Shown here: one piece after another, positions 1-64,000 of the stretch
Layout: each line of letters starts with the position of its first letter
Numbering within the stretch: position 1 is the stretch's first letter
Notes under the pieces: generated by a model
Database searches by the model: none
What the model was told of the DNA's origin: nothing
The model's input: only the letters and a program-made list of their open reading frames with translations
Origin: Planctomycetota bacterium
Lineage (GTDB): Bacteria > Planctomycetota > Phycisphaerae > Phycisphaerales > Phycisphaeraceae
Length of the DNA stretch: 64,000 nucleotides
Assembly: GCA_024276075.1 (NCBI GenBank)
Contig: JAJRXX010000033.1
Coordinates: 1 to 64,000, forward strand
Direction of reading: 5' to 3'
Translations under genes and position numbers: made by a program

Positions 1-2
1 AC

Positions 3-152
3 CACGCGAGCATCGGGGGTCAGGCGACGCTCGATGCTTTTATCAGCGAAGCCAAGCAGCAGTCGAAGGTCAATTGGCGTACGCAATACACCACACAAGC
101 TGTTACCAGTTACATACGAGTCGGGTTTTCGCTCACGCCGTCTTTCGATTGA
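3..152 (+). CDS. C-terminal end of a protein cut by the window edge, possibly an outer-membrane beta-barrel
   Basis: The frame starting at base 3 is open from the window edge to a TGA at 150-152 and encodes the last 49 residues of a protein. The tail ends in alternating polar and hydrophobic residues (SYIRVGFSLTPSFD), which resembles a last transmembrane beta-strand of an outer-membrane barrel. Barrel proteins of this kind often accompany exosortase/polysaccharide loci, so the context fits, but 49 residues cannot prove a family. The two other forward frames are also open here but give less protein-like, Arg/Ser-rich translations. The function is inference; that a gene ends here is moderately supported. 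Confidence 0.45.
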   Translation, partial: HASIGGQATLDAFISEAKQQSKVNWRTQYTTQAVTSYIRVGFSLTPSFD

Positions 153-244
153 TGGCGAAGAGTGGCGGTCTTTGCTGCTCGGAGGTGGGGTTGTTTCCAG
201 GCGGGGCGTCTTTTTCGAATGTCTGTAGAGATTGCGGATCGCTT

Positions 245-348
245 TAGAGCGTTTTTATGTTTGATTACAACCCTGCGTTAAGAGACCGTTGCCTGACGGT
301 TGCGGCTCGTCGTGGGAATCTGTTGCGATCAAAAACGAAAATGCTCTA
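245..348. repeat. Family C inverted-repeat element, complete copy
   Basis: The element starts and ends with TA. Its ends form an imperfect terminal inverted repeat of about 27 bp: the left end begins TAGAGCGTTTTTATG, and the right end, reverse complemented, begins TAGAGCATTTTCG. The middle carries the core CCTGACGGTTGCGGCTCGT, which recurs alone or in related elements at six other intergenic places in this window. It has no coding capacity. It looks like a non-autonomous, MITE-like element; the mobilising enzyme is not in the window. Confidence 0.65.
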
Positions 349-523
349 ATCGAAGCACCCTGTCTGTTGCTGGATCGTCTTGGTGGTAGCCAACGCGCCA
401 AGGACGAGGCGGCGAGTGACTATTCTAAGCACGATACGATTTGTCGGGCATGGGCGTGATTGCGTCCTTGGTTTGCCTCGCCTATGACGGATAAAAATAG
501 GCGAGACGCCTGTGGGTTAAGCT

Positions 524-549
524 CGCGTTGTTATTTCGCGTTGTTATTT
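524..549. repeat. Tandem 13-base direct repeat
   Basis: The unit CGCGTTGTTATTT occurs twice back to back, at 524-536 and 537-549, followed by a third partial TTGTTG run. It lies about 150 bases before the first polysaccharide gene. Direct repeats in this position can be regulator sites, but nothing else in the sequence shows that. Confidence 0.5.
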
Positions 550-698
550 AATTGTTGTTGTGGCTAGGATCGATCCAAAGATCGATTTTATTGTCAATTC
601 GAAAATCCATTGTTCGTGGATATTGAAGCGAAGTTGAAGATAATGGTGGTTGTTTCGTAAGTGAATAAGCCGTGTTTGATCTAATTAATCGGTAAGCA

Positions 699-2075
699 AT
701 GACCTACACAAAATCCGAACGATCTAGCATGGGCCCGGTGGTCTCGGATTCTGAGAAAGTGGTTGGCCCCGCGCCGCCGTCTCTGAAAGCCAAGATGATC
801 AGTGCGTCAACATGGACGCTCGTTGGGCAGGGTATGGCCCATGCCATACGCCTGGGGTCGAATCTCGTATTAACCAGGTTGTTATTCCCAAAAGCGTTTG
901 GGTTGATGGCGTTGATACAGATATGTGTTCAGGGGTTGGAGATGTTTTCGGATATCGGTCTGCGGGGCAGTATCGTGCACGACGAGCGGGGAGACGACCC
1001 CGCGTATCTGAACACGGCGTGGACGATTCAGGTGATACGAGGGGTTGCGTTGTGGGTATGTGTATGTGTTCTTGCTTGGCCGGTATCGGTATTTTACGAG
1101 GCGCCGGAGCTGCTGTACATGATGCCTGTGGTTGGGCTTTATACGCTGATCCTGGGATTTGGCTCGACTGCACAGTACACGTTGATTCGTCACGTGGAGC
1201 CTGGGAAGAAAGTCACTTTGGACTTGATTAGCCAGGTGGTGGCATTAACGGTGATGATTGTCTGGGCGTTTTTGTATCCGTCGGTATGGGCGTTGGTCGG
1301 TGGGGTGCTGTCTCGTGCGGTGACTACAGCGGTGCTGAGTCATTTTATGATTGCGGATTATCGAAACAGGTTTGGCTTTGATCGTGAAGCGTGGCGCAGC
1401 CTGATTCGGTTCGGAAGGTGGATATTCATCAGCACCGCGTTTACGTTTGTGTTGCTGCAGGGAGACCGCCTAGTGCTTGGAAAGCTGTTGTCGGTCGAGG
1501 AATTCGGCGTCTATTCAATCGCGGTTCTTCTGTCGGGGTTTGTCCTGTTGACGCTGCGGTCACTGTCGAACCAGGTGTTATTCCCGGTTTACAAGCTGCT
1601 GTTTAAGCGTGATCTGGCACATTGTCGGGATAAGATATTTCGGGTGCGATGGGTATTGCTTAGCGCGGCGCTGCCGATCGTATGGACGATGTTGATTTTA
1701 GGTCAGGACATTGTGCGTTTTTTTTACGACGAGCGTTACTGGGAGGCGGGTTGGATGCTGCAGATATTGGCTGCGGGTACAGCGGTGAGTGTGGTGTCGA
1801 TAACGACGGAGCGGGTGCTGCTGGCAAAGGGCGATTCGTTTCGGCACATGCTCCTTCAGGTGATGCGGTCGGTGTTCTTTATCGGGGGTATGTGCATCGG
1901 TGGCGCGTTGGGTGGCGTGGCGGGGTTGTTGATCGGCGTGGGGGTGTCTCGGCTGTTTGAATATTTCGTGACAGTTTTGCTAATACGAAAGTATGGCGTG
2001 TGGTTGCCGAAGCTCGATGGCGTGGCGTTTGCGATGACATCTGTGGCGATCGCGGTTGCGCTGATGCGTCAGTGA
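699..2075 (+). CDS. Wzx-type polysaccharide flippase
   Basis: The protein has 458 residues with a short polar N-terminus (about 35 residues) followed by around a dozen hydrophobic segments. The first part resembles oligosaccharide flippases of the MOP superfamily: an amphipathic start, then a run reading TRLLFPKAFGLMALIQICVQ, which is typical of the Polysacc_synt family. Members flip undecaprenyl-linked repeat units across the inner membrane. It heads the cluster and is followed after 45 bases by a sulfotransferase and then by a polymerase-like membrane protein, which fits a Wzx/Wzy pathway. The ATG at 699 lacks a strong Shine-Dalgarno site. The superfamily is clear; the substrate is unknown. 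Confidence 0.85.
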   Translation: MTYTKSERSSMGPVVSDSEKVVGPAPPSLKAKMISASTWTLVGQGMAHAIRLGSNLVLTRLLFPKAFGLMALIQICVQGLEMFSDIGLRGSIVHDERGDDPAYLNTAWTIQVIRGVALWVCVCVLAWPVSVFYEAPELLYMMPVVGLYTLILGFGSTAQYTLIRHVEPGKKVTLDLISQVVALTVMIVWAFLYPSVWALVGGVLSRAVTTAVLSHFMIADYRNRFGFDREAWRSLIRFGRWIFISTAFTFVLLQGDRLVLGKLLSVEEFGVYSIAVLLSGFVLLTLRSLSNQVLFPVYKLLFKRDLAHCRDKIFRVRWVLLSAALPIVWTMLILGQDIVRFFYDERYWEAGWMLQILAAGTAVSVVSITTERVLLAKGDSFRHMLLQVMRSVFFIGGMCIGGALGGVAGLLIGVGVSRLFEYFVTVLLIRKYGVWLPKLDGVAFAMTSVAIAVALMRQ

Positions 2076-2120
2076 TCGGCGAACAGCGACGAAGGGAATT
2101 ATGAGGGAAGGTGAGCGTTA

Positions 2121-3053
2121 ATGGGCAAGATGAGTCAGAGCGGCGTTGGCGGAGCTAAAGGTGTGGGGCGGTGGCCGAATTTTATCCTCATCGGGGCGAT
2201 GAAGTCGGGAACGACCACATTCTATGAATATCTGTGTCGTCACCCGAAGGTCTTCATGTGTACGCCGAAGGAACCGCAATACTTCAGCAAGGAAAGCAAG
2301 TTTTTGGTGAAGGAGGATTGGTACCGTTCACTGTTTGCTGAGGCTCAGGACGATCAAATCTGTGGAGAGGCGTCGGCGTGTTATAGCCGGTGGCCTCACT
2401 TCGGTGACGTGGCGGGTCGGATCGCTCAGCATGTGCCAGAGGTGAAGCTGATCTATCTCATGCGGCATCCTGTCGACCGGGCGTATTCACATTACCGACA
2501 CATGATGGAGGAGCGTACGATCCACGGTGAGGGGCCGATCATTCCGGTAGAACAAGCGTTGGAGGAGATCGGTGAGATTGTCGACGCGAGCTTATACCTT
2601 CAGCAGATCGAGCAATATTTGAAGTGTTTTTCACGGGATCGATTTCTGTTCCTCTTGTTTGATGATCTGAAGAAAGACCCGGCTGGGGTATTGGATCAAA
2701 CGCAGCGTTTTCTTGGTTTGGATCCGATAGATCTTTTGGCCCATGGGCCTGTAGCCGCCAACGAGTGGGGGGATAGGATGAGGCGGGTCAGGGCGAAGAA
2801 CATACTCAATCGCTTGCGTGCCACGCCTGGGTTTTCGTTGCTGAAGCGTGTGGTTCCCGAAGCGGTGCGGGGTGGCGTCAGGTCGTGGTTAACAAATTCC
2901 AAAGCACTAAGCCGGCGAGGGATTGAATCACATAAGCGGCAGATCCCGTCTTTGACGGCAGAGGTACGCCGGAAGTTGGTAGGCCGATTTGCCGAGCCTA
3001 CGCGTAATCTTGAGAAGTTTCTCGATCGGTCACTGGACGGTTGGCTGGAATAG
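2121..3053 (+). CDS. PAPS-dependent carbohydrate sulfotransferase
   Basis: This 310-residue protein has the 5'-phosphosulfate-binding loop GAMKSGTTTFYEY at about residues 25-37. It also has the 3'-phosphate-binding stretch LMRHPVDRAYSHY with Arg115 and Ser123. Both are hallmarks of the Sulfotransfer_1 family, which moves sulfate from PAPS to hydroxyl or amino groups. The CTPKEPQYFS segment is like that of heparan-sulfate-type sulfotransferases, so the acceptor is probably a sugar of the polysaccharide made by this cluster. The start is an ATG 20 bases after GGAAGGTGAG-like purine-rich sequence. It is the first of three sulfotransferases in the first 7.5 kb. Confidence 0.88.
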   Translation: MGKMSQSGVGGAKGVGRWPNFILIGAMKSGTTTFYEYLCRHPKVFMCTPKEPQYFSKESKFLVKEDWYRSLFAEAQDDQICGEASACYSRWPHFGDVAGRIAQHVPEVKLIYLMRHPVDRAYSHYRHMMEERTIHGEGPIIPVEQALEEIGEIVDASLYLQQIEQYLKCFSRDRFLFLLFDDLKKDPAGVLDQTQRFLGLDPIDLLAHGPVAANEWGDRMRRVRAKNILNRLRATPGFSLLKRVVPEAVRGGVRSWLTNSKALSRRGIESHKRQIPSLTAEVRRKLVGRFAEPTRNLEKFLDRSLDGWLE

Positions 3054-3149
3054 CGTCGTCGGTAGGTGATGTCTGTGTCTCGTTGGTTGTCATAGATATT
3101 GACATCTGCGTGTCTAGGGCGTGAAGAATAGGTTTTTGTCGTATTTCCT

Positions 3150-4541
3150 ATGTATATACCCGATGAGATAGCTGTAATTGTTTGGATCGGTATCGGAGCC
3201 GGCATGTTCGCGGCGATGGTGCCGCATCGGGCGATGATTGCGAACTACATCACGGGCTGGCTGATATTGCCGGTGGGGGGCATAAGTCTTCCCGGGTTGC
3301 CTGATATTACAAAGGCCACATCCGTATCTTTTGCGGCCTTGATAGGGATTCTGCTCTTTGACACGAAGCGGTTGTGGGCGTTTCGTCCGAAGTTGATAGA
3401 CCTACCCATGGCGGTTGTATCGGTGGTTCCGATGTGCTCGTCAATAAGCAACGGTTTGGGATTTTATGACGGGGTGTCGAGCTCGCTTAGGATGGTATTT
3501 CTTTGGGGGATTCCATACTATCTTGGGCGGATATATTTTACGAACCTGCCCGCCATCCGCAGCTTGGCCATTGGTATATTCATCGGTGGGCTGGCGTACA
3601 TCCCTATCTGCGTGTGGGAGATGCGCATGGGGCCGACGCTCCATTTAAACGTGTATGGTTTTTCCTCGTTCATGTGGCACACCGCGTATCGGTTTGGTGG
3701 GTACAGGCCTGCGGGATTCCTGGCACACGGGATTGAACTGGGTATCTGGATGATGACCGCGTCATTGATAGGTGTGTGGCTGTGGGCGACAGGTTCACTA
3801 AAACAATTGTTCGGGATGCGCATATCGTACTTGGCAGTCCCGTTGCTGATCGTATCGATCCTCTGTAGAGCGTTGGGTGCGTGGGCGATGATGATAATGG
3901 GTGTGGGTGTGTTGTTTGGTACGCGTACCATGCGGACGAAGTTGTTGATATTTTGTCTTGTGCTGGTGCCCAGTTCGTACGTTACTTTGCGGAGCAGCGG
4001 TCTATTTACGGGTGAGATTCTGACGGACATGGTGAGTCACATAAGCGCACAGCGTGCGTCGTCGCTAGCCACTCGGCTAGAAAACGACGGCCAGCTATCT
4101 GCTAAGGCATTGCGGCGACCGTTGTTTGGGTGGGGGGGATGGGGGCGCAACAGGATCTACGACGAGCAAGGCAGGAACCAATCCTTAACGGATGGGCTTT
4201 GGGTGATCATGATGGGGATGCATGGGGTGGTGGGTTTAGGATCGTGGATGGTGGGGATGCTTTTGCCAACGGTTCTTTTGGTCAAACGCCTCGACGTGAA
4301 AACGTTAATGTCCGCCAATTACGCGCCTGTTACTGTGATGGCGGTGTTGGTGCCGTTGTACATGATGGATTGGTTGATGAATGGGTTTCCTAATCCGATT
4401 TATACGGTGATGGTGGGGGCGATCGTTTCGATACTCCATGCTCGTCCGCCGACGATGCGGGTGGGGTACCGATACGTTATTGCCAATTCGGCGAGAGAGG
4501 CAAACGCGCGTCGGTCGGCGTCTGTTCGGGCGTTTGTGTAA
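3150..4541 (+). CDS. O-antigen ligase/polymerase-like membrane protein (Wzy/WaaL superfamily)
   Basis: This 463-residue protein is mostly hydrophobic, with about ten to twelve membrane segments. A loop in the second half reads RRPLFGWGGWGRNR, matching the usual place of the conserved large periplasmic loop (R-P-lfGwG) of O-antigen ligase family proteins. Such proteins polymerise lipid-linked repeat units or transfer the finished chain. Its position between flippase and sulfotransferases suggests the Wzy role. The C-terminal 30 residues are polar and Arg-rich. Sequence alone cannot separate polymerase from ligase in this family. Confidence 0.78.
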   Translation: MYIPDEIAVIVWIGIGAGMFAAMVPHRAMIANYITGWLILPVGGISLPGLPDITKATSVSFAALIGILLFDTKRLWAFRPKLIDLPMAVVSVVPMCSSISNGLGFYDGVSSSLRMVFLWGIPYYLGRIYFTNLPAIRSLAIGIFIGGLAYIPICVWEMRMGPTLHLNVYGFSSFMWHTAYRFGGYRPAGFLAHGIELGIWMMTASLIGVWLWATGSLKQLFGMRISYLAVPLLIVSILCRALGAWAMMIMGVGVLFGTRTMRTKLLIFCLVLVPSSYVTLRSSGLFTGEILTDMVSHISAQRASSLATRLENDGQLSAKALRRPLFGWGGWGRNRIYDEQGRNQSLTDGLWVIMMGMHGVVGLGSWMVGMLLPTVLLVKRLDVKTLMSANYAPVTVMAVLVPLYMMDWLMNGFPNPIYTVMVGAIVSILHARPPTMRVGYRYVIANSAREANARRSASVRAFV

Positions 4542-4611
4542 ATAGTGATCGTGGCATCCCGTAGCGTAGCGTGCCGGTGTTGTGCGGACTTATAAAGAGA
4601 ACGAGTCGTTA

Positions 4612-5568
4612 ATGTCATCCGAACATAAAATGGAAATCAGGCCGGTGTTTCTGGTGGGCGCGGAGCGGTCGGGTACGACGCTGCTGCGGCTGATTCTGAG
4701 CCATCACCCGCAGTTAAGCTGGTGTAACGAGTTTGAGTACGTGGTGGACCGTGTGTCGGATGAGGGTGAGTGGCCCGACTTGGAAGAATATTACCAATGG
4801 CTTGAGATGCACAGGATATTCCAGGCGACGGGTTTCGAGATCGATCGCGGCTTGGATTACCCGTCGTTGGTCAATAGCTTTCTGGTTGAGCGTAAGCAGC
4901 GGGACGGTAAGCAGGTGGTCGGCGCGACGGTGCACCGTCACTTGGATCGGTTGCTACGGATATGGCCGGATGCTCGTTTTATCCATCTTTTGCGCGACGG
5001 ACGCGACGTGGCGAAATCGGTGATCCAGATGGGGTGGGCGGGATCAGGATGGTATGGGACGGAGCGTTGGCTGCATGCAGAGCATAAATGGGACCAATTG
5101 TGTGCGGCGGTACCTGAAGACCGGCGTGTCGAGGTTACTTTTGAATCGATGATTGGTGATCTTGAGCAGACCATGAAGGGTTTGTGTGAATTTATTGGGT
5201 TGCCTTACAGCGCCGCAATGTTGGATTATCACAAAGACACGACCTATGGCCCGCCTGACGTGAGTATCGTGAGGCAGTGGGAGCGTAAGCTTTCGCCGTT
5301 TCAGATCAGGCTAGCAGAAGCGAGCGCGGGCGAGATGCTTGTGCGTCGGGGTTACGCGTTGAGCGGATTGCCACCGCTTGAGGTGGGGGTGTGGCTGCAG
5401 GCGTGGCTGAGTGTGCAGAATCGTTGGCATGGAATTCGTAGCCGTCAGCGTCGGCTGGGTTGGTCGCTGTGGGCGGCGTCGGTGCTAGCGGAACGGATTG
5501 GCACACTCGCGTGGCGCCGTCGAGTACAACAGCGGGTGAACGAACAAGTCAGGGCGACATTAAAGTAA
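4612..5568 (+). CDS. Sulfotransferase family protein
   Basis: I place the start at the ATG at 4612, which has AAGAGA upstream. An in-frame GTG at 4582 would add ten residues but has no ribosome-binding site. The 318-residue product has the PAPS loop FLVGAERSGTTLLRL (residues 13-27) and HLLRDGRDVAKSV with Arg128 and Ser136 in the 3'-phosphate site. It is more like the general Sulfotransfer_3 group than its two neighbours, so it may act on another position or acceptor. The last 80 residues are Trp/Arg-rich and may touch the membrane. It is followed after 68 bases by a GT2. Confidence 0.82.
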   Translation: MSSEHKMEIRPVFLVGAERSGTTLLRLILSHHPQLSWCNEFEYVVDRVSDEGEWPDLEEYYQWLEMHRIFQATGFEIDRGLDYPSLVNSFLVERKQRDGKQVVGATVHRHLDRLLRIWPDARFIHLLRDGRDVAKSVIQMGWAGSGWYGTERWLHAEHKWDQLCAAVPEDRRVEVTFESMIGDLEQTMKGLCEFIGLPYSAAMLDYHKDTTYGPPDVSIVRQWERKLSPFQIRLAEASAGEMLVRRGYALSGLPPLEVGVWLQAWLSVQNRWHGIRSRQRRLGWSLWAASVLAERIGTLAWRRRVQQRVNEQVRATLK

Positions 5569-5636
5569 CCGTTTCGGGCAAATCCCAATTGTGGCGTGAG
5601 GGCGGTCATCACAACAAATTATTCGGCATCGGCACC

Positions 5637-6629
5637 ATGAGGCTGGCAATTATCGTTATTAATTACCGCACGCCCGATTTGGTCGAGGGCTGTTTGGCGT
5701 CGTTGGAGGGCCAAGTCGATCCGGAGCGAGACGCGGTGGTGGTGGTGGACAACGCGTCGGGCGATGGTTCCGACGAGCGTATCAGGGAGATGATCGTCGA
5801 GAAAAAATGGGAGAAATGGGTGCGGCTGGTGTGCAGCCCGGTTAATGGTGGGTTTGCTGCGGGGAACAACGTCGGTATCCGAACGGTCGACGCGTCGTAT
5901 TACCTGTTGATCAATAGCGACACGGTGGCGCGTCCCGGTGCGATTGGTTGCATGATAGAGGCGTTGGAGAGCAAGCCTGGTTTGGGTCTGATCGGGCCGA
6001 GACTGGAGTGGCCCGACGGTACACCGCAGGAAAGCTGCTTCAATTTTCGCACGCCGATCACGGAGCTGCTGACCGGTGCCAGGACCAGCGTACTCACACG
6101 CATGTTCCCCGGTCACATGGGGACGCTGCCTGTCAGTGACGATCCGATTGAGCCGGATTGGATAAGCTTTGCCTGTGTGGTAATCAAGAGAGCGGTCATC
6201 GAGCAGGTGGGGTTGCTCGATGAAGGATACTTTATGTACTACGACGACATTGATTATTGTCGTCACGCGAGGCAGGCGGGGTGGGGTGTGCTGTATTGGC
6301 CAAAGGCGCATGTGGTGCATCTGCGTGGGGGTAGCGGTCCGGTGAAAGAGTTGACAAAGAAACTGAAGCGACGGCCGGCGTACTTTTATGCGTCGCGTGC
6401 GCGTTACTTCGCAAAATACTACAGCCGAACGGGGCTGTGGCTGACGAACATTTTGTGGGAGTTCGGTCGCGCTGTGGCGCTGCTGCGTGAGACGTTTGGT
6501 AAGAAAGAGCGTCATACGTGTGATCGTGAAGCGATCGACATATGGGCCAACTGGCTTGATCCGATGAGACTGCCGGGCGGTGGTGGTGGTGGTGGTGGCG
6601 GAGGGACGGGTGGTGATGGGCAGGCCTGA
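5637..6629 (+). CDS. GT2 family glycosyltransferase with a poly-glycine tail
   Basis: The ATG at 5637 starts a typical GT2 fold (MRLAIIVINYRTPDLVEGCL), so I reject the longer frame from 5460, whose first 59 residues are not conserved-looking. The nucleotide-sugar site shows VVVVDNASGDGS and the metal-binding stretch LLINSDTVARPG. A later GYFMYYDDIDYCRHAR matches rhamnosyltransferase-like GT2s. It would add one sugar to the lipid-linked repeat unit on the cytoplasmic face. The C-terminus is odd: a GGT-type microsatellite (about 6577-6611) encodes some ten consecutive glycines, and the same DNA holds the ribosome-binding site of the next gene. The two genes overlap by 14 bases. Confidence 0.85.
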   Translation: MRLAIIVINYRTPDLVEGCLASLEGQVDPERDAVVVVDNASGDGSDERIREMIVEKKWEKWVRLVCSPVNGGFAAGNNVGIRTVDASYYLLINSDTVARPGAIGCMIEALESKPGLGLIGPRLEWPDGTPQESCFNFRTPITELLTGARTSVLTRMFPGHMGTLPVSDDPIEPDWISFACVVIKRAVIEQVGLLDEGYFMYYDDIDYCRHARQAGWGVLYWPKAHVVHLRGGSGPVKELTKKLKRRPAYFYASRARYFAKYYSRTGLWLTNILWEFGRAVALLRETFGKKERHTCDREAIDIWANWLDPMRLPGGGGGGGGGGTGGDGQA

Positions 6630-7494
6630 CTTCATCATTATCGGTGCGATGAAATGTGCGACAAGCACGCTACACGCGCAACTGGCGAAGTTGCCGGGCG
6701 TTTGTATGAGTGAGCCCAAGGAGCCGAACTTTTTCAGTGACGACGAGCAATTTGCTCGCGGGATCGGATGGTATGAGTCGCTATTCGTGGATGTGGGCGA
6801 ATCTATGTGCGGTGAATCGAGCACGCATTACACGAAGCTGCCGACGCACCCGTTGGCAGTGGAGAGGATGCGTCAACATCTGCCGGATGTGAAGCTGATT
6901 TACGTGATGCGTCACCCCGTGGATCGCTTGATTTCGCAATACATCCACGAGTGGACGCAGCGGGCGGTGTCGGGGTCGATTAACCAAGCGGTTGATCGTC
7001 TTCCTCGGTTGATCGATTACAGCCGATACAGCATGCAGCTGCGCCCTTATCTCGATGCGTATGGCGCGGAGCGGATACTGCCCGTCTTTTTTGAGAGGGT
7101 GGTGCGTGATCCGCAGGTTGAGTTTGAGCGTGTGTGCCGGTTTATCGGTTGGCGTGGCCAGCCGCGGTGGCAGGTGGAAGACGATAAGCGCAACCGGTCG
7201 AGTCAGCGGCTGCGCAAATCGCCGATACGTGACGCACTGGTGTGGAATCCCGTATCGAATTTCGTCAGGCGACGGTTTATCCCGCAGGGCTGGCGCGACG
7301 GCATCAAACGGGTCTGGCAGATGAAGGATCGACCGCGTCTTAGCCGTGAGCAGCAGAGGAAGCTCGAAGGGGTGTTCGACGAAGACTTGGCGATGCTGGG
7401 TTCGTGGTTGGGGGCGGACCTGTCGTGTCAAAATTATCGTGACACGGTTGTGTCAACGAATCTCGAATGGTGTGGGCCCGCGCTGGGTAGCTGA
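6616..7494 (+). CDS. PAPS-dependent sulfotransferase
   Basis: The ATG at 6616 is chosen because a good Shine-Dalgarno site (GGAGGGACGGG, 6600-6610) precedes it. An upstream in-frame GTG at 6580 would only translate the GGT repeat. The 292-residue product has IIIGAMKCATSTLHAQL at residues 7-23, a PAPS loop with Cys-Ala in place of the usual Ser-Gly. It also has YVMRHPVDRLISQY for the 3'-phosphate. Close similarity in layout to the gene at 2121 (SEPKEPNFFS against TPKEPQYFS) suggests paralogues acting on different positions of the same polymer. The next gene begins 3 bases after its stop. Confidence 0.85.
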   Translation: MGRPDFIIIGAMKCATSTLHAQLAKLPGVCMSEPKEPNFFSDDEQFARGIGWYESLFVDVGESMCGESSTHYTKLPTHPLAVERMRQHLPDVKLIYVMRHPVDRLISQYIHEWTQRAVSGSINQAVDRLPRLIDYSRYSMQLRPYLDAYGAERILPVFFERVVRDPQVEFERVCRFIGWRGQPRWQVEDDKRNRSSQRLRKSPIRDALVWNPVSNFVRRRFIPQGWRDGIKRVWQMKDRPRLSREQQRKLEGVFDEDLAMLGSWLGADLSCQNYRDTVVSTNLEWCGPALGS

Positions 7495-7496
7495 GT

Positions 7497-8528
7497 ATGA
7501 GCAGCGAAGCGAAACTGAAAATCGGTGTCGTGGCGATAGGCCGAAATGAGGGCGAGCGGCTAGAGCGATGTCTCAAGTCGCTGCTGGGGCAGGTCGACCG
7601 CGTGGTGTACGTTGATTCCGGCTCCACGGATAGGAGCATTGCGTTAGCGAAGTCGTTGGGCGTCGAGGTCGTTGAGCTTGATATGTCGCAGCCGTTCACG
7701 ATGGCGCGCGGTCGAAATGTCGGCTTCGCCAAGCTCGTCTCGGCGTTTCCCGATTTAGAGTACGTGCAATTTATCGATGGAGATTGCGAATTGGTCGAAG
7801 GCTGGATCGACAGTGCGCGTGAGGAATTAGACCGCCACAGCGAGGCGGTGGTGGTCTGTGGTCGGCGGCGAGAACGGTACCCGGACGCGTCGATCTATAA
7901 CCGGTTAACCGACATGGAATGGGACGGCCCGGTGGGTGAAGTGACGGCTTGCGGCGGGGACGCCATGATGAGGGTGGAAGCGTTTCAAGCAGTCGGTGGG
8001 TTTAACGGGTCGATGATCGCGGGTGAGGAACCCGAACTGTGTGTAAGGCTACGGTACAGTGGGGGGAAAATTATCCGGTTGCCGATTGAGATGACGCTGC
8101 ACGACGCGGCGATGGAGCGCTTTGGTCAGTGGTGGAAGCGTACGACGCGGGCGGGCCATGCGTATGTGGAGGGTGCTGCGATGCACGGCAGGGGGCGGTT
8201 TGGGCACAACGTGCGCCAGGCACGCAGCGTATTGTTCTGGGGCGGTCTGGTGCCGATGGCGGTGGTGGTGGTGGCGATACTTGGAATTGCGGTCAGTGAA
8301 TGGGCGTGGGTGGGGGCTGCGGTGTTGGCGATGGGATACCCTGTGCTGGTCTGGCGGGTGTATCGTCACCGGTGCCGACACGCAGACGAGGCAAAGGATG
8401 CATTTCTCTACGCGGTGTTTTGTGTGCTGGGCAAGCTCCCGCAGGCGATCGGGGTGCTTCAGTATTCTCTCAATCGGTTGCTGGGGCGTCGTAGCACATT
8501 GATCGAATACAAGGGACCCGACGGGTGA
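7497..8528 (+). CDS. GT2 family glycosyltransferase with C-terminal membrane anchor
   Basis: The 343-residue protein begins with a GT2 core (IGVVAIGRNEGERLERCL, then YVDSGSTDRS) and a metal-binding FIDGDCELVEG. The acceptor side carries GGDAMMRVEAFQAVGGF followed by EEPELCVRLR. Two hydrophobic segments near residues 245-290 anchor the enzyme to the inner membrane. It is the last gene of the first run: the following 270 bases are non-coding. The donor sugar cannot be read from the sequence. Confidence 0.85.
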   Translation: MSSEAKLKIGVVAIGRNEGERLERCLKSLLGQVDRVVYVDSGSTDRSIALAKSLGVEVVELDMSQPFTMARGRNVGFAKLVSAFPDLEYVQFIDGDCELVEGWIDSAREELDRHSEAVVVCGRRRERYPDASIYNRLTDMEWDGPVGEVTACGGDAMMRVEAFQAVGGFNGSMIAGEEPELCVRLRYSGGKIIRLPIEMTLHDAAMERFGQWWKRTTRAGHAYVEGAAMHGRGRFGHNVRQARSVLFWGGLVPMAVVVVAILGIAVSEWAWVGAAVLAMGYPVLVWRVYRHRCRHADEAKDAFLYAVFCVLGKLPQAIGVLQYSLNRLLGRRSTLIEYKGPDG

Positions 8529-8824
8529 GCTGAGGGTTTGGCGGAATTAGGAATGGCATTTTTCGAACTGAGTTATGGCAAAGACAGGCCCGCTCCCTGA
8601 CGGTCGCGGCTCGTGGCGGTGACGGTTGTGATGGAACCGATGCTTTGAACCCTTTGTAACGGGTTGTGGCCCTATCATCAGGCTATACTAGAAGATCAAG
8701 AATCTGATGGTCTAAAGCCTTTGAGCTTTGGTATCGATAAATCCGATAAGCCCTGCTTTGATCTCCGTGCGATAGAGCTTGGGGATATTCAGGGTCGAAA
8801 ATGAATACAGGAGAAGACAACACC
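8529..8824. other. Non-coding spacer with a solitary family C core
   Basis: No gene is visible. The stretch holds the core motif CTGACGGTCGCGGCTCGT (ending at 8614) without terminal repeats, and just before it the phrase GGAATTAGGAATGGCAT, which recurs with one change near 16170 (GGAATTACGAATGGCAT). The last 150 bases probably contain the promoter and leader of the oxygenase gene. Confidence 0.5.
8592..8614. repeat. Solitary family C core motif
   Basis: The 23 bases contain CCCTGACGGTCGCGGCTCGT, the same core as in the complete element at 245-348, but no TAGAGC ends are found nearby. It may be a decayed copy. Confidence 0.5.
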
Positions 8825-9595
8825 ATGATTATTCGACCGATTGATAAGGACAAACTGCGGGCGCAGGTCGCCAGCGCGAAGCCGTTTCCGCACTTTGGTA
8901 TCGATAATTTTCTTGAGCCTGAATTTGCTGAGCAGGCGCGGGCGTCGCTGCCGAGTTTTGCCGATGCGCATAAGCTTGGCAAAGGGTTCGACGCGGTGAA
9001 CGAGCGCAACAAAATCCAAATTACTGATCCGGACAAGTTTCCGGATCCGATCCGTCAACTGCACGAAGAGTTAGCGTCGCAGCAGTGGATGGACACATTG
9101 TCCTATGTCATGGGGATTCCGAATTTGTTGGCTGACCCCGAACTCAAAGGCGGCGGTGTGCATATGACGGGCTCGCGGGGGCGTCTGGATGTGCACGTGG
9201 ACTTCAACTACATCGAGGATCGTCAGCTTCATCGCCGGTTGAATATCCTGGTGTACCTCAATAATGAGGACTGGAAAGAGGAATGGGGGGGAAACGTCGA
9301 GTTGTGGGATAAGGACGTGAAGGTTTGTCACCATTCTTTTTCGCCGATTTTCAACCGGTGCGTGGTCTTTGCAACCAGTGAAATCAGCTACCACGGTGTG
9401 GCAGCGGTCAAATGCCCCGAGGGGCAGGCTCGCAAGTCATACGCGGCTTATTACTACACGAAGGAAGCACCGGAGGGTTGGGACGGCAAGAAGCACTCGA
9501 CGGTCTTTCACGCCAGGCCCGATGAGAAGCTCAAGGGTGGCCTGCTGATGCCGGCTGAGAAATTGATCCGGAAGGTTAAGAAGCTGTTCAAATAA
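8825..9595 (+). CDS. 2OG-Fe(II) oxygenase
   Basis: I prefer the ATG at 8825 because AGGAG lies 11 bases upstream; an in-frame ATG at 8801 would add eight residues. The 256-residue product has the iron-binding triad of the 2-oxoglutarate dioxygenase fold: His124-x-Asp126 (RLDVHVDFN) and His190 (EISYHGV), with Arg203 (QARKSY) placed to bind 2-oxoglutarate. The segment LNILVYLNNEDWKEEWGGNV is typical of prolyl-4-hydroxylase-like oxygenases with unknown small or polymeric substrates. Lying inside the polysaccharide locus, it may hydroxylate a sugar, a lipid carrier or a protein; the substrate is open. Confidence 0.8.
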   Translation: MIIRPIDKDKLRAQVASAKPFPHFGIDNFLEPEFAEQARASLPSFADAHKLGKGFDAVNERNKIQITDPDKFPDPIRQLHEELASQQWMDTLSYVMGIPNLLADPELKGGGVHMTGSRGRLDVHVDFNYIEDRQLHRRLNILVYLNNEDWKEEWGGNVELWDKDVKVCHHSFSPIFNRCVVFATSEISYHGVAAVKCPEGQARKSYAAYYYTKEAPEGWDGKKHSTVFHARPDEKLKGGLLMPAEKLIRKVKKLFK

Positions 9596-9708
9596 AGCTG
9601 GCTGGGGCTGCGGTGTAGCCCGTGTCATTTTGGTGGGTGGTTTGAGTGGTGGCATTGTTTTATAGGTCGTCAGTGATGTCGTTTTGAGCATGTGGGTGTG
9701 GCGGCGTT

Positions 9709-11007
9709 TTGTTGGGGTTTAACTTGATCCATTACATCACCACGGCAGGTGTGGGCGACGCTTGGGTTGCCAATGAGCTGCGTCACGTGGGCAAAGCGGG
9801 TATCCCGGTTGTTCTGCACGCGATGCGCAAGCCGCCTGGGCTGTACCACAAATCAGAGTGGGCAACGGAAATGGCTCGTGAGACGCGGGTGATTTATCCG
9901 CTACCCGTGCTGGGTTTGATAGGGTCGGTGCTGGCGGCGCCGGTGCTGTTTGGTGGGCGATTTTTCGGGGCGCTATTAAATGCGTTTTTCGGGAAGCGTG
10001 AGTCGTTTCGCTGCCGGGTGGCGGGGATCGCGCACCTGATGGTGGCGTGCCACTGGGCGCGTGGCTTGCGAGGTGAGAAGGTAACCCACATCCATTCGCA
10101 GTGGGTGCATTCGGGCGGAACGATCGCGATGTATGGTGCGTGGCTGTTGGGTGTGCCGTTCAGCTTTACGGGGCACGCGGCGGATCTGTTTCGTGAGCGA
10201 GCAGCGCTTGAGGACAAGATCAAGCGGGCGGATTTCATCATCTGCATTTCGAATTTTCATCGTGAGTTTTTTCTGAAGAACGGGGCGAAGCCGCAGCAGT
10301 TGCACGTGATGTATTGCGGAATTGATCCGTCGGTATTTCACCCCCAGGCGTATGAGCGCGCGTCGGGTGAGCCGTTTCATATCCGTTCGGCGGGCAGGCT
10401 CGTCGAGAAGAAGGGGTTTAAGTATCTGATCGAGGCGTGTAAGGTTTTGGTGGAACGGGGGGTGAAGATCGACTGCTTAATCGGAGGCAGCGGCCCCGAC
10501 GAGCAAGAGTTGCGGGGGGTTATTGGTCGTCTGGGTTTGGAGGGGGTGGTGGAACTCACGGGCAAGGCGGTGTCGCAGGAGGAGATATCGGAGTTTATGC
10601 GTGGGGGCGATGTGTATTGTCTGCCTTGCGTGTGGGCGTCGGACAACGACGTGGACGGTCTGCCTCAGATGCTGATGGAGGCGATGGCGTGCGGTCTGCC
10701 GGCGATCTCGACCCGGCTGGTGGGTATCCCGGACCTGGTGATCGACGGCGAGACGGGGCTGCTGGTGGAGCCCAACAACGTGTCGGAATTAGCCGATGCA
10801 ATAGAACGATTGATGGGCGATCCGGGCTTGGCGAGCAAGATGGCGCAGCAGGGCAGGCGGTTGGTTCACGATAAGTTCGATATCCGGACGTGCCTGGAAC
10901 CGCTGCTGAGCCAGTACCGCGCAAAACTGGGTATGGATCGTGGTGGTGACGGTGATCGTGGTTGTGGAGAGGCTAGAGAAATCAAGAGAGGGGTTGGGGC
11001 GGCATGA
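9709..11007 (+). CDS. GT4 family glycosyltransferase
   Basis: The frame is closed by a TGA at 9685-9687 and holds no ATG near the start, so translation must begin at a TTG: 9709, 9712 or 9724. The 432-residue product has two Rossmann halves. The C-terminal half shows the GT4 pattern: GRLVEKKGFKYLIEA, then GDVYCLPCVWASDNDVDGLP and LMEAMACGLPAISTRLVGIPD, with the retaining-GT glutamates in the E-x7-E region. The N-terminal half has GVGDAWVANELRH. It overlaps hddA by four bases (ATGA at 11004), so it belongs to the heptose block and is a good candidate for the heptosyl-transferring enzyme. That assignment is inference. Confidence 0.84.
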   Translation: MLGFNLIHYITTAGVGDAWVANELRHVGKAGIPVVLHAMRKPPGLYHKSEWATEMARETRVIYPLPVLGLIGSVLAAPVLFGGRFFGALLNAFFGKRESFRCRVAGIAHLMVACHWARGLRGEKVTHIHSQWVHSGGTIAMYGAWLLGVPFSFTGHAADLFRERAALEDKIKRADFIICISNFHREFFLKNGAKPQQLHVMYCGIDPSVFHPQAYERASGEPFHIRSAGRLVEKKGFKYLIEACKVLVERGVKIDCLIGGSGPDEQELRGVIGRLGLEGVVELTGKAVSQEEISEFMRGGDVYCLPCVWASDNDVDGLPQMLMEAMACGLPAISTRLVGIPDLVIDGETGLLVEPNNVSELADAIERLMGDPGLASKMAQQGRRLVHDKFDIRTCLEPLLSQYRAKLGMDRGGDGDRGCGEAREIKRGVGAA

Positions 11008-11993
11008 TTATTTCACAGACGCCTTATCGGGTGAGTTTTGCGGGTGGTGGCACGGACCTGCCCGCGTTTTATCGTGAGGAATACGGCGCGGTTTTGTCGG
11101 TGGCGATCAGCAAGCACATGTACGTGACGGTGAGCCCGCGCTTTGAGCCGACGACGCGCGTGGCGTATACGAAGACTGAAATCTGTGAGAAGATCGATGA
11201 CCTAGACCACACGATTGTGCGTGAGGCGTTGCGCATGACGGACCTGGGTCGGCACCTTGAGATTACGACTGTTGGTGATGTGCCTGGGGGGACGGGGATG
11301 GGTTCGAGCAGCAGCTTGACGGTGGGCGTGCTAAACGCGCTGTATGGCTATCGCGGCGAGATTGTTAGTCACAAGCGGTTGGCGGAGGAGGCGTGTCGGA
11401 TCGAGATTGATTTGTTGGGCAAGCCGATCGGTCGCCAGGACCAGTATGCGGCGGCGTTCGGCGGGTTGAACTACATCCGGTTTAACCCGGACGATTCGGT
11501 GGACGTGGAGCCGGTGCCGTATCGGAGTGAGACGCTCCAAGAGTTGGAGCGGCGGGTGTTGTTGATGTACACGGCTCAGCAGCGCAACGCGGATGATATC
11601 CTCAAGCGTCAGAGCGATGGGACGAAGGATAAGTTTTCGGTGCTGCGTCAGATGCGGGACTTGGCGGGTGAGATGCGTATGACGCTGGCCGGCGGAGGCG
11701 ATTTGGAGGGTTTTGCGAATCTTCTGCACGAGGGGTGGGAGTTGAAGCGGTCGCTGGGCTTCGGGATCAGCGGGCAGATGGTTGACCAGTGGTACGAGGC
11801 GGCTCGTAAGGCTGGCGCGCAGGGCGGGAAATTACTGGGTGCTGGTGGCGGCGGTTTTTTGATGCTTGTGGCACCGCCCGAGCGTCACGAGGCGATCCGT
11901 GAGGCGCTGGGTCGGCCACGGGAGTTGAGGTTTGGCATCGACCGGTTGCCGAGCAGGATTATTTTTATCAGCGAGCACCAGACACTCGACTAG
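11004..11993 (+). CDS. hddA: D-glycero-alpha-D-manno-heptose 7-phosphate kinase
   Basis: This GHMP-family kinase has 329 residues. It starts with IISQTPYRVSFAGGGTDLP, the signature of the HddA-type sugar kinases. The ATP-binding motif PGGTGMGSSSSL lies at 94-105, and a C-terminal GAGGGGFLM loop follows. HddA phosphorylates D-glycero-alpha-D-manno-heptose 7-phosphate at C1 to give the 1,7-bisphosphate. The pairing with gmhA, hddC and gmhB directly downstream makes the heptose assignment much stronger than the domain alone. Translation is coupled to the upstream GT4 by an ATGA overlap. A 32-base gap separates it from gmhA. Confidence 0.88.
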   Translation: MIISQTPYRVSFAGGGTDLPAFYREEYGAVLSVAISKHMYVTVSPRFEPTTRVAYTKTEICEKIDDLDHTIVREALRMTDLGRHLEITTVGDVPGGTGMGSSSSLTVGVLNALYGYRGEIVSHKRLAEEACRIEIDLLGKPIGRQDQYAAAFGGLNYIRFNPDDSVDVEPVPYRSETLQELERRVLLMYTAQQRNADDILKRQSDGTKDKFSVLRQMRDLAGEMRMTLAGGGDLEGFANLLHEGWELKRSLGFGISGQMVDQWYEAARKAGAQGGKLLGAGGGGFLMLVAPPERHEAIREALGRPRELRFGIDRLPSRIIFISEHQTLD

Positions 11994-12025
11994 AATGCAA
12001 CGAACAAGATAAACGGAGAGCGACG

Positions 12026-12616
12026 ATGGCTGGCGTAATTTGTGCTTCGGCTCAAGCGTATCTGGATGAGATGGGTCGTTTGCTGGGCGGTATCGATTGT
12101 TCGACGATCGATGCGCTGGCGGATTGCCTGCACGACGTTTGGCGTGGTGATCGGCAGGTGTTTGTGTACGGCAACGGGGGCAGCGCGTACACCGCGAGTC
12201 ACTTTGTGACGGACCTGGTGAAGACGGCTGCGGTCGACGGCGTTCGGCGTCTGCGTGCGGTGAGCCTGGTGGACAACTACGGCCTGACGACGGCGATTGG
12301 TAATGACATTAATTACGATCAGACGTTTCAGTTTCCGCTGGAGGCGTACGGGCGTGAGGGTGACTTGGCGATCGCGATCAGCGGATCGGGCAACTCGCCG
12401 AACGTGGTCAACGCGTGTCAATGGGCCCGTGAGCATAAGCTGAAGGTGGCGTGTCTGACGGGTTTTAAGGGTGGGAAGATCGCTGGTATGTGCGACGTGC
12501 ATATCAATATCCCTTCGGACAATTATGGCCTGATCGAGGACCTGCACATGTCGGTGGGTCACATGATTAGTCAGGCGTTTAAGGCGCGTTTGATAGCGGA
12601 GGTGTCTAAGGGATGA
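12026..12616 (+). CDS. gmhA: Phosphoheptose isomerase
   Basis: The 196-residue SIS-domain protein shows VYGNGGSAYTASHFVTDL and AIAISGSGNSPNVV, the two sugar-phosphate-binding loops of GmhA, plus the C-terminal EDLHMSVGHMI helix with metal-site histidines. It converts sedoheptulose 7-phosphate to D-glycero-D-manno-heptose 7-phosphate, the first step of the pathway. In place of the usual H-F-x-x-E stretch this protein has H-F-V-T-D, so one active-site acid is shorter by a methylene group; whether activity changes is unknown. The start has GGAGAG 8 bases upstream. Its stop overlaps the next start (ATGA, 12613). Confidence 0.9.
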   Translation: MAGVICASAQAYLDEMGRLLGGIDCSTIDALADCLHDVWRGDRQVFVYGNGGSAYTASHFVTDLVKTAAVDGVRRLRAVSLVDNYGLTTAIGNDINYDQTFQFPLEAYGREGDLAIAISGSGNSPNVVNACQWAREHKLKVACLTGFKGGKIAGMCDVHINIPSDNYGLIEDLHMSVGHMISQAFKARLIAEVSKG

Positions 12617-13734
12617 AGGTTCTGATTACTGGTGGTGCGGGTTTTATCGGTTCGCATACCGCAGATGCGTTGCTTGGGCGTGGTTATCAGGTGCGTGTGC
12701 TTGATAGCCTGGAGGAGCCTGTGCACCCGGGTCATCGCGTGCCGACGTATTTGGACGAGCGGATCGAGTTTGTGCGGGGCGACGTGCGTGATGAGCAGGT
12801 GATGCTCGAAGCGTTGCGGGGCTGCGACGTGGTTTATCACTTAGCGGCGTTTCAGGATTACCTGCCTACGTTTAGCAGGTTCTTTGATGTGAATGTGACG
12901 TCGACGGCGCTGATCTTCGAGTTGATCGTCCGTGAGAAGCTGCCGGTGAAGAAGGTGATCGTCGCCAGCTCACAGGCGGCGGCTGGTGAGGGTCTGTACC
13001 ACGACGTGGACGGTAAGGCGCTGACGCCTGACATCCGCTCGAACGAGCAGCTCGAACGTGGCGCGTGGGACCTCGAGGCTCCGGAGGGTTTTCGTGGGCC
13101 ATTAAAGTGGCAGCAGACGGGTGAGACGGTATCGAACCCGCAGAACCAATACGGGCTGAGCAAGATTGCCCAAGAGAACGTGGCGCTGCAACTGGGTAGG
13201 CGGTACGGCGTCGCGGCGGTGGCGATGCGGTATTCGATCGTGCAGGGCCCGCGGCAGAGCTTTTACAATGCGTACAGCGGCGCGTGTCGGGTGTTTAGCT
13301 TGAGCTGTCACCTGGATCGTGATCCGATTATCTACGAGGATGGTCAGCAGGTGCGCGACTTTGTGAATATCCAGGACGTGGTGGCGGCGAACCTGGTGGT
13401 GCTCGACGAGGATCGAGCCAATTACGAGATGTTCAACGTCGGTGGTGACAAGCCGATCACGGTGGCGGAATTTGCGAAAGTGGTGGCGGAGGTGTTTGGG
13501 CGTAAGGGTTACGAGCCGACGCCTAGCGGCAAGTATCGGTTCGGTGATACGCGGCATATTTATTCCGACGTGAGCAAGCTCAAGGCGCTTGGCTGGAAGC
13601 CGACCCGGGGTGTGCACGACAGTGTCGAGGCGTACAAGCAGTGGCTATCTGAAGCGGATTCGGTGGCGGATATATTGGACTACTGCAACAAACAGATGGC
13701 GAAGCTGGACGTGGTGCGTGAGGTGAGCCGGTGA
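12613..13734 (+). CDS. SDR-family NAD(P)-dependent nucleotide-sugar epimerase/dehydratase
   Basis: The 373-residue extended SDR starts with the nucleotide-binding motif LITGGAGFIGSH and has YHLAAFQD and VASSQAAAGEG (Ser in the catalytic position). The active-site YGLSK (Y-x3-K) is inside NQYGLSKIAQE. It is longer than GalE-type enzymes, with an insertion around residues 130-175. Placed between gmhA and hddC with four-base overlaps on both sides, it may act on GDP-heptose (for example as an epimerase or reductase/dehydratase partner) rather than on UDP-sugars. The exact reaction is inference. Confidence 0.8.
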   Translation: MKVLITGGAGFIGSHTADALLGRGYQVRVLDSLEEPVHPGHRVPTYLDERIEFVRGDVRDEQVMLEALRGCDVVYHLAAFQDYLPTFSRFFDVNVTSTALIFELIVREKLPVKKVIVASSQAAAGEGLYHDVDGKALTPDIRSNEQLERGAWDLEAPEGFRGPLKWQQTGETVSNPQNQYGLSKIAQENVALQLGRRYGVAAVAMRYSIVQGPRQSFYNAYSGACRVFSLSCHLDRDPIIYEDGQQVRDFVNIQDVVAANLVVLDEDRANYEMFNVGGDKPITVAEFAKVVAEVFGRKGYEPTPSGKYRFGDTRHIYSDVSKLKALGWKPTRGVHDSVEAYKQWLSEADSVADILDYCNKQMAKLDVVREVSR

Positions 13735-14504
13735 CGGCGGCGGCTGACGGCGTGCTTTCGGGAGGTAGCGGTGCCCGTGTGAAGGCGGTGCTGCTGGCGG
13801 CGGGTCTGGGCACGCGGCTTCGGCCGTTGACGGATACGACGCCCAAGTGTCTTGTACCGATCGCGGATCGGCCGCTGTTGGATTATTGGTTTGACGGGCT
13901 AGGTACAGCGGGCGTGCGCGACGTGTTGCTCAATACCCACCACTTGCCGGAACAGGTGCGGAGTTATATCGAAAAAATCAACGCGGCTGATCGGTTCCAT
14001 GTGACCGAGGCGTATGAGCCGAAGCTGCTGGGCTCGGCGGGTACGATCCACGCGAATGCGGCGTGGATGGACGACGCGGACGATGGCTTAATCATTTACG
14101 CGGATAATTTGTCGAGTGTCGATCTGCGTGGGCTGTTGACGTTTCACCGGAGCCACGACGACCCGTTTACGATGTTATTGTTTCATACGCAGTACCCCAG
14201 TTTGTGTGGGATCGCGGAGCTAGACGCGCAGGGGCGGGTGGTCGAGTTCGTTGAGAAGCCAGAGCAACCCCGCAGCGATCTGGCGAACGCGGGTGTGTAC
14301 GTGGTGTCGCGCCAGGCGTACCGAGAGATCGCGGCGATGGACGGGTTTGACCTGGGGTTTGACGTGTTGCCTGGATTTGTCGGGCGCATGCGCGGCTGGG
14401 CGTTTGACGGCTACCACCGTGACATCGGAAGCTACGAGGCGCTGGAGCGGGCAAGGGAAGATGCCCCGCAGGTGTTTGGTAGTTCATTGGAGGCTCGACC
14501 GTGA
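13731..14504 (+). CDS. hddC: Sugar-1-phosphate nucleotidyltransferase, likely HddC
   Basis: A GTG start at 13731 overlaps the previous stop. The first 15 residues are low in conservation, then comes VKAVLLAAGLGTRLRPLTDTTPKCLVPI, the pyrophosphorylase signature split over residues 17-44. It shows IYADNLSS where the metal-binding Asp is expected and VEFVEKPEQP later. At 257 residues it is a short nucleotidyltransferase without a C-terminal beta-helix, as in HddC, which makes GDP-D-glycero-alpha-D-manno-heptose from the 1-phosphate and GTP. The GTP specificity is inferred from the heptose neighbours. Confidence 0.82.
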   Translation: MTAAADGVLSGGSGARVKAVLLAAGLGTRLRPLTDTTPKCLVPIADRPLLDYWFDGLGTAGVRDVLLNTHHLPEQVRSYIEKINAADRFHVTEAYEPKLLGSAGTIHANAAWMDDADDGLIIYADNLSSVDLRGLLTFHRSHDDPFTMLLFHTQYPSLCGIAELDAQGRVVEFVEKPEQPRSDLANAGVYVVSRQAYREIAAMDGFDLGFDVLPGFVGRMRGWAFDGYHRDIGSYEALERAREDAPQVFGSSLEARP

Positions 14505-15097
14505 AGCCGGCGGTATTTCTTGACCGAGACGGTACGCTCATTGAGCAGGTGCATCACCTGACCGATCCGGGTAGTGTGCGTCTTGTAAGCGGCGGTGCGG
14601 ACGCGGTGAAACGGCTGCGTGCGGCGGGCTACGCGTGCGTGGTGGTGACTAACCAATCGGTGATCGGTAGGGGGATGTTGACGGTCGAGGGGCTTGATCG
14701 GGTCCACGCGGTGATGGCGAGGCAGTTGGCGGATCAGGGCACGGTGTTGGACGGGGTGTATTTTTGCCCGGCGGCACCGGTGGGTGGTGACCCGACGGTG
14801 GTCGAGGACCCGGACCGCAAGCCAGGACCGGGCATGCTGCTGCGTGCGGCACAAGAGTTGGAGTTGGACTTGTCGCGGTCGTGGATGATCGGTGACATGA
14901 TCAGTGATATCCTGGCAGGACAAAATGCGGGGTGTATGGGCAGTATCCTCGTGCTGACGGGGTATGGCCAAAAAATTGACAGGTCTCATGAAGCGGTGAC
15001 CGGTGTGGCGGATGATCTGGTAGGGGCGGCGGAGCTTGTGCTGCGGTCGAGTGCGGGTGACGGCATGGCGATTAAAACGAAAGAGCAACAGCGATGA
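14501..15097 (+). CDS. gmhB: D-glycero-D-manno-heptose 1,7-bisphosphate 7-phosphatase
   Basis: The 198-residue HAD-IIIA phosphatase begins at a GTG overlapping hddC by four bases. The catalytic pair is Asp8-x-Asp10 in FLDRDGTLIEQ; VVVTNQS is motif II and DRKPGPGML then MIGDMISDILAGQNAG give motifs III and IV. It removes the 7-phosphate of heptose 1,7-bisphosphate. One feature is odd: GmhB proteins normally carry a zinc-binding loop with several Cys/His just before RKP, but here the loop reads CPAAPVGGDPTVVEDPD, with a single Cys and no His. The zinc site therefore seems lost, as in some HAD relatives. Confidence 0.87.
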   Translation: MKPAVFLDRDGTLIEQVHHLTDPGSVRLVSGGADAVKRLRAAGYACVVVTNQSVIGRGMLTVEGLDRVHAVMARQLADQGTVLDGVYFCPAAPVGGDPTVVEDPDRKPGPGMLLRAAQELELDLSRSWMIGDMISDILAGQNAGCMGSILVLTGYGQKIDRSHEAVTGVADDLVGAAELVLRSSAGDGMAIKTKEQQR

Positions 15098-16092
15098 AGA
15101 TTTTTGTAACAGGCGGAGCGGGATACGTGGGTAGTGCGTGCTTGAGGCATCTGTTGGCGCAGGGCCACGACGCGGTGGCGTATGACAACCTGTGCGAAGG
15201 ACACCGCGCCGCGGTGCCGGACGGTAGGCTGGTGGTGGGTGATATTGCCGATACCGATGCGCTAGCGCGAGCGATCAAGTCGCACGGCAGCGAAGCGGTG
15301 ATGCACTTTGCTGCGGCGACGTACGTGGGTGAGTCGGTGACAAACCCTGAGTATCACTACCGGAATAACATCGCGGGCACGCTGAGCCTGCTGAACGCGA
15401 TGCGGCAGGCGGGTGTCGATCGGATGCTATTTTCGAGCACGTGCGCGACGTACGGCCTATCCCCGAAGTGCCCGATGGATGAGCAGTCGCCACAGGACCC
15501 GTGCAGCCCCTATGCCCGGACGAAGCTGGCGGTGGAGTGGATGATCCGTGACTTTGCGGAGGCTTATGGGTTAGGGTTTACACTGCTACGGTATTTCAAC
15601 GCTTCGGGTGCTTCGCCCGATGGTGAGTTCGGCGAGGACCACGATCCGGAGACGCACCTGATCCCAATCGTGCTTCAGATTGCGCTGGGGCAACGTGAGA
15701 AGCTGATGGTCTACGGCGACGATTACGCGACGCCCGACGGGACGTGTATCCGTGACTACGTGCACACGGACGACCTGGCGTCGGCGCACCTATTAGCCAT
15801 TGAGGCTACGACCCCGCAGACGCGAGAGGTTTTCAACATCGGCACGGGCAACGGTCAATCCGTGCTGGATGTGGTGCGTGCCTGCGAGGAAGTCGTGGGC
15901 AAGAAAATTAACTACGACGTGGTGGCGAGGCGTCCGGGCGACGCGCCGGCGCTGGTGGCGGCACCGTCGAAGCTGATGGATCGCTTGGGCTGGCAGCCTC
16001 GGTATCCGGACATCCGCGATGTTGTGGCGACGGCTTGGAAGTGGCACCAGGCGCATCCGAAAGGCTACGGGGACTCGAAGGGGCAGGCGTGA
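15094..16092 (+). CDS. galE: UDP-glucose 4-epimerase
   Basis: The 332-residue SDR has the NAD-binding GGAGYVGSA at residues 7-15, SSTCATYG, and the catalytic SPYARTK (Y-x3-K), and LRYFNASGASPDGEFGE, which is characteristic of GalE-type epimerases. It interconverts UDP-glucose and UDP-galactose (or N-acetylated forms). It is the last gene of the overlapping block 9709-16092 and starts in the ATGA overlap at 15094. A downstream gap of about 220 bases with a repeat module suggests the transcript may end here. Confidence 0.88.
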   Translation: MKIFVTGGAGYVGSACLRHLLAQGHDAVAYDNLCEGHRAAVPDGRLVVGDIADTDALARAIKSHGSEAVMHFAAATYVGESVTNPEYHYRNNIAGTLSLLNAMRQAGVDRMLFSSTCATYGLSPKCPMDEQSPQDPCSPYARTKLAVEWMIRDFAEAYGLGFTLLRYFNASGASPDGEFGEDHDPETHLIPIVLQIALGQREKLMVYGDDYATPDGTCIRDYVHTDDLASAHLLAIEATTPQTREVFNIGTGNGQSVLDVVRACEEVVGKKINYDVVARRPGDAPALVAAPSKLMDRLGWQPRYPDIRDVVATAWKWHQAHPKGYGDSKGQA

Positions 16093-16205
16093 GCCGTGTG
16101 TGACCGGTGATCTTTGTGGTGGGCGCGATTAGGTGTTTGGTCACGCAGCGGACTTGGCACGGGGTAGTGGTGGAATTACGAATGGCATGCGAAAGAAAAC
16201 GGCTC

Positions 16206-16309
16206 TACGCATTCGCGTATGTTTGCCGCGACGTGTGTGCATAAGTATTTGTGATGTCTGATTCCACATGTAAGGACAATAGGGCAACACTTATGATGGT
16301 TGGTATCAC
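16206..16309. repeat. Palindrome-led repeat module, copy 1
   Basis: The module begins with TACGCATTCGCGTA. It continues through ATAAGTATTTG, AAGGACAATAGGGCAA and TTGGTATCACA right up to the ATG at 16310. A second copy at 63882-63989 aligns over nearly its whole length; over the last 70 bases the differences are mostly A/G or C/T changes. It has no coding potential. Confidence 0.6.
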
Positions 16310-17581
16310 ATGAAAGTACTGATCGTCTCTGAAAACATCTCGATGCGGATGGGGGGCGAAGCGAGTCTGCCTTTTTTCTACTTCAAGCGGATGAAGCGGC
16401 TTGGCGTCGACGTCTATGCTGTCTGTCACGCTCGGGTGCGGGACGAGTTGCGGCAGTTGCTTTCCGACGAGGAGTTGGGCCGGGTTCATTTTGTAGAAGA
16501 CGCGGCGATCCAGAGGTTTCTCCATCGGCTGCGTCATATTGTTCCGCGTCGTGTGTACGATCTGATTATTGGGCAGATGATCCACGTCAGCACGCAACGC
16601 CGAATACGCTCCCTTTGTAGGAAACAACTCATTCAAGAGCTTGGGATCGAGGTTATCTTGGAACCCGCTCCGATTACCCCCAAGGGGGTCAGCTTCATGT
16701 TTCGTATGGGGGTGCCTGTTGTTATAGGCCCGATGTGCGGGGGTCTGGACTTCCCGCCTGCGTTTCGCCACATGGACTCACGGTTGACCCGGACAGCGGT
16801 CCGTTTGTCACGGATATTTTCGAGGTTTGTTCACAGGTTGATTCCTGGGAAGTTAGAGGCGGCTGCGTTGATCGTGGCGAATCCATGCACAGCGAAGTCA
16901 TTGCCCAAGGGACATGGTGCTAAGGTCTACGAAGTTGTGGAGAGCGGTGTGGACTTGTCGGTCTGGGAAGCTAAATCTGCTGAGGGGCGTCCCGAGTGCG
17001 GCCCGGTTCGTTTCGTTTATTCGGGACGATTTGTCGAGCTAAAAGGTGTGCATTTCCTTGTCGCGGCGTTTACAAAGATCGCAGGCAAACTCAATGCGGA
17101 ACTTGATCTTGTCGGCGCGGGCCCGCTCGAGTCGGCGATCAAGGAGACGGTCGCTGCATCGGGTGTTCAGGATAAGGTGCGTTTTTACGGGTGGCAGACG
17201 AGGGAGGAGGCGGCCAAGATTGTGCGTGAGTGTGATGTATTTGTGTTGCCGTCACTACGCGAATGTGGTGGGACGGTTTTGCTTGAAGCCATGGCGATGG
17301 GGCTACCGATTATTTGTTGCAATTGGGCGGGCCCGGGCAGATATGTCGACGAGACGGTTGGGATCCGCGTTGAGCCGGCTTCCCCGGACGCATTTACGCA
17401 GGGTCTCGCCGACGCGATGCTTCGGCTGGGCGAGTCGGATCAGCTTCGCCAACAAATGGGGGTTGCTGGTCCTGGCAGGGTTCGGTCGTGCTATTTCGAT
17501 TGGGATTCCAAGACGAAACGTGTTATCGAGATACTCGAAGAAACCAGGCGTGGATACGAATCGGCCCATGCCTGCGTTTAA
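16310..17581 (+). CDS. GT4 family glycosyltransferase
   Basis: The 423-residue protein opens with a Rossmann start (MKVLIVSENISMRMGGEASLP). The C-terminal donor-binding half is typical GT4: YSGRFVELKGVHFLVAAF, then DVFVLPSLRECGGTVLLEAMAMGLPIIC, containing the E-x7-E retaining-GT motif (ECGGTVLLE). The phrase CNWAGPGRYVDETVG places it near GT4s of surface polysaccharide clusters. It stands alone between two non-coding stretches, so it probably has its own promoter, with the repeat module 16206-16309 as its leader. Donor and acceptor are unknown. Confidence 0.84.
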   Translation: MKVLIVSENISMRMGGEASLPFFYFKRMKRLGVDVYAVCHARVRDELRQLLSDEELGRVHFVEDAAIQRFLHRLRHIVPRRVYDLIIGQMIHVSTQRRIRSLCRKQLIQELGIEVILEPAPITPKGVSFMFRMGVPVVIGPMCGGLDFPPAFRHMDSRLTRTAVRLSRIFSRFVHRLIPGKLEAAALIVANPCTAKSLPKGHGAKVYEVVESGVDLSVWEAKSAEGRPECGPVRFVYSGRFVELKGVHFLVAAFTKIAGKLNAELDLVGAGPLESAIKETVAASGVQDKVRFYGWQTREEAAKIVRECDVFVLPSLRECGGTVLLEAMAMGLPIICCNWAGPGRYVDETVGIRVEPASPDAFTQGLADAMLRLGESDQLRQQMGVAGPGRVRSCYFDWDSKTKRVIEILEETRRGYESAHACV

Positions 17582-17618
17582 CCGAAACCAGCATCTGCAA
17601 CGAGCCGATCTCTGTATT

Positions 17619-17744
17619 TAGAGCAACTGGCGTCAATGTTTTTCATCTTGATTGGATCGTAGGTGTAACAAACATCTGTATTTCACGGCTTGCAAGCAAG
17701 CCGTGCCACCCGGTCAATGAAGATTAATGACGCCCGTTGCTCTA
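17619..17744. repeat. Family A element (126 bp), copy 1
   Basis: The element starts TAGAGCAACTGGCGTCA and ends with the inverse, apart from one C for A change in the right end. A central hairpin (17684-17705) has 9-bp arms CACGGCTTG/CAAGCCGTG around a CAAG loop. It differs from copy 2 at only two of 126 positions by eye. It is non-coding and lies 37 bases after the GT4 stop. Confidence 0.85.
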
Positions 17745-17858
17745 GTGTCCTCGGTGTGAAGTGGCGGTTGTTGAGAGTGAGGTGAGGCAAATCAAGGGCA
17801 TGATTTAGCAGATACAGAATGACGATGGACGGATATACATTTCGACGGAGTTCGTAAG

Positions 17859-18722
17859 ATGATTTCAATGACAGCGTATGTAAATTTTTGGCGACGAAAG
17901 ATGACGCTCCCGATTGCGCCTGGTGATGTTGTATTAGACATCGGGTCGGGTGGTAAACCGCATCCGCGTGCAAATGTTCTCTGTGAACGTTTTGTTCGCA
18001 GTACCCGTGATCGCTGTGGGCTAAGTATTGATACGCAGGGGAAGGAATTGGTTGTAGGCGATATCTACTCACTGCCTTTCCACGACCACGCGTTTGACTA
18101 TGTGATTTGTAGTCATGTCACGGAGCACCTCACCGATCCCGTGGCTGCGATTAAGGAGATACAGCGTGTCGGGCGTGCTGGGTATATAGAGACGCCTAGC
18201 GAATTAGCGGAGGTGCTGTATGACAACCCCGCGCATGAAAACGTGGTGTATATTGAGCAGCAAAAGCTCGTATTCCGTAAGAAGGGCAAGTATGGCCATT
18301 CCGATAGGATTCGGCCGTTTGTCCGTCGGCTGGGTGGCCGAAAAGACTGGCGTCGAATCATAAGCCACGATGAGTTTTTCATGCGGTACCAATGGCAGAA
18401 TAAGATTGATTGTGAAGTTGTGCACGGGGACGACGCTGCCGATGCGTTATCTCACACGGGTGATGTTTCGTATGACAATGTCGCTAAGAAAGAGCCTTTT
18501 GTAAGCCGTTTTCTCCGGCGGTATGTGCTGCGGTCGTTGAGCAAGATGATCTATCCGGACCGCAGTCATTATCAGTTGGGTGATTTGTTGTGTTGCCCGG
18601 CGTGCCGCGGCAATCTCAATCTTGATAACGAAACGATTCGCTGCTCGGCGTGCGGTGTTGACTATAGCTATGACCAACCGGGTGTGCCTCGGCTTTTGTC
18701 AGGCGATGCTGCCGAGTCTTAA
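17859..18722 (+). CDS. SAM-dependent methyltransferase with C-terminal zinc ribbon
   Basis: The 287-residue protein has a class I methyltransferase fold: motif I VVLDIGSGGKPHP (residues 24-36), an acidic residue region GDIYSLPFHDHAFDYVICSH and motif VTEHLTDPVAAIKE. This layout matches Methyltransf_11 enzymes acting on sugars or lipids. The last 45 residues form a Trm112-like ribbon with two Cys pairs, LLCCPACRGN and IRCSACGVDY. The ribbon may bind zinc and help substrate binding or be a remnant of a fusion. It likely methylates a sugar of the polymer; this is inferred from location. Confidence 0.8.
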   Translation: MISMTAYVNFWRRKMTLPIAPGDVVLDIGSGGKPHPRANVLCERFVRSTRDRCGLSIDTQGKELVVGDIYSLPFHDHAFDYVICSHVTEHLTDPVAAIKEIQRVGRAGYIETPSELAEVLYDNPAHENVVYIEQQKLVFRKKGKYGHSDRIRPFVRRLGGRKDWRRIISHDEFFMRYQWQNKIDCEVVHGDDAADALSHTGDVSYDNVAKKEPFVSRFLRRYVLRSLSKMIYPDRSHYQLGDLLCCPACRGNLNLDNETIRCSACGVDYSYDQPGVPRLLSGDAAES

Positions 18723-18871
18723 AATCAGGTTCCTGGGAGACTATCTGTGTTTGTATGCGATGCGGATGATGTGTTGCTGGTCACAGATGGTTTAGGAAGT
18801 TAACAGAACATTGCTGAGCTTGGCGCGTCATTGCGACTGAGCAAGATTTGGCCAAGCGGGTGTTGATTGCC

Positions 18872-19816
18872 ATGGTTACTGAGCCTTCATCACGACGTTA
18901 CGTGCTGGTGTCGCCTTGCCGAGACGAGGCGGCGTACATGCGGCGTACGCTCGATAGTGTGGTGGCGCAGACGGTTCGCCCGTCGTTGTGGGTGATTGTG
19001 GACGACGGGTCTACGGATCAGACGCCGGGGATCATCGCGGAGTACATGGGGAAATATGATTTCATCCGTGTGGTTCGGCGTGAAGGGCGCGACCAGCGCA
19101 GCGTGGGGCCGGGTGTCATCGACGCGTTTTATGCGGGTCTCGATACGGTCGATCTGGAGCAGTTTGATTACCTGTGCAAGCTAGACCTGGACCTGGACCT
19201 GCCGGCGTGCTACTTCGAGCGGCTCATCGAGCGGATGGAGCAGGACCCGCGGATCGGTACGTGCAGTGGGAAGGCGTATTTCCCGGGGGCAAACGGTCAG
19301 TTAATCAGCGAGGCGATTGGGGACGAGATGTCGGTTGGGATGACGAAGTTTTACCGGGTGGCGTGCTTTGGTCAGATCGGTGGTTTTGTGCGAGAGGTGA
19401 TGTGGGACGGGATCGATTGCCACCGCTGCCGCATGCGGGGTTGGATTGCTTTTAGTTGGGACGATCCGGAGATTCGCTTTACGCACCTGCGTGCGATGGG
19501 CTCTAGCCACAAGGGGGTCTGGACGGGTAGGACGAGGCACGGGTTTGGTCAGTACTTCATGGGTACGGGTTTGGTTTATATGACGGTCAGCGCGTTTTAT
19601 CGCATGACGCGGCCGCCGCTTTTTGTGGGGGGGGTGGGCATGTGGTGGGGGTACGTCAAGAGTATGCTGACGCGCAAGCCACGGTATGAGGACCTTGAGT
19701 TTCGCCAATTTTTGCGGCGTTATCAGTGGGATTGTCTTTTGCATGGCAAGGCCGCGGCCACGCAACGGCTCAACGCCAAGCAGGAAACGTGCTGGAAGCC
19801 CGGCGTGCGAGAATAG
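18872..19816 (+). CDS. GT2 family glycosyltransferase
   Basis: The ATG at 18872 is chosen over a TTG at 18848. The 314-residue product has YVLVSPCRDEAAYMRRTLDS, WVIVDDGSTDQTPG and the metal-binding CKLDLDLDLPACYFERL, in which the DXD-like Asp run is unusually repetitive (LDLDLDL). A later REVMWDGIDCHRCRMRGW and a C-terminal WWGYVKSMLTRKPRYEDLEF resemble GT2s of exopolysaccharide clusters. It is followed after 18 bases by the WecG-type enzyme, so the two are probably cotranscribed. Confidence 0.83.
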   Translation: MVTEPSSRRYVLVSPCRDEAAYMRRTLDSVVAQTVRPSLWVIVDDGSTDQTPGIIAEYMGKYDFIRVVRREGRDQRSVGPGVIDAFYAGLDTVDLEQFDYLCKLDLDLDLPACYFERLIERMEQDPRIGTCSGKAYFPGANGQLISEAIGDEMSVGMTKFYRVACFGQIGGFVREVMWDGIDCHRCRMRGWIAFSWDDPEIRFTHLRAMGSSHKGVWTGRTRHGFGQYFMGTGLVYMTVSAFYRMTRPPLFVGGVGMWWGYVKSMLTRKPRYEDLEFRQFLRRYQWDCLLHGKAAATQRLNAKQETCWKPGVRE

Positions 19817-19834
19817 AAACGACACGGGTGGTTG

Positions 19835-20713
19835 ATGGGGTTTTCACAAATGAGTAGAGAGGGCATGGAACACTCGGAGGCAGGGAGCTTGGGCGAGGCG
19901 GTGGCACCCCCCGAACAGGGTAGCTCGGCCGAAGATAGGGCTACGCCAATACCCACGATTACTCTTATGGGTTGGCCGTTGGCGGCGATCACTGAACAGC
20001 AGAGCGTCGAGCATATCCTTGACCAGCTCGACCAGGGGCATGGGGGTTGGGTGGTTACGCCGAATCTTGATCACCTGCGGCGGCTGGTGAGGGATCGTTC
20101 ATTTGCGGAGCTGTGTCGGCCGGCGACGCTGTTGGTACCCGACGGTATGCCGTTGATCTGGGCGAGCCGACTCCAGAGAACGCCTCTGCCCGAGCGGGTG
20201 GCGGGTTCGAGCTTGGTTTCCACGCTCAGTGAAGAAGCGGCTAGGCGAGGGCGGTCGATTTTCCTGCTGGGCGGTGATCCGGGGACAGCGGAAGGGGCTG
20301 GGGAGGCGTTATGCCGACGGTATCAAGGGCTGAAAATAGCGGGAACTCATTGTCCGATAATGGGTTTTGAGAAGGACGAGCAGGAGATAGGCAAGATAGC
20401 CGATATCTTGAAACAGGCGAGTCCTGATATTGTATATGTTGCGTTGGGGTCGCCTAAGCAGGAATGGTTGATTAGCCAATTACAGGAGCAGTTGCCAAAC
20501 GCTTGGTGGATGGGTGTTGGAATAAGCTTCAGCTACCTGTGTGGTTCTGTGAAGCGGGCTCCGCGATGGGCTCGAAAAACAGGGCTTGAGTGGTGTTTTC
20601 GATTGTTCCAGGAGCCGCGTCGCTTGATTAAGCGGTACCTGTGGGAAGACCTGCCATTTGGCGTATTTTTGTTGGTAAAAGCGGCGATCCGTGGTCTATT
20701 GGGAGGGAGATAG
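19835..20713 (+). CDS. WecG/TagA/CpsF family glycosyltransferase
   Basis: The protein (292 residues from the ATG at 19835) has an acidic, non-conserved N-terminus of about 45 residues. It then matches the WecG/TagA domain: GGWVVTPNLDHLRRL, LLVPDGMPLIWASR with the catalytic-site Asp, GRSIFLLGGDPGTAEGAGE and YVALGSPKQEWLI. These enzymes add N-acetyl-mannosamine-type sugars to lipid-linked intermediates. The C-terminal segment after RAPRWARKTGLEWCFRL is the membrane-association region of the family. A following 230-base stretch separates it from the next recognised gene. Confidence 0.85.
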   Translation: MGFSQMSREGMEHSEAGSLGEAVAPPEQGSSAEDRATPIPTITLMGWPLAAITEQQSVEHILDQLDQGHGGWVVTPNLDHLRRLVRDRSFAELCRPATLLVPDGMPLIWASRLQRTPLPERVAGSSLVSTLSEEAARRGRSIFLLGGDPGTAEGAGEALCRRYQGLKIAGTHCPIMGFEKDEQEIGKIADILKQASPDIVYVALGSPKQEWLISQLQEQLPNAWWMGVGISFSYLCGSVKRAPRWARKTGLEWCFRLFQEPRRLIKRYLWEDLPFGVFLLVKAAIRGLLGGR

Positions 20714-20784
20714 GTAGCAGGTGAAATGGTGATAGCGGTTTATGACTGATAGTCACGGAACCAGGAATTTTGAATTCTTGATTT

Positions 20785-20955
20785 ATGAACGTTGAAAAAA
20801 CGGTTTATGCAGAGGCGGAAACCAAGCTTGATGGAGTTCAAAATCGGGTGTCAATGGGATTGATAAGAGATTGGATGGACTCAATATTGCGGTTTGCCAG
20901 GGTGGGCAGTGAATCTTTATCAGGAATCGCGATAATCATTTGGGTGGTTGCGTAG
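20785..20955 (+). CDS. Possible small protein, 56 residues
   Basis: A short frame from the ATG at 20785 to a TAG at 20953-20955 encodes 56 residues. A charged first half (MNVEKTVYAEAETKLDG) is followed by a hydrophobic C-terminus (SGIAIIIWVVA) that could sit in a membrane. Its stop overlaps the TTG start of the next gene by eight bases, the arrangement seen for coupled genes in this cluster. No family is recognised, and no clear ribosome-binding site is seen. It may be chance. Confidence 0.3.
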   Translation: MNVEKTVYAEAETKLDGVQNRVSMGLIRDWMDSILRFARVGSESLSGIAIIIWVVA

Positions 20956-21934
20956 AATCGAACTGGAGAAATTGATCAAGGTGCGCAAAACAACTGTCCA
21001 ATCTGTTTGTGAAGCCACAGGGGCGAGTGAGGGACGTTTGCTTAGCCGTTTGCGAGATCATTTACGTGCGGTGGTCCTGCTGGGGGGGGCGGTTCGACCG
21101 ACGTTGCTTTCTAACTCGATCGGCCGATCTGTGTTTGATCTGCCTGTGAGTCAAGAGGACTCGATTCTTGACCTGTGGTGCAAGCAGACGCAGGAATTAC
21201 TCGATCGGGTGGGTTTGGATCACCTTCCGTTGCGGGTGGTGATCGACCGAGATTCGATCCCGCCTGCGGTTCGTGAATCGTCCGGAGGAGCGGTGTTGAC
21301 CCGTGTTGAGGTGGATGAGACAAAATTCCGAGGCACGGGGGGTGTGCTGCGTGAGTTGTGCAGTGATTACGGTGATAAGGATTTGATTTTGGTAGCGAGC
21401 GGCGCGCAAGTGCTTATGTATTCTTTGATTGAACTGGTTATGTCACTTGCTCAGGCGAAGAGTGATGTAAGCATTGTTTCACACATTGATGGATCGCCTA
21501 GCGGCTTGATGCTTGTGAGGTGCGGTGTTTTGGGCTTGGTGCCGGCCATTGGATTTATAGATATGAAAGAGCAGGCACTACCCATTATCGCTGATAAACA
21601 CCGAGTCACCGTGGTAGAGCGAGCGGAATCGACAGGGCTGACGATCCGGACGCTATATAATTACGTATCCATGTTAAGGAAGCGCCATCGGAGCGAATCT
21701 GCTGCCTACGATATGGCGGATGAGTTTTTGGAAGATTGGCAGCCCGCATTCGGGATTATTGAACCCGGAGCCGAGGTAGACCCGACGGCTCGGGTGCATG
21801 ATTCCGTGGTGTTGAGCGGTGGACGAGTAGAGCGTGGTGCGACGCTGGTCCGCTCGCTGGTGTGCCCTGGTGGTGTGGCTGGCAAGAATAAAATTATCGT
21901 AGACCAAATCGTTGGTCCAAACGTTCGGATTTGA
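20948..21934 (+). CDS. Nucleotidyltransferase-like protein, degenerate, with short beta-helix
   Basis: The earliest start is a TTG at 20948; an in-frame TAA lies 15 bases upstream. The 328-residue product has a layout like an NDP-sugar pyrophosphorylase: a Rossmann-like region (LRAVVLLGGAVRPTLL, VLRELCSDYGDKDLILVASGA) and a C-terminal hexapeptide run (GAEVDPTARVHDSVVLSGGRVERGA). The usual GxGTRLxPLT-x-PK signature is absent, replaced by GGAVRPTLLSNSIGRS, so transferase activity is doubtful. A non-catalytic, regulatory or sugar-binding role just before the exosortase genes is possible. Only the C-terminal beta-helix is reasonably secure. Confidence 0.55.
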   Translation: MRRIELEKLIKVRKTTVQSVCEATGASEGRLLSRLRDHLRAVVLLGGAVRPTLLSNSIGRSVFDLPVSQEDSILDLWCKQTQELLDRVGLDHLPLRVVIDRDSIPPAVRESSGGAVLTRVEVDETKFRGTGGVLRELCSDYGDKDLILVASGAQVLMYSLIELVMSLAQAKSDVSIVSHIDGSPSGLMLVRCGVLGLVPAIGFIDMKEQALPIIADKHRVTVVERAESTGLTIRTLYNYVSMLRKRHRSESAAYDMADEFLEDWQPAFGIIEPGAEVDPTARVHDSVVLSGGRVERGATLVRSLVCPGGVAGKNKIIVDQIVGPNVRI

Positions 21935-21998
21935 TGTGTGGCCGTTGGCCGACTGGCGGCTGAGAATCTAATGCCACGATTGGCATGAGTGTTGTGTC

Positions 21999-22880
21999 AT
22001 GAATATCCCCAAATCACTAGCGCGCAATGGGTGGGGTTGGTCGCATGTGGTCGGTGCGTTGGTTCTGCTGACGATAGGGGTGTTGTCAAGACGTGACGCG
22101 TGGTTGGATATTTTTGAAATCGCTTCTCATGACGAAGAGGCCAGTCATATATTCCTTGTGCCCATCGTGTTTGCGTGGCTGGTATGGGTCCGCCGGGGTC
22201 GGCTGCGGCAGTGTCGACCGGTGGGCATGTTTGTGGGCCCCATTCTGGTAGGGTTGGGTTGGGTGGTATCGTCGGTTGGATACAACAACGCGTTACAGTC
22301 GTTTTGGCATGGCGGGGCGTTGCTGATTGTATTGGGATGTCTGATATCGGTGACGGGTGTGCAGGTGGTTTGGCGATTCTTTCCGGCGTTTCTTGCGTTG
22401 GTTTTCCTGATACCGATCCCCGGGATGGCGCGTCAGGCGATAGCGTTGCCGCTGCAATCGGTGACGGCTATCGTGACCCAATCGCTTCTTGAAGTGATGG
22501 GTATTTTGGTTTCACGATCGGGGAACGTTTTGCAGGTTAACGGGGTCGACATTGGCATCGCCGAGGCGTGCAACGGTTTGCGTATGGTCTTTGCGTTAGC
22601 GTTGGTGTCGTTTGCTTTTGCGTTTGGCTCGCCGTTGACGATGTTTACCCGGGTCATTGTATTGGCAGCCAGCCCGGTGTCGGCGATCTTGTGTAACGTG
22701 ATCCGGTTGGTGCCTACGGTTTATCTTTATGGATACGCCAGCATCGAGAGCGGCGATCGTTTTCACTCCGCTAGCGGCTGGATCATGTTGGTGGTTGCAT
22801 TTTTGCTTTTGATCGGGATTATCCGCGTGCTGCGTTGGGCGTTTGTCCCGGTTACAAGATACACGTTGGCGTATGACTAA
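21999..22880 (+). CDS. Exosortase (transpeptidase for PEP-CTERM sorting)
   Basis: The 293-residue integral membrane protein has about eight hydrophobic segments and the exosortase catalytic set: Cys191 in IAEACNGLRMVFAL, Arg236 in CNVIRLVPTVY and His256 in FHSASGW. Exosortases cleave PEP-CTERM signals of secreted proteins and probably attach them to a surface polymer. The enzyme is encoded in the polysaccharide locus, as is usual. Its stop overlaps the next gene by eight bases. It is close in length to XrtA-like proteins without the fused EpsI domain, which here is separate. Confidence 0.92.
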   Translation: MNIPKSLARNGWGWSHVVGALVLLTIGVLSRRDAWLDIFEIASHDEEASHIFLVPIVFAWLVWVRRGRLRQCRPVGMFVGPILVGLGWVVSSVGYNNALQSFWHGGALLIVLGCLISVTGVQVVWRFFPAFLALVFLIPIPGMARQAIALPLQSVTAIVTQSLLEVMGILVSRSGNVLQVNGVDIGIAEACNGLRMVFALALVSFAFAFGSPLTMFTRVIVLAASPVSAILCNVIRLVPTVYLYGYASIESGDRFHSASGWIMLVVAFLLLIGIIRVLRWAFVPVTRYTLAYD

Positions 22881-23574
22881 TAAGAACGTTCCAACTTCGA
22901 GGAAGGCGGTCTGGCAGGTGTTGCCGGTGGCAGTCACCGCGGTGCTGTTGATTGGTTTGTTGATAGAGAACGTATCGTACTCCTCCCCCAGCGATGCGGA
23001 GCCCTACCACGATCGGGTGCGTGCTGTGATCGAATCGGTTCCCTATCAGATCGGTGATTGGTTCGGGTCTGACGTGGAGGTTCCGCCGGCGGCGATAAAG
23101 TTATTACGGCCGAATGCGATATGCAGCAGGCGATATCAGAACAATCGGACCGGGGATTCCGTAGAGTTATTAATTGTTCAGACGCGTGACGCACGGGATA
23201 TGGGCGGTCACTATCCGCCGGTGTGCTATCCGGCCCACGGTTGGGTGCAGAAGTCGGTGCAGGCGGTGCAATGGGAGGTACGGTCCCAGACCATTCCCGG
23301 TCAGGAGTATACGTTTACTCAATCGTTACCGGGTCGGCTGTCGACGATCATCGTCGACAACGTCTTGATTCTGCCGAACGGGGAGATGATTCGTGATATC
23401 GAAGGTGTGCGTGCGATCGCGGCTGATTACCGGATGCATTTCTACGGTGCGGGTCAGTTACAGTTGGTATTTAGCCAGAGCATCTCTGCGGAGGAACGCC
23501 GGGCGATAATCGACGTTTTTCTTGAGGCGGTATTGCCGGTTCTCGAAGCGGTGCGATCTGGGGTAGAGCGATGA
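22873..23574 (+). CDS. epsI: Exosortase-associated EpsI-like protein (DUF3485)
   Basis: The ATG at 22873 overlaps the exosortase stop, whereas a TTG at 22843 would extend it only upstream. The 233-residue product has one N-terminal membrane segment (VLPVAVTAVLLIGLLI) and then a periplasmic domain with GHYPPVCYPAHGWVQ. This Cys-Tyr-Pro-x-x-Gly-Trp motif is the hallmark of EpsI. EpsI is either fused to or encoded next to exosortase and is needed for exopolysaccharide production in some bacteria; its biochemical role is not settled. The next gene overlaps its end by four bases (ATGA, 23571). Confidence 0.87.
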   Translation: MTNKNVPTSRKAVWQVLPVAVTAVLLIGLLIENVSYSSPSDAEPYHDRVRAVIESVPYQIGDWFGSDVEVPPAAIKLLRPNAICSRRYQNNRTGDSVELLIVQTRDARDMGGHYPPVCYPAHGWVQKSVQAVQWEVRSQTIPGQEYTFTQSLPGRLSTIIVDNVLILPNGEMIRDIEGVRAIAADYRMHFYGAGQLQLVFSQSISAEERRAIIDVFLEAVLPVLEAVRSGVER

Positions 23575-26036
23575 GCAATTCTGAATCCTACGAACTTGAA
23601 AAAGTAAACGCTGCGCCGATGGTTCTCCCGATGGGCATGGAGGATCAGCAGCCGGAGCACGAGACGATATCGCCTTTGCGCAGGATTCACCAGATGTTAG
23701 CGGGTCGATATATCTGGGCGATCCTGCTGAGCGTGTTAGGTATGAGCTTGGGCGGTGTCGGTGCCTACATGTCCGTGGAGCTAACCTATCAGAGCCGTGG
23801 GATAATCCGGATCAGGCCCAGCATGCCAAAAATTTTGTATCAGACCGAGGCGAGCGCGGTCATGCCCATGTTCGACTCGTTTATCATGGATCAGGTTGAG
23901 TTGATGAGGAGTCAGCGCATTCTTGACATGGCTATGCAGAGCGATGGATGGAAGTCGTTTGGCCACAGCTTTACGGATGAGGCGCGTGCTGAATTCAGCA
24001 GCCATTATAGCGTCAAGCGTACCCGTCAAAGTAATCTCGTCATATTGAGTTATAATTCGGCTAATCCGCGTGAAGCGATGAAGGCGATCAACCTGGTGAT
24101 CGATGCGTACATGCGGATATTTGGCGAGCGCGACGCACAGGAAGAGGCACAGAGGCTGCGTGTGTTGGAAGAGCGGCGGACCGCGTTGACCGCTCAGCTA
24201 TCGAGTATCCGGGATCGGATATTTAGGATCGCCAACGAGTATGGTTCCGATGCGCTTCAGAATCTTTATCTGTATAAGCTGACGCAGCTGAATCAGCTTG
24301 ACCAAGCGATGACACAGACGGGTATGGACCTCGCGGCTGTGGGCATGTCGACCGAAGCGCAGGGTAAGGGGAGTAATAAAGTCAAAAGCCCGGTGGATAT
24401 GACTGTAGAGGAGATCGCTGGAGTCGATCAGCAGATGTCAGTCTTGCTGAATCAGGAGGCTGCGTTTGAGGCTGACTTGCGACGATTGCAGGGACGATAC
24501 GGAGAGAATCATCGGTATGTCATTGATCAAAAATCGCAACTCGTGACGGCTCAACAGATGATTGAAGATTATGCTGCGAAGTATCGTGAGCGTCAGCCGA
24601 CGCTCAGCCAGACCGTTACAACGGGTACGGTAACGTCGACGGGGTCCGTACTGACAGCCAATCAGCTTCTCGAAAAGATGCGACATCTCCAATCGTTGTA
24701 CGAAAAGGCTCAGGCAGAAACGACGGACCTGGGTCGGAAGATGTTGCAGATAAATAGTCTTAAAACGGATGCTGCATTGACGGAAGGTCGGTTGGCGACG
24801 ACAAAAAATCGGATTGATACGTTGAACGTTGAATCCTCCGTCATCGGGGGTCGGATCGAGGTATTTAGCCGAGCGACGAAGCCGTTTCGGCCTATCAATG
24901 CGGGTAAACAGAAGCAGTTTGCGGTGCTGGGCGGGATGGTGGGAGGGATGGGCGGATTTGGCATTATCCTCATGTTTGGTGCGTTAGACCGTCGGCTACG
25001 CAGTTCGGATGAAGCCAGCGCGAGCATCGGTCGATTTAGATTGCTTGGTATGCTCCCTGATTTGCCTGAGGATATGAGCGATCCGGAGGTAGCGACGATT
25101 GCGGGTAGGTGCGTTCACCACATTCGTACGCTTTTACAGTTGGTGTCGGGTAAGAAAAACCGTCAGGTTTTCGCTATAACCGGGACGGCTGTCGGGTCTG
25201 GCAAGACAAGTCTTTCGCTTGCGTTGGGCTTATCTTTTGCGTCATCGGGTTCCAAGACCTTGTTGATCGATTGCGATTTGGCTAGCGGCGGGCTCACGAC
25301 TAGGTTAGAAACGATTATCAGCAGGCGAGTTGGTGAGATTCTCCGTCGGCGCGGCTTGGTGACCACGGAGCAACTAGAGCAGGCGCTTTGGGCTGCGGAC
25401 ACATCTGGGAAGCTTGTCGGTGAGACCTTGGTTAACATGGGGATTCTATCTGAGGCGGATGTGTCCGAAGCGCTTGCGTTGCAGTCGGAAGTCCCGATAG
25501 GTCTTTTAGATGCGGTTGCGGGTGAGGACCTGAAGTCGTGTATCACGAACGCGGGGATTGATCGATTAGATATTCTGCCCGTTGGCGGTGCGAAAGCGCA
25601 CGATATGAGCCGTATATCGCCGTCGTCTTTGAGTCGTGTGATCGAAGAGGCTCGTGGTTATTACGATGTGATTTTACAAGACACGGGTCCGGTCCCCGGC
25701 GGAGTGGAGACGTCTATTGTGACTGCACAGGCGGATGGTGTTGTGCTGGTTGTTTCTCACGGTGATCAGAGATCGCAGATCAAGAGTGCAATAGATTTTC
25801 TCGGCTCGATCGACGCGAATGTCGAAGGCGTCGTATTTAACCGCGCCAGCACCCGTGACATCGTCGGCTCGGCCATGTCTTCGTCGCTTAGCGGTGATGC
25901 AGCGTCTTCTGAGAGCCGTGATGAGGGCGAAGCCCGCGAAACACCTACAAGCCTGCGGTCGAAGCGGTTTGGGCCGGTCGCGAGAGCGGTTGCGAGCCAT
26001 TCGTGGGTTCTTGAGGGCGAAGAGAAGACAACTTAG
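23571..26036 (+). CDS. Wzc-like polysaccharide co-polymerase and P-loop protein with an MshEN-like insert
   Basis: This 821-residue protein has a Wzz-type layout: membrane segment near residues 46-66, long coiled periplasmic part (to about 440), second membrane segment (about 448-470) and a cytoplasmic P-loop domain. Walker A is GTAVGSGKTS with Lys545; Walker A' is LLIDCDLASGG with Asp567 and Asp569; a later YYDVILQDTGPV is the Walker B equivalent. Two things are unusual. Between Walker A' and Walker B (about residues 583-654) lies an insert with two repeats of the pattern G-E-x-L-x3-G-(L/I)-x5-(L/V)-x2-A-L, as in MshEN/GspE N-terminal domains. And the C-terminus, which in BY-kinases is tyrosine-rich, has no tyrosine. 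It would control chain length and export; kinase activity is uncertain. Confidence 0.8.
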   Translation: MSNSESYELEKVNAAPMVLPMGMEDQQPEHETISPLRRIHQMLAGRYIWAILLSVLGMSLGGVGAYMSVELTYQSRGIIRIRPSMPKILYQTEASAVMPMFDSFIMDQVELMRSQRILDMAMQSDGWKSFGHSFTDEARAEFSSHYSVKRTRQSNLVILSYNSANPREAMKAINLVIDAYMRIFGERDAQEEAQRLRVLEERRTALTAQLSSIRDRIFRIANEYGSDALQNLYLYKLTQLNQLDQAMTQTGMDLAAVGMSTEAQGKGSNKVKSPVDMTVEEIAGVDQQMSVLLNQEAAFEADLRRLQGRYGENHRYVIDQKSQLVTAQQMIEDYAAKYRERQPTLSQTVTTGTVTSTGSVLTANQLLEKMRHLQSLYEKAQAETTDLGRKMLQINSLKTDAALTEGRLATTKNRIDTLNVESSVIGGRIEVFSRATKPFRPINAGKQKQFAVLGGMVGGMGGFGIILMFGALDRRLRSSDEASASIGRFRLLGMLPDLPEDMSDPEVATIAGRCVHHIRTLLQLVSGKKNRQVFAITGTAVGSGKTSLSLALGLSFASSGSKTLLIDCDLASGGLTTRLETIISRRVGEILRRRGLVTTEQLEQALWAADTSGKLVGETLVNMGILSEADVSEALALQSEVPIGLLDAVAGEDLKSCITNAGIDRLDILPVGGAKAHDMSRISPSSLSRVIEEARGYYDVILQDTGPVPGGVETSIVTAQADGVVLVVSHGDQRSQIKSAIDFLGSIDANVEGVVFNRASTRDIVGSAMSSSLSGDAASSESRDEGEARETPTSLRSKRFGPVARAVASHSWVLEGEEKTT

Positions 26037-26177
26037 TATTTTCTCAATGACAGACGCGGCGGGGTGGTGGCGACGGCGGCGTATATTCGACAAAATCGTT
26101 GGTCGCGGCTGTAGTCTCGTTGGGTTTATTTTACATCTTATCCCGATGAGCCTTTTTATAAGGTACAGGGCTGCGTT

Positions 26178-26303
26178 TAGAGCAACTGGCGTCAATGTTT
26201 TTCATCTTGATTGGATCGTAGGTGTAACCAACATCTGTATTTCACGGCTTGCAAGCAAGCCGTGCCACCCGGTCAATGAAGATTAATGACGCCAGTTGCT
26301 CTA
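26178..26303. repeat. Family A element (126 bp), copy 2
   Basis: This copy has perfect 17-base terminal inverted repeats (TAGAGCAACTGGCGTCA and its inverse), TA at both ends and the CACGGCTTG/CAAGCCGTG hairpin. It can serve as the reference copy. Confidence 0.88.
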
Positions 26304-26352
26304 GGGACGTGTAGTTTGTACGGGTTCATCGTGTACGGTACGAATAGGATTT

Positions 26353-26436
26353 ATGCATATTGCGTATGTTTTAGCGCGTCAAAGGTGCTGTGAGTTATTG
26401 TTTATCATGATCCCGCGTTCGTAAACACGCACAAGT
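26353..26436. repeat. Palindrome-led module, second subfamily, copy 1
   Basis: The module opens with a decayed form of the ATACGCATTGCGTAT palindrome, ending TTGCGTAT. It then shares TAGCGCGT, AGTTATTGT and CGCGTTCG, in order and spacing, with the module at 53105-53189. The two are 84 and 85 bases long by my alignment. Confidence 0.5.
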
Positions 26437-26557
26437 TTCAAGTAGAATTGGTAATTAGATATATTTATGGACGGTGGCTGAGAGGAATATAGATTGTTTT
26501 GGCGTGTGTGTGGTGTTTTCTTTGGAGAAAGAACAATTATAAAGGCGGCTATCAACG

Positions 26558-27982
26558 ATGATCAGTGGTGTTAAAAGCGAGCAGTCAGATCGTGCAGATT
26601 ATGTTACGGTGTGGGGCCTGACGCCGATCGAGTTGCATGATCGTTTTTGGGCGTCGCGTGGCGTTCAAGTGGTTCGCCCAGATGAGCCGTCGGAAATTGT
26701 CGAAGGCGCGGAATTATTCCTATTGATGAGGCCACGGCTGCTGATGATTTTTCGGCTACGGGTGTTGGTGGAGCAGTTGAGTTGGGTGGACCCCAAGGTC
26801 ATGTGGATTCGTTTATGCGATAAACGAGAACGTGGTTATCGAGAGAAAGCGGTTACGGACGGCGAGGGCCGATTGATCCGATTTGAGCGCATTTACAGTA
26901 GTTCAGATTCTCGCTTGGCCCGCGTTGCGTTGACTTCTGATCCTGACGTTGCCCGGTTGTGGCAGTTGGCGCCTGATGCAAAAACAGGGTGGCGGCGTTT
27001 GCGTGCCCAGATTCCGTCGGATTTGCGTATTGCGGAATCGGTATCAGGGCGCACCTACGACTGCAATGCGAAATCCGAAACGATGCAGTTTGTTCGGGAC
27101 CTGATCGAGACTTGGAATCGTCCCGACGCGACGATCGATCGCGTCAGAAAGATCGAGCAGGGGGTTTGGGGTGACTTGGAAGCTAAAATTGACAAGGGTA
27201 CAAATTTTATCGGATCGGCTTGGATCGGCGCGGGTCGGGAGCTCACAGCCGGTACGGATGTGATTGGCCCGGCGGTCCTGTGGGACGATTCGGGCGCTCG
27301 CCCGGTGGCCGAGGCTGTGCGGTGGAACGAGATCGAACCGGGGGAGGCTTTGTCGCGTCCTGTTCGGCTTCGGAAGCAATCCGATTTTGAGTTGCAGATC
27401 AAGCGTCTTTTTGATGTTCTGTTCGGGTCTTTTGCTCTGCTTCTGGTTCTTCCGATATTCCCGCTGATCATGTTTTTGATTTGGTTGGAAGACGGCCGGC
27501 CGTTTTTCTTTGCACATCGTCGGGAGACTGTTGGTGGCCGAGAGTTTCCTTGCCTAAAGTTCCGCTCGATGCGGAAGGATGCGGAGCAAGTCAAAGCCCA
27601 GCTCGCCAAGGAAAACAAAGCCGATGGCCCGCAGTTTTTTGTTCCTAACGATCCCAGGCTCACGCGTATCGGCGCGTTTATTCGTAAAACCTATCTGGAT
27701 GAATTGCCACAGTTGTTTAATGTGATTGCCGGCGACATGTCGATTGTGGGCCCTCGGCCAAGCCCTCACGCGGAGAATCAATATAGTCCTACTTGGCGTG
27801 AGGCAAGGCTGAGTGTTCGGCCGGGGATCACGGGTCTTTGGCAGGTCAAGCGCACGCGTAAAAAAGGTCTGGACTTTCAAGAATGGATACAATTTGACAT
27901 TGAGTATGTAGAGAACAAGAGTTTTTTCCTGGATATGTGGATTGTCTGGAAGACCATCGTACTCATTTTTAGCCGGAAGTAA
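26558..27982 (+). CDS. Undecaprenyl-phosphate sugar phosphotransferase (priming glycosyltransferase)
   Basis: The last 190 residues of this 474-residue protein are a bacterial sugar transferase domain. It opens with a membrane segment (residues about 288-312, LFGSFALLLVLPIFPLIMFLIWL), then CLKFRSMRKDAE, DELPQLFNVIAGDMSIVGPRP and RPGITGLWQVKR. It transfers a sugar-phosphate from a nucleotide sugar to undecaprenyl phosphate and so starts repeat-unit assembly. The N-terminal 270 residues are unusual: instead of the four extra membrane segments of WbaP-type enzymes there is a soluble part, ending in a short beta-helix-like stretch (KIDKGTNFIGSAWIGAGRELTAG and onward). Six bases separate it from the TPR gene. 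Confidence 0.85.
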   Translation: MISGVKSEQSDRADYVTVWGLTPIELHDRFWASRGVQVVRPDEPSEIVEGAELFLLMRPRLLMIFRLRVLVEQLSWVDPKVMWIRLCDKRERGYREKAVTDGEGRLIRFERIYSSSDSRLARVALTSDPDVARLWQLAPDAKTGWRRLRAQIPSDLRIAESVSGRTYDCNAKSETMQFVRDLIETWNRPDATIDRVRKIEQGVWGDLEAKIDKGTNFIGSAWIGAGRELTAGTDVIGPAVLWDDSGARPVAEAVRWNEIEPGEALSRPVRLRKQSDFELQIKRLFDVLFGSFALLLVLPIFPLIMFLIWLEDGRPFFFAHRRETVGGREFPCLKFRSMRKDAEQVKAQLAKENKADGPQFFVPNDPRLTRIGAFIRKTYLDELPQLFNVIAGDMSIVGPRPSPHAENQYSPTWREARLSVRPGITGLWQVKRTRKKGLDFQEWIQFDIEYVENKSFFLDMWIVWKTIVLIFSRK

Positions 27983-27988
27983 CGAGAT

Positions 27989-30900
27989 ATGGCAATACGA
28001 GTTAAGAGACGTCGGCGCTTGGTTCTGTTGATGGTGATCACGGCGTCGTTGTTCGCATTGGGGGGCGGGGTGTTCGCGTACCGCCGACACCAACTGCGTC
28101 AAGAAGAATTGAGTAATCGCGCCGAGGGCGTGTCGGCTTTTGAGGCGGGCCGATATTTTGATGCTATGCACAGCCTGGGTATGTATCTGGGCCGTCATCC
28201 CGAAGACGTAGAGATAACGTTTAAATATGCCCAGGCCAGGCTAGAGGTGAAGGAGCCTGGCGGTGGTCATCTTGTTCAGGCGGTCGGTGTGCTGCGGCGG
28301 CTGTTGTACATGGAGCCTGATCATCCAACCGCGAAGCGTATGCTGCTTGATCTGTATGTTAAGACGAATTTTTATACAGAATCATTGGACTTGGCGGAGG
28401 AGTTTCTAAGAGAAGACCCGTACGATTTTGAGGCGATGAGGGCGAAAGTGGACGCGCTGCTTAATCTGCGGAAGTTTCGTGAGGTGGTGGAATATGCGGA
28501 TCGTCTAGCTGCTGCTGCGGCAACGGGTGGTGATTCTGAAAAGTGGGATAAGGTTCAGATCGAATCGGTGCGTGCAAAGGCGCTATCGCTTGGCGCGATG
28601 AGTCGGTTTGAAGAGGCGCTGCCGTATGCACAGCAGTACAGCGAATCCGTGTCGTCTGACGTCGATGGTCAGATGCTGGTATTTCACCTTTTAAGCCAGA
28701 CACACCGCTCGGCTGAAGAGATCGTGTCAAGGGCCGAATCGCTGCGTGCATCGTATCCGGATGATCCACAGTTTGAGTTGTTGCAGGCGGTCGCGTATCG
28801 CTTGGCCAATGATGATCTTCAGGCTAAACGATGGCTGCGTATTGTCGTTGACCGCAAACCGACAGACGAGCTATTGCTTCAGAGACTGGTGTCAGAGCTT
28901 GATGTTTCAAGGATGTTTCAGGAGGCGATTGAGGTGCTTGGGGCTGTTTCAGATCAGCTCGAAAGCGTGTGGCTACAGCGTCTGTTAGCCAACCGTCTGA
29001 TTCAAGCTGGGCGTCAGGCGGAGACACTTGAATTTATCAAGAAATTAGAACTTGATCCCAAGTCGGCGAATTCGGATAGTGAATTGTTGGGCCTGTGGGC
29101 GATGGTGCTGTATGAGATGGGTGACGGTGAAAAGGCGGCGCCGATTTTAGAGGCATTGAAATCACGGGTTAATAAGCGCACGGCAGAGGCGTGGGAAATG
29201 TTTCTTCGTAAAGTCGTGGCGGGGGACGATAAGGAAGACCTGAAGGCGATTATCGAAGCCTGCCAACAGGCTCTTTCTCGTCATCCCAACGGTCCCTATT
29301 TTTATTACGCGATGGGGCGGGCGTACAAGATGCTGGGGGATACCAGCCTGGCGATGGAGGCTTGGCGTAACGCGGCGCAGCTTGCGCCGTCGTGGCCGAC
29401 GCCATTGATGGAGGTGGCGCGGGCGTTGATCGAGATTAATCAACGCGGGCACGCGGTATCGATTGCAGAGGAGGCTCTGAAGCGATCCCCAGGCAACGTG
29501 CCTGCTGCGGTGACGGTAGCGGTGGCTGCCGCGGCGAACATCGACCAGATTCCAGATTATAAGCTTGAAGAGCTGCTGGTGTTTGTCAACAAGATCCAAA
29601 AGGTGGCACCGGGTGAAAGGCAGACGTTGCCGATTAAGATCATGCTGCTGTCGCGTACAGGACGTTCAGACGAAGCTAAATCGGCGCTGCAATCTTTGTT
29701 GGCGGATGATGAGTTTTTGCCAGATGAATCGACGTTGCTGCGCCTGGCCGTTGCGAGTCGGCAAGCGGGGCTTGGGCTTGAACAGGTGATTCTTGAGCGG
29801 TGTCAAGCGGTGTATGGGATGACGCCTCAGATAGCGTATGAGCGTGCGGTTCGTCATATGGAGAAGGGGCAGCCGGAGGAAGGTCTGAAGCTACTCGAGT
29901 CGGGGGCGAGTCAAAGCGGTACTGAGAATGAAGGGGTGGTGTGGGCGATCGCCAAGGCGCGATACCTGGAGTTGATTAATGACCCGCGTGCGTCGGTTGC
30001 GTGGAAGGATGTCGGTGAAGGGAGGCAGAACGATTTACGCGTTCAGCGATCGGTCTTGACCTCTAGGGCGGCATGGAGTGATCGAGAATTCATTGACCGT
30101 ACGATCGAGCGGGTACGTGTGTTGACGTCTGAGAAGAGCACCGCGTGGCGTATTGCCAGAGCGAGATGGACCTTGCAGGGCTCGCCCAGCGAACTGGAGC
30201 TCACGCGGACAAGCGAGATGCTCAACAGCGTCGTCCAGATTGCTCCGTTCATGGCGGAGCCGCGGCTGCTGTTAGCGCAGGTATATGAAAAGTTGAATAA
30301 CGATTCCGGTGCAATCGAGCAGGTTGCTCGGGTATCTCAACTGAGACCTGATTCTGACGAGATCAAGCTTGAATTGGCGCGTTTGTACCATCTTCAGGGG
30401 GATGTTCATCAGGCACGAGCCATGATAGATGAAGTGGTGTCGGGTAAGGGTGTGTTGAATCCTGCGCTTACAGAACGTGCGGCTGAGTTGCTTGCGCAGC
30501 TGGGTGATACGGATCGGGCGATTGAGATTCTTGATACGCAGAGCATGGGCAACAGCCTGCTGTTGGCAAGGCTTTACCTGCGGGACAACAAGATTGAAAA
30601 GGTGCAGGCGGCATGCCGTGTGCTTTTAGAGACACCGACGCTGGAGATTGTGCAGTTTGTTGCTGAATTTTATGCGTCACAGGGGCAAACCGAACGGGCT
30701 GAGGAGGTGTTGTCGTTGTTGGATGGTATGGAGTTGGCCCCGGGTGTACGCGAGGTGGTTTTGAGCGATTATTACGCTCGGGCTGTAGGTGTTGAGCGTG
30801 CGATCGAGCAATTAAAAGAGGCGAAAGTCTCATCGCCGGGGAACGTGGTTGTGTGGAGGAGGCTTTTCATTTATCAGTTGGAACTGGGTCGGGGTGAAGA

Positions 30901-32173
30901 GGCGGTGGCAACGGCTAGGGAAGGTTTGTCACATGTCCCGGAAGATGAGTCAATGGCGTATCTTGTCGATAGAGCCGATTTGATAATCGAATCATCGGAG
31001 AATCCACTGCTTCGGCCTATTATCTATGCTCTGTTGGGCGATCGTCAGAGGCGGGCGTCTGCGGAGGAGGTTTTAAGGCTTGTTTCCGAAGCGGACGCGG
31101 CTGAGAAACCGATTCAAGAGGTGGTCGTCTCGCTTCGTAAGCTAGCGGGTATGCATACGAAATTTTTGCCGTTGCAAAATCTTGCGGCACAGGTTTCGAT
31201 CGCGGCGAGGGATTATGAGGATGCGATCGCGATCAGCATGCGTGTGATGAATACGTTTCCACAGGCGGTAGAACCGGCAAGATTTGCGTCTGAGGCTCTC
31301 GCTGCGGTTGGTCGATGGGATGAAGCGTTATCTATTGCACAGGAGTGGCGTCGTCGTGCGGGGGGGCGGTCCGTGGGCCCCGAACTGATAATTGTGGAGG
31401 CGAAGCTCCGCCTAGGCGACATCCGTGGTGCATCGGAGATGCTCGAGCCATTGCTGGAGCCGGCGTTGGAGCAGCCGGACACCTACGCGCAGCTGATCAT
31501 TCAGTATGCTCGGACACGGATCGCGTCTGAAGAAACGCAGCGTGCGTACGATTTGTTGGTCCCTATGCTGGACCGATCGCAGATGTGGCGGTCGGCGTGG
31601 ATCGAACTGGCAACGAATACAATATCCGACGGTGAAACAAGCGCAAGGTGGCTAGACGAGGTCTACAGGCATATTCCGTCCGACAGCCATAATGAAAAAG
31701 CGGCGCTGGCACAGAGATGGAGCGTCTTATCTGATCGTGTAAAGAATTCGGCATACCGACAACGGGCCAGGCAATTAATCAATGATGTGGTTGGGGTCCC
31801 TGGTGCTACCGCAAGATGTTGGCTTATTCACGCGGTTTTGGCTGAGAGCGACGGGAATCTTGCGGATGCGGAGGCGAGCTACCGCAAGACGTTAGAGTTG
31901 GACCCTAGTGTGCATGTGGCTATGAACAACTTGGCGCTGTTGATCGCAAACAAAAAAGACGGAGATATGGATCAGGCGTTGAAGATGGCTCAGGGTGCGG
32001 TGGATGCTGTGCCTCGCAGCGCGAATTATCACGATACGTTGGCATCGATTTACGTAAAAATCAAGGATTACGATGCGGCAATTGAAAATATTGATTCAGC
32101 GATTCGTCTGGAGCCTGGGAATCCTGTTTGGGTGAAACGCCGGGCGGAGATACTTGCACAGTCGGGGCAGTAA
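27989..32173 (+). CDS. Very large TPR-repeat protein of the exosortase/polysaccharide locus
   Basis: The 1394-residue protein has a basic start and one membrane segment (residues about 11-30, RLVLLMVITASLFALGGGVFAY), so the rest probably lies in the periplasm. Nearly all of it is built of helical TPR-type repeats. Examples are AMGRAYKMLGDTSLAMEAW, ELARLYHLQGDVHQARAMI and the C-terminal MNNLALLIANKKDG with HDTLASIYVKIKDYDAAIEN. TPR proteins of this kind accompany PEP-CTERM/exosortase systems (PrsT-like) and alginate/cellulose export systems, where they act as scaffolds between inner and outer membrane. It is longer than most of these. No enzymatic domain is seen. Confidence 0.8.
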   Translation: MAIRVKRRRRLVLLMVITASLFALGGGVFAYRRHQLRQEELSNRAEGVSAFEAGRYFDAMHSLGMYLGRHPEDVEITFKYAQARLEVKEPGGGHLVQAVGVLRRLLYMEPDHPTAKRMLLDLYVKTNFYTESLDLAEEFLREDPYDFEAMRAKVDALLNLRKFREVVEYADRLAAAAATGGDSEKWDKVQIESVRAKALSLGAMSRFEEALPYAQQYSESVSSDVDGQMLVFHLLSQTHRSAEEIVSRAESLRASYPDDPQFELLQAVAYRLANDDLQAKRWLRIVVDRKPTDELLLQRLVSELDVSRMFQEAIEVLGAVSDQLESVWLQRLLANRLIQAGRQAETLEFIKKLELDPKSANSDSELLGLWAMVLYEMGDGEKAAPILEALKSRVNKRTAEAWEMFLRKVVAGDDKEDLKAIIEACQQALSRHPNGPYFYYAMGRAYKMLGDTSLAMEAWRNAAQLAPSWPTPLMEVARALIEINQRGHAVSIAEEALKRSPGNVPAAVTVAVAAAANIDQIPDYKLEELLVFVNKIQKVAPGERQTLPIKIMLLSRTGRSDEAKSALQSLLADDEFLPDESTLLRLAVASRQAGLGLEQVILERCQAVYGMTPQIAYERAVRHMEKGQPEEGLKLLESGASQSGTENEGVVWAIAKARYLELINDPRASVAWKDVGEGRQNDLRVQRSVLTSRAAWSDREFIDRTIERVRVLTSEKSTAWRIARARWTLQGSPSELELTRTSEMLNSVVQIAPFMAEPRLLLAQVYEKLNNDSGAIEQVARVSQLRPDSDEIKLELARLYHLQGDVHQARAMIDEVVSGKGVLNPALTERAAELLAQLGDTDRAIEILDTQSMGNSLLLARLYLRDNKIEKVQAACRVLLETPTLEIVQFVAEFYASQGQTERAEEVLSLLDGMELAPGVREVVLSDYYARAVGVERAIEQLKEAKVSSPGNVVVWRRLFIYQLELGRGEEAVATAREGLSHVPEDESMAYLVDRADLIIESSENPLLRPIIYALLGDRQRRASAEEVLRLVSEADAAEKPIQEVVVSLRKLAGMHTKFLPLQNLAAQVSIAARDYEDAIAISMRVMNTFPQAVEPARFASEALAAVGRWDEALSIAQEWRRRAGGRSVGPELIIVEAKLRLGDIRGASEMLEPLLEPALEQPDTYAQLIIQYARTRIASEETQRAYDLLVPMLDRSQMWRSAWIELATNTISDGETSARWLDEVYRHIPSDSHNEKAALAQRWSVLSDRVKNSAYRQRARQLINDVVGVPGATARCWLIHAVLAESDGNLADAEASYRKTLELDPSVHVAMNNLALLIANKKDGDMDQALKMAQGAVDAVPRSANYHDTLASIYVKIKDYDAAIENIDSAIRLEPGNPVWVKRRAEILAQSGQ

Positions 32174-32291
32174 ACAGGAATGTGATCTTAAACATATAAG
32201 CAGCAAACGTGTCGGTGTGTGTTGGTTTGATTTCGTACTTGAATAACATTGGCTCGTCGTGTTTATTGAGTTGAGCCACGAGGGGATTCTA

Positions 32292-32306
32292 ATACGCATT
32301 GCGTAT
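32292..32306. repeat. Palindrome ATACGCA-T-TGCGTAT
   Basis: This is a perfect 7-bp inverted repeat with a one-base centre. The same 15 bases occur at 53105-53119, and close variants head modules at 16206, 26353 and 63882. It could be a regulator site or the tip of a repeat family. Confidence 0.55.
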
Positions 32307-32442
32307 AAAACGGTACAAAAAAATTATGGAACACTGTCTACCCTTGGGCGTATCGTCTGAGGGTATTTTATTTTGGGGGTTGTGATGATGCTCTAGGTAG
32401 AGGCACGGTTGGCATGTCGGTGTGGTGTTCATCCACGAGGAT

Positions 32443-32725
32443 TAGAGCATTTTTCAGTTTCGTGTACGGCAGTATGGTTTGACGATCGATACGCTCTTTC
32501 ATGCGGGTCCGTCAGGGATCGGACCTCTTAGAGCAACTGGCGTCAATATTTACCATTTTGATTGGATCGTAGGTGTAACCAACATCTGTATTTCACGGCT
32601 TGCAAGCAAGCCGTGCCACCCGGTCAATGAAGATTAATGACGCCAGTTGCTCTAGAGCCAAAAAACCGCTTGCTGACGCGCGCGGCTCGCTGAGAATCCC
32701 CCATGCGAAATCAGGAAACGCTCTA
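32443..32725. repeat. Family C element interrupted by a family A element
   Basis: The outer ends match as inverted repeats: TAGAGCATTTTTCAGTTTCG on the left, and on the right the complement of TAGAGCGTTTCCTGATTTCG. The right half carries the family core (GCTGACGCGCGCGGCTCGC). At 32529-32654 a complete 126-bp family A element sits inside. Removing it and one TA restores a family C element of about 159 bases. Confidence 0.6.
32529..32654. repeat. Family A element (126 bp), copy 3, nested
   Basis: It has TAGAGCAACTGGCGTCA ends, the CACGGCTTG hairpin and TA flanks. It differs from copy 2 in a short stretch after the left end (ATTTACCATT instead of GTTTTTCATC). It lies inside a family C element, so family A moved after family C in this place. 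Confidence 0.85.
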
Positions 32726-33022
32726 TTGGGTAGTGTGGTTTCTGGTTATGGGTAAAAAATACTTCGGTAAGGGCGTGAGTGTCATTAGAGATTGTTGGGA
32801 AAGCGTAAATTATGGGACGTTTTTCGGTTTATTTTTTGCAATGTGACTGATGGTAATGCGTAATAACTCGTTGAATTGCCGGAAAAAACGTTTCAAGTCT
32901 TGCTAGCCGTTTCAGAAGGATAAGAATCGCTCAAGTCGGCGCAGGGGCTCTTAGGTCGTCGCTTCGGCTTTCCGATAGATGAAATAAGCCCTCGATTCTG
33001 TGGGCGGAGGGGTTGCGTCCCG

Positions 33023-35134
33023 ATGAGAGAATCCGAAACGGTAAGGCTGAACGATGTGCCCGATACCCAGCGGGCGCTTGAACTGACGGAGACGCTGCTG
33101 CATCAATTGCAGTTGTGGCAGCGCGCCAGTGGGCAGCAGTACGAACAATTTCAAGAGAGTGTCCAGCGATTTACAGCTGAGAAGTCACAGCTCGACTATC
33201 TGCGAAACTTGATTAGCACCCAGCGTGCTGAGATCGATGCGCAGCGGTCTGAGATACAGGTCAAAGAGCGACAGTTGCAGGAACAGTTGCAGCAATTGGA
33301 ACGGCAGCGACAGGGTATCGATTTAACGCGTCAAGAAACACAGGAAATTCAGAGGTCCCTGGAGGTGGAGCGGGCTACTCTAGCCACCCGCCGACAGGAC
33401 CTCGAGTCGCGTCAGGCGGCGTTTGCTACTGAGCAGTCTAACCTTGAGGCACAGCGTCAGCAGGTGAATCTGCGGCAGAGTCAATTGGAGAATGACCTGC
33501 GTGCTGTCGAGCAGGCTCAGCAGCAGGCTGCCGGGGAGCAGCAGCAACTCAGCAAGCAGTGGAACTCGCTTTACGAGGACAAAGCAAGTCTTGCCAGCGA
33601 GAAGCAGGAGATCGAGGCGCAGAGACAAGCGATGGCGCAGGAGCTCGAATCGCAGCGGCGAGATCTGGCGGATGAGAAGCGGGAGTTAACGGATGAGCGG
33701 TTGGAGCTGGATAGGACGTGGCAAAAGATAAAGCAGATCCGCGAATCGTTAGATGACGATAAGGCGGCACACGAGGCTGATAAGGAGCAACTCGATGCGC
33801 TGCGCGTCACGCTTGAAACCCAAAAAGATACCCTGCGGGATCACCAGCAACAGATCGCTGACGAGAAGCGGGTCATTGAGAATGATCGTGAACAAGTTGA
33901 TCATGCGTGGGATAAGGTGAAGCAGGTTCGCGAATCGCTGGAGGCGGATAAGGACGAGCTTGAAAGCCGCCTTAAAGATATTGAGGGTCTGCGATCGACG
34001 CTCGAATCGGAAAGCAGTGAGCTATCGGGGCAGCGGGAGGCGTTTAGTCGTCAGCAAGAGGACCTGGAGGCGCAGCGAGAGAGTATTGACGAGCAGTGGG
34101 GGCAGATCGCCCAGCAGCAGCAGCAACTCGAACAGGAACGCCAAAGCCTCGAGCAGCAGAATGAAACCATAGGTGGGCAGCTAGCGGAGTTGGTCAGGCA
34201 TAAAGATGACCTCGAGTCTCAGGTCATTGAAGTCGAGGACCTGCGGGCTAGTGTGGCTACACAGCAAACGCAGATCGACGAGCGTCAGAGCCAATTTGAC
34301 ACGGAGCGCGAGGAGCTTGACGAGGCATGGCAGGGGTTGCAGGAAGAGCGGCAGAGTTTTGAACAAGCGAAGGAATCCCACCAAAAGGATGAACAGCAGA
34401 GGCTTCAATTAGATGAAGAGCGCCAGCAACTCGATCAGGCGTGGGAAAAAATCAAACAGGTCCGCCAGACATTGGAGAGCGAAAAGGACGCTGTGGCGAA
34501 TAAGGACGAAGAGTATGCCACCATGGGCGCGAAGATCGAGGCGCAGCGTAACGAGCTTGAGAACCTGCGTAGCGAATTTTTGAACGATGAGGAACGGCTC
34601 GATAGCGAGCGGCGTGAGGTGGATGAGACGAAGCAGAAGATCGAGGCGGCACACGCGGCGTTGCAGCAGCGTCAGGCGGAGCTGAAGAAAGAGAAAGAGA
34701 ATCTTACGGGTAAGCAGAAAGAGCTCTCCCATCGCGAAACCGATATGAACCAGCGTTTGGATGTGTGCCACAAGGCGTACAACGAGACGGTTCGGCGTCT
34801 GCGTGCCAAGCGGGATCAATTGTTGCGTTGGCAGCAGGACCTTCAACGGCGTGAGCAGGTGTTGCAGGAGCGAGAGGCTCAAATGGCCTCTACAGCGACG
34901 GTGGCGACAGCCGTAGCCGAACCAACACCGATACCAGTTGAGGATATTTCGTCTGTTGAGGATGAAGCTACGGCGGAAAAGACCAACCCTGTCGAAGTCG
35001 TTGATGAAGATGCGATACAGGGCGTTGACGACGAGGCTATGGCGGAAGATACCGATCGTATCGAAGTCATTGATGCGGATTCGCTGGATGGAGATGACGA
35101 CGAGGGTGGGTTTGACCCAGACGATTGGAAGTAG
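33023..35134 (+). CDS. Long coiled-coil protein with acidic tail
   Basis: From about residue 40 to 620 this 703-residue protein is a nearly unbroken coiled coil rich in Gln, Glu, Arg and Leu. It contains internal repeats: RTWQKIKQIRESLDDDK, HAWDKVKQVRESLEADK and QAWEKIKQVRQTLESEK recur at regular distances, with a weaker copy EAWQGLQEERQSFEQAK. The last 60 residues are strongly acidic (for example DDDEGGFDPDDWK). There is no signal peptide or membrane segment, so it is probably cytoplasmic, perhaps a structural filament or scaffold. No known family is recognised. Its place at the end of the polysaccharide locus may or may not be functional. Confidence 0.75.
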   Translation: MRESETVRLNDVPDTQRALELTETLLHQLQLWQRASGQQYEQFQESVQRFTAEKSQLDYLRNLISTQRAEIDAQRSEIQVKERQLQEQLQQLERQRQGIDLTRQETQEIQRSLEVERATLATRRQDLESRQAAFATEQSNLEAQRQQVNLRQSQLENDLRAVEQAQQQAAGEQQQLSKQWNSLYEDKASLASEKQEIEAQRQAMAQELESQRRDLADEKRELTDERLELDRTWQKIKQIRESLDDDKAAHEADKEQLDALRVTLETQKDTLRDHQQQIADEKRVIENDREQVDHAWDKVKQVRESLEADKDELESRLKDIEGLRSTLESESSELSGQREAFSRQQEDLEAQRESIDEQWGQIAQQQQQLEQERQSLEQQNETIGGQLAELVRHKDDLESQVIEVEDLRASVATQQTQIDERQSQFDTEREELDEAWQGLQEERQSFEQAKESHQKDEQQRLQLDEERQQLDQAWEKIKQVRQTLESEKDAVANKDEEYATMGAKIEAQRNELENLRSEFLNDEERLDSERREVDETKQKIEAAHAALQQRQAELKKEKENLTGKQKELSHRETDMNQRLDVCHKAYNETVRRLRAKRDQLLRWQQDLQRREQVLQEREAQMASTATVATAVAEPTPIPVEDISSVEDEATAEKTNPVEVVDEDAIQGVDDEAMAEDTDRIEVIDADSLDGDDDEGGFDPDDWK

Positions 35135-35291
35135 GGCCCGCGTGGTGGCTTTGCCGGGCTGACCATTGTTTGAACTTCCGTTAGGCTACTTTCAAAATAT
35201 GCTTGTTTGTTCGGATACGCAGGCGACGGCGTCGATGCGGTATCTTTTGCGCGTTTGGTGGTAGATTAAGACACAGATAGGAGTGCTTGCG

Positions 35292-36116
35292 ATGGGCATG
35301 GGTAGCCTCAAAGAGCTTCTTGATCGGCTTTGGGATGACTATGTACGTTTAAACCCGCAGGCGCAGGCGATTCATCGGTTGCTTGGCGAGCGGGGCGAGG
35401 CGGTGGTCAATGACCATATCGCGTTCCGGACGTATGACGACCCGCGCGTTGGTATCGAGGCGTTGTCGCGGTCGTTTGTGGCGTTTGGTTATGAGCAGGC
35501 GGGTGAGTATACGTTTCCGGAGAAGAAGCTAATTGCCCGTCACTACGCGCCTCCGCGTGACGGGTCGGGTGGCGGAGATCGGCTGCCGAAGGTTTTTATC
35601 AGCGAGTTGAAGGTCGGTGAGTTTTCCGAGAGTTTTGGCCGAGTGGTGAAGGGGCTGGTCGATCAAGTGCCGACGGGGCTGGTGGATCAGTGGGATTTTG
35701 CGGTCAGTGGTCGGCCTTGGGGGGTGTCGTACTCGGATTACGAGTTGCTGAGGGCTCAGAGCGAGTACGGGGCGTGGCTGGCGGCGTTTGGCTTCCGCGC
35801 GAATCACTTTACGGTGGACGTCGGCGAGTTGACAGCGTTTGGCGAGTTGGCGGCGTTCAACGCTTTTGTAAAAGACAATGGTTTTGACCTGAACACGAAC
35901 GGCGGCGAGATCAAGGGATCGCAGGGTGTGTATCTGGAGCAGTCGTCGACGCTGGCGGCGCGGGTGCCGGTGGCGTTCAGTGACGGGGAACATGTGATCC
36001 CGGCGTGTTACTACGAATTTGCCAAGCGGTACACCAAGCCGAACGGGGAGTTGTTTGACGGGTTCGTGGCGAAGTCGGCGGACAAGATATTCGAGAGCAC
36101 CGACCGCCGCGACTAG
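35292..36116 (+). CDS. DUF1338 protein (2-oxoadipate dioxygenase/decarboxylase family)
   Basis: The ATG at 35292 is preceded by AGGAG nine bases upstream, so it is preferred to the GTG at 35283. The 274-residue product has NDHIAFRTYDDPR near the start, a central FRANHFTVDV and a C-terminal IPACYYEFAKRY. These supply the His, His and Glu iron ligands known for DUF1338/HglS enzymes, which convert 2-oxoadipate to 2-hydroxyglutarate in lysine breakdown. It converges on the arginine-degradation operon. Its stop codon TAG (36114-36116) is also the first three bases of a repeat element. Confidence 0.82.
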   Translation: MGMGSLKELLDRLWDDYVRLNPQAQAIHRLLGERGEAVVNDHIAFRTYDDPRVGIEALSRSFVAFGYEQAGEYTFPEKKLIARHYAPPRDGSGGGDRLPKVFISELKVGEFSESFGRVVKGLVDQVPTGLVDQWDFAVSGRPWGVSYSDYELLRAQSEYGAWLAAFGFRANHFTVDVGELTAFGELAAFNAFVKDNGFDLNTNGGEIKGSQGVYLEQSSTLAARVPVAFSDGEHVIPACYYEFAKRYTKPNGELFDGFVAKSADKIFESTDRRD

Positions 36117-36228
36117 CGCATTCCACATCATTATTTTCCATGGGCCAGTCAGGTGACTTGCCCTGTCACACGGGTTGCAAGCAAGCCGTGCCACCCGGTC
36201 ATGGCGATTAATTACGCCAGTTGCTCTA
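36114..36228. repeat. Hybrid terminal-repeat element between convergent genes
   Basis: This 115-bp element starts TAGCGCATTCCACATCATTATTTTCC, close to the family B left end, but its right half is family A: the GGGTTGCAAGCAAGCC hairpin, then the GCCACCCGG box and ATTACGCCAGTTGCTCTA. The first TAG is the stop codon of the DUF1338 gene and the last CTA is the minus-strand stop of astB. It fills the whole space between the two convergent genes and may act as a shared terminator. Confidence 0.7.
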
Positions 36229-37599
36229 GGTGGTTGTGTTGCTTGATCTGTATCCCTGGAAAGGGTAGATCGAGCCTAGGCCCAGTATCTGTGTGAGTTG
36301 ATCGAGCGCGTCGCGGGACTCTGTGAGCAGCTTGGGGTCGGCGAGTTCTTCGGGGGCTAAACGGTCACGATAGTGTTGTTGGACCCAGTTGCACAGCGAT
36401 TCGTAGAGTTGTTCGGTCAAGAGGACGCCGGGGTGTGTTTGTGCCAATTCATCATCGGTCAGCACGACGCGGAGTCGCAGGCATGCGGGGCCGCCTCCGT
36501 TTTTCATGCTCTGTCTCACGTCAACAAAATGGACGGAAGCGATGGGGTTGTCGGCGGCGATGATCTCGTCGAGCAGAGCGGCGGTGGCGGGGTGCTCGCG
36601 GCATTGGGCGGGGCATATCAGGGACTGGGCAGCGTCGGGGAGTGTGACGAGCTGGCTATTAAATAAGTAAGTCTCGACGGCGTCCTTGATCGAAAGCTGA
36701 TGCGGGGCGACCTCGATGCAGGCTAATTCGCTGGAGCAGGTGTCCGCGTATTTTCGACGTATCTCGTCGATGGCGGTAGGGGTATCGACGAAGGCGTCGC
36801 GGTGGTAGAAGAACGTGTTGCGGTTGCCGACGGCGATGACGTCGTTGTGAAAGACGCCCTGGTCGATGGCGGCGGGGTTCTGCTGAACGAAAACCGTTTG
36901 CTGAGGGTTGAGTTGGTGTAGGCGTGCGATGGCGTGGCTGGCTTGGCGGGTTTGGCGGGCGGGGAATACATTCGGCGCCGGAGCGGCAGGGGCAAGGGCG
37001 GTTTGGCCGAACACAAATATCTCGATGCCGGGCGTGTGGTAGTCGGGGCATAGCCGGGTGTAGTTGGCTGCGCCCTCGTCGCCGAGGCGGGGGCAGGGTG
37101 GCAACGGGTCGTGATGAACGAATCGTGTCGGGTCCGAGAAGATGGCGCGCAGCACGGTAGCGGTGGTGGGCGGTTCGATGCTGCGGTGGTATTGACTGAC
37201 AAGATTGGCGGGTGTGATGTGAAGCTTGGCGTCGGCGGTATCGGGGCTTGGGGATAGTGTGGCGGCGTTTGCGGCCCACATGCTAGACGCGCTGCAGGCG
37301 GCGGCGAGGGTAGCGGGTTCGGCGCGTCGGGCATGATCGAGTATGTCGGCGTCGGTGCCCTGGAAGCCTAGGTTGCGCAGCGCAGCTACGTCGGGTCGTT
37401 CTTGGGGTGGCAGGACGGCTTGCTTGAGCCCCAGGTCCATTAAGAGTTTCATCTTGCCAAGGCCCTCGAGGGCCGCTTGCTTGGGGCTGGAGACGGATTG
37501 CTGATGTTTGTGAGAAGCGATGTTGCCGTATGAGAGCCCGGCGTAGTTGTGGGTGGGGCCGACGATACCGTCGAAGTTGACCTCGTGGGCGGTGGTCAT
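36226..37599 (-). CDS. astB: N-succinylarginine dihydrolase
   Basis: The start is the ATG at 37599 (MTTAHEVNFDGIVGPTHNYA), four bases inside the astD stop; a longer frame to 37674 lies inside astD and is rejected. The 457-residue enzyme has the family pattern: VGPTHNYAGLSYGN at the start, GVFHNDVIAVGN with the catalytic His, and KNGGGPACLRLRV with the catalytic Cys. It releases two ammonia and CO2 from N-succinylarginine to give N-succinylornithine, the second AST step. It is the last gene of the operon. The stop TAG is formed by the end of the adjoining repeat element. Confidence 0.93.
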   Translation of the reverse strand: MTTAHEVNFDGIVGPTHNYAGLSYGNIASHKHQQSVSSPKQAALEGLGKMKLLMDLGLKQAVLPPQERPDVAALRNLGFQGTDADILDHARRAEPATLAAACSASSMWAANAATLSPSPDTADAKLHITPANLVSQYHRSIEPPTTATVLRAIFSDPTRFVHHDPLPPCPRLGDEGAANYTRLCPDYHTPGIEIFVFGQTALAPAAPAPNVFPARQTRQASHAIARLHQLNPQQTVFVQQNPAAIDQGVFHNDVIAVGNRNTFFYHRDAFVDTPTAIDEIRRKYADTCSSELACIEVAPHQLSIKDAVETYLFNSQLVTLPDAAQSLICPAQCREHPATAALLDEIIAADNPIASVHFVDVRQSMKNGGGPACLRLRVVLTDDELAQTHPGVLLTEQLYESLCNWVQQHYRDRLAPEELADPKLLTESRDALDQLTQILGLGSIYPFQGYRSSNTTT

Positions 37600-39065
37600 A
37601 GGTCGATTCCGGGTGTGGGTTTGTCGGGTAGGGCGGGGTGCTGGGTTTCGATCGATGCGACGGGGTAAGCGCAATAGTCCACGGCGTAATACCCGCTTGG
37701 TCGGTGGTTGCCGCTATCGCCGACGCCTCCGAAAGGCATGGCGCCGCTGGCACCGGTTGATTGACGGTTCCAGTTGATCACGCCGGCCCGGACGCGGCGG
37801 TAGAAGAGGTCGTAGAGCTTGGGGTTGTCGCTGATCAGCGCGGCTGCCAAGCCGAAGGCGGTGTTGTTGGCTTCTTGGAGTGCGGCGTCGAAGTCGGGTA
37901 CGCGGATAACCTGAAGCAGCGGGCCAAAAAATTCTTCGTCGGCGCGGTCGGTTACTTCGGTGACGTCAATCAGGCCCGGTGTCAGCAGTGCGGCGCAGTC
38001 GTCGGCGGTGGTCATTGGCACGATTGATCGTCCGCCTCGTTGGGTGAGGTTTTGTTGCGCGTCGAGCAGTTTCTGAGCGGCATGGCTGGAAATGACCGGT
38101 CCCATGAACGGCTGCGGACGGTCGGTGTGCGGGCCGACGCGGATGCGTTGGATCATGGCTGTGAGGTGGTCGAGTAGGGTGTGGGTGTTTGCGTTGTCGG
38201 GGACGATCAGCCGTCGTGCGCAAGAGCATCTTTGGCCGGAAGTTATGTAAGCGGATTGGGCGGTGAGGTAGGCTGCGGCGTCGAGGTCGGCTGCTTCCCA
38301 GGCTATGAGCGGGTTGTTACCCCCCATCTCAAGTGCGAGGATTTTCTGGGGCGTGCGTGCGACAGCGGTGGCGAGCATGTGTCCGACGGCGGCGCTACCG
38401 GTGAAGAACAGGCCGTCGAGGCCGGGGTGTTGTGATAGTAATTTCCCGGTTGAGCCTGGCCCTTGGACCATGTTGATTAAGCCTGCGGGTAGACCGGCTG
38501 CGTGCCAGAGTTCGATCATGTGGCGACCGACCGCGGGTGTTTGTTCGCTTGGTTTGAAAACGATGGCGTTGCCGGCGAGCAGCGCGGGGATGATGTGTCC
38601 GTTGGGCAGGTGTCCGGGTAGGTTAAAGGGTCCGAATACGGCGCATATGCCGTGCGGTTTAAATCGCGTGGTGCCGACGGCGCCGTTGAGGTCGCGCGTG
38701 ACCGTGCGGCAGCGTTCGTTGTAGGCTTGGATCGATAGGTTTATTTTTCCGATCATGGCGCCGACTTCGGTGAGCGATTCCCAGAACGGCTTGCCCATGT
38801 CGCGGCTGATGGTCAGTGCTAATTCGTCTTTGTGATCTGTGAGTTGCTTGCCAAACGCTTTGACCAGCTCGATGCGCCGGTCGAACGGGGTGTCGGCCCA
38901 CTGCTCGAATGCGGCTCGCGCGGCGTCGACGGCTTGATCGACTTCGGTCTCGGTGGCGGCGTGGCCGTGCCAAGTGACGTCGTTCGTGGCGGGGTCGGTG
39001 CTGGCGAATGTTTGGCCTGTGCCGGGGACCCATTTCCCTGCGATGTAGTGCGAACCGCTGCTCAC
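37596..39065 (-). CDS. astD: N-succinylglutamate 5-semialdehyde dehydrogenase
   Basis: The 489-residue aldehyde dehydrogenase starts at a GTG (39065) that overlaps the astA stop by four bases. It has FGPFNLPGHLPNGHIIPALLAGNA, the catalytic-site LALEMGGNNPLI with Glu and TSGQRCSCARRLIV with Cys. The phrase FNLPGHLPNGHI is typical of AstD. It oxidises succinylglutamate semialdehyde to succinylglutamate using NAD. It is translationally coupled with both neighbours, so the stoichiometry of astA-astD-astB is probably linked. Confidence 0.93.
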   Translation of the reverse strand: MSSGSHYIAGKWVPGTGQTFASTDPATNDVTWHGHAATETEVDQAVDAARAAFEQWADTPFDRRIELVKAFGKQLTDHKDELALTISRDMGKPFWESLTEVGAMIGKINLSIQAYNERCRTVTRDLNGAVGTTRFKPHGICAVFGPFNLPGHLPNGHIIPALLAGNAIVFKPSEQTPAVGRHMIELWHAAGLPAGLINMVQGPGSTGKLLSQHPGLDGLFFTGSAAVGHMLATAVARTPQKILALEMGGNNPLIAWEAADLDAAAYLTAQSAYITSGQRCSCARRLIVPDNANTHTLLDHLTAMIQRIRVGPHTDRPQPFMGPVISSHAAQKLLDAQQNLTQRGGRSIVPMTTADDCAALLTPGLIDVTEVTDRADEEFFGPLLQVIRVPDFDAALQEANNTAFGLAAALISDNPKLYDLFYRRVRAGVINWNRQSTGASGAMPFGGVGDSGNHRPSGYYAVDYCAYPVASIETQHPALPDKPTPGIDL

Positions 39066-40120
39066 GGGTTGGCCTCCGGGTTGGTTGTGGCGGGCGGTTT
39101 TATGGTGGCGTAACGCAATGTATCGCCGATGTTTAAATTGATTGCGTCGGCTAGGTTTTTGTGGATCGTAGCGGTGGCATCTTCGGCTAGCAGCAGGTTT
39201 CCTTTGCAGGCGCGGAAGTCGCGAGAGGTGTTGCCGATGATGTATTGGTCGTCTGAATCGGGGTCGATGGGCTCGTCGGTGAGTCGGCTGATGACGGCGG
39301 TCCGGCTGTCTCGGACGGTGCGGATGTCGTCGCGAGGGCAGATCATGACGGGCCCGGCTTCGAAGATATCGACCATGCCGCTGAACTCGAAGCCTTCGGA
39401 TTCGAGCAGGCGCAGCGCGGGTCGGGTGTTTTTGTGTACTTGGCCGATCACGTCCTGAGCGGGCTTGGGTAGTAGGGGTATGTAGATCGGGTGCGTGGGC
39501 ATGAGGTCGGCGATGAACTTTTTGTTAACCATGCTCAGGTAGTCTGCGGTGGGGTACTCGATCTCGAAGAAGTGTTTGCCCAGTGCGTCCCACAGCGCGG
39601 AGCGGCCGTCGTTGTCGATGACGCCACGCATCTCGGCGATGACACGAGCGGCGAAAAAGTCGCGGTGCTGCGCGATGAAAAGGAATCGGGACAACGAGAG
39701 CAATCGTCCGTTGCCGCCGCGGCGGTAGTCGGGTGCGAGGAAAAGGCTACCGATCTCGCAGGGGCCGTTGTGCTCACGGACGAGGTGTAGGGTTTGTATT
39801 TCTTTGTGGATGCCTAGCATCTGCGACTCGTGCACGGAGGTCTCGATCCTGTAGGCGTAGAAGGGCTCGAACCCGCCGACCTTTGCGACGATGCCGGTGG
39901 TGCCTACGATTTGTTTTTTTTCGAGGTCTTCGAGTACGAAGAGGTAGGTTTCGCCTGCGGGCTTGTCGGTCATTTTGCTGAACCCGTGCTGCGACTCGGT
40001 GATACGTTTACGCAGAAGTTGGCGGTCCTTGGGCAGTGTGGTGATGCCGACGCCCGCCAGTGCTGCCAGCTCGACAAGCTGATCGAGGTCGTCGGTGGCT
40101 ATGGGTCGGATGACGAGCAT
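39062..40120 (-). CDS. astA: Arginine N-succinyltransferase
   Basis: The 352-residue protein has the AstA fold. It opens MLVIRPIATDDLDQLVELAALAGVGITTLP, with ESQHGFSKMT and YAYRIETSVHESQMLGI, then SLFLAPDYRRGGNGRLLSLSR for acyl-CoA binding. It transfers succinyl from succinyl-CoA to the alpha-amino group of arginine, the first committed step. Length equals the usual family size (about 340-350). The preceding gene (aminotransferase) ends 23 bases upstream of its start. Confidence 0.93.
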   Translation of the reverse strand: MLVIRPIATDDLDQLVELAALAGVGITTLPKDRQLLRKRITESQHGFSKMTDKPAGETYLFVLEDLEKKQIVGTTGIVAKVGGFEPFYAYRIETSVHESQMLGIHKEIQTLHLVREHNGPCEIGSLFLAPDYRRGGNGRLLSLSRFLFIAQHRDFFAARVIAEMRGVIDNDGRSALWDALGKHFFEIEYPTADYLSMVNKKFIADLMPTHPIYIPLLPKPAQDVIGQVHKNTRPALRLLESEGFEFSGMVDIFEAGPVMICPRDDIRTVRDSRTAVISRLTDEPIDPDSDDQYIIGNTSRDFRACKGNLLLAEDATATIHKNLADAINLNIGDTLRYATIKPPATTNPEANP

Positions 40121-40142
40121 GTGTCGGGACCTTTCGGGTCGG

Positions 40143-41534
40143 TCAGGATCGCTTGGTCTTGGCTAGAGTCGCTTCGATGATGCTACAGACGGCGTCGATG
40201 TCTTGCGTGGTGACGGTGCCGAGGGGCATCAGGAACCGGACCCTGGCGGGGTTGGCGCCGGCGAGGAACGCGATGACGCCGGCCTCGTACAACGCGGCGA
40301 TGAAATTTTTAACGGTTTCGATGTGTCCGTCGAAGGGTGTGAATGCGATCATCGCCCCCAGGCCGAATGGGCCTTGGACGGACCCGGGTAGTCGCTGGCC
40401 GATGGCGTTTAGCTGGTTCACGAAGTGATCGTGTAGTTTCATGATCCTTCCGTCGGTGCCGAAGAAGCCGTCGCTGGTCAGTGTGTCGATGATCTTCTGT
40501 GCGGCAAAGATTGAGGATGTAGCGCCGGTGAATGTTTGGCTAATCAGGCCCGGCTTGGGCGTGAATTGATCGGTGAAGAGCGTGGCGCAGACCTGGCTGA
40601 GCTTGCCGATGGTGACGACGTCGGCGTAGTCGTCGAGGCCGAAGTGCTGAAAAGCGAACAGGCGGGTGGTGCGTCCGAACGTCTGGACCTCGTCGATCAT
40701 GACGGGCACGTCGTTGGTTTTTAGTTCTTTCATCAGTGTGGTGAAGAAGCCGGTGTCGCCGGGGTAGTACCCGCCTTCGCCGAGCACGAGCTCGAAGCAC
40801 ATGGCGGCGTGTTGGTTGGGGTATCGTGCCAGGTGGCGTTTGAGGACGGCCAGCGCACGGTCGGTGCTGGCTTGAGGATTCCGCGGATCGAAGTAGGGCA
40901 CGTAATCGACGGCGATGGTCTGGGGCAGCCCGAGGCGGTACGCGGGCTTATCGGTGATCTGCGCGAGTGTGATCGATCGGCCCATGAAGCAGCCTTCGAA
41001 CGCCAGGATACGGTTGGCGGGCGTTTTTTTCTGGAAAATGATCTTGAGCGCGTTTTCGTTGGCCATGGCGCCGCTGGTGGTCAGGAAGCAGTGCTCGAGC
41101 GTGGCGCCGGATTTGCATGCTTGATCGAGCAGTGTGCGTACGAGCGTTGTGCAATGGGTGCTTTGCTGGAGATTGCCTTGCATGACGGTGTCGCACAACG
41201 CGGCGTGTAGCCCCGTGCGGACCATGTCCGGGTGTGCGTGCCCCCAAGGGTGTGCGCCGATGCCGGTGACGAAGTCGTATTTGGCGCTGCCGTCGGCTAG
41301 CTCGACCAGAGCGCCGTTTCCGAACCCGCTGCTGAGGTAGGGGTAGTAGAGCTTTCCGCCTCGCATCTTGCCGAACTGCTCGATGGATTGGTCGTAGGCA
41401 GCTTTGAGGTCGGGGTCGGGCGAGCGGTGGTTGGTGAGATTCGCCTGTTGATCCGTCAGCGCGTCGAGGATCATTTGAATCGCCTGTTCCACACGGGGGT
41501 CGTCGGCTAGTGCGTCGGCGAGGAGTTTTTTCAT
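40143..41534 (-). CDS. Class III aminotransferase, likely AstC role
   Basis: The 463-residue PLP enzyme has PVMIDEVQTFGRTTRLFAFQHFGL with the PLP-binding Asp and VVTIGKLSQVCATLF with the Schiff-base Lys. In the AST pathway the aminotransferase step turns succinylornithine into succinylglutamate semialdehyde, and no other candidate lies in the operon. However, the GKxxQVC active-site context recalls lysine 6-aminotransferases rather than typical AstC/ArgD, so lysine or ornithine could also be substrates. The gene is between the M20 hydrolase and astA on the same strand. Confidence 0.82.
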   Translation of the reverse strand: MKKLLADALADDPRVEQAIQMILDALTDQQANLTNHRSPDPDLKAAYDQSIEQFGKMRGGKLYYPYLSSGFGNGALVELADGSAKYDFVTGIGAHPWGHAHPDMVRTGLHAALCDTVMQGNLQQSTHCTTLVRTLLDQACKSGATLEHCFLTTSGAMANENALKIIFQKKTPANRILAFEGCFMGRSITLAQITDKPAYRLGLPQTIAVDYVPYFDPRNPQASTDRALAVLKRHLARYPNQHAAMCFELVLGEGGYYPGDTGFFTTLMKELKTNDVPVMIDEVQTFGRTTRLFAFQHFGLDDYADVVTIGKLSQVCATLFTDQFTPKPGLISQTFTGATSSIFAAQKIIDTLTSDGFFGTDGRIMKLHDHFVNQLNAIGQRLPGSVQGPFGLGAMIAFTPFDGHIETVKNFIAALYEAGVIAFLAGANPARVRFLMPLGTVTTQDIDAVCSIIEATLAKTKRS

Positions 41535-41563
41535 CGGGTGTTCCTTCGGTGCGGCTGATTCGG

Positions 41564-42823
41564 TTATTTGTTGGGCCAGTCGATTTGGCCTGTCGCTAGT
41601 TTCAACATTAATAGTGCGGATAATTTGGCGCGTTCGGTGAGGCTGTCGAGCAGGACAAATTCCTGTGTGCTGTGGATGCCCCCTCCGCGTGGTCCCAGTG
41701 TGTCTACGGTGGGCAGGCCCGCAGCGGCGAGTTTGTTTCCGTCACAGACGCCGGCGGTGTCGTTGCATTTGATTGATAGGCCCAGGTCGCGGCCGCAGAC
41801 GGCGACGTGTTGGAATAGCGTCTGGGTGGCGTGGTCCATGGGCTTGGGCGGTGAGGTCCATTGGCCGTGCATTTGCACGGTGATTCCGTCGTGTCGGCGT
41901 GCGTCGGTGAGGACTTGTTGAAGGTGCTGCTGCACTGCGTTTTGGGCGTCTTGGTTGGTGGCTCGGACATTGATTCGGCAGATCGCCAGGTCTGGTACGA
42001 CGTTGATGGGTCCGCCGCCTTCGACGTGGCCGACGTTGACGATTGCGCCGGGTACGGAGCCGTTGAGCAAGCTTAGAGCTGTGATGGTGGAAGCCATGGC
42101 GTCGATCGCGCTTCGCCCGTCGTGGAATTGCCGACCGACGTGCGCGGGTTTGCCTTTGAAGACGAGTGTGAACCGTCCCGCCCCGCCACGGGCGCCGGCG
42201 AGTGTGCCGTCGGCGAGTGTCGGCTCGAAGACCAGTCCCAGGTGGCATCGTTTTGCGGCGTCGGCGAGCAGGTGCGCCGACCCGGGCGAACCGATCTCTT
42301 CGTCGGCGTTGATCAGGACTTCCCAGCCCAGCGTGTCTGTGGCGGAGCTTCGTTCGAGGGCTTCGAGCGCAAGGAGCATGACAGCGAGCCCGCCCTTGGC
42401 GTCCGCGACCCCGGGGCCACGCAGCGTGTTGGCGTCGACGTGTTGTGTGGATTGAAACGGGTGGTCGGCGGGGTAGACGGTGTCCATGTGTATGCCCAGG
42501 AACACGCGTCGAGGCGCGTCGGGGCGTTTTATAATATGGATCACTTTGGCGAGTGGTTGCTGGTGGATTTGGCCATCTGATCCGACGGATTCGAGTGAAG
42601 CAGCGTCGAGTAGTTCGGTATCGCCGCCCAGTGAGCTGAACGCATCTAGGAGCAGGCGCGTCATTTTTTCCAGGCCAGCGGGGTTGTGGGTGCCGGAGTT
42701 GATAGCGGCCCATTGCTCGACCAGGGCGCACATGCGCTGGTGTTGTGTGTCGAGCCAGTCCAGAGATGGTGAGTATGAGGTCATCCGATAATGAATTTCG
42801 GCAGATCGGGTCGGTCGATTCAT
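41564..42823 (-). CDS. M20 family metallohydrolase, possible succinylglutamate desuccinylase substitute
   Basis: The 419-residue M20 hydrolase has the first metal ligand in LGIHMDTVYP, RGPGVADAKGG with the bridging Asp, and INADEEIGSPGS with the catalytic Glu-Glu. The dimerisation domain follows and GPRGGGIHSTQEFV carries the last His. It resembles CPG2/ArgE-type enzymes that cleave N-acyl amino acids, including acyl-glutamate. The last AST step, succinylglutamate to glutamate plus succinate, is normally done by AstE, an unrelated zinc enzyme that is absent here. This gene is the first of the operon, so it is a natural replacement; that role is inference. An internal ATG at 42784 is an alternative start. 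Confidence 0.8.
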   Translation of the reverse strand: MNRPTRSAEIHYRMTSYSPSLDWLDTQHQRMCALVEQWAAINSGTHNPAGLEKMTRLLLDAFSSLGGDTELLDAASLESVGSDGQIHQQPLAKVIHIIKRPDAPRRVFLGIHMDTVYPADHPFQSTQHVDANTLRGPGVADAKGGLAVMLLALEALERSSATDTLGWEVLINADEEIGSPGSAHLLADAAKRCHLGLVFEPTLADGTLAGARGGAGRFTLVFKGKPAHVGRQFHDGRSAIDAMASTITALSLLNGSVPGAIVNVGHVEGGGPINVVPDLAICRINVRATNQDAQNAVQQHLQQVLTDARRHDGITVQMHGQWTSPPKPMDHATQTLFQHVAVCGRDLGLSIKCNDTAGVCDGNKLAAAGLPTVDTLGPRGGGIHSTQEFVLLDSLTERAKLSALLMLKLATGQIDWPNK

Positions 42824-43125
42824 TAATTCTTGGCTGATGGCTGAGTCTTACGGCGTCTAACAGAATGGATGTGGAGAGTTGGTTCTAAAAAAACGAAGAC
42901 ACCCACTCGCTGACGGTCACGGCTCGTTGCGGCGATCGATGGGGTATGCCGATTTGGTTGAATTTCATATTGTTAGGTGTTGTTATAGGTCTATGCTGGG
43001 GCTTGGGGTATGTGAAGCGATCAACGGTGGCCCGTGGCTGTGGGTTTCGCTATAGTCGTCGGGCGGCTGTGCTGACCGGGGGCGGCGAGTGAAACCCACG
43101 ACTGACAACGAAGGGCGCTTCACCG
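42824..43125. other. Divergent regulatory region between the AST operon and the symporter
   Basis: These 302 bases lie between two divergent transcription units and should hold both promoters. They contain a solitary family C core (42905-42927) and, near 43043-43098, a hairpin with arms GTGGGTTTC and GAAACCCAC just before the symporter start. I see no confident promoter boxes and no gene. Confidence 0.5.
42905..42927. repeat. Solitary family C core motif
   Basis: The core reads CGCTGACGGTCACGGCTCGT. No terminal TAGAGC repeat is found around it. Confidence 0.5.
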
Positions 43126-45156
43126 ATGAGTATGCACTGGATTGATTGGAGCATCGTGGCGGTGGTCACGATGTTTGTGACAGTGCTGGCGTATGGCACG
43201 AAGAAGTACACCAAGAGCGTTGCCGACTTTCTCGCGGCGAATCGGTGCGCGGGCAAGTATCTGTTGGGTATCGCTGACGGCATCTCGGGGCTCGGTGCTA
43301 TCTCCATCATCGCCTATTTTCAGGAATATTATGAAGCGGGTTTTACCGGCATGTGGTGGGGGTGGATGCGTGTTCCTCTTTTCCTGATGATCACCCTTTC
43401 GGGGTGGGTGATTTACCGGTTTCGCCAAACCCGCGCGTTGACCATGGCCCAATTCTTCGAGGTCCGCTACAGCAAGCGGTTCCGGGTCTTTACCGGGATC
43501 GTCGCGTTTACGGCGGGGGTCGTGAACTTTGGCATCTTCCCGGCGGTTACGGCTAAGTTTTTCGTCTACTTCTGCGGGCTGCCGTTGGTGCCGGTATCGC
43601 TGGGGGGTTTTGAATTTTCGTTGACCTACACATTGGTCATGGCGTTTCTGATCGCGATCGCTCTGCTGTTCACATTTATGGGCGGGCAGATCACCGTGAT
43701 CGTGACCGACTTCGTCCAGGGGTTTTTCGTCAACATTATGTTTGTGGTGATCCTGGCGTTTGTGTTGACCAAGGTCAACTGGTCGCACATCGCGGAGATG
43801 CTCGCCGCGGCGCCCGAGGGCCAATCGGTTGCTAATCCGTTCGACACCGGCAAGCTCGAAAATTTCAATTTTTCTTTTTACGCGATCTGGTCCGTGATCA
43901 TCCTCTACCAATACAAAGCGTGGCAGGGTAGCCAGGCGTACAACTCCTCTGCCAAGAGCGCCCACGAAGCGAAGATGGCCGGTATTCTGGGCACCTTCCG
44001 CGAATTTGGACAGATGCTCTTTCTGTTGTTGCTGCCGATGTGCGCTTACACGCTGCTTCGCCACCCGGATTTCGCCGCCGACGCCGCGGGGATTAATGCT
44101 GCGCTGGATACCATCGCCAATCCCGAGGTCCGCAACCAAGCGATTACGCCTCTAGCCATTCGGCAACTTCTGCCGGTGGGGCTGATCGGTGCGTTCGCGG
44201 CGGTGATGGTGGTGGCGTCGATCAGTGTGCACGATACGTATCTGCATTCGTGGGGGAGTATTTTTATTCAGGACGTGGTGATGCCGTTTCGCGAGAAGCC
44301 GTTGTCGCCCAAGGCGCATATCCGGGCGTTGCGGATCGCGATCGTCGGCGTGGCGATTTTTATATTCCTCTGGGGCTGGCTGGTCCCGCAGTTTATGCCG
44401 ATCCGGTATTTCTTCCTGATCACGGGTCAGCTCTACATCGGTGGGGCTGGGACAGTAATCATTGGTGGGCTCTACTGGAAACGTGCCACCACCGCTGGGG
44501 CGTGGACGGCGATGATCACGGGCGGGGTGCTGTCGTGCTCGGGGATGGTGCTCAACTATCTCTACAACGGAGGGATGCTATCACCGGGTGTGGCGTCGTT
44601 CTTTGAAGAATACCTGCCCAAGCTCCTGCAGATTCCGTGGGTCTTGCTGTTTAGCATGATCGTCTCGGTACTGGGGTTTATCGTGGTGTCGCTGCTCACT
44701 GGCCGAGAGGCGTACCCCATGGACCGGATGCTCCACCGGGACAAGCCCCAGGTAGAAGGCGAAGAAACCGACGAGGAGCCCGCGTGGGGCTGGAAAGCCT
44801 TCGGCATGGGCAAAGAATTTACCCGTGGTGACAAAATCATCTACATCCTGGCCATGGGTCAGGCACTGGCTACGTTCGGAGTTTTCGCTATCGGGACGGT
44901 GCTAAACCTTACCGTGTTTAAGGGCGCTTCGGCTGAGGGTTGGATCGAATTCTGGAAGTGGTACGTGCTGGTCTACTTTGTGTTAGCGGTCGTGGTCACG
45001 ATTTGGCTGTCCATTGGTGGGCTGATGGACTTGAAGTACATGTTTGCGCAGCTCCGCAGCGCTCTGCGGGATTCCCGCGACGACGGTACCGTGGTGGATC
45101 ACCACAACCTGGACGAGGTTGCTGCGTCGGTGCCAGTTGAGGCTGATCCCAAATAA
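43126..45156 (+). CDS. Sodium:solute symporter (SSS family)
   Basis: The 676-residue protein has 13 or more hydrophobic segments. The start is typical of the SSF/SLC5 family: VADFLAANRCAGKYLLGIADGISGLGAISI, with the sodium-site Gly-Ser-type helix break, and later LPVGLIGAFAAVMVVASISVHDTYLHSWGSI. A cytoplasmic loop after about residue 525 is acidic (VEGEETDEEPAW) and one or two more segments follow. It imports a small solute with sodium; the substrate could be a sugar, amino acid or organic acid. The CBM9-like lipoprotein starts 34 bases later, which hints at cotranscription and perhaps a sugar substrate. Confidence 0.88.
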   Translation: MSMHWIDWSIVAVVTMFVTVLAYGTKKYTKSVADFLAANRCAGKYLLGIADGISGLGAISIIAYFQEYYEAGFTGMWWGWMRVPLFLMITLSGWVIYRFRQTRALTMAQFFEVRYSKRFRVFTGIVAFTAGVVNFGIFPAVTAKFFVYFCGLPLVPVSLGGFEFSLTYTLVMAFLIAIALLFTFMGGQITVIVTDFVQGFFVNIMFVVILAFVLTKVNWSHIAEMLAAAPEGQSVANPFDTGKLENFNFSFYAIWSVIILYQYKAWQGSQAYNSSAKSAHEAKMAGILGTFREFGQMLFLLLLPMCAYTLLRHPDFAADAAGINAALDTIANPEVRNQAITPLAIRQLLPVGLIGAFAAVMVVASISVHDTYLHSWGSIFIQDVVMPFREKPLSPKAHIRALRIAIVGVAIFIFLWGWLVPQFMPIRYFFLITGQLYIGGAGTVIIGGLYWKRATTAGAWTAMITGGVLSCSGMVLNYLYNGGMLSPGVASFFEEYLPKLLQIPWVLLFSMIVSVLGFIVVSLLTGREAYPMDRMLHRDKPQVEGEETDEEPAWGWKAFGMGKEFTRGDKIIYILAMGQALATFGVFAIGTVLNLTVFKGASAEGWIEFWKWYVLVYFVLAVVVTIWLSIGGLMDLKYMFAQLRSALRDSRDDGTVVDHHNLDEVAASVPVEADPK

Positions 45157-45190
45157 ATAATCTTCGGTTCTCGGCTTGGGAGTATGAGGT

Positions 45191-45961
45191 ATGAGGATAC
45201 ATGGCTGGACTGTCTTATTAACGGCTGCATTGTTGACGATAGGTTGCGCTTCACAGGGTGGCGGCTCCGGCGGGTCGTCATCTGGTTCGGGAGCTGGCAT
45301 CGACGCGGTGTACACGGGGACGCCGATTGTCGTTGATGGGTGGCTAGACGAAGCGGTTTGGAAGAAGGCTTCGGTGTATCCGTTGGTCCTGGGAAACGAC
45401 GTGGCGGGCAGGGGCAAACATATCCGGGAGCCTGGGACGGTGCGGCTGGCGTGGGACGACCAGAACCTGTACGTGGCGATCGAGTTCACAGACGACGACA
45501 TTGTGGCTGAGGGTCAGACTGACCAGCTCAAGCACTTTGCGCTTGGCGATTTGTGTGAGGTGTTTTTGAAGCCGGAGGGGCAGACGTGGTACTGGGAGTT
45601 GTACGCGACGCCGATGGGTAGGAAGAGTAGTTTTTGGTTCCCGGGTCGGGGTCGATTTGGTTTGCCCAGTAACTTTCAATACAACTGCGGCCTGCGGGTA
45701 GCGGCGAAAGCTGAGGGCACGGTCAATAATTGGCAGGATAAGGACAAGCGCTGGACCGCTGAGATGGCGATGCCGATTCGTGATTTAACGGCTCGGGGTG
45801 AGTCGTTTGGTCCGGGGTCGGCGTGGCGAGTGCTCGTGGCGAGGTACAACTACTCGCGCTACCGTGTTGAGCGTGGGCCTGAACTGACCATGACGCCTCG
45901 GCTATCCGAGACGAGCTTCCATCTGCTCGAAGAATACGCGAAACTGCGGTTTAAGCGATAG
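45191..45961 (+). CDS. CBM9-like lipoprotein
   Basis: The 256-residue protein begins with a lipoprotein signal (MRIHGWTVLLTAALLTIGCAS; lipobox ending at Cys19), a Gly/Ser-rich linker and then a carbohydrate-binding family 9-like domain. The domain shows PIVVDGWLDEAVWKKA, RLAWDDQNLYVAIEFTDDDI and the later WTAEMAMPIRDL, as in the DUF1083/CBM9 group. Such domains bind sugars or occur in secreted carbohydrate-active enzymes; alone they may be surface-binding proteins. It follows the symporter and may deliver the solute. The start ATG has GGAG nearby. Confidence 0.82.
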   Translation: MRIHGWTVLLTAALLTIGCASQGGGSGGSSSGSGAGIDAVYTGTPIVVDGWLDEAVWKKASVYPLVLGNDVAGRGKHIREPGTVRLAWDDQNLYVAIEFTDDDIVAEGQTDQLKHFALGDLCEVFLKPEGQTWYWELYATPMGRKSSFWFPGRGRFGLPSNFQYNCGLRVAAKAEGTVNNWQDKDKRWTAEMAMPIRDLTARGESFGPGSAWRVLVARYNYSRYRVERGPELTMTPRLSETSFHLLEEYAKLRFKR

Positions 45962-46055
45962 ATGGCGTCGATGTAATCCAAGAAATAACCACTAGCGACG
46001 GCTGCGACTGGGTGGCACAGCTTGCTTGCAAGCTATGGTTGGGCCGATCGTGACT

Positions 46056-46077
46056 CACGGGTTGCAAGCAACCCGTG
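46056..46077. repeat. Solitary hairpin related to the family A centre
   Basis: The arms CACGGGTTG and CAACCCGTG flank a CAAG loop. Compared with the family A hairpin, one base in each arm has changed so that pairing is kept (C to G on one side, G to C on the other). Confidence 0.6.
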
Positions 46078-46098
46078 CCACCCCCGTTTCGTGGCAGC

Positions 46099-46203
46099 TA
46101 GAGCAACTTGCGTCATTATTCTCCATCTCCCCAAGAAGAAGGCAGGTCAATGACCTGCCCTACTCCAGAACTGACATGGCGATTATTTATACAAGGTGCT
46201 CTA
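46099..46203. repeat. Family B element (105 bp), copy 1
   Basis: It starts TAGAGCAACTTGCGTCATTATT, and its right end ACAAGGTGCTCTA is an imperfect inverse. The centre is a hairpin, GGCAGGTCA pairing with TGACCTGCC (46141-46159), followed by CTACTCCAG. A nearly identical copy lies at 62456-62560. The terminal repeats resemble family A, but the interior is unrelated. Confidence 0.78.
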
Positions 46204-46274
46204 TTCTCGTGTGATACGTGCATTATGTCCTCACAGCCGCGGCTTGTTACGGTGTGAAACGGCATCCGACCGCA

Positions 46275-47369
46275 CTACGAGAGCACTTCTTGTGCGCGTG
46301 GGAATGATCCCAGGACGGTCAGTTGTTGACACCGCGAGCGGACGGCTTCCAGGGCGGCGGCGACTTTTGGGTCGGACTCGTGGCCAGCGAAGTCTACGAA
46401 GAAGTAGTACTCCCAGTTGACACGCTGGCTGGGGCGTTTGTCGATGTGCGTGAGGTTTAGGCTGTGGTCACGGAAGGCGTCGAGCACGTCGGCCAGTGCG
46501 CCGGGGCGATGGGTGGTGGTGAACATGACAGCGGTCTTATCGTCGTTGGATGGCCCGGGCTGCTGATTGGAAATCACGAAGAATCGGGTGGTGTTTGTGG
46601 GGTTGTCTTCGATGTTTTGGGCTTGTACCTGGAGGTTGTAGATTTTCGCGGCGAGCGTTGAGCCGATCGCGGCGGCGGCGGGCTGCTCGGCAGCGATCTG
46701 GGCGGCTCTGGAACTCGATTCGACGGCCACGCGCTGGGCGTGCGCCAGGTGTTCGTTGACCCACCGCCGACACTGGCTGAACACCTCCGGGCGCGAGTAG
46801 ACGCATTCGATCTGGTCGAGGGGACGCTGTGCCAGGACGTTGTGGTGGACGTTGATCAAGACCTCGGCGAAGACGCGGACGGGTGATTGGAGGAAGCAGT
46901 CGAGGGTCTCGCCGATACCACCCATGGCGGAGTTTTCGATGGGCACCAGTCCCAGGTCGATGTGCCCACGCGCGGTCTGGTCGAAGACCGACCCGATATC
47001 GTCGAGGTCGGTGTATTCGACGCTGGCGCCGAATTTGAGCTTGGCGGCGAGGTGGCTGAACGATCCGGGTGGTCCCAGGTACCCGATTTTGAGGGCGCGT
47101 TCTAGTGCGAAGCTGCCGCTCATCAACTCACGCCAAATGGCTTCGAGGCAGGTGTTGGGTAGTGGCCCGTGGTTGTGCTTGCGGACGTGTGCCAGGACCT
47201 GCTGCTCGCGGTCGGGCGCGTAGATCGGTGAGTTGTCGTGTTGCTTCACCTTTCCGATCTCTACAACGACCTTGGCACGCTCGTTGAGCAGGTTGACGAT
47301 GTCCTGATCCAGTTGGTCGATGCGCAACCGCAGGGGATCGAGATCGGGTTGGGAACTGTTTGGAGGCAT
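46275..47369 (-). CDS. pheA: Bifunctional chorismate mutase/prephenate dehydratase
   Basis: I start at the ATG at 47369 (MPPNSSQPDLDPLRLRIDQLDQ); an ATG at 47381 is equally possible. The 364-residue P-protein has an AroQ-type chorismate mutase (LRLRIDQLDQDIVNLLNERAKVV, to about residue 85) and a prephenate dehydratase domain (IGYLGPPGSFSHLAA, VPIENSAMGGIGETLD, then NTTRFFVISNQ). It ends with an ACT domain (HRPGALADVLDAFRDHSLNLTHIDKRP) for feedback by phenylalanine. It makes phenylpyruvate from chorismate. It is transcribed divergently from the membrane protein at 47501. Confidence 0.92.
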   Translation of the reverse strand: MPPNSSQPDLDPLRLRIDQLDQDIVNLLNERAKVVVEIGKVKQHDNSPIYAPDREQQVLAHVRKHNHGPLPNTCLEAIWRELMSGSFALERALKIGYLGPPGSFSHLAAKLKFGASVEYTDLDDIGSVFDQTARGHIDLGLVPIENSAMGGIGETLDCFLQSPVRVFAEVLINVHHNVLAQRPLDQIECVYSRPEVFSQCRRWVNEHLAHAQRVAVESSSRAAQIAAEQPAAAAIGSTLAAKIYNLQVQAQNIEDNPTNTTRFFVISNQQPGPSNDDKTAVMFTTTHRPGALADVLDAFRDHSLNLTHIDKRPSQRVNWEYYFFVDFAGHESDPKVAAALEAVRSRCQQLTVLGSFPRAQEVLS

Positions 47370-47500
47370 CGGGCGAAGCATTATACCGCTCAGAGCGGGC
47401 GGAGGGGAACAACCCTGTTCCGACCGGTATGATGACTGATGTATGGATTGGGTGTTAGTCGTATCCGAGGATTTTATTTGTTTACACGCAGTTAATCGGG

Positions 47501-48277
47501 GTGGCGTCAAGGGTGATCTCTTCTACCGGAACAAATCTTGAATCTCCGCTGTATCTTTGGCCTATCACGCTTCTGATCGCGTTGGTGGTGGGTGTGGTTT
47601 TATGGCTGCTGGGTCGTCGGCTGGCTCGGCCGGCGTGCGCGGTCTGCGGCTTGGTGCTGGGCGGGCTGGGGGCGTTGGCTGTTTCACAGGAACTGGGAGA
47701 AAGCGGCTTGGCGATGGCGTGGATCACGCTGGGAGCGGTGGCGGGGTTCCTGCTGGCGTTTATGACGTTTAAGGTCTGGATGGGTCTGAGTTGTGCGGTT
47801 CTTTTGGGTGTCGCGTTGCCCGTGATGAGCCTCGTTTGGGAGGGTATTCCTGCCCCCGCCGGTCCGAGAGAGGTGCTAACCGACACAGCCAATGACCGCC
47901 TATCAACCGACGGCCAGGCTGAGGTGTACAGCACAGTCAAGCGTGTCTATGAGCGGCAGCGACGGCAGGTGAAGGCTTGGTGGAAGGAATTGGGGCAGGG
48001 GGCCCAACGCAACCTTGCGATTGCCGGTGGGATCGGTGCGTTTATCGGTCTCGTGGCTGGTTTGGTGTATCCGTATCAGTTGGCTGCGCTGGAGACGTCG
48101 CTGGTGGGGTCGATGCTGATCCTTTTCTGCATCAGGGGTCTGCTAGAGGCTTATGTGGGTTCTGTATCGGGGTGGCTGCCCGAGAGCTCGCGTGCGGTGG
48201 TTATGCTTCTAGGTCTGATAACCCTGCTAGGTGCGATGGTCCAGTGGACCGTATTGAAGCCAAAATCCGATAGGTGA
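47501..48277 (+). CDS. Multipass membrane protein of unknown function
   Basis: The 258-residue product starts at a GTG (47501; GTG 47513 is an alternative). It has two groups of membrane segments: three to four in residues about 15-115 and three near 175-255, with a soluble, charged link between (residues about 120-165, with ERQRRQVKAWWKELGQGAQR). I do not recognise a family. It is followed by another multipass protein (48401), and the two may form a unit. No catalytic motif is visible. Confidence 0.65.
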   Translation: MASRVISSTGTNLESPLYLWPITLLIALVVGVVLWLLGRRLARPACAVCGLVLGGLGALAVSQELGESGLAMAWITLGAVAGFLLAFMTFKVWMGLSCAVLLGVALPVMSLVWEGIPAPAGPREVLTDTANDRLSTDGQAEVYSTVKRVYERQRRQVKAWWKELGQGAQRNLAIAGGIGAFIGLVAGLVYPYQLAALETSLVGSMLILFCIRGLLEAYVGSVSGWLPESSRAVVMLLGLITLLGAMVQWTVLKPKSDR

Positions 48278-48300
48278 TGGAGACTGACGGGTGTGATTCG

Positions 48301-48359
48301 ACGGGTGCCTGTTCGCAGCAAGTGCTGCGGGGCACAGACCGCGAGACGCACGCACCCGT
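48301..48359 (+). other. Structured leader upstream of a membrane-protein gene
   Basis: The arms ACGGGTGC (48301-48308) and GCACCCGT (48352-48359) can pair, enclosing a smaller hairpin GCAGCA-AG-TGCTGC. The region lies 40 bases before the ATG at 48401 and is GC-rich, so a folded 5' leader RNA is plausible. There is no T-run, so it is not a simple terminator. Confidence 0.35.
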
Positions 48360-48400
48360 TGCGCGGCACGACGGACCGAACCTTTCGGAAGGAGCTACCC

Positions 48401-49141
48401 ATGCTGTACACCATCGCACGAGCGAACCCCAGTGTTTTTGATAGCGTGATCCAGATATTTTCCAGGTTGGACACGCTGGCACACCCGGAGAACCTAGTCG
48501 AGACGCTCAGGGCCATGTCGGCTGTGTGGGCGGTGATCTTCCTGACCGCGGGGCTGATCTGCCTGTTCCAGGGCTACAAGATATACAAGACGGTGACGGT
48601 GGTCCTGGCGTTGGCGATCGGTGCGTTTGTGGGGTATTACCTGGGCAAGAAGATCCACGCGGAGTACATGGTGGCTGGGAGCATGTCGCTGCTGATGGCG
48701 GTGGTCTGTTTCCCGCTGATGAAGTACGCGGTGTCTGTGCTGGGCGGCCTCTCAGGGGCGTTCATGGGCGCCAACGCGTGGTCGGCACTGGGGCGGTTAT
48801 CGGACAACGGCAACGGTGCTGTGGCACAATACTACTGGGTGGGTGCACTGGTTGGGCTGCTGTTTTTCGGGATGTTGGCGTTTATCTTGTTTAAAATCGC
48901 GGTGGTGATGCTCACGTCGGTAAGCGGCTCGACGATCGCGGTGCTGGGCGGTGTGGCGCTGCTGTTGCAGATCGATATGTTCGCGCCGGTGATCTCCAGG
49001 CATATCTCCGCTCACGCGGCGGTCCTGCCGATGCTGGTGCTGGTCCCGGCGCTGATTGGGTTCATCCTCCAAGAGTTCGAAAACACGGGTGCTGTTGCTA
49101 CCAGTGCTGGCAAGAGTTCCGGGAGCAAGGCAGGGGCGTAA
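48401..49141 (+). CDS. Multipass membrane protein (TMEM198/DUF4203-like)
   Basis: The ATG at 48401 has GGAAGGAG upstream and is preferred to an earlier GTG at 48293. The 246-residue protein has about seven hydrophobic segments arranged as in DUF4203-type proteins (AVIFLTAGLICLFQGYKIYKTVTVV, then GAFVGYYLG, GLSGAFMGANAW and a last one before residue 215). The C-terminus is Ser/Gly/Lys-rich. Function is unknown. It follows the similar-looking membrane protein at 47501 after 123 bases. Confidence 0.65.
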   Translation: MLYTIARANPSVFDSVIQIFSRLDTLAHPENLVETLRAMSAVWAVIFLTAGLICLFQGYKIYKTVTVVLALAIGAFVGYYLGKKIHAEYMVAGSMSLLMAVVCFPLMKYAVSVLGGLSGAFMGANAWSALGRLSDNGNGAVAQYYWVGALVGLLFFGMLAFILFKIAVVMLTSVSGSTIAVLGGVALLLQIDMFAPVISRHISAHAAVLPMLVLVPALIGFILQEFENTGAVATSAGKSSGSKAGA

Positions 49142-49505
49142 GGCACCGTTGCGAATCCTGGTAATCCCACGGGCACCCTTGCACGGTTTGCCCGCCTTGG
49201 GCGTGTGAGCCTGTGGTATTCGGCGAATAGGGGTCAAAGCCTGGGCGTTAGAAACCACCATGAGGCCAAAGGGCAGGCCCGCAAAACCAGTGGCTGTGTA
49301 ATGGATCCCTGCGTAAAAAGGTTCCTGACACCTTTTTCTGACGCGGCTCGTTGTGGACGCCACAGGTCAATCGAGAGTGTTCTAGAGCAACTGGCGTCAA
49401 TATCCGCCATTTTGATTGGATCGCAGGTGTAACAGACATCTGTATTTCACGGCTTGCAAGCAAGCCGTGCCACCCGGTCAATGGAGATTAATTACGCCAA
49501 GTGCT
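49142..49505. other. Intergenic region with repeats
   Basis: These 364 bases lie between convergent genes. They contain a worn family C core (49330-49351) and a full family A element (49383-49508) whose right end extends into the stop codon of the UbiD-family gene. No gene is seen. Confidence 0.55.
49330..49351. repeat. Solitary, worn family C core
   Basis: The phrase TTCTGACGCGGCTCGT follows the direct-repeat-like AAAAGGTTCCTGACACC. The match to the core is partial. Confidence 0.35.
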
Positions 49506-49508
49506 CTA
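49383..49508. repeat. Family A element (126 bp), copy 4
   Basis: It has the TAGAGCAACTGGCGTCA left end, the CACGGCTTG hairpin and a right end reading CGCCAAGTGCTCTA, a variant shared only with copy 6. The last three bases, CTA, are the minus-strand stop codon (TAG) of the UbiD-family gene. Confidence 0.85.
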
Positions 49509-51137
49509 GAACCCGTATTTTTTCCACCGCTGATCGACGAGTTGTCGTGTGGCTTGGTCGATCTCCAGTAATCGGGGCCAATCACGTACGGGGTGGCCGC
49601 CGACTTCTTCGCCTGGGATTTTGGCGGTGGCGTCGAAGCCGATCTTGTGGCCTGCTCCGAGCCGGGGTGCAGCGTGGTCGAGGATGTCCAGCGGCCCGTT
49701 GACGATTTCAATATCCCTGCCCGGGTCGAAATTAGAACACAAGTGGAACAGGACTTGGTCTTGGTCGTGTACGTCGACGTGGTGGTCGACGACGACGATG
49801 ATCTTGGTCCACGCCATCTGACCTGCTCCCCAGATCGCGTGCATCATGCGGCGGGCTTGGAGTGGGTATTCCTTGCGGATCTTGACGAAGACGCAGTTGT
49901 GGAAGCAGCCGAACATCGGCAGGTGGTAGTCGATGATGTCGGGCACGAGTGTTTTTAGCAGTGGCAGGAAGACACGTTCGGTGGCTTTGCCCATGTAGTA
50001 GTCTTCCTGCGGGGGCAGGCCAACGATGGTCGTGGGGTAGATGGGGTCGCGTCGGTGGGTGATGGCGGTGACGGTGAAGACGGGGTAGCGATCGGGCAGA
50101 GAGTAGAAGCCGGTGTGGTCGCCGAAGGGGCCTTCGAATGCGGCGCCTTCGCCCAGGGGTAGCGGTTGGCCGTCGGGGCTTTTGGCGCGGGGGTCGTAGC
50201 CGATCGGTCCGCAGTCGGTGGAGACGAATCCCTCGATGACGATCTCGGCGTTTGCGGGGACTTGGAGGTCGACGGTTTTGCATTGGACGAGTTCGATGCC
50301 TCGGCCGTTGAGGAATCCCGCGAGTAAAAGCTCTGAAATGCCGGGTGGCATCGGTGCTGTGGCGGCGTAGGGGAGCACGGACTCGCCGCCGAGCACGACG
50401 GCAGCGGGCATGGGTTTGCCGAGTTTTTTCCACGCGCGCCAGTGCCGTGCGCCGTCGTGGTGGATGTGCCAGTGCATGGCGGTGTGGGTGCGGTCGAGCA
50501 GTTGTAGCCTGTACATGCCGACGTTGCGGTCGTTGGTCTGGGGGTGGACGGTGTGTATGCCTGCGAAGGTGATGTAGCGCCCGTCGCCGGGGCGGGGCAT
50601 GTCCACGGGGAAGGCGAATTTGCGGGGGTCGCCGTCGTCTGGCCAACACTTGATGATCGGTAGCGTGAAAAGATCAACGTCGTCGCCGGTCTCGACGACC
50701 TCTTGGCAGAGGCCCGACCGGACGACCTTTGGCGGTAGCGAGGCGAGTTGAGCCAGCTCGGGTATTTTTTTGAGCTTGTCGATCAGGGTGGTGGGCGTTT
50801 CAGGTTTGACGAGCTTCTCGATTTTTTGTGCGAGGGCTTCGAATCCGCCTTCGGTGCAACCCAGGGCCATCTCCATGCGTCGGTAGGAGCCGAATGCGTT
50901 GATGAGTAGGGGGGTGTTCGTGCCCTGGACGTTTTCAAAGAGTAGTGCTTTCCCGCCCAGGTGAGCGTGACGGGGGTCGAATTGCTGCGCGGCTTCGCTG
51001 GTGTGCGGCGCGGGACTTTTGCTGACGCGGTCGGTGATCTGGGCGACTTCGAGTATCGGCGAGACGGGGGCTGTGATCCGGTGCAATTCACCGGCTTGGT
51101 CGAGTGCGTTTACGAAATCACGGAGGGTCGGAAACAT
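49506..51137 (-). CDS. UbiD-family decarboxylase
   Basis: The 543-residue protein starts MFPTLRDFVNALDQAGELHRI and continues with GGKALLFENVQG, YRLQLLDRTHTAMHWHIHHDGARHW, VLGGESVLPYAATAPMPPG and GPFGDHTGFYSLPDRYPVFTV, the pattern of UbiD enzymes that use prenylated FMN. Family members decarboxylate 4-hydroxybenzoate-type or menaquinone precursors and other aromatic acids. No UbiX partner lies in the window. It is longer than E. coli UbiD (about 500). A menaquinone/futalosine-pathway role is possible but not shown. The stop codon is provided by the adjacent repeat element. Confidence 0.88.
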   Translation of the reverse strand: MFPTLRDFVNALDQAGELHRITAPVSPILEVAQITDRVSKSPAPHTSEAAQQFDPRHAHLGGKALLFENVQGTNTPLLINAFGSYRRMEMALGCTEGGFEALAQKIEKLVKPETPTTLIDKLKKIPELAQLASLPPKVVRSGLCQEVVETGDDVDLFTLPIIKCWPDDGDPRKFAFPVDMPRPGDGRYITFAGIHTVHPQTNDRNVGMYRLQLLDRTHTAMHWHIHHDGARHWRAWKKLGKPMPAAVVLGGESVLPYAATAPMPPGISELLLAGFLNGRGIELVQCKTVDLQVPANAEIVIEGFVSTDCGPIGYDPRAKSPDGQPLPLGEGAAFEGPFGDHTGFYSLPDRYPVFTVTAITHRRDPIYPTTIVGLPPQEDYYMGKATERVFLPLLKTLVPDIIDYHLPMFGCFHNCVFVKIRKEYPLQARRMMHAIWGAGQMAWTKIIVVVDHHVDVHDQDQVLFHLCSNFDPGRDIEIVNGPLDILDHAAPRLGAGHKIGFDATAKIPGEEVGGHPVRDWPRLLEIDQATRQLVDQRWKKYGF

Positions 51138-51289
51138 GTGTGTGTCAGGCTATGTTCGGCTTTGCGGGATCGCAACTTTGTGCAGTACGGGCAGTGGTTT
51201 ATTTTGAATAATTTAGCGGGAATTGTTGTTCGGAACGCCGGTGCCGGATGCCACGGGTGTGATCACCCGTGGCTAAGTGGGGGGGTAGA

Positions 51290-51311
51290 CCCACGCATTG
51301 CAATGCGTGGG
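51290..51311. repeat. Perfect 22-base palindrome
   Basis: The sequence CCCACGCATTG is followed directly by its exact inverse. On either strand it could form a hairpin with almost no loop or, as DNA, a symmetric binding site. No second copy occurs in the window. Confidence 0.6.
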
Positions 51312-51330
51312 CTTCGGTTGAAGGCAGGCC

Positions 51331-51354
51331 CACTGCTTTACGGTCACGGCTCGT
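51331..51354. repeat. Solitary family C core motif
   Basis: The core reads CTTTACGGTCACGGCTCGT with flank AAGGCAGGCCC. The latter is also seen before the copy at 8592 (AAGACAGGCCC). Confidence 0.45.
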
Positions 51355-51366
51355 GGCGGGGACGTT

Positions 51367-52182
51367 TTATTCGCCGAGCTGTTTTGACCTGCGGGCAGCG
51401 GTCTTCACAGCGTCGGTGATTACTTGGCTGCACTGGTATTTGTCTAGGTGGTCGATTGCCGCTTCGGTGGTGCCGCCGGGGCTGGTGACCTTGTGTCGTA
51501 GCTGGGCGGGTGTTTCATCGGTCGCGTTCAGGAGTTGCGCGGCGCCGAGGATGGTTTGTCGGACAAAAGTATCGGCGTGTTGGCCGAGCCCCAGTTCAGT
51601 TGCGGCGTGTTGCATCGCTTGGGCGAGGTAGAAGATGTATGCAGGGCCCGATCCGGAGACTGCGGTCACGGCGTCGAGCAATGATTCGTCGAGCACGATG
51701 GCACGGCCGGCGGCGCCGAATAGGCGTAGGGCGAGCTCCTCGTCACCTTTTTGGGCGTGTTGGCCCGGCGCGATGCCCGCCATGCCGGCGCCGATCTGCA
51801 AGGGGGTGTTGGGCATGATGCGTATGACGCGAGGCTTGGCGATGCGCCCCTGTGATGCGATAGCCTGAGCCAGCTTGTCGGTCGTAATACCGGCCATGAT
51901 GGAGAGGATGATTTGGTCTTTGGTGCCGTGCTGACCAAGATCGGCTGCGACGGAATCAAGTATCTGCGGCTTGACGGCGATGAGAAGCTGTTTTGAGTTT
52001 GGGATTACTTCGTTGTTTTGTTGCGTGGTGGCGATGCCCAGCTTGGAAAACGCGGCGCGGCGTTGGTCGCTGGGGTCGGAGGCGATGATTTGTTCAGGGC
52101 GCAGGATGTGTTTGTCGATCGCGGCGCGAGCGATCGCCTCGGCCATGTTGCCTGCCCCGAGGATTCCCAATTCGTATTTCAT
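51367..52182 (-). CDS. proC: Pyrroline-5-carboxylate reductase
   Basis: The ATG at 52182 (MKYELGILGAGNMAEAIARA) is used; the longer frame to 52218 would overlap tyrA. The 271-residue enzyme has the NADPH-binding GAGNMAEAI, RIMPNTPLQIGAGM and the C-terminal VSGSGPAYIFYL and HKVTSPGGTTEAAI, diagnostic for ProC. It reduces pyrroline-5-carboxylate to proline. It lies 13 bases downstream of tyrA on the same strand, so they are probably cotranscribed. Confidence 0.93.
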   Translation of the reverse strand: MKYELGILGAGNMAEAIARAAIDKHILRPEQIIASDPSDQRRAAFSKLGIATTQQNNEVIPNSKQLLIAVKPQILDSVAADLGQHGTKDQIILSIMAGITTDKLAQAIASQGRIAKPRVIRIMPNTPLQIGAGMAGIAPGQHAQKGDEELALRLFGAAGRAIVLDESLLDAVTAVSGSGPAYIFYLAQAMQHAATELGLGQHADTFVRQTILGAAQLLNATDETPAQLRHKVTSPGGTTEAAIDHLDKYQCSQVITDAVKTAARRSKQLGE

Positions 52183-52195
52183 TTGTGTATTAATC

Positions 52196-53068
52196 TCAAA
52201 CGTTTTTGGTCGATTCAAAGCTCTTGACCCAGGCGTCTCGTGTTTGTTTGTTCTGTTGTAGGAGTTGGAGGATCGCTTCTTGGTCGCCCTGTGTCAGGTG
52301 ATTACGAAATTGTGTCAGGCGTTGGGTGAATTCGTCGATGGCTTGGGCGATGGCGTGGTGATTGGTGGCGAAGATGTCTAGCCAAACCTTGGGGTCGCCG
52401 CTGGCGAGACGCGTGGTGTCCCTGAAGCCGGTCGAGGCGAGGTCTAGCGCATCGTGTTTGGCGGCCAACTCGACGAGCAGGACGGACAGGGCATGTGGCA
52501 GATGACTGATGCGGGCGGTCTGGTGATCGTGCTGTGCTGGTGACATTTTCAAGACCCTCATCTTCAGCATGGTCCAGAGTGCTTCGACCGTCTGCTGGGT
52601 GGCGGATAGTGTGTCGGCTTCGGGCGTGATGATACACGGCTTGTTGTGGAATAGGTCCGCGCGGGCTGCGTCCGGGCCGTGCTGCTCGGAGCCCGCCATC
52701 GGGTGTGAGCCGACGAAGTGGCTGGGCGTGGGCAATAGGCGACGGGCATCGGCGCAGACCTGCTGCTTGGTCGAGCCGACGTCTGTGATGACCAAACCCT
52801 CGTGCAGGTGTTTAGCCAATTGCTCGAGCAGTGGGGCGAAGGAGCTTAGCGGCGTGGCAAGGATCACGAGTTGGCTGTTGCGGACGGCTGGGCCCAGATC
52901 GGTGGTGGCGGTGTCCACGGCGCCCAGGCGGCGGGCACGCTTGGGTGTTTCGATGCGGCGACCGACGCCTACGATTAGTCCAGCGAAGCCGGCTGCTCGT
53001 AAACCCAGCCCACAGCTAGCGCCCAGCAGGCCGGTGCCGACGATGGTGATCTGTTTGACATGGTCCAT
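52196..53068 (-). CDS. tyrA: Prephenate dehydrogenase
   Basis: I start at the ATG at 53068; a GTG at 53092 is an alternative adding eight residues. The 290-residue product has the Rossmann motif ITIVGTGLLGASCGL and VILATPLSSFAPLL. GSHPMAGSEQHGPDAARADLFHN, with the catalytic His-Pro-Met-Ala-Gly-Ser, and HLPHALSVLLV complete the pattern of prephenate/arogenate dehydrogenases. It forms the tyrosine branch beside pheA, which is 6 kb away. The C-terminal ACT domain found in some homologues is absent. Confidence 0.9.
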   Translation of the reverse strand: MDHVKQITIVGTGLLGASCGLGLRAAGFAGLIVGVGRRIETPKRARRLGAVDTATTDLGPAVRNSQLVILATPLSSFAPLLEQLAKHLHEGLVITDVGSTKQQVCADARRLLPTPSHFVGSHPMAGSEQHGPDAARADLFHNKPCIITPEADTLSATQQTVEALWTMLKMRVLKMSPAQHDHQTARISHLPHALSVLLVELAAKHDALDLASTGFRDTTRLASGDPKVWLDIFATNHHAIAQAIDEFTQRLTQFRNHLTQGDQEAILQLLQQNKQTRDAWVKSFESTKNV

Positions 53069-53104
53069 GGGTTTGCCCGACGATAAATCCACTTAGGTCA
53101 AGTC

Positions 53105-53189
53105 ATACGCATTGCGTATATTTCTAGCGCGTTGTAAAGGATGAAGTTATTGTCTGTTTTGCCTTCGCGTTCGCAGATGCCACGCAAGT
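53105..53189. repeat. Palindrome-led module, second subfamily, copy 2
   Basis: It starts with the perfect ATACGCA-T-TGCGTAT palindrome and then follows the module at 26353-26436 with shared TAGCGCGT, AGTTATTGT and CGCGTTCG. It ends two bases before a family A element. Confidence 0.5.
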
Positions 53190-53191
53190 AT

Positions 53192-53317
53192 TAGAGCAAC
53201 TGGCGTCAATATTCTTCATTTTGATTGGATCGTAGGTGTAACAGGCATCTGTATTTCACGGCTTGCAAGCAAACCGTGCCACCCGGTCAATGGAGATTAA
53301 TTATGCCAGTTGCTCTA
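53192..53317. repeat. Family A element (126 bp), copy 5
   Basis: Terminal repeats and TA ends are intact. The hairpin has one unpaired change in the right arm (CAAACCGTG for CAAGCCGTG). The element lies close upstream of accA. Confidence 0.83.
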
Positions 53318-53384
53318 ATCTTGATTGGTATAAGATAGTCCATATGGCTAGCACCAGCACAAACCTACGCAGGGAGGCGCTTGG

Positions 53385-54359
53385 ATGACCACCGCGAACG
53401 GGTATACCGGTACGTACGAGTTGGAATTTGAGAGGCCGTTGCTGCAACTGGAACGCCAGATCGTTGAGTTGGAATCGCACAGCGGCGATGCGGGCGTGGA
53501 CATCGGCACGGAGGTCCGCAAGCTGCGTCAGAATCACACGGCGATGCTCAAGAAGATCTACGCCAAGCTCGGTCCCTGGAACGTTGTGAAAGTGGCGAGG
53601 CACCCGGGTCGGCCCCAAGCGACGGATTATATTCATGGGTTCGTCAAGGATTTTTGCGAGTTGCACGGCGATCGTCATTTTGGTGACGATCCCGCGGTGA
53701 TTACGGGGTTTGGTCGGATCGGCTCGCACAAATGTCTGATCGTGGCGCACAACAAGGGTAAAGAGATACGAGAACGGGTCGCGTGCCACTTCGGCTGCGC
53801 TCACCCCGAGGGGTATCGCAAGGCGTTGGCGAAGATGAAGCTGGCGGAGAAGTTTGGCTTACCGATTGTGACGCTTGTGGACACGCCGGGCGCGTACCCG
53901 GGGATCGGTGCTGAGGAGCGGGGTCAGGCGCAGGCGATCGCGTTGAACCTGCGTGAGATGAGTCGGCTGCGGGTGCCGATCGTGTCGGCGATCATCGGGG
54001 AAGGGGGTTCGGGCGGTGCGCTTGGGATCGCGGTGGCGGATCGGATGGCGATGATGCAGTACGCGTGGTACAGCGTGATCAGCCCCGAAGGCTGCGCGGC
54101 GATTTTGTGGAAGAGCGGCGAGGCAGCGGAGCAGGCTGCGGAGTCACTGAAGCTGACCGCTTCGGATAACCTGAAGCACAACACCGTTGACGAGGGGCTT
54201 GATGAGCCGTTGGGCGGTGCTCACCGCAACCCGAGCGCGGCTGTGGAAAAGCTCGAACGGTGGATTACCCAGAGCCTGCGTGAGTTGAAACGATTTAAGA
54301 TCGATAATCTGGTCAATAACCGTTACGAGCGTCTGCGGCGGATGGGGCAGTGCGGGTAG
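53385..54359 (+). CDS. accA: Acetyl-CoA carboxylase carboxyltransferase subunit alpha
   Basis: The 324-residue protein has the AccA start (LEFERPLLQLERQIVELE), GDRHFGDDPAVITGFGRIG and FGLPIVTLVDTPGAYPGIGAEERGQ. It then has SAIIGEGGSGGALGIAVADRM with the oxyanion Gly pair, and ISPEGCAAILWKS. With AccD it transfers CO2 from carboxybiotin to acetyl-CoA in fatty acid synthesis; accD is not in this window. GGGAGG lies 8-9 bases before the ATG. Length is as in other bacteria (about 320). Confidence 0.95.
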   Translation: MTTANGYTGTYELEFERPLLQLERQIVELESHSGDAGVDIGTEVRKLRQNHTAMLKKIYAKLGPWNVVKVARHPGRPQATDYIHGFVKDFCELHGDRHFGDDPAVITGFGRIGSHKCLIVAHNKGKEIRERVACHFGCAHPEGYRKALAKMKLAEKFGLPIVTLVDTPGAYPGIGAEERGQAQAIALNLREMSRLRVPIVSAIIGEGGSGGALGIAVADRMAMMQYAWYSVISPEGCAAILWKSGEAAEQAAESLKLTASDNLKHNTVDEGLDEPLGGAHRNPSAAVEKLERWITQSLRELKRFKIDNLVNNRYERLRRMGQCG

Positions 54360-54394
54360 CGCCGGGTCGAGCGTGACGCTGGTGGTGGGTGATT

Positions 54395-54477
54395 TAGAGC
54401 ATTTTCGACGCACCTGTAGTGTTTGGTTACAACAAATCGACCGCTCCCTGACGGTCGTGGCTCGTTGTGTGCGCATA
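54395..54477. repeat. Family C left half cut by a family B element
   Basis: It starts TTAGAGCATTTTCG, contains GTTTGGTTACAAC and the core CCCTGACGGTCGTGGCTCGT in the same order as the copy at 245-348. It stops at the TA where the family B element (54476-54578) begins. The right end is missing after the family B element. Confidence 0.5.
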
Positions 54478-54578
54478 GAGCAACTTGCGTCATTATTTTC
54501 CACGTCGCAGGGAAGACGGCAGGACAATGTCCTGCCCTACAGCAGACCGATTATCAATTATTCACGCCAGTTGCTCTA
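54476..54578. repeat. Family B-like element (103 bp), copy 2
   Basis: The left end is TAGAGCAACTTGCGTCATTATT and the right end is of family A type (CACGCCAGTTGCTCTA). The central hairpin (54518-54536) is GGCAGGACA/TGTCCTGCC: compared with the copies at 46141 and 62498, T has changed to A in one arm and A to T in the other, so pairing is kept. Confidence 0.75.
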
Positions 54579-54640
54579 GAGGTAATTTGAATGCGTGCTA
54601 CGTTTTGACCCTCTACGTTTTTGACCCTTTGCCGGGGTTC

Positions 54641-57142
54641 TCACTTCGAGGGGAGAGAGGTTTTAAAACGTTTTTTCGCCTTCGCGAGTTGCTGTTTACC
54701 CAGTGCGTGTTCAAGTACCTGCTCGACGGTATCGACGAGTATAAATTTCATCTTCTTTTTGACCTGCGGGTCGATCTCTTCGAGCGAACCTTTGTTGAGT
54801 TGGGGCAGCAGCACGGTGCGGATACCGGCTCGCGAGGCGGCGAGTGTTTTTTCTTTGATCCCGCCGACGGGCAGGACCAGGCCTCGGAGTGTGATCTCGC
54901 CGGTCATGGCGAGCTTGGGACGCGAGGGGATGTCGAGCATCAGGGACGCGATGGCGGTGAATATCGCTACGCCGGCACTTGGGCCGTCTTTGGGCACGGC
55001 TCCCGCGGGGACGTGGATGTGGATGTCGCGGTTGGTCAGGGTTTTGAGGTCAAACGCGAACGATGATGCCCGTGTTTTAAAGAGGCTCATGGCGGCGGTG
55101 GCGGATTCTCTCATGACGTCGCCGATCTGGCCGGTGAGGGTGACTTGGCCCTTGCCGGGGTAGGCGGTCGCTTCGATGAAGAGGACCTCACCGCCCACGG
55201 GCGTGTACGCCAAGCCGATGACGACGCCTGGGGTTTTTACGCGGATATCCAATTCGCGGACGTATTTTTCGGGTCCGAGGTGTTTGCGTACCAGGTCCGC
55301 GTCGACGGTCCAGCGGCGCTTGGAGCGTTTGGGAAGTTCGGCGACGTCCGCGGCGATCGCGCGGCAGACGGCACCGATCTGTCGTTCGAGCTCACGGACG
55401 CCTGCTTCGCGGGTGTAGTCGTTGATGACTTTCCGGATGCCGGTGGGCTTCCACTTGCAGCGTGACGCGGTTAAGCCGTTTTCTTTGATCTGGCGGGGCA
55501 CCAGGTAGCGTCGTGCGATCTGGGCTTTGTCGTTGTCGGTGTAGCCTGGGATGTCGATGACCTCCATGCGGTCTTTCAAGGCGGGGGGTACGGTGCCCAT
55601 GTAGTTGGCTGTGGTGATGAAGATGACTTGGGACAGGTCGAATGGCACGTCGAGGTGGCGGTCGACGAAGGCGTTGTTTTGACGGGGGTCGAGCACCTCT
55701 AGGAGCGCGCTGGCGGGGTCGCCTCGGAAGTCGGCGCCGACCTTGTCGATTTCGTCGAGCATCATGACGGGGTTGTTGGTCCCGGCGCGGCGGATCTCCT
55801 GGATGATGCGTCCGGGCATGGCGCCGATGTAGGTGCGTCGGTGTCCGCGTATCTCGGCTTCGTCGCGGATCCCGCCGAGGCTGATGCGTGCAAATTGCCT
55901 GCCCAGTGCATCGGCGATGGATTGGCCCAGGCTGGTCTTGCCGACGCCCGGGGGCCCCAGCAGGCACAGGATCGGTCCGCGCCCGGTGGGGTTGAGCTTT
56001 CGCACGGCTAGGAACTCGATCAGGCGGCGTTTGACCTTGTCGAGGTCGAAGTGGTCTTTGTCGAGGGTTTTCCGTGCGCGGTCGAGGTCGAGCATGTCTT
56101 TGCTGGATATGTTCCAGGGCAATTCGGCTAGCAGTTCGAGGTAGCCCAGGAGCATCGAGTACTCGGGGCTGGCGGGGGGGATGGTCTCGAGGCGGTCCAG
56201 ATCGCGCTGCGCTTCGGTTATGACCTTTTGAGGCGGGTCGGCTTCTTCGAGACGCTTGCGGAGGTCGATGATGGTCTGCTCGGTGCCGTCTTCGGATTCC
56301 CCGAGTTCTTTTTGGATGGCTTTGAGCTGTTCGCGCAGGACGTATTTGCGTTGGTTTTCACTGATCGAGGTTTGGACGTCTTGCTGGATTTTTTGTTGAA
56401 GATTAGCAATTTCAAGGTGGTTCGAGACGTATTGGTGGACGGCCCGGATACGCTTGGCGACATCGAGCTCCTCGAGCAGGTCTTGCTTTTGCTGGACGTC
56501 GAGGTTGAGGTTGGTGGCAAGGAAGTCGGCGAGGTGGCTGGGGTTGTCGATGTTCATCAGTACGGACAGGGCTTGTTCGGGTACGTTGGGCGTGGCTTCG
56601 ATTAGTTGGCGTGATTGTTCTTTGATCTGGCTGACGCCGGCGTCGAACTTTTTACCACTACCGCTGCGTTCGGTGACGTGTTCAACGTGGGCTATGAAGT
56701 AGGGTTTATTTTGGGTAATTTTTTTGATACGGATGCGAGTCAGGCCCTGGACGATGATCGAGATGCTCTCGTCGGGCTGGCGGACGAGTTTGAGGACCAT
56801 CGCGGCGGTGCCGATGTCGTAGAGGCCAGAGGGGTTGGGGTTTTCTTCGTCCTCGTCGCGTTGCGCCACCAGGCCGATGACCTTGGACTTGGGTAGTGAC
56901 TCGTCGAGTAGCCTTCTGCTGCTGGGTCTGCCGACGCCCAGTGGCATGACCGTGCCTGGGAACATGACCGTGCTGCGTACCGGGAGTATGGGTAACAAGT
57001 CAGGGATCGGCACGTGTTCGACGCGCGTCGAATCTGCGTTGGATGACGATTTACCGCTAGGCGATTGGCGTTGTGTGGCTTTGGCGGCATTCAAGAAGGG
57101 CCCGCTATTTTGAGGTTCGTTGTTTTGAGCGGTGTGGTCCAC
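54641..57142 (-). CDS. lon: ATP-dependent protease Lon
   Basis: The 833-residue protein starts at a GTG (57142). After a 45-residue variable leader come the Lon N-domain (IPDLLPILPVRSTVMFPGTVMPLGV), a coiled region, the AAA module with Walker A GPPGVGKTS (Lys402) and Walker B VMMLDEIDK. The protease domain has catalytic Ser722 in PKDGPSAGVAI and Lys765 in GGIKEKTLAA, 43 residues apart as in E. coli Lon. It degrades misfolded and regulatory proteins in the cytoplasm. An Hsp20 gene lies 80 bases upstream on the same strand, suggesting joint heat-shock control. Confidence 0.95.
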   Translation of the reverse strand: MDHTAQNNEPQNSGPFLNAAKATQRQSPSGKSSSNADSTRVEHVPIPDLLPILPVRSTVMFPGTVMPLGVGRPSSRRLLDESLPKSKVIGLVAQRDEDEENPNPSGLYDIGTAAMVLKLVRQPDESISIIVQGLTRIRIKKITQNKPYFIAHVEHVTERSGSGKKFDAGVSQIKEQSRQLIEATPNVPEQALSVLMNIDNPSHLADFLATNLNLDVQQKQDLLEELDVAKRIRAVHQYVSNHLEIANLQQKIQQDVQTSISENQRKYVLREQLKAIQKELGESEDGTEQTIIDLRKRLEEADPPQKVITEAQRDLDRLETIPPASPEYSMLLGYLELLAELPWNISSKDMLDLDRARKTLDKDHFDLDKVKRRLIEFLAVRKLNPTGRGPILCLLGPPGVGKTSLGQSIADALGRQFARISLGGIRDEAEIRGHRRTYIGAMPGRIIQEIRRAGTNNPVMMLDEIDKVGADFRGDPASALLEVLDPRQNNAFVDRHLDVPFDLSQVIFITTANYMGTVPPALKDRMEVIDIPGYTDNDKAQIARRYLVPRQIKENGLTASRCKWKPTGIRKVINDYTREAGVRELERQIGAVCRAIAADVAELPKRSKRRWTVDADLVRKHLGPEKYVRELDIRVKTPGVVIGLAYTPVGGEVLFIEATAYPGKGQVTLTGQIGDVMRESATAAMSLFKTRASSFAFDLKTLTNRDIHIHVPAGAVPKDGPSAGVAIFTAIASLMLDIPSRPKLAMTGEITLRGLVLPVGGIKEKTLAASRAGIRTVLLPQLNKGSLEEIDPQVKKKMKFILVDTVEQVLEHALGKQQLAKAKKRFKTSLPSK

Positions 57143-57222
57143 GGCTGTGAGCTTTCTTGGAGGGTCGGTGCGAGCGAAGCGATGTCTGCTGCGGATCGTT
57201 TTATTGGGCTAGCAGAACAGGG

Positions 57223-57642
57223 TTATTCATCTGTGCGCAGCGGCAGGCGTATCCACAGCAGGCCTCGGGTATATTTTATCTGAACGCGCACGTGGTCGAC
57301 CTGATGTGGCAGGGACACGATGCGGCAAAACGGGCCGTGATCGATCTCCATGGAGAGGATGCACATCTCCCGGAGCGATCGGCTGGGCGGCTCGGGTGCT
57401 TGTCGGGTCCCGCGGATGACCAAGCGGTCTGCTTCTACACGAACACTGACCGATTCCGACTCGATCCCGGCGAGGTCGACGCAGACGTCGAGCCGCTGTC
57501 GGAGCCGGTAGAGATTGACCGCTGGCGCCCAACTGTCCACCGGGCAGAACTCTCGGAAATGGTCACTGATCGGGCTGTCGAATGGTTTGCCCGTCGAGCT
57601 GGTGGGTTGTTGTGGGTCGTTGCGTCGTGCTGTTTTTATCAT
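57223..57642 (-). CDS. Small heat-shock protein (Hsp20/alpha-crystallin family)
   Basis: The 139-residue protein has an alpha-crystallin-type core: PAVNLYRLRQRLDVCVDLAGIESESVSVRVEADRLVIRG, then FCRIVSLPHQVD and a final strand GLLWIRLPL. These holdases bind unfolding proteins. The N-terminal 35 residues are variable, and the usual C-terminal I-x-I/V anchor is present only as a weak WIRLP. It precedes lon, with which it probably forms a stress operon. No CIRCE-type inverted repeat is visible upstream. Confidence 0.82.
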   Translation of the reverse strand: MIKTARRNDPQQPTSSTGKPFDSPISDHFREFCPVDSWAPAVNLYRLRQRLDVCVDLAGIESESVSVRVEADRLVIRGTRQAPEPPSRSLREMCILSMEIDHGPFCRIVSLPHQVDHVRVQIKYTRGLLWIRLPLRTDE

Positions 57643-58010
57643 TGCGATTAAATTACCTGAAAATGGTTGCGGTCGTTAATTTTATGCACGCTGGCTGCGA
57701 GGATCAGGTTTGGCTGCAGGCAAACGATCCACTTTTTTATGATCGGAGAAAATGATATTTAGGCGGTTATTTGTCACGCGGCGCAGGGTATTACACCTTA
57801 TGTGAGAGGCTCGATCTAGCGGGGGGCGTCATGTTAGTGGTGGCATGGTGATTGTGATGGGGCATGAGGGTTATTCAGGAATAGATGGCGGTGGTAATCG
57901 GTTTTGCTTATCACTTGACGGAAAATTGCCTTGGGTGAACCGGATTCGTAACATCCTTGTGTAGCGTTTGGATTGTGTGTCGCGGGGCTTGATTTTGGGA
58001 GCTTGACTTT
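57643..58010. other. Divergent promoter region of hsp20-lon and folE2
   Basis: This 368-base gap between divergent genes has no supported gene or repeat. A TTGACG hexamer at 57915-57920 points toward folE2, but no matching -10 box is convincing. I see nothing else. Confidence 0.45.
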
Positions 58011-58826
58011 ATGACGACTCAAACCGGCCCATCGGTGCCCGGGGTGATGCCCGATGTCCAGGCCAGCTGCGACAAGCGAAGGATCGCGATTGATAAGGTC
58101 GGCGTGAAGCACATCACGTACCCGATCACGCTGCGTTGTCCTGCTACCGGGGGTGTTCAGCACACGGTGGCACAGGTCAATATGTATGTGGGGCTGCCGC
58201 ATTATCAGAAGGGCACGCACATGAGCAGGTTTCTCGAGGTGCTTAACCGTCACCATGGCGAAATCCGCTCGGATCAGATCGTGGATGTGTGCCACGACAT
58301 GAAACAAAGCCTCGAGGCGGAAGAAGCGCATCTGGAGTTAAGCTTTCCGTACTTCATCCACAAGAAGGCTCCGGTGACCGGCTCGCCGGGGATGTTGGAC
58401 ATCCAGGTGGTGTTCGAGTGCATCAGCAACGGCGCGGACGATTTTGTGATGGGTATTAAGGTGCCCGCTACGAGCTTGTGTCCGTGCTCCAAAGAGATAT
58501 CGGCTTACGGGGCGCACAATCAGCGATGCGAGATGGACGTGCGGGTACGGTTTGCTGCGGGCAAGTCGATGTGGATCGAGGAACTGTTTGAGCTGGTCGA
58601 ACAGGCGGCTAGTTCGCCGGTGTATGCGGTGCTCAAGCGGCCTGATGAGAAGTTTGTGACGGAGGCGGCGTTCGACAATCCCAAGTTTGTCGAGGACATC
58701 GTGCGCGACCTGGCGATTGCTTTAGAAGGCGAAGAGCGGGTGGCGTGGTATCGGGTAATCAGTGAAAACTTCGAGTCGATCCACAACCACAACGCTTACG
58801 CCATGATCGAGAAAGACAAACGGTGA
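58011..58826 (+). CDS. folE2: GTP cyclohydrolase FolE2 (type IB)
   Basis: The 271-residue enzyme has the FolE2 pattern: QASCDKRRIAIDKVGVKHITYPI, KGTHMSRFLEVLN, FECISNGADDFVMGIKVPATSLCPCSKEIS with the catalytic Cys, and GAHNQRCEMDVRV. It makes 7,8-dihydroneopterin triphosphate from GTP for folate or queuosine-type products, using a metal other than zinc in some species. Its start is an ATG with GGGAGC upstream. The downstream glutaredoxin-like gene begins 86 bases later. Confidence 0.92.
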   Translation: MTTQTGPSVPGVMPDVQASCDKRRIAIDKVGVKHITYPITLRCPATGGVQHTVAQVNMYVGLPHYQKGTHMSRFLEVLNRHHGEIRSDQIVDVCHDMKQSLEAEEAHLELSFPYFIHKKAPVTGSPGMLDIQVVFECISNGADDFVMGIKVPATSLCPCSKEISAYGAHNQRCEMDVRVRFAAGKSMWIEELFELVEQAASSPVYAVLKRPDEKFVTEAAFDNPKFVEDIVRDLAIALEGEERVAWYRVISENFESIHNHNAYAMIEKDKR

Positions 58827-58912
58827 TATCTCCCCCTTCTCCCGTTTGTTGTTTGTCGCATCCGATCCAGCTATCCGATGACGTGGGCTCACGTTTTCCG
58901 CGATGTTAGCCA

Positions 58913-59182
58913 ATGATAGAAATTGTTTTCTACAGCGGAATCCATTGCAGTTTGTGCGATCGGCTGGATCAATTGATCCGACCGCACCTCGAAGATCTAC
59001 GCCGGCATACGCCGGTTGAGCTGATTAAACGCGACGTCGGGGACGACTCCGACTGGCGACGACTCTACGCGACACGTATTCCTGTTTTGACGTGTGGCGG
59101 TAAAGTGGTGCTCGAGGGTCGTCCCGAACCCGAGCAGGTGGCACAGGCCTTTGCGTGTCTTTTGTCGGGTTGCGAGCAGTAG
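58913..59182 (+). CDS. Glutaredoxin-like thiol protein
   Basis: The 89-residue protein has a thioredoxin fold start (IEIVFYSGIHCSLCDRLDQLI) with a Cys-Ser-Leu-Cys pair at residues 12-15, a typical cis-Pro region TRIPVLTCGGKVVLEG and a C-terminal helix. It matches the DUF836/glutaredoxin-like family. It may reduce disulfides; no partner is evident. A further Cys lies at TCGGK beside the cis-Pro, which is unusual. It is followed by a membrane fusion protein on the same strand. Confidence 0.8.
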   Translation: MIEIVFYSGIHCSLCDRLDQLIRPHLEDLRRHTPVELIKRDVGDDSDWRRLYATRIPVLTCGGKVVLEGRPEPEQVAQAFACLLSGCEQ

Positions 59183-59274
59183 GCGTCGGGCGAGGGCTGG
59201 CCCGGTCTGTATATAAATGTGCTGTGACCGGTTCGAGAGACCGACCACGGCAGGATTGTTTACACTTCGTGGCT

Positions 59275-61176
59275 ATGGGTCCGACGTTAAACGTTTCGGT
59301 TGGTGATCGCGAGGCAACTCCGCTTTGGCGTAATGTCAGCTTCCTGCTGATGTGGACCAGTGTGGCTGCCAGTGGGTTTGGCGATCGGCTGATCCAGTTG
59401 GCGGCGTGGTCGATGCTGGGCGTGCATCTGGCTGGGGCCGATGCATCGAGCGTGCAGGCGGGTGTGTCGTTTTTCTTCTTTCTGCCCTACGTGGTGATGG
59501 GGATTCCGGGTGGTTGGTTGGCGGATACGCTGCCTCGTAAGTGGATCATGCTGTTTTGTGACGAGGCGCGGGCGGGGGTGTTGCTGATAGCGTTTCTGCT
59601 GGTCCCTGCCGGTGTGGCCACGGCGATCCCGGGCGAGCATCACTGGAAGGTGTACGCGATCATCGCGGGGGTGGGCACGCTGGCGGCGATATTCAGCCCG
59701 ACGAAGGCAGCCACGATCCCGCAGATCGTCACGGTACGGCAGCTACAACCGGCTAACGCGATTGTGCTGGGGATCGCGATCATCGCGTCGCTGATTGGTT
59801 TTGCGGTTGGCGGGCCGATTATGGAGAAGGTTTCGGTGCGCGCGGGTTTGGCTGTGGCTATTGGTTGCTACGCGGTGAGCGGTACGTTCTTCGCTTTCTT
59901 GAGGCTGCGGCCTCACGTGGGGGGGACTGCCCGAGAGCGTCCCGGTGAATTGAAACGGCTGATTGATGCGGTGCGGTATGTGCGGGATCATCGGTCGATT
60001 TGGCAATTGATGGGGCTGAGCGTGATGTTTTGGGGGGCGGCGACGGTTCTAATGGCGGCGGTCGCAGCGCTGTGCAAAATCCGATATGAATTGGCTGACA
60101 CGGCGGTGATCTCGCATACCGCGACGATGATGGCGTGTGTGGGCGTGGGGATGCTTCTGAGCAGCTTGTGGGTGGCTTGGCTGAACACGCGGCGGGAGTC
60201 GGCGTGGTTTGTGATGATCGGTCTGTTGATCGCGGGATTGTGCATGCTGGGGCTGGCGGTGAACAGATCGTACGGATTGGGATTGGTGTTGGCTTTGGCG
60301 ACGGGTTTTTGGGGTAACGCGGCGATGATCTGCGTCGTCACACTGACGCAGTCGATTGCCCCGGACTACATCCGTGGACGGGTGTTCGGCGTGCGTGACT
60401 TGGCGGATACGCTGTCGGCGGTAGCGGTCAATTACGTTATCTGGCAACTGCCTCACGCGGATCAATACATGGTCGGCGCGCTGATTGCCGTGGCGGGGGG
60501 GCTGGCGATTGTCGCGGTGTGGGGGTTGTGGAGTCAGATCACTTCGGGTCCGTTGCCCATGAAGTGGGGGAACATAGGCTGGCGGTTGTGCAGGGCGTAC
60601 ACGCTGGTCTGGCATCGTCTGAGGTGGGTGGGCAGAGAGCATGTGCCGACTACGGGGCGGGTTATCTTGGCGTCGAACCATACGACGGGTCTTGACCCGC
60701 TTCTTGTTCAGGCTGCGTTGCCGCGGCTGGTGCGGTGGGTGATGCTGCGTGACTATATGTTCTCGCTGTTGACACCGCTTTGGAAGATTATGGAGCCTAT
60801 TGCCTTGGATGGTAATAGCACCACAAGTCAATTAAGGAGCATGCTACGCTGCTTGGAGGGTGATCAGGTCCTGGGGATTTTTCCGGAAGGTGCGGCGCAG
60901 CGAGATAATCGAAAACTCAAGCCCTTTCAGCCGGGGATCGGCCTGTTGGCCAGACGCAGCGGTGCAGTGGTCGTGCCGGTATGGATCCAGGGCACGCCTC
61001 GGACTCGGAACATGCTTTGGCATTTTCTGCGACCCAGCCGATCCGTGGTGGCCTTTGGTGCGCCGATTATGCCCGACTCCGAGATGTCGGACGAACAGTT
61101 CATGGGTGAATTGCGGCAACGGATGTTGGGGTTGGCGGAGAATTTTTGCAATGCAGGATGGCGAGACGAAAAATAG
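59275..61176 (+). CDS. MFS transporter fused to a PlsC-type acyltransferase
   Basis: The ATG at 59275 is preferred to an earlier start at 59155 that would overlap the glutaredoxin gene. The first 400 or so of 633 residues form about 12 membrane segments of an MFS carrier (GGWLADTLPRKWIMLF between segments 2 and 3). The last 200 residues are a 1-acylglycerol-3-phosphate acyltransferase-like domain with NHTTGLDPLL (H-x4-D, catalytic) and GIFPEGAAQRD. The layout recalls LplT plus Aas, in which lysophospholipids are flipped and re-acylated, but the AMP-binding domain of Aas is absent here. The acyl donor would then be acyl-CoA or acyl-ACP. This role is inference. Confidence 0.86.
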   Translation: MGPTLNVSVGDREATPLWRNVSFLLMWTSVAASGFGDRLIQLAAWSMLGVHLAGADASSVQAGVSFFFFLPYVVMGIPGGWLADTLPRKWIMLFCDEARAGVLLIAFLLVPAGVATAIPGEHHWKVYAIIAGVGTLAAIFSPTKAATIPQIVTVRQLQPANAIVLGIAIIASLIGFAVGGPIMEKVSVRAGLAVAIGCYAVSGTFFAFLRLRPHVGGTARERPGELKRLIDAVRYVRDHRSIWQLMGLSVMFWGAATVLMAAVAALCKIRYELADTAVISHTATMMACVGVGMLLSSLWVAWLNTRRESAWFVMIGLLIAGLCMLGLAVNRSYGLGLVLALATGFWGNAAMICVVTLTQSIAPDYIRGRVFGVRDLADTLSAVAVNYVIWQLPHADQYMVGALIAVAGGLAIVAVWGLWSQITSGPLPMKWGNIGWRLCRAYTLVWHRLRWVGREHVPTTGRVILASNHTTGLDPLLVQAALPRLVRWVMLRDYMFSLLTPLWKIMEPIALDGNSTTSQLRSMLRCLEGDQVLGIFPEGAAQRDNRKLKPFQPGIGLLARRSGAVVVPVWIQGTPRTRNMLWHFLRPSRSVVAFGAPIMPDSEMSDEQFMGELRQRMLGLAENFCNAGWRDEK

Positions 61177-61336
61177 AATTGTCGATTCGATTTTTAAAAT
61201 ATATTTATTCGTAGCAATCAGAGGAGTACGAATTCGAGGGGTGAAATTTTTGCATGGTGTATATCTTCATTGTTTTCAGTAGATTAAACGCGGGGTCGGT
61301 TGGCTGCATCGTTCTTCTGAAATCGTTGTACAAGGG

Positions 61337-61355
61337 CAATATTTGTGGTATATTG
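61337..61355 (+). promoter_or_regulatory. Inverted repeat adjoining the -35 box
   Basis: CAATAT and ATATTG are separated by seven bases and end four bases before the -35 box of the promoter at 61359. This is a common position for an activator or repressor site. The regulator is unknown. Confidence 0.35.
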
Positions 61356-61358
61356 TTA

Positions 61359-61387
61359 TTGACAATAGAAGGGCATCCCTTTAAGAT
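61359..61387 (+). promoter_or_regulatory. Sigma-70-type promoter of the PEP-CTERM gene
   Basis: A perfect -35 box TTGACA (61359-61364) is followed after exactly 17 bases by TAAGAT (61382-61387), a five-of-six match to the -10 consensus. Transcription would start near 61394, leaving a leader of about 125 bases before the ATG at 61520. Confidence 0.6.
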
Positions 61388-61519
61388 ACCTGTGGTATGA
61401 ATGTGGAGAAGAAACGCTTTGCCTAAGCACAATGTCGATACGAGATGAGTGTTTGGGTAATTAATTGGTGGTGGTAGTAGAAGCAACTTTAAGTGATCAA
61501 AATGGGAAGGAAGTCTTTC

Positions 61520-62383
61520 ATGGTTAACAGGATTGGTAAGCAGATATCGGGCTTGGCTGCTGTTGCGGTCTTGGTTACAGGCTCTGCTGCGTCGGCGATT
61601 GTTATTCAGCCGGGTGAGGCGGATAGCAAAGATGTCTTTACTTATCAGCTAGCAGTACCCAACCAAGGGTTTGGAATTTCGGGTACTCCCAACACCACGA
61701 ATATGGATACCGATTCGTTGGCTACAACGAATCCAACAAGTACTGTGGGTGCTTTATTGGGTACAGCGGCGACCAGTGTGATAGATCATGCCTCTCTCAC
61801 TGGTAGTAGTGTGCCTATTTTCACGGGTAATAACACACATACGTGGATCCAGTTTGCTCTGCCGTCGGGGGTCGCGGCTGGTGATGTGGTCAGTGCGACA
61901 CTGAACCTTTACGCGCTTGACGGCTTGGCGGCGACCGGTGCATTTGATAATCCAGCACCTGGGCAGGAAGTGACGACCCGTGTTTTTGAGGTTAACTCAG
62001 CGTGGGATGAGCAAATCGTCACATGGAACAATGCGTCATTGCCGGGTAGCCTTACTTCCGTTACTGAAGTAACGCAGAATGCGGTTGACACGTGGGTCAA
62101 CTTCGACGTCACCGGGACGGTCCAGGACTGGCTTTCCGGTGCGAAGGTCAATAATGGCTTTTTCCTCGATCAAAAAGAGGTCGTTTTTTCCAGTGCAACA
62201 GGATTGAGCGGTTTGGAGAGTGTGGTCGCGTCGCTGTACGCGTCATCTGCTTGGGCTGATCCCAATCTGCGGCCGTATCTTGAGATTAGGTTGGTGCCTG
62301 AGCCGTCCTCACTGGCTTTGACGGGTATCGGGATTGGTTTGTTCGCTGCTGCTCGTCGTCGGCGACAGGCGTTTACTGCTTAA
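61520..62383 (+). CDS. PEP-CTERM protein with a DNRLRE-type domain
   Basis: I start at the ATG at 61520, which has GGAAGGA seven to ten bases upstream; earlier in-frame starts (61493, 61502) lack one. A Sec signal peptide (residues 1-26, ending GSAASA) is followed by a beta-rich domain with WIQFALPSGVAAGDVVSATLNLYAL and a later WVNFDVTGTVQDWLSG, as in DNRLRE secreted proteins. The C-terminus is a PEP-CTERM sorting signal: VPEPSSLAL, a hydrophobic stretch GIGIGLFAAA and RRRR. It should be a substrate of the exosortase at 21999. A terminator follows the stop. Confidence 0.92.
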   Translation: MVNRIGKQISGLAAVAVLVTGSAASAIVIQPGEADSKDVFTYQLAVPNQGFGISGTPNTTNMDTDSLATTNPTSTVGALLGTAATSVIDHASLTGSSVPIFTGNNTHTWIQFALPSGVAAGDVVSATLNLYALDGLAATGAFDNPAPGQEVTTRVFEVNSAWDEQIVTWNNASLPGSLTSVTEVTQNAVDTWVNFDVTGTVQDWLSGAKVNNGFFLDQKEVVFSSATGLSGLESVVASLYASSAWADPNLRPYLEIRLVPEPSSLALTGIGIGLFAAARRRRQAFTA

Positions 62384-62405
62384 AATATAAAACAATAGGT
62401 TTTCC

Positions 62406-62452
62406 AAAAAAATAGACTGCGGTGCCTTTCTCGGGTGCCGCAGTCTATTTAA
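62406..62452. terminator. Bidirectional intrinsic terminator
   Basis: A 13-bp stem (AAATAGACTGCGG, 62410-62422, with CCGCAGTCTATTT, 62438-62450) has an A-run before and a T-rich end after it. It lies 22 bases after the PEP-CTERM stop and could stop transcripts from both sides. Confidence 0.72.
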
Positions 62453-62455
62453 TTA

Positions 62456-62560
62456 TAGAGCAACTTGCGTAATTATTCTCCATCTCCCCAAGAAGAAGGC
62501 AGGTCAATGACCTGCCCTACTCCAGAACTGACATGGCGATTATTTATGCAAGGTACTCTA
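62456..62560. repeat. Family B element (105 bp), copy 3
   Basis: It is nearly identical to 46099-46203, with the same GGCAGGTCA/TGACCTGCC hairpin (62498-62516). Its last TA is shared with the first TA of the family A element that follows. Confidence 0.78.
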
Positions 62561-62684
62561 GAGCAACTGGCGTCAATATTCGCCATCTTGATTGAACCGC
62601 AGGTGTAACAAACATCTGTATTTCACGGCTTGCAAGCAAGCCGTGCCACCCGGTCAATGGAGATTAATTACGCCAAGTGCTCTA
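62559..62684. repeat. Family A element (126 bp), copy 6
   Basis: The left end, the CACGGCTTG hairpin and the variant right end CGCCAAGTGCTCTA (as in copy 4) are all present. After 62684 the last 20 bases are repeated with one inserted T (ATTACGCCAAGTGCTTCTA, to 62703). This brings the repeat to within two bases of the ychF stop. Confidence 0.83.
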
Positions 62685-62705
62685 ATTACGCCAAGTGCTT
62701 CTAGG

Positions 62706-63815
62706 CTATACGTTGAACAGGAAATGGCAGATATCGCCGTCCTGAACGATGTAGGATTTCCCCTCAACGCGTAGTTTGCCCGCGGCTTTGATGGCGGCTT
62801 CGGTTTTGTGTTGTTCAAGGTCGTCGACGCAGTAGACCTCGACGCGGATGAAGCCGCGTTCAAAGTCGCTGTGGATGACGCCCGCAGCTTTGGGGGCTGT
62901 TGAGCCGACTGATAGGGTCCACGCCCGAATTTCCTTAGGCCCCGCAGTGAAATAGCTGTGCAGGTCCAGCAGGCTGTAGGCAGCCCGTGCGAGTGATGCG
63001 AGGGCGGGCTCGTCTAAACCGAGGCTCTCTAGCATTTCTCGTCGATCGGTGTCATCCAACTCGCGTAGCTCGCTTTCGATTTTGGCGCATACGGGCACGA
63101 CGGTTCCACCATCCTCAGCGGCTCGCTGGCGTACGTGTTTTGCCAAGGTGCCTTGGCCTAGGAGGTCTGACTCGTCGACGTTGGCGACGTAAAGCACAGG
63201 CTTGGCGGTCAGTAGCGACAGGCTCTTGAGCTCCTTTTGGGCTTCGGGCGTATCGAAGGTTTGGTTGGCTGCTTGCAGGAGTCTGCGTACGGGTCGGCCC
63301 TCGGCTAGGGCTTTGTGACATTGCTCGAGCAGTTCGACGCGGAGCTTGGCTTGCTTGTCTCCAGTGCGTGCGAGGCGTTTGGATTTATCCAGAGTATTTT
63401 CGACGGTTTGAAGATCGGCGAGCATCAATTCTGTTTCGATCGTGTCGATGTCACGCAGTGGGTCGGCTTCGCCGTCGACGTGCACCACGTCGGGGTCCTC
63501 AAAGCAGCGTACGACGTGCAGGATGGCGTCTACGCTACGGATATGCGACAGGAATTGGTTACCCAGTCCTTCGCCTTGGCTGGCGCCTCGGACGAGGCCT
63601 GCGATATCCACCAGCCGCAGCGAGGCGGGGATGATCTTTTCGGTGGGGATGTGCTCGTTGATTTTGTTTAAGCGAGGATCGGGCACGGGGACGACGCCGA
63701 CGTTGGGCTCGATGGTGCAGAACGGGTAATTTTCACTGGCGATGCCGGCGGCGGTCAACGCGTTAAAGAGTGTGCTCTTGCCGACGTTAGGTAGCCCGAC
63801 GATTCCTGCTTCCAT
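62706..63815 (-). CDS. ychF: YchF/OLA1-type P-loop ATPase
   Basis: The 369-residue protein has [17 protein letters not shown] (P-loop), [13 protein letters not shown] (switch I), [21 protein letters not shown] and YVANVDESD. In the last, NVDE replaces the guanine-specific NKxD, as in YchF proteins, which prefer ATP. A C-terminal TGS domain ([29 protein letters not shown]) completes the family layout. It interacts with ribosomes and stress responses in other bacteria. The start ATG at 63815 and the length are standard. No neighbour on the same strand is close. Confidence 0.95.
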
Positions 63816-63881
63816 GGCTATTAAGTACCCCGATTTGTGATCTTATAGGCGTCCGGTCAAAGACCTGGGATCATACCAGCC

Positions 63882-63989
63882 ATACGCATTCGCGTATGTT
63901 GTGATTGCGTCATATTAGACATAAATATTTGTAACATCTGACCCCACGTACAAGGACAGTAGGGCAATACTTGTGGTGATTGGTATCAC
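63882..63989. repeat. Palindrome-led repeat module, copy 2
   Basis: It starts ATACGCATTCGCGTAT (63882-63897) and follows the module at 16206 through ATAAATATTTG, AAGGACAGTAGGGCAA and TTGGTATCAC. Here no ATG follows at the end, so the module is not a coding feature. It lies upstream of ychF on the opposite strand. Confidence 0.6.
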
Positions 63990-64000
63990 TGGCGAGGGAG

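Follow-up and report, generated by a model that had tools for sequence, protein, structure and literature searches.

The window analysed, a stretch of 64,000 nucleotides (positions 1 to 64,000 of the forward strand of contig JAJRXX010000033.1, assembly GCA_024276075.1), comes from a Planctomycetota bacterium (GTDB lineage Bacteria; Planctomycetota; Phycisphaerae; Phycisphaerales; Phycisphaeraceae) and contains an exosortase-associated EPS locus (Table 1). A WecG-type glycosyltransferase, a conserved protein of unknown function (20948), the exosortase, an EpsI-family protein, a Wzc-like polysaccharide co-polymerase, a sugar-phosphate transferase and a TPR protein follow one another in a block that was conserved at most of 40 named loci, whether or not the co-polymerase carried the insert described below. 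The ATG of the co-polymerase gene overlaps the stop codon of the EpsI gene just upstream. Its product matched the NCBIfam models TIGR01007, TIGR03018 and TIGR03007, all below cut-off; the TIGR03007 match spanned residues 46 to 497, and the TIGR01007 match fell into two separate pieces, one of them covering residues 644 to 761. Two predicted TM segments enclose a periplasmic region, and the cytoplasmic part is a P-loop module of the BY-kinase fold, an architecture that defines the PCP-2a type.

Table 1. Features of the EPS locus and of its Wzc-like co-polymerase (positions in the window)
Feature	Residues	Position	Strand	Basis
Wzx-type flippase, same EPS locus		699..2075	+	PF13440, PF01943
Exosortase (XrtA-like)		21999..22880	+	TIGR02602 above cut-off; synteny
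EpsI-family protein		22843..23574	+	TIGR02914 39.7 bits, cut-off 42.8; synteny
Wzc-like polysaccharide co-polymerase (PCP-2a type)	821 aa	23571..26036	+	ORF, NCBIfam, Foldseek/VIA to Wzc and CapB
Predicted TM segment 1	~42-69	23694..23777	+	hydropathy
Predicted TM segment 2	~450-472	24918..24986	+	hydropathy
Walker A, GTAVGSGKT	538-546	25182..25208	+	sequence
Walker A', LLIDCD, without the Arg typical of BY-kinases	564-569	25260..25277	+	sequence
Whole insert	~582-642	25314..25496	+	AlphaFold2; missing in insert-free orthologs
MshE-type motif I, RVGEILRRRGLVTTEQLEQALWAA	586-609	25326..25397	+	NF053729, position counts
Spacer DTSGK (5 residues)	610-614	25398..25412	+	length as in MshE (PMC5013675)
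MshE-type motif II, LVGETLVNMGILSEADVSEALALQ	615-638	25413..25484	+	NF053729, position counts
BY-kinase fold resumed	from 643	25497..25895	+	TIGR01007 644-761, VIA-align to 3la6
C-terminal tail, no Tyr	757-821	25839..26033	+	sequence
Polyprenyl-phosphate sugar-1-phosphate transferase		26558..27982	+	PF02397; synteny
Large TPR protein (PrsT-like)		27989..32173	+	TIGR02917 below cut-off; synteny

The nucleotide-binding residues of the co-polymerase were fully retained. G544, K545, D567, D569 and D704, the last lying within the Walker B sequence VILQDTGP (residues 700 to 707), were invariant in 68 orthologs, so that Walker A, Walker A' and Walker B are all in place. BY-kinases are further marked by an ExxRxxR motif and by an Arg after Walker A'. 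Neither was found here: the corresponding stretch reads R-x-x-H-x-x-R (R513, H516 and R519; H-x-x-H-x-x-R across the orthologs), and the position of the Arg is occupied by Ala571 in this protein and by Val in most orthologs. Nor does the protein have a C-terminal Tyr cluster, residues 757 to 821 containing no Tyr at all (the set of hallmarks is taken in part from PMC12220298). Thus, this protein, discussed in a first-pass annotation of this DNA as a bacterial tyrosine kinase, probably lacks tyrosine-kinase activity. The insert-free orthologs likewise lack the kinase marks, and therefore their loss predates the insert or is independent of it. A second Wzc-like protein encoded in the genome has four Tyr residues in its tail and the sequence ETFRQVR, and no clear Walker A.

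The first-pass annotation had also described some 70 residues out of place between Walker A' and Walker B, and had assigned them to the MshEN type. Its placement of the ORF, of Asp567 and Asp569, of both motif copies and of Asp704 was accurate and the foreign segment is real, but it is about 60 residues long, between Walker A' and residue 643; residues 643 to 673 (IGLLDAVAGEDLKSCI...LDILPVGG) are ordinary BY-kinase sequence. The two repeats of the pattern G-E-x-L begin at residues 588 and 617, and the spacing of the insert (24+5+24) is identical to that of MshE (PMC5013675). The profile NF053729, which describes the MshE-related c-di-GMP motif, aligned over its entire length with residues 586 to 638 (profile positions 1 to 53 of 53; E value, 8e-14), scoring 51.1 bits against a curated cut-off of 38 bits. 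When the segment was compared with the PDB by phmmer, only GSPII/MshEN proteins were retrieved, headed by Thermus thermophilus PilF (2.8e-12) and Vibrio cholerae MshE (7e-9). On these sequence comparisons, the NF053729 and PDB matches are not due to chance.

The Pfam MshEN model, PF05157, found no match in the whole protein or in the insert. This is because PF05157 models MshEN_C, which the insert lacks; in the MshE-type ATPases of the same genome, the PF05157 match begins past the ligand motifs, from residue 60 on. The expected profile match was thus obtained with NF053729 and not with PF05157. The best weak Pfam match of the insert, to the C terminus of fumarase C (E value, 0.006), was rejected as a relative, since it reflects a shared helical arrangement. 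The MshEN identity therefore stands for one half of the domain only, and the conclusion that the insert is MshEN_N, the ligand-binding half, without MshEN_C, is well supported. It is not an assembly artefact, since orthologs in many separate assemblies have it at the same site.

The separate helical insert anticipated by the first-pass annotation appeared in the predicted structure. An AlphaFold2 model of residues 484 to 775, built from an alignment with 40 orthologs, had a mean pLDDT of 88 (about 92 in the insert), and showed the insert as a four-helix bundle (helices at 587-593, 599-612, 616-622 and 628-638) on a two-residue beta stem, in which residues 583 and 584 pair with 642 and 643. The remainder of the model adopted the Wzc/CapB fold (VIA Z of 28.8 to 3la6 over 228 residues, at 2.5 A). 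Modelled on its own, the insert reached a pLDDT of 83, and the 13 best PDB matches in Foldseek were all GSPII domains of MshE or PilF. Its VIA Z to MshE bound to c-di-GMP (5htl) was 10.2 over 58 residues at 2.2 A, compared with at most 7.6 for the first unrelated fold, that of fumarase C. The Foldseek E values of this 65-residue model were weak (0.03 at best) because the insert is short, and weight was placed instead on rank, probability and sequence identity.

The same insert was found in other planctomycete Wzc-like proteins, at an identical site in all insert-bearing relatives, while insert-free orthologs close the loop with 5 to 10 residues. Homologs were present in 44 of the 51 genomes of the same family. 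A profile of the kinase module plus insert matched 51 of 301 genomes of the order, with full-length matches in two families only, and 11 of 392 genomes sampled across the phylum, almost all of them in two families of that same order. The named relatives were nearly all MAGs of Planctomycetota, mostly Phycisphaerae, together with two records labelled Hydrogenedentes. In a tree calculated without the insert columns (quick search, midpoint root), presence and absence of the insert required three changes, which is compatible with one gain in Phycisphaerae-type Planctomycetota followed by two clade losses. Since two clades are insert-free and half of the inserts are without the contact residues, the protein can work without the insert.

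The positions expected to contact the ligand, 12 over the two motifs, were scored against the extended consensus (R/K/L)LG...Q. The insert of the co-polymerase fitted at 11 of them, the misfit being the final Gln of motif I, replaced by Ala; motif II keeps its Gln and has Leu (Leu615) in place of Arg at position 1. The set of contacts is thus one short of complete, which weakens the claim to a fully canonical site and leaves the identity of the domain unaffected. Among the 44 insert-bearing orthologs scored, half (22) fitted at 10 or 11 of the 12 positions, the group to which the co-polymerase belongs, and the other 22 fitted at 2 to 7, with no overlap between the two ranges; the score by which the border was drawn had no member at 16 of 20. 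The core-packing score dropped only from 11.0 in the motif-bearing group to 9.6 in the degenerate one, most of which retains the core of the fold. NF053729 was also matched in 15 of 40 orthologs. Gly3 of both motifs and Leu21 and Gln24 of motif II were invariant in the motif-bearing group (22 of 22), whereas Gly3 and Leu21 were among the most variable positions of the degenerate group (n = 22), a contrast that is partly circular because the border of the "canonical" class was set in part on the same positions. From this pattern, selection for a ligand seems to act in the motif-bearing group and to have been released in the degenerate one. For its part, Gln24 of motif I was missing in 21 of the 22 motif-bearing orthologs (Ala or Ser in 20), and was kept in three of the four motifs I read from MshE-type ATPases of the same genome; its loss is therefore a trait of the inserted family and not of the source genome.

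The first-pass annotation had suspected that binding is weak or lost. As regards the Arg, this was too pessimistic: Leu is tolerated at position 1 of motif II, since PilF GSPII-B, the tightest binder known (KD of 6 nM), has Leu196 there, and a Lys-to-Leu change at the equivalent position of motif I tightened binding to 2 nM (PMC11731258). The Gln of motif I is the one contact that is missing. When the amide of that Gln was removed from PilF (Q190E), the KD was 0.95 uM (PMC11731258), and the crystal structure of this PilF mutant with c-di-GMP (9gl5) was among the structural matches of the insert. The MshEN_N half of MshE alone binds c-di-GMP with a KD of 0.35 uM (PMC5013675). Each deviation taken singly thus has a published binder, and none of the known binders unites the two. 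The related domain GSPII-A has a near-perfect motif I yet binds nothing, and restoring its consensus residues was still insufficient (PMC12002112). Most likely, the insert still binds c-di-GMP in this protein and in roughly half of the orthologs that carry it, through one Gln contact fewer than in MshE, and direct sensing of c-di-GMP by the co-polymerase is plausible. The genome gave 8 GGDEF, 3 EAL and 10 PilZ matches (9 of the PilZ matches above cut-off), and the host therefore very probably makes c-di-GMP.

Several other readings of the segment were considered. That it is no insert but part of the normal BY-kinase fold has virtually no chance of being right: nothing was found to support it, TIGR01007 matching the region only in two pieces, and it was refuted by the insert-free orthologs, which bridge the loop with a handful of residues, by the separate bundle in the model, and by the curated profile and PDB matches. 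An unlikely reading, although the most probable of the alternatives, is that of a fossil MshEN domain, still folded and perhaps stiffening the loop or the ring, which has lost nucleotide binding here. The Ala of motif I and the Leu of motif II would fit such a fossil, as would the many relatives with a folded yet degenerate insert, those without any, and the paralogs, which retain just a motif-II-like scrap. It does not account well for the 11 of 12 fitting contact positions, or for the invariance of Gly3, Leu21 and Gln24 of motif II across 22 deeply diverged orthologs. Moreover, Gly3 and Leu21 vary most once the motifs have decayed, which would be unexpected of a purely structural bundle.

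The bundle could also serve to dock a protein, for instance a PilZ protein or some other component of the EPS system, and not as a direct nucleotide sensor. In Xanthomonas citri PilB, a domain of this fold binds PilZ (7lkm and 7lko were among the structural matches), several PilZ proteins are encoded in the genome, and degenerate inserts with a preserved fold would suit docking. We nevertheless regard this as quite improbable, since conservation tracks the nucleotide-contact positions and the insert is about 40% identical to the c-di-GMP-binding domains of MshE and PilF, compared with 12 to 14% for X. citri PilB. Slightly more remote is the binding of another cyclic dinucleotide, such as 3',3'-cGAMP, or an asymmetric binding of c-di-GMP. 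Either would explain why the Gln of motif I is almost always lost (all but two of the 22 motif-bearing orthologs have Ala or Ser) while that of motif II is always kept. The motifs I of the same genome's ATPases mostly keep theirs, and weak binding of cGAMP by MshEN has been described (PMC5013675). However, this Gln contacts the ribose and phosphate and not the base, so that a change in base specificity is not obvious (PMC5013675).

From the observed domain, site, fold, conservation pattern and gene context, we favour, as rather probable, the explanation that the ATPase ring of this co-polymerase, which belongs to an exosortase-associated EPS locus of the Wzx/Wzy type, is modulated by a c-di-GMP-sensing MshEN_N insert. 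The insert would derive from a single event, in which a bundle like those on type II/IV secretion ATPases entered the loop that follows Walker A'. Binding of c-di-GMP to this bundle would then shift the Walker A' loop, a movement proposed because the stem of the insert sits a few residues past the catalytic Asp pair. Such a shift might alter, in one direction or the other, how the co-polymerase turns over nucleotide or assembles into a ring, and polymerization or export of the EPS would thereby be coupled to the c-di-GMP level. A broader proposal, which we put forward tentatively and at somewhat less than an even chance, is that, in a class of co-polymerases of the Wzx/Wzy pathway, c-di-GMP gates the ATPase ring directly and this gating replaces the tyrosine-phosphorylation cycle of Wzc. 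Lineages from which the ligand site, or the domain altogether, has been lost would then serve as natural controls.

A direct c-di-GMP switch is known in synthase-type EPS pathways, and the post-translational control of Wzx/Wzy pathways is described as incompletely understood (PMC12802240). If the favoured explanation is correct, having a c-di-GMP sensor inside its nucleotide-binding module would make the co-polymerase a direct route for the latter, in a phylum, Planctomycetota, in which signalling has been little studied. Within a single conserved gene block, the clade also shows a domain that was inserted, then retained in some lineages, degraded in others although its fold persists, and lost in still others; such a series is rare and allows function to be tested by comparison. 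In the openly licensed papers searched for MshEN together with tyrosine kinases, Wzc, co-polymerases or polysaccharide, we found no report of the fusion described here. Wang et al. described MshEN fusions with REC, HD-GYP, CheA, CheX, cyclase and Ser/Thr kinase domains (PMC5013675), and the main text of that work does not contain one of MshEN_N within a co-polymerase. Both parts are of known kinds; what appears new, in the literature searched, is MshEN_N within the nucleotide-binding domain of a co-polymerase.

With MshEN_N of V. cholerae MshE (5htl), the insert shares the 53-residue 24+5+24 motif, the four-helix bundle, about 40% identity and the contact positions, except that the Gln of motif I is Ala and the Arg of motif II is Leu; it lies inside another P-loop domain and is without MshEN_C, whereas in MshE the domain forms the N terminus of a secretion ATPase. 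T. thermophilus PilF GSPII-B (8pdk, 8pfa and 9gl5) also has Leu as the first residue of motif II and a fold near-identical to that predicted here, but it keeps both Gln residues and, unlike the insert, is part of an N-terminal tandem array of GSPII domains in a pilus ATPase. Escherichia coli Wzc and Staphylococcus aureus CapAB, BY-kinases of the PCP-2 type, resemble the host protein in their two TM segments, cytoplasmic P-loop module (VIA Z of about 29) and setting in an EPS or capsule locus; the co-polymerase differs from them in having the insert and in lacking the Tyr tail, ExxRxxR and the Walker A' Arg. The XrtA-associated EPS system (TIGR03018 kinase, TIGR03007 chain-length protein and PrsT) has the same exosortase, EpsI, PGT and TPR neighbours, whereas here the kinase-like and chain-length parts are fused in one protein, and the models for the kinase, the chain-length protein and PrsT were all matched below their cut-offs. 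The closest functional precedent is E. coli NfrB, a c-di-GMP-activated EPS glycosyltransferase controlled by a fused MshEN domain (PMC8669469); NfrB is a synthase with MshEN at its C terminus, whereas the protein described here is a Wzx/Wzy-type co-polymerase with MshEN_N inside its ATPase domain.

The two glutamines of the insert differed in their conservation. Position 609 and its equivalents, which correspond to the motif I Gln, were occupied by Ala or Ser in 20 of the 22 otherwise well-kept inserts, whereas the motif II Gln was invariant across the same set.

A second paralogous group of Wzc-like proteins was observed in the same family of genomes (loci L111, L112, L115-L119, L121, and L122). 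At the insertion site these paralogs carried a short motif-II-like scrap alone (e.g., LDQVMLEMGYLSAND), a pattern that would fit loss of the bundle's first half. The planctomycete homologs at L064 and L088 had a different insert of approximately 92 residues at the same site, in which no clear MshE motif was found. The same Wzc-like protein, with a degenerate insert, was also encoded at two loci (L041 and L073) that bear the label Candidatus Hydrogenedentes/Hydrogenedentota and are devoid of the adjoining sugar-phosphate transferase gene; the presence of the protein under that label would reflect either horizontal transfer or a mis-binned contig.

Among the other genes of the window, the conserved block protein yielded no Pfam match. 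Its C-terminal part was faintly similar to mannose-1-phosphate guanylyltransferase, and it neighbors the exosortase in most related loci. The row of four consecutive genes resembles a GDP-heptose supply pathway that would feed the EPS.

Other genes of the window and of the source genome
Feature	Location	Strand
Conserved block protein	window 20948-21934	+
GHMP kinase, SIS-domain protein, nucleotidyltransferase, HAD phosphatase (consecutive genes)	window 11004-15097	+
Two GspE/PilB-type ATPases with MshEN, side by side	G000:C43:900-7000 (L133)	

Elsewhere in the source genome, the other Wzc-like protein (G000:C40; L002 and L007) has tyrosines in its tail and an ExxRxxR motif, but its Walker A region reads GSQAKCGIS, without the usual GKT. 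For their part, the N-terminal motifs of the paired GspE/PilB-type ATPases were the nearest relatives of the insert within its own genome, and are a possible source of it.
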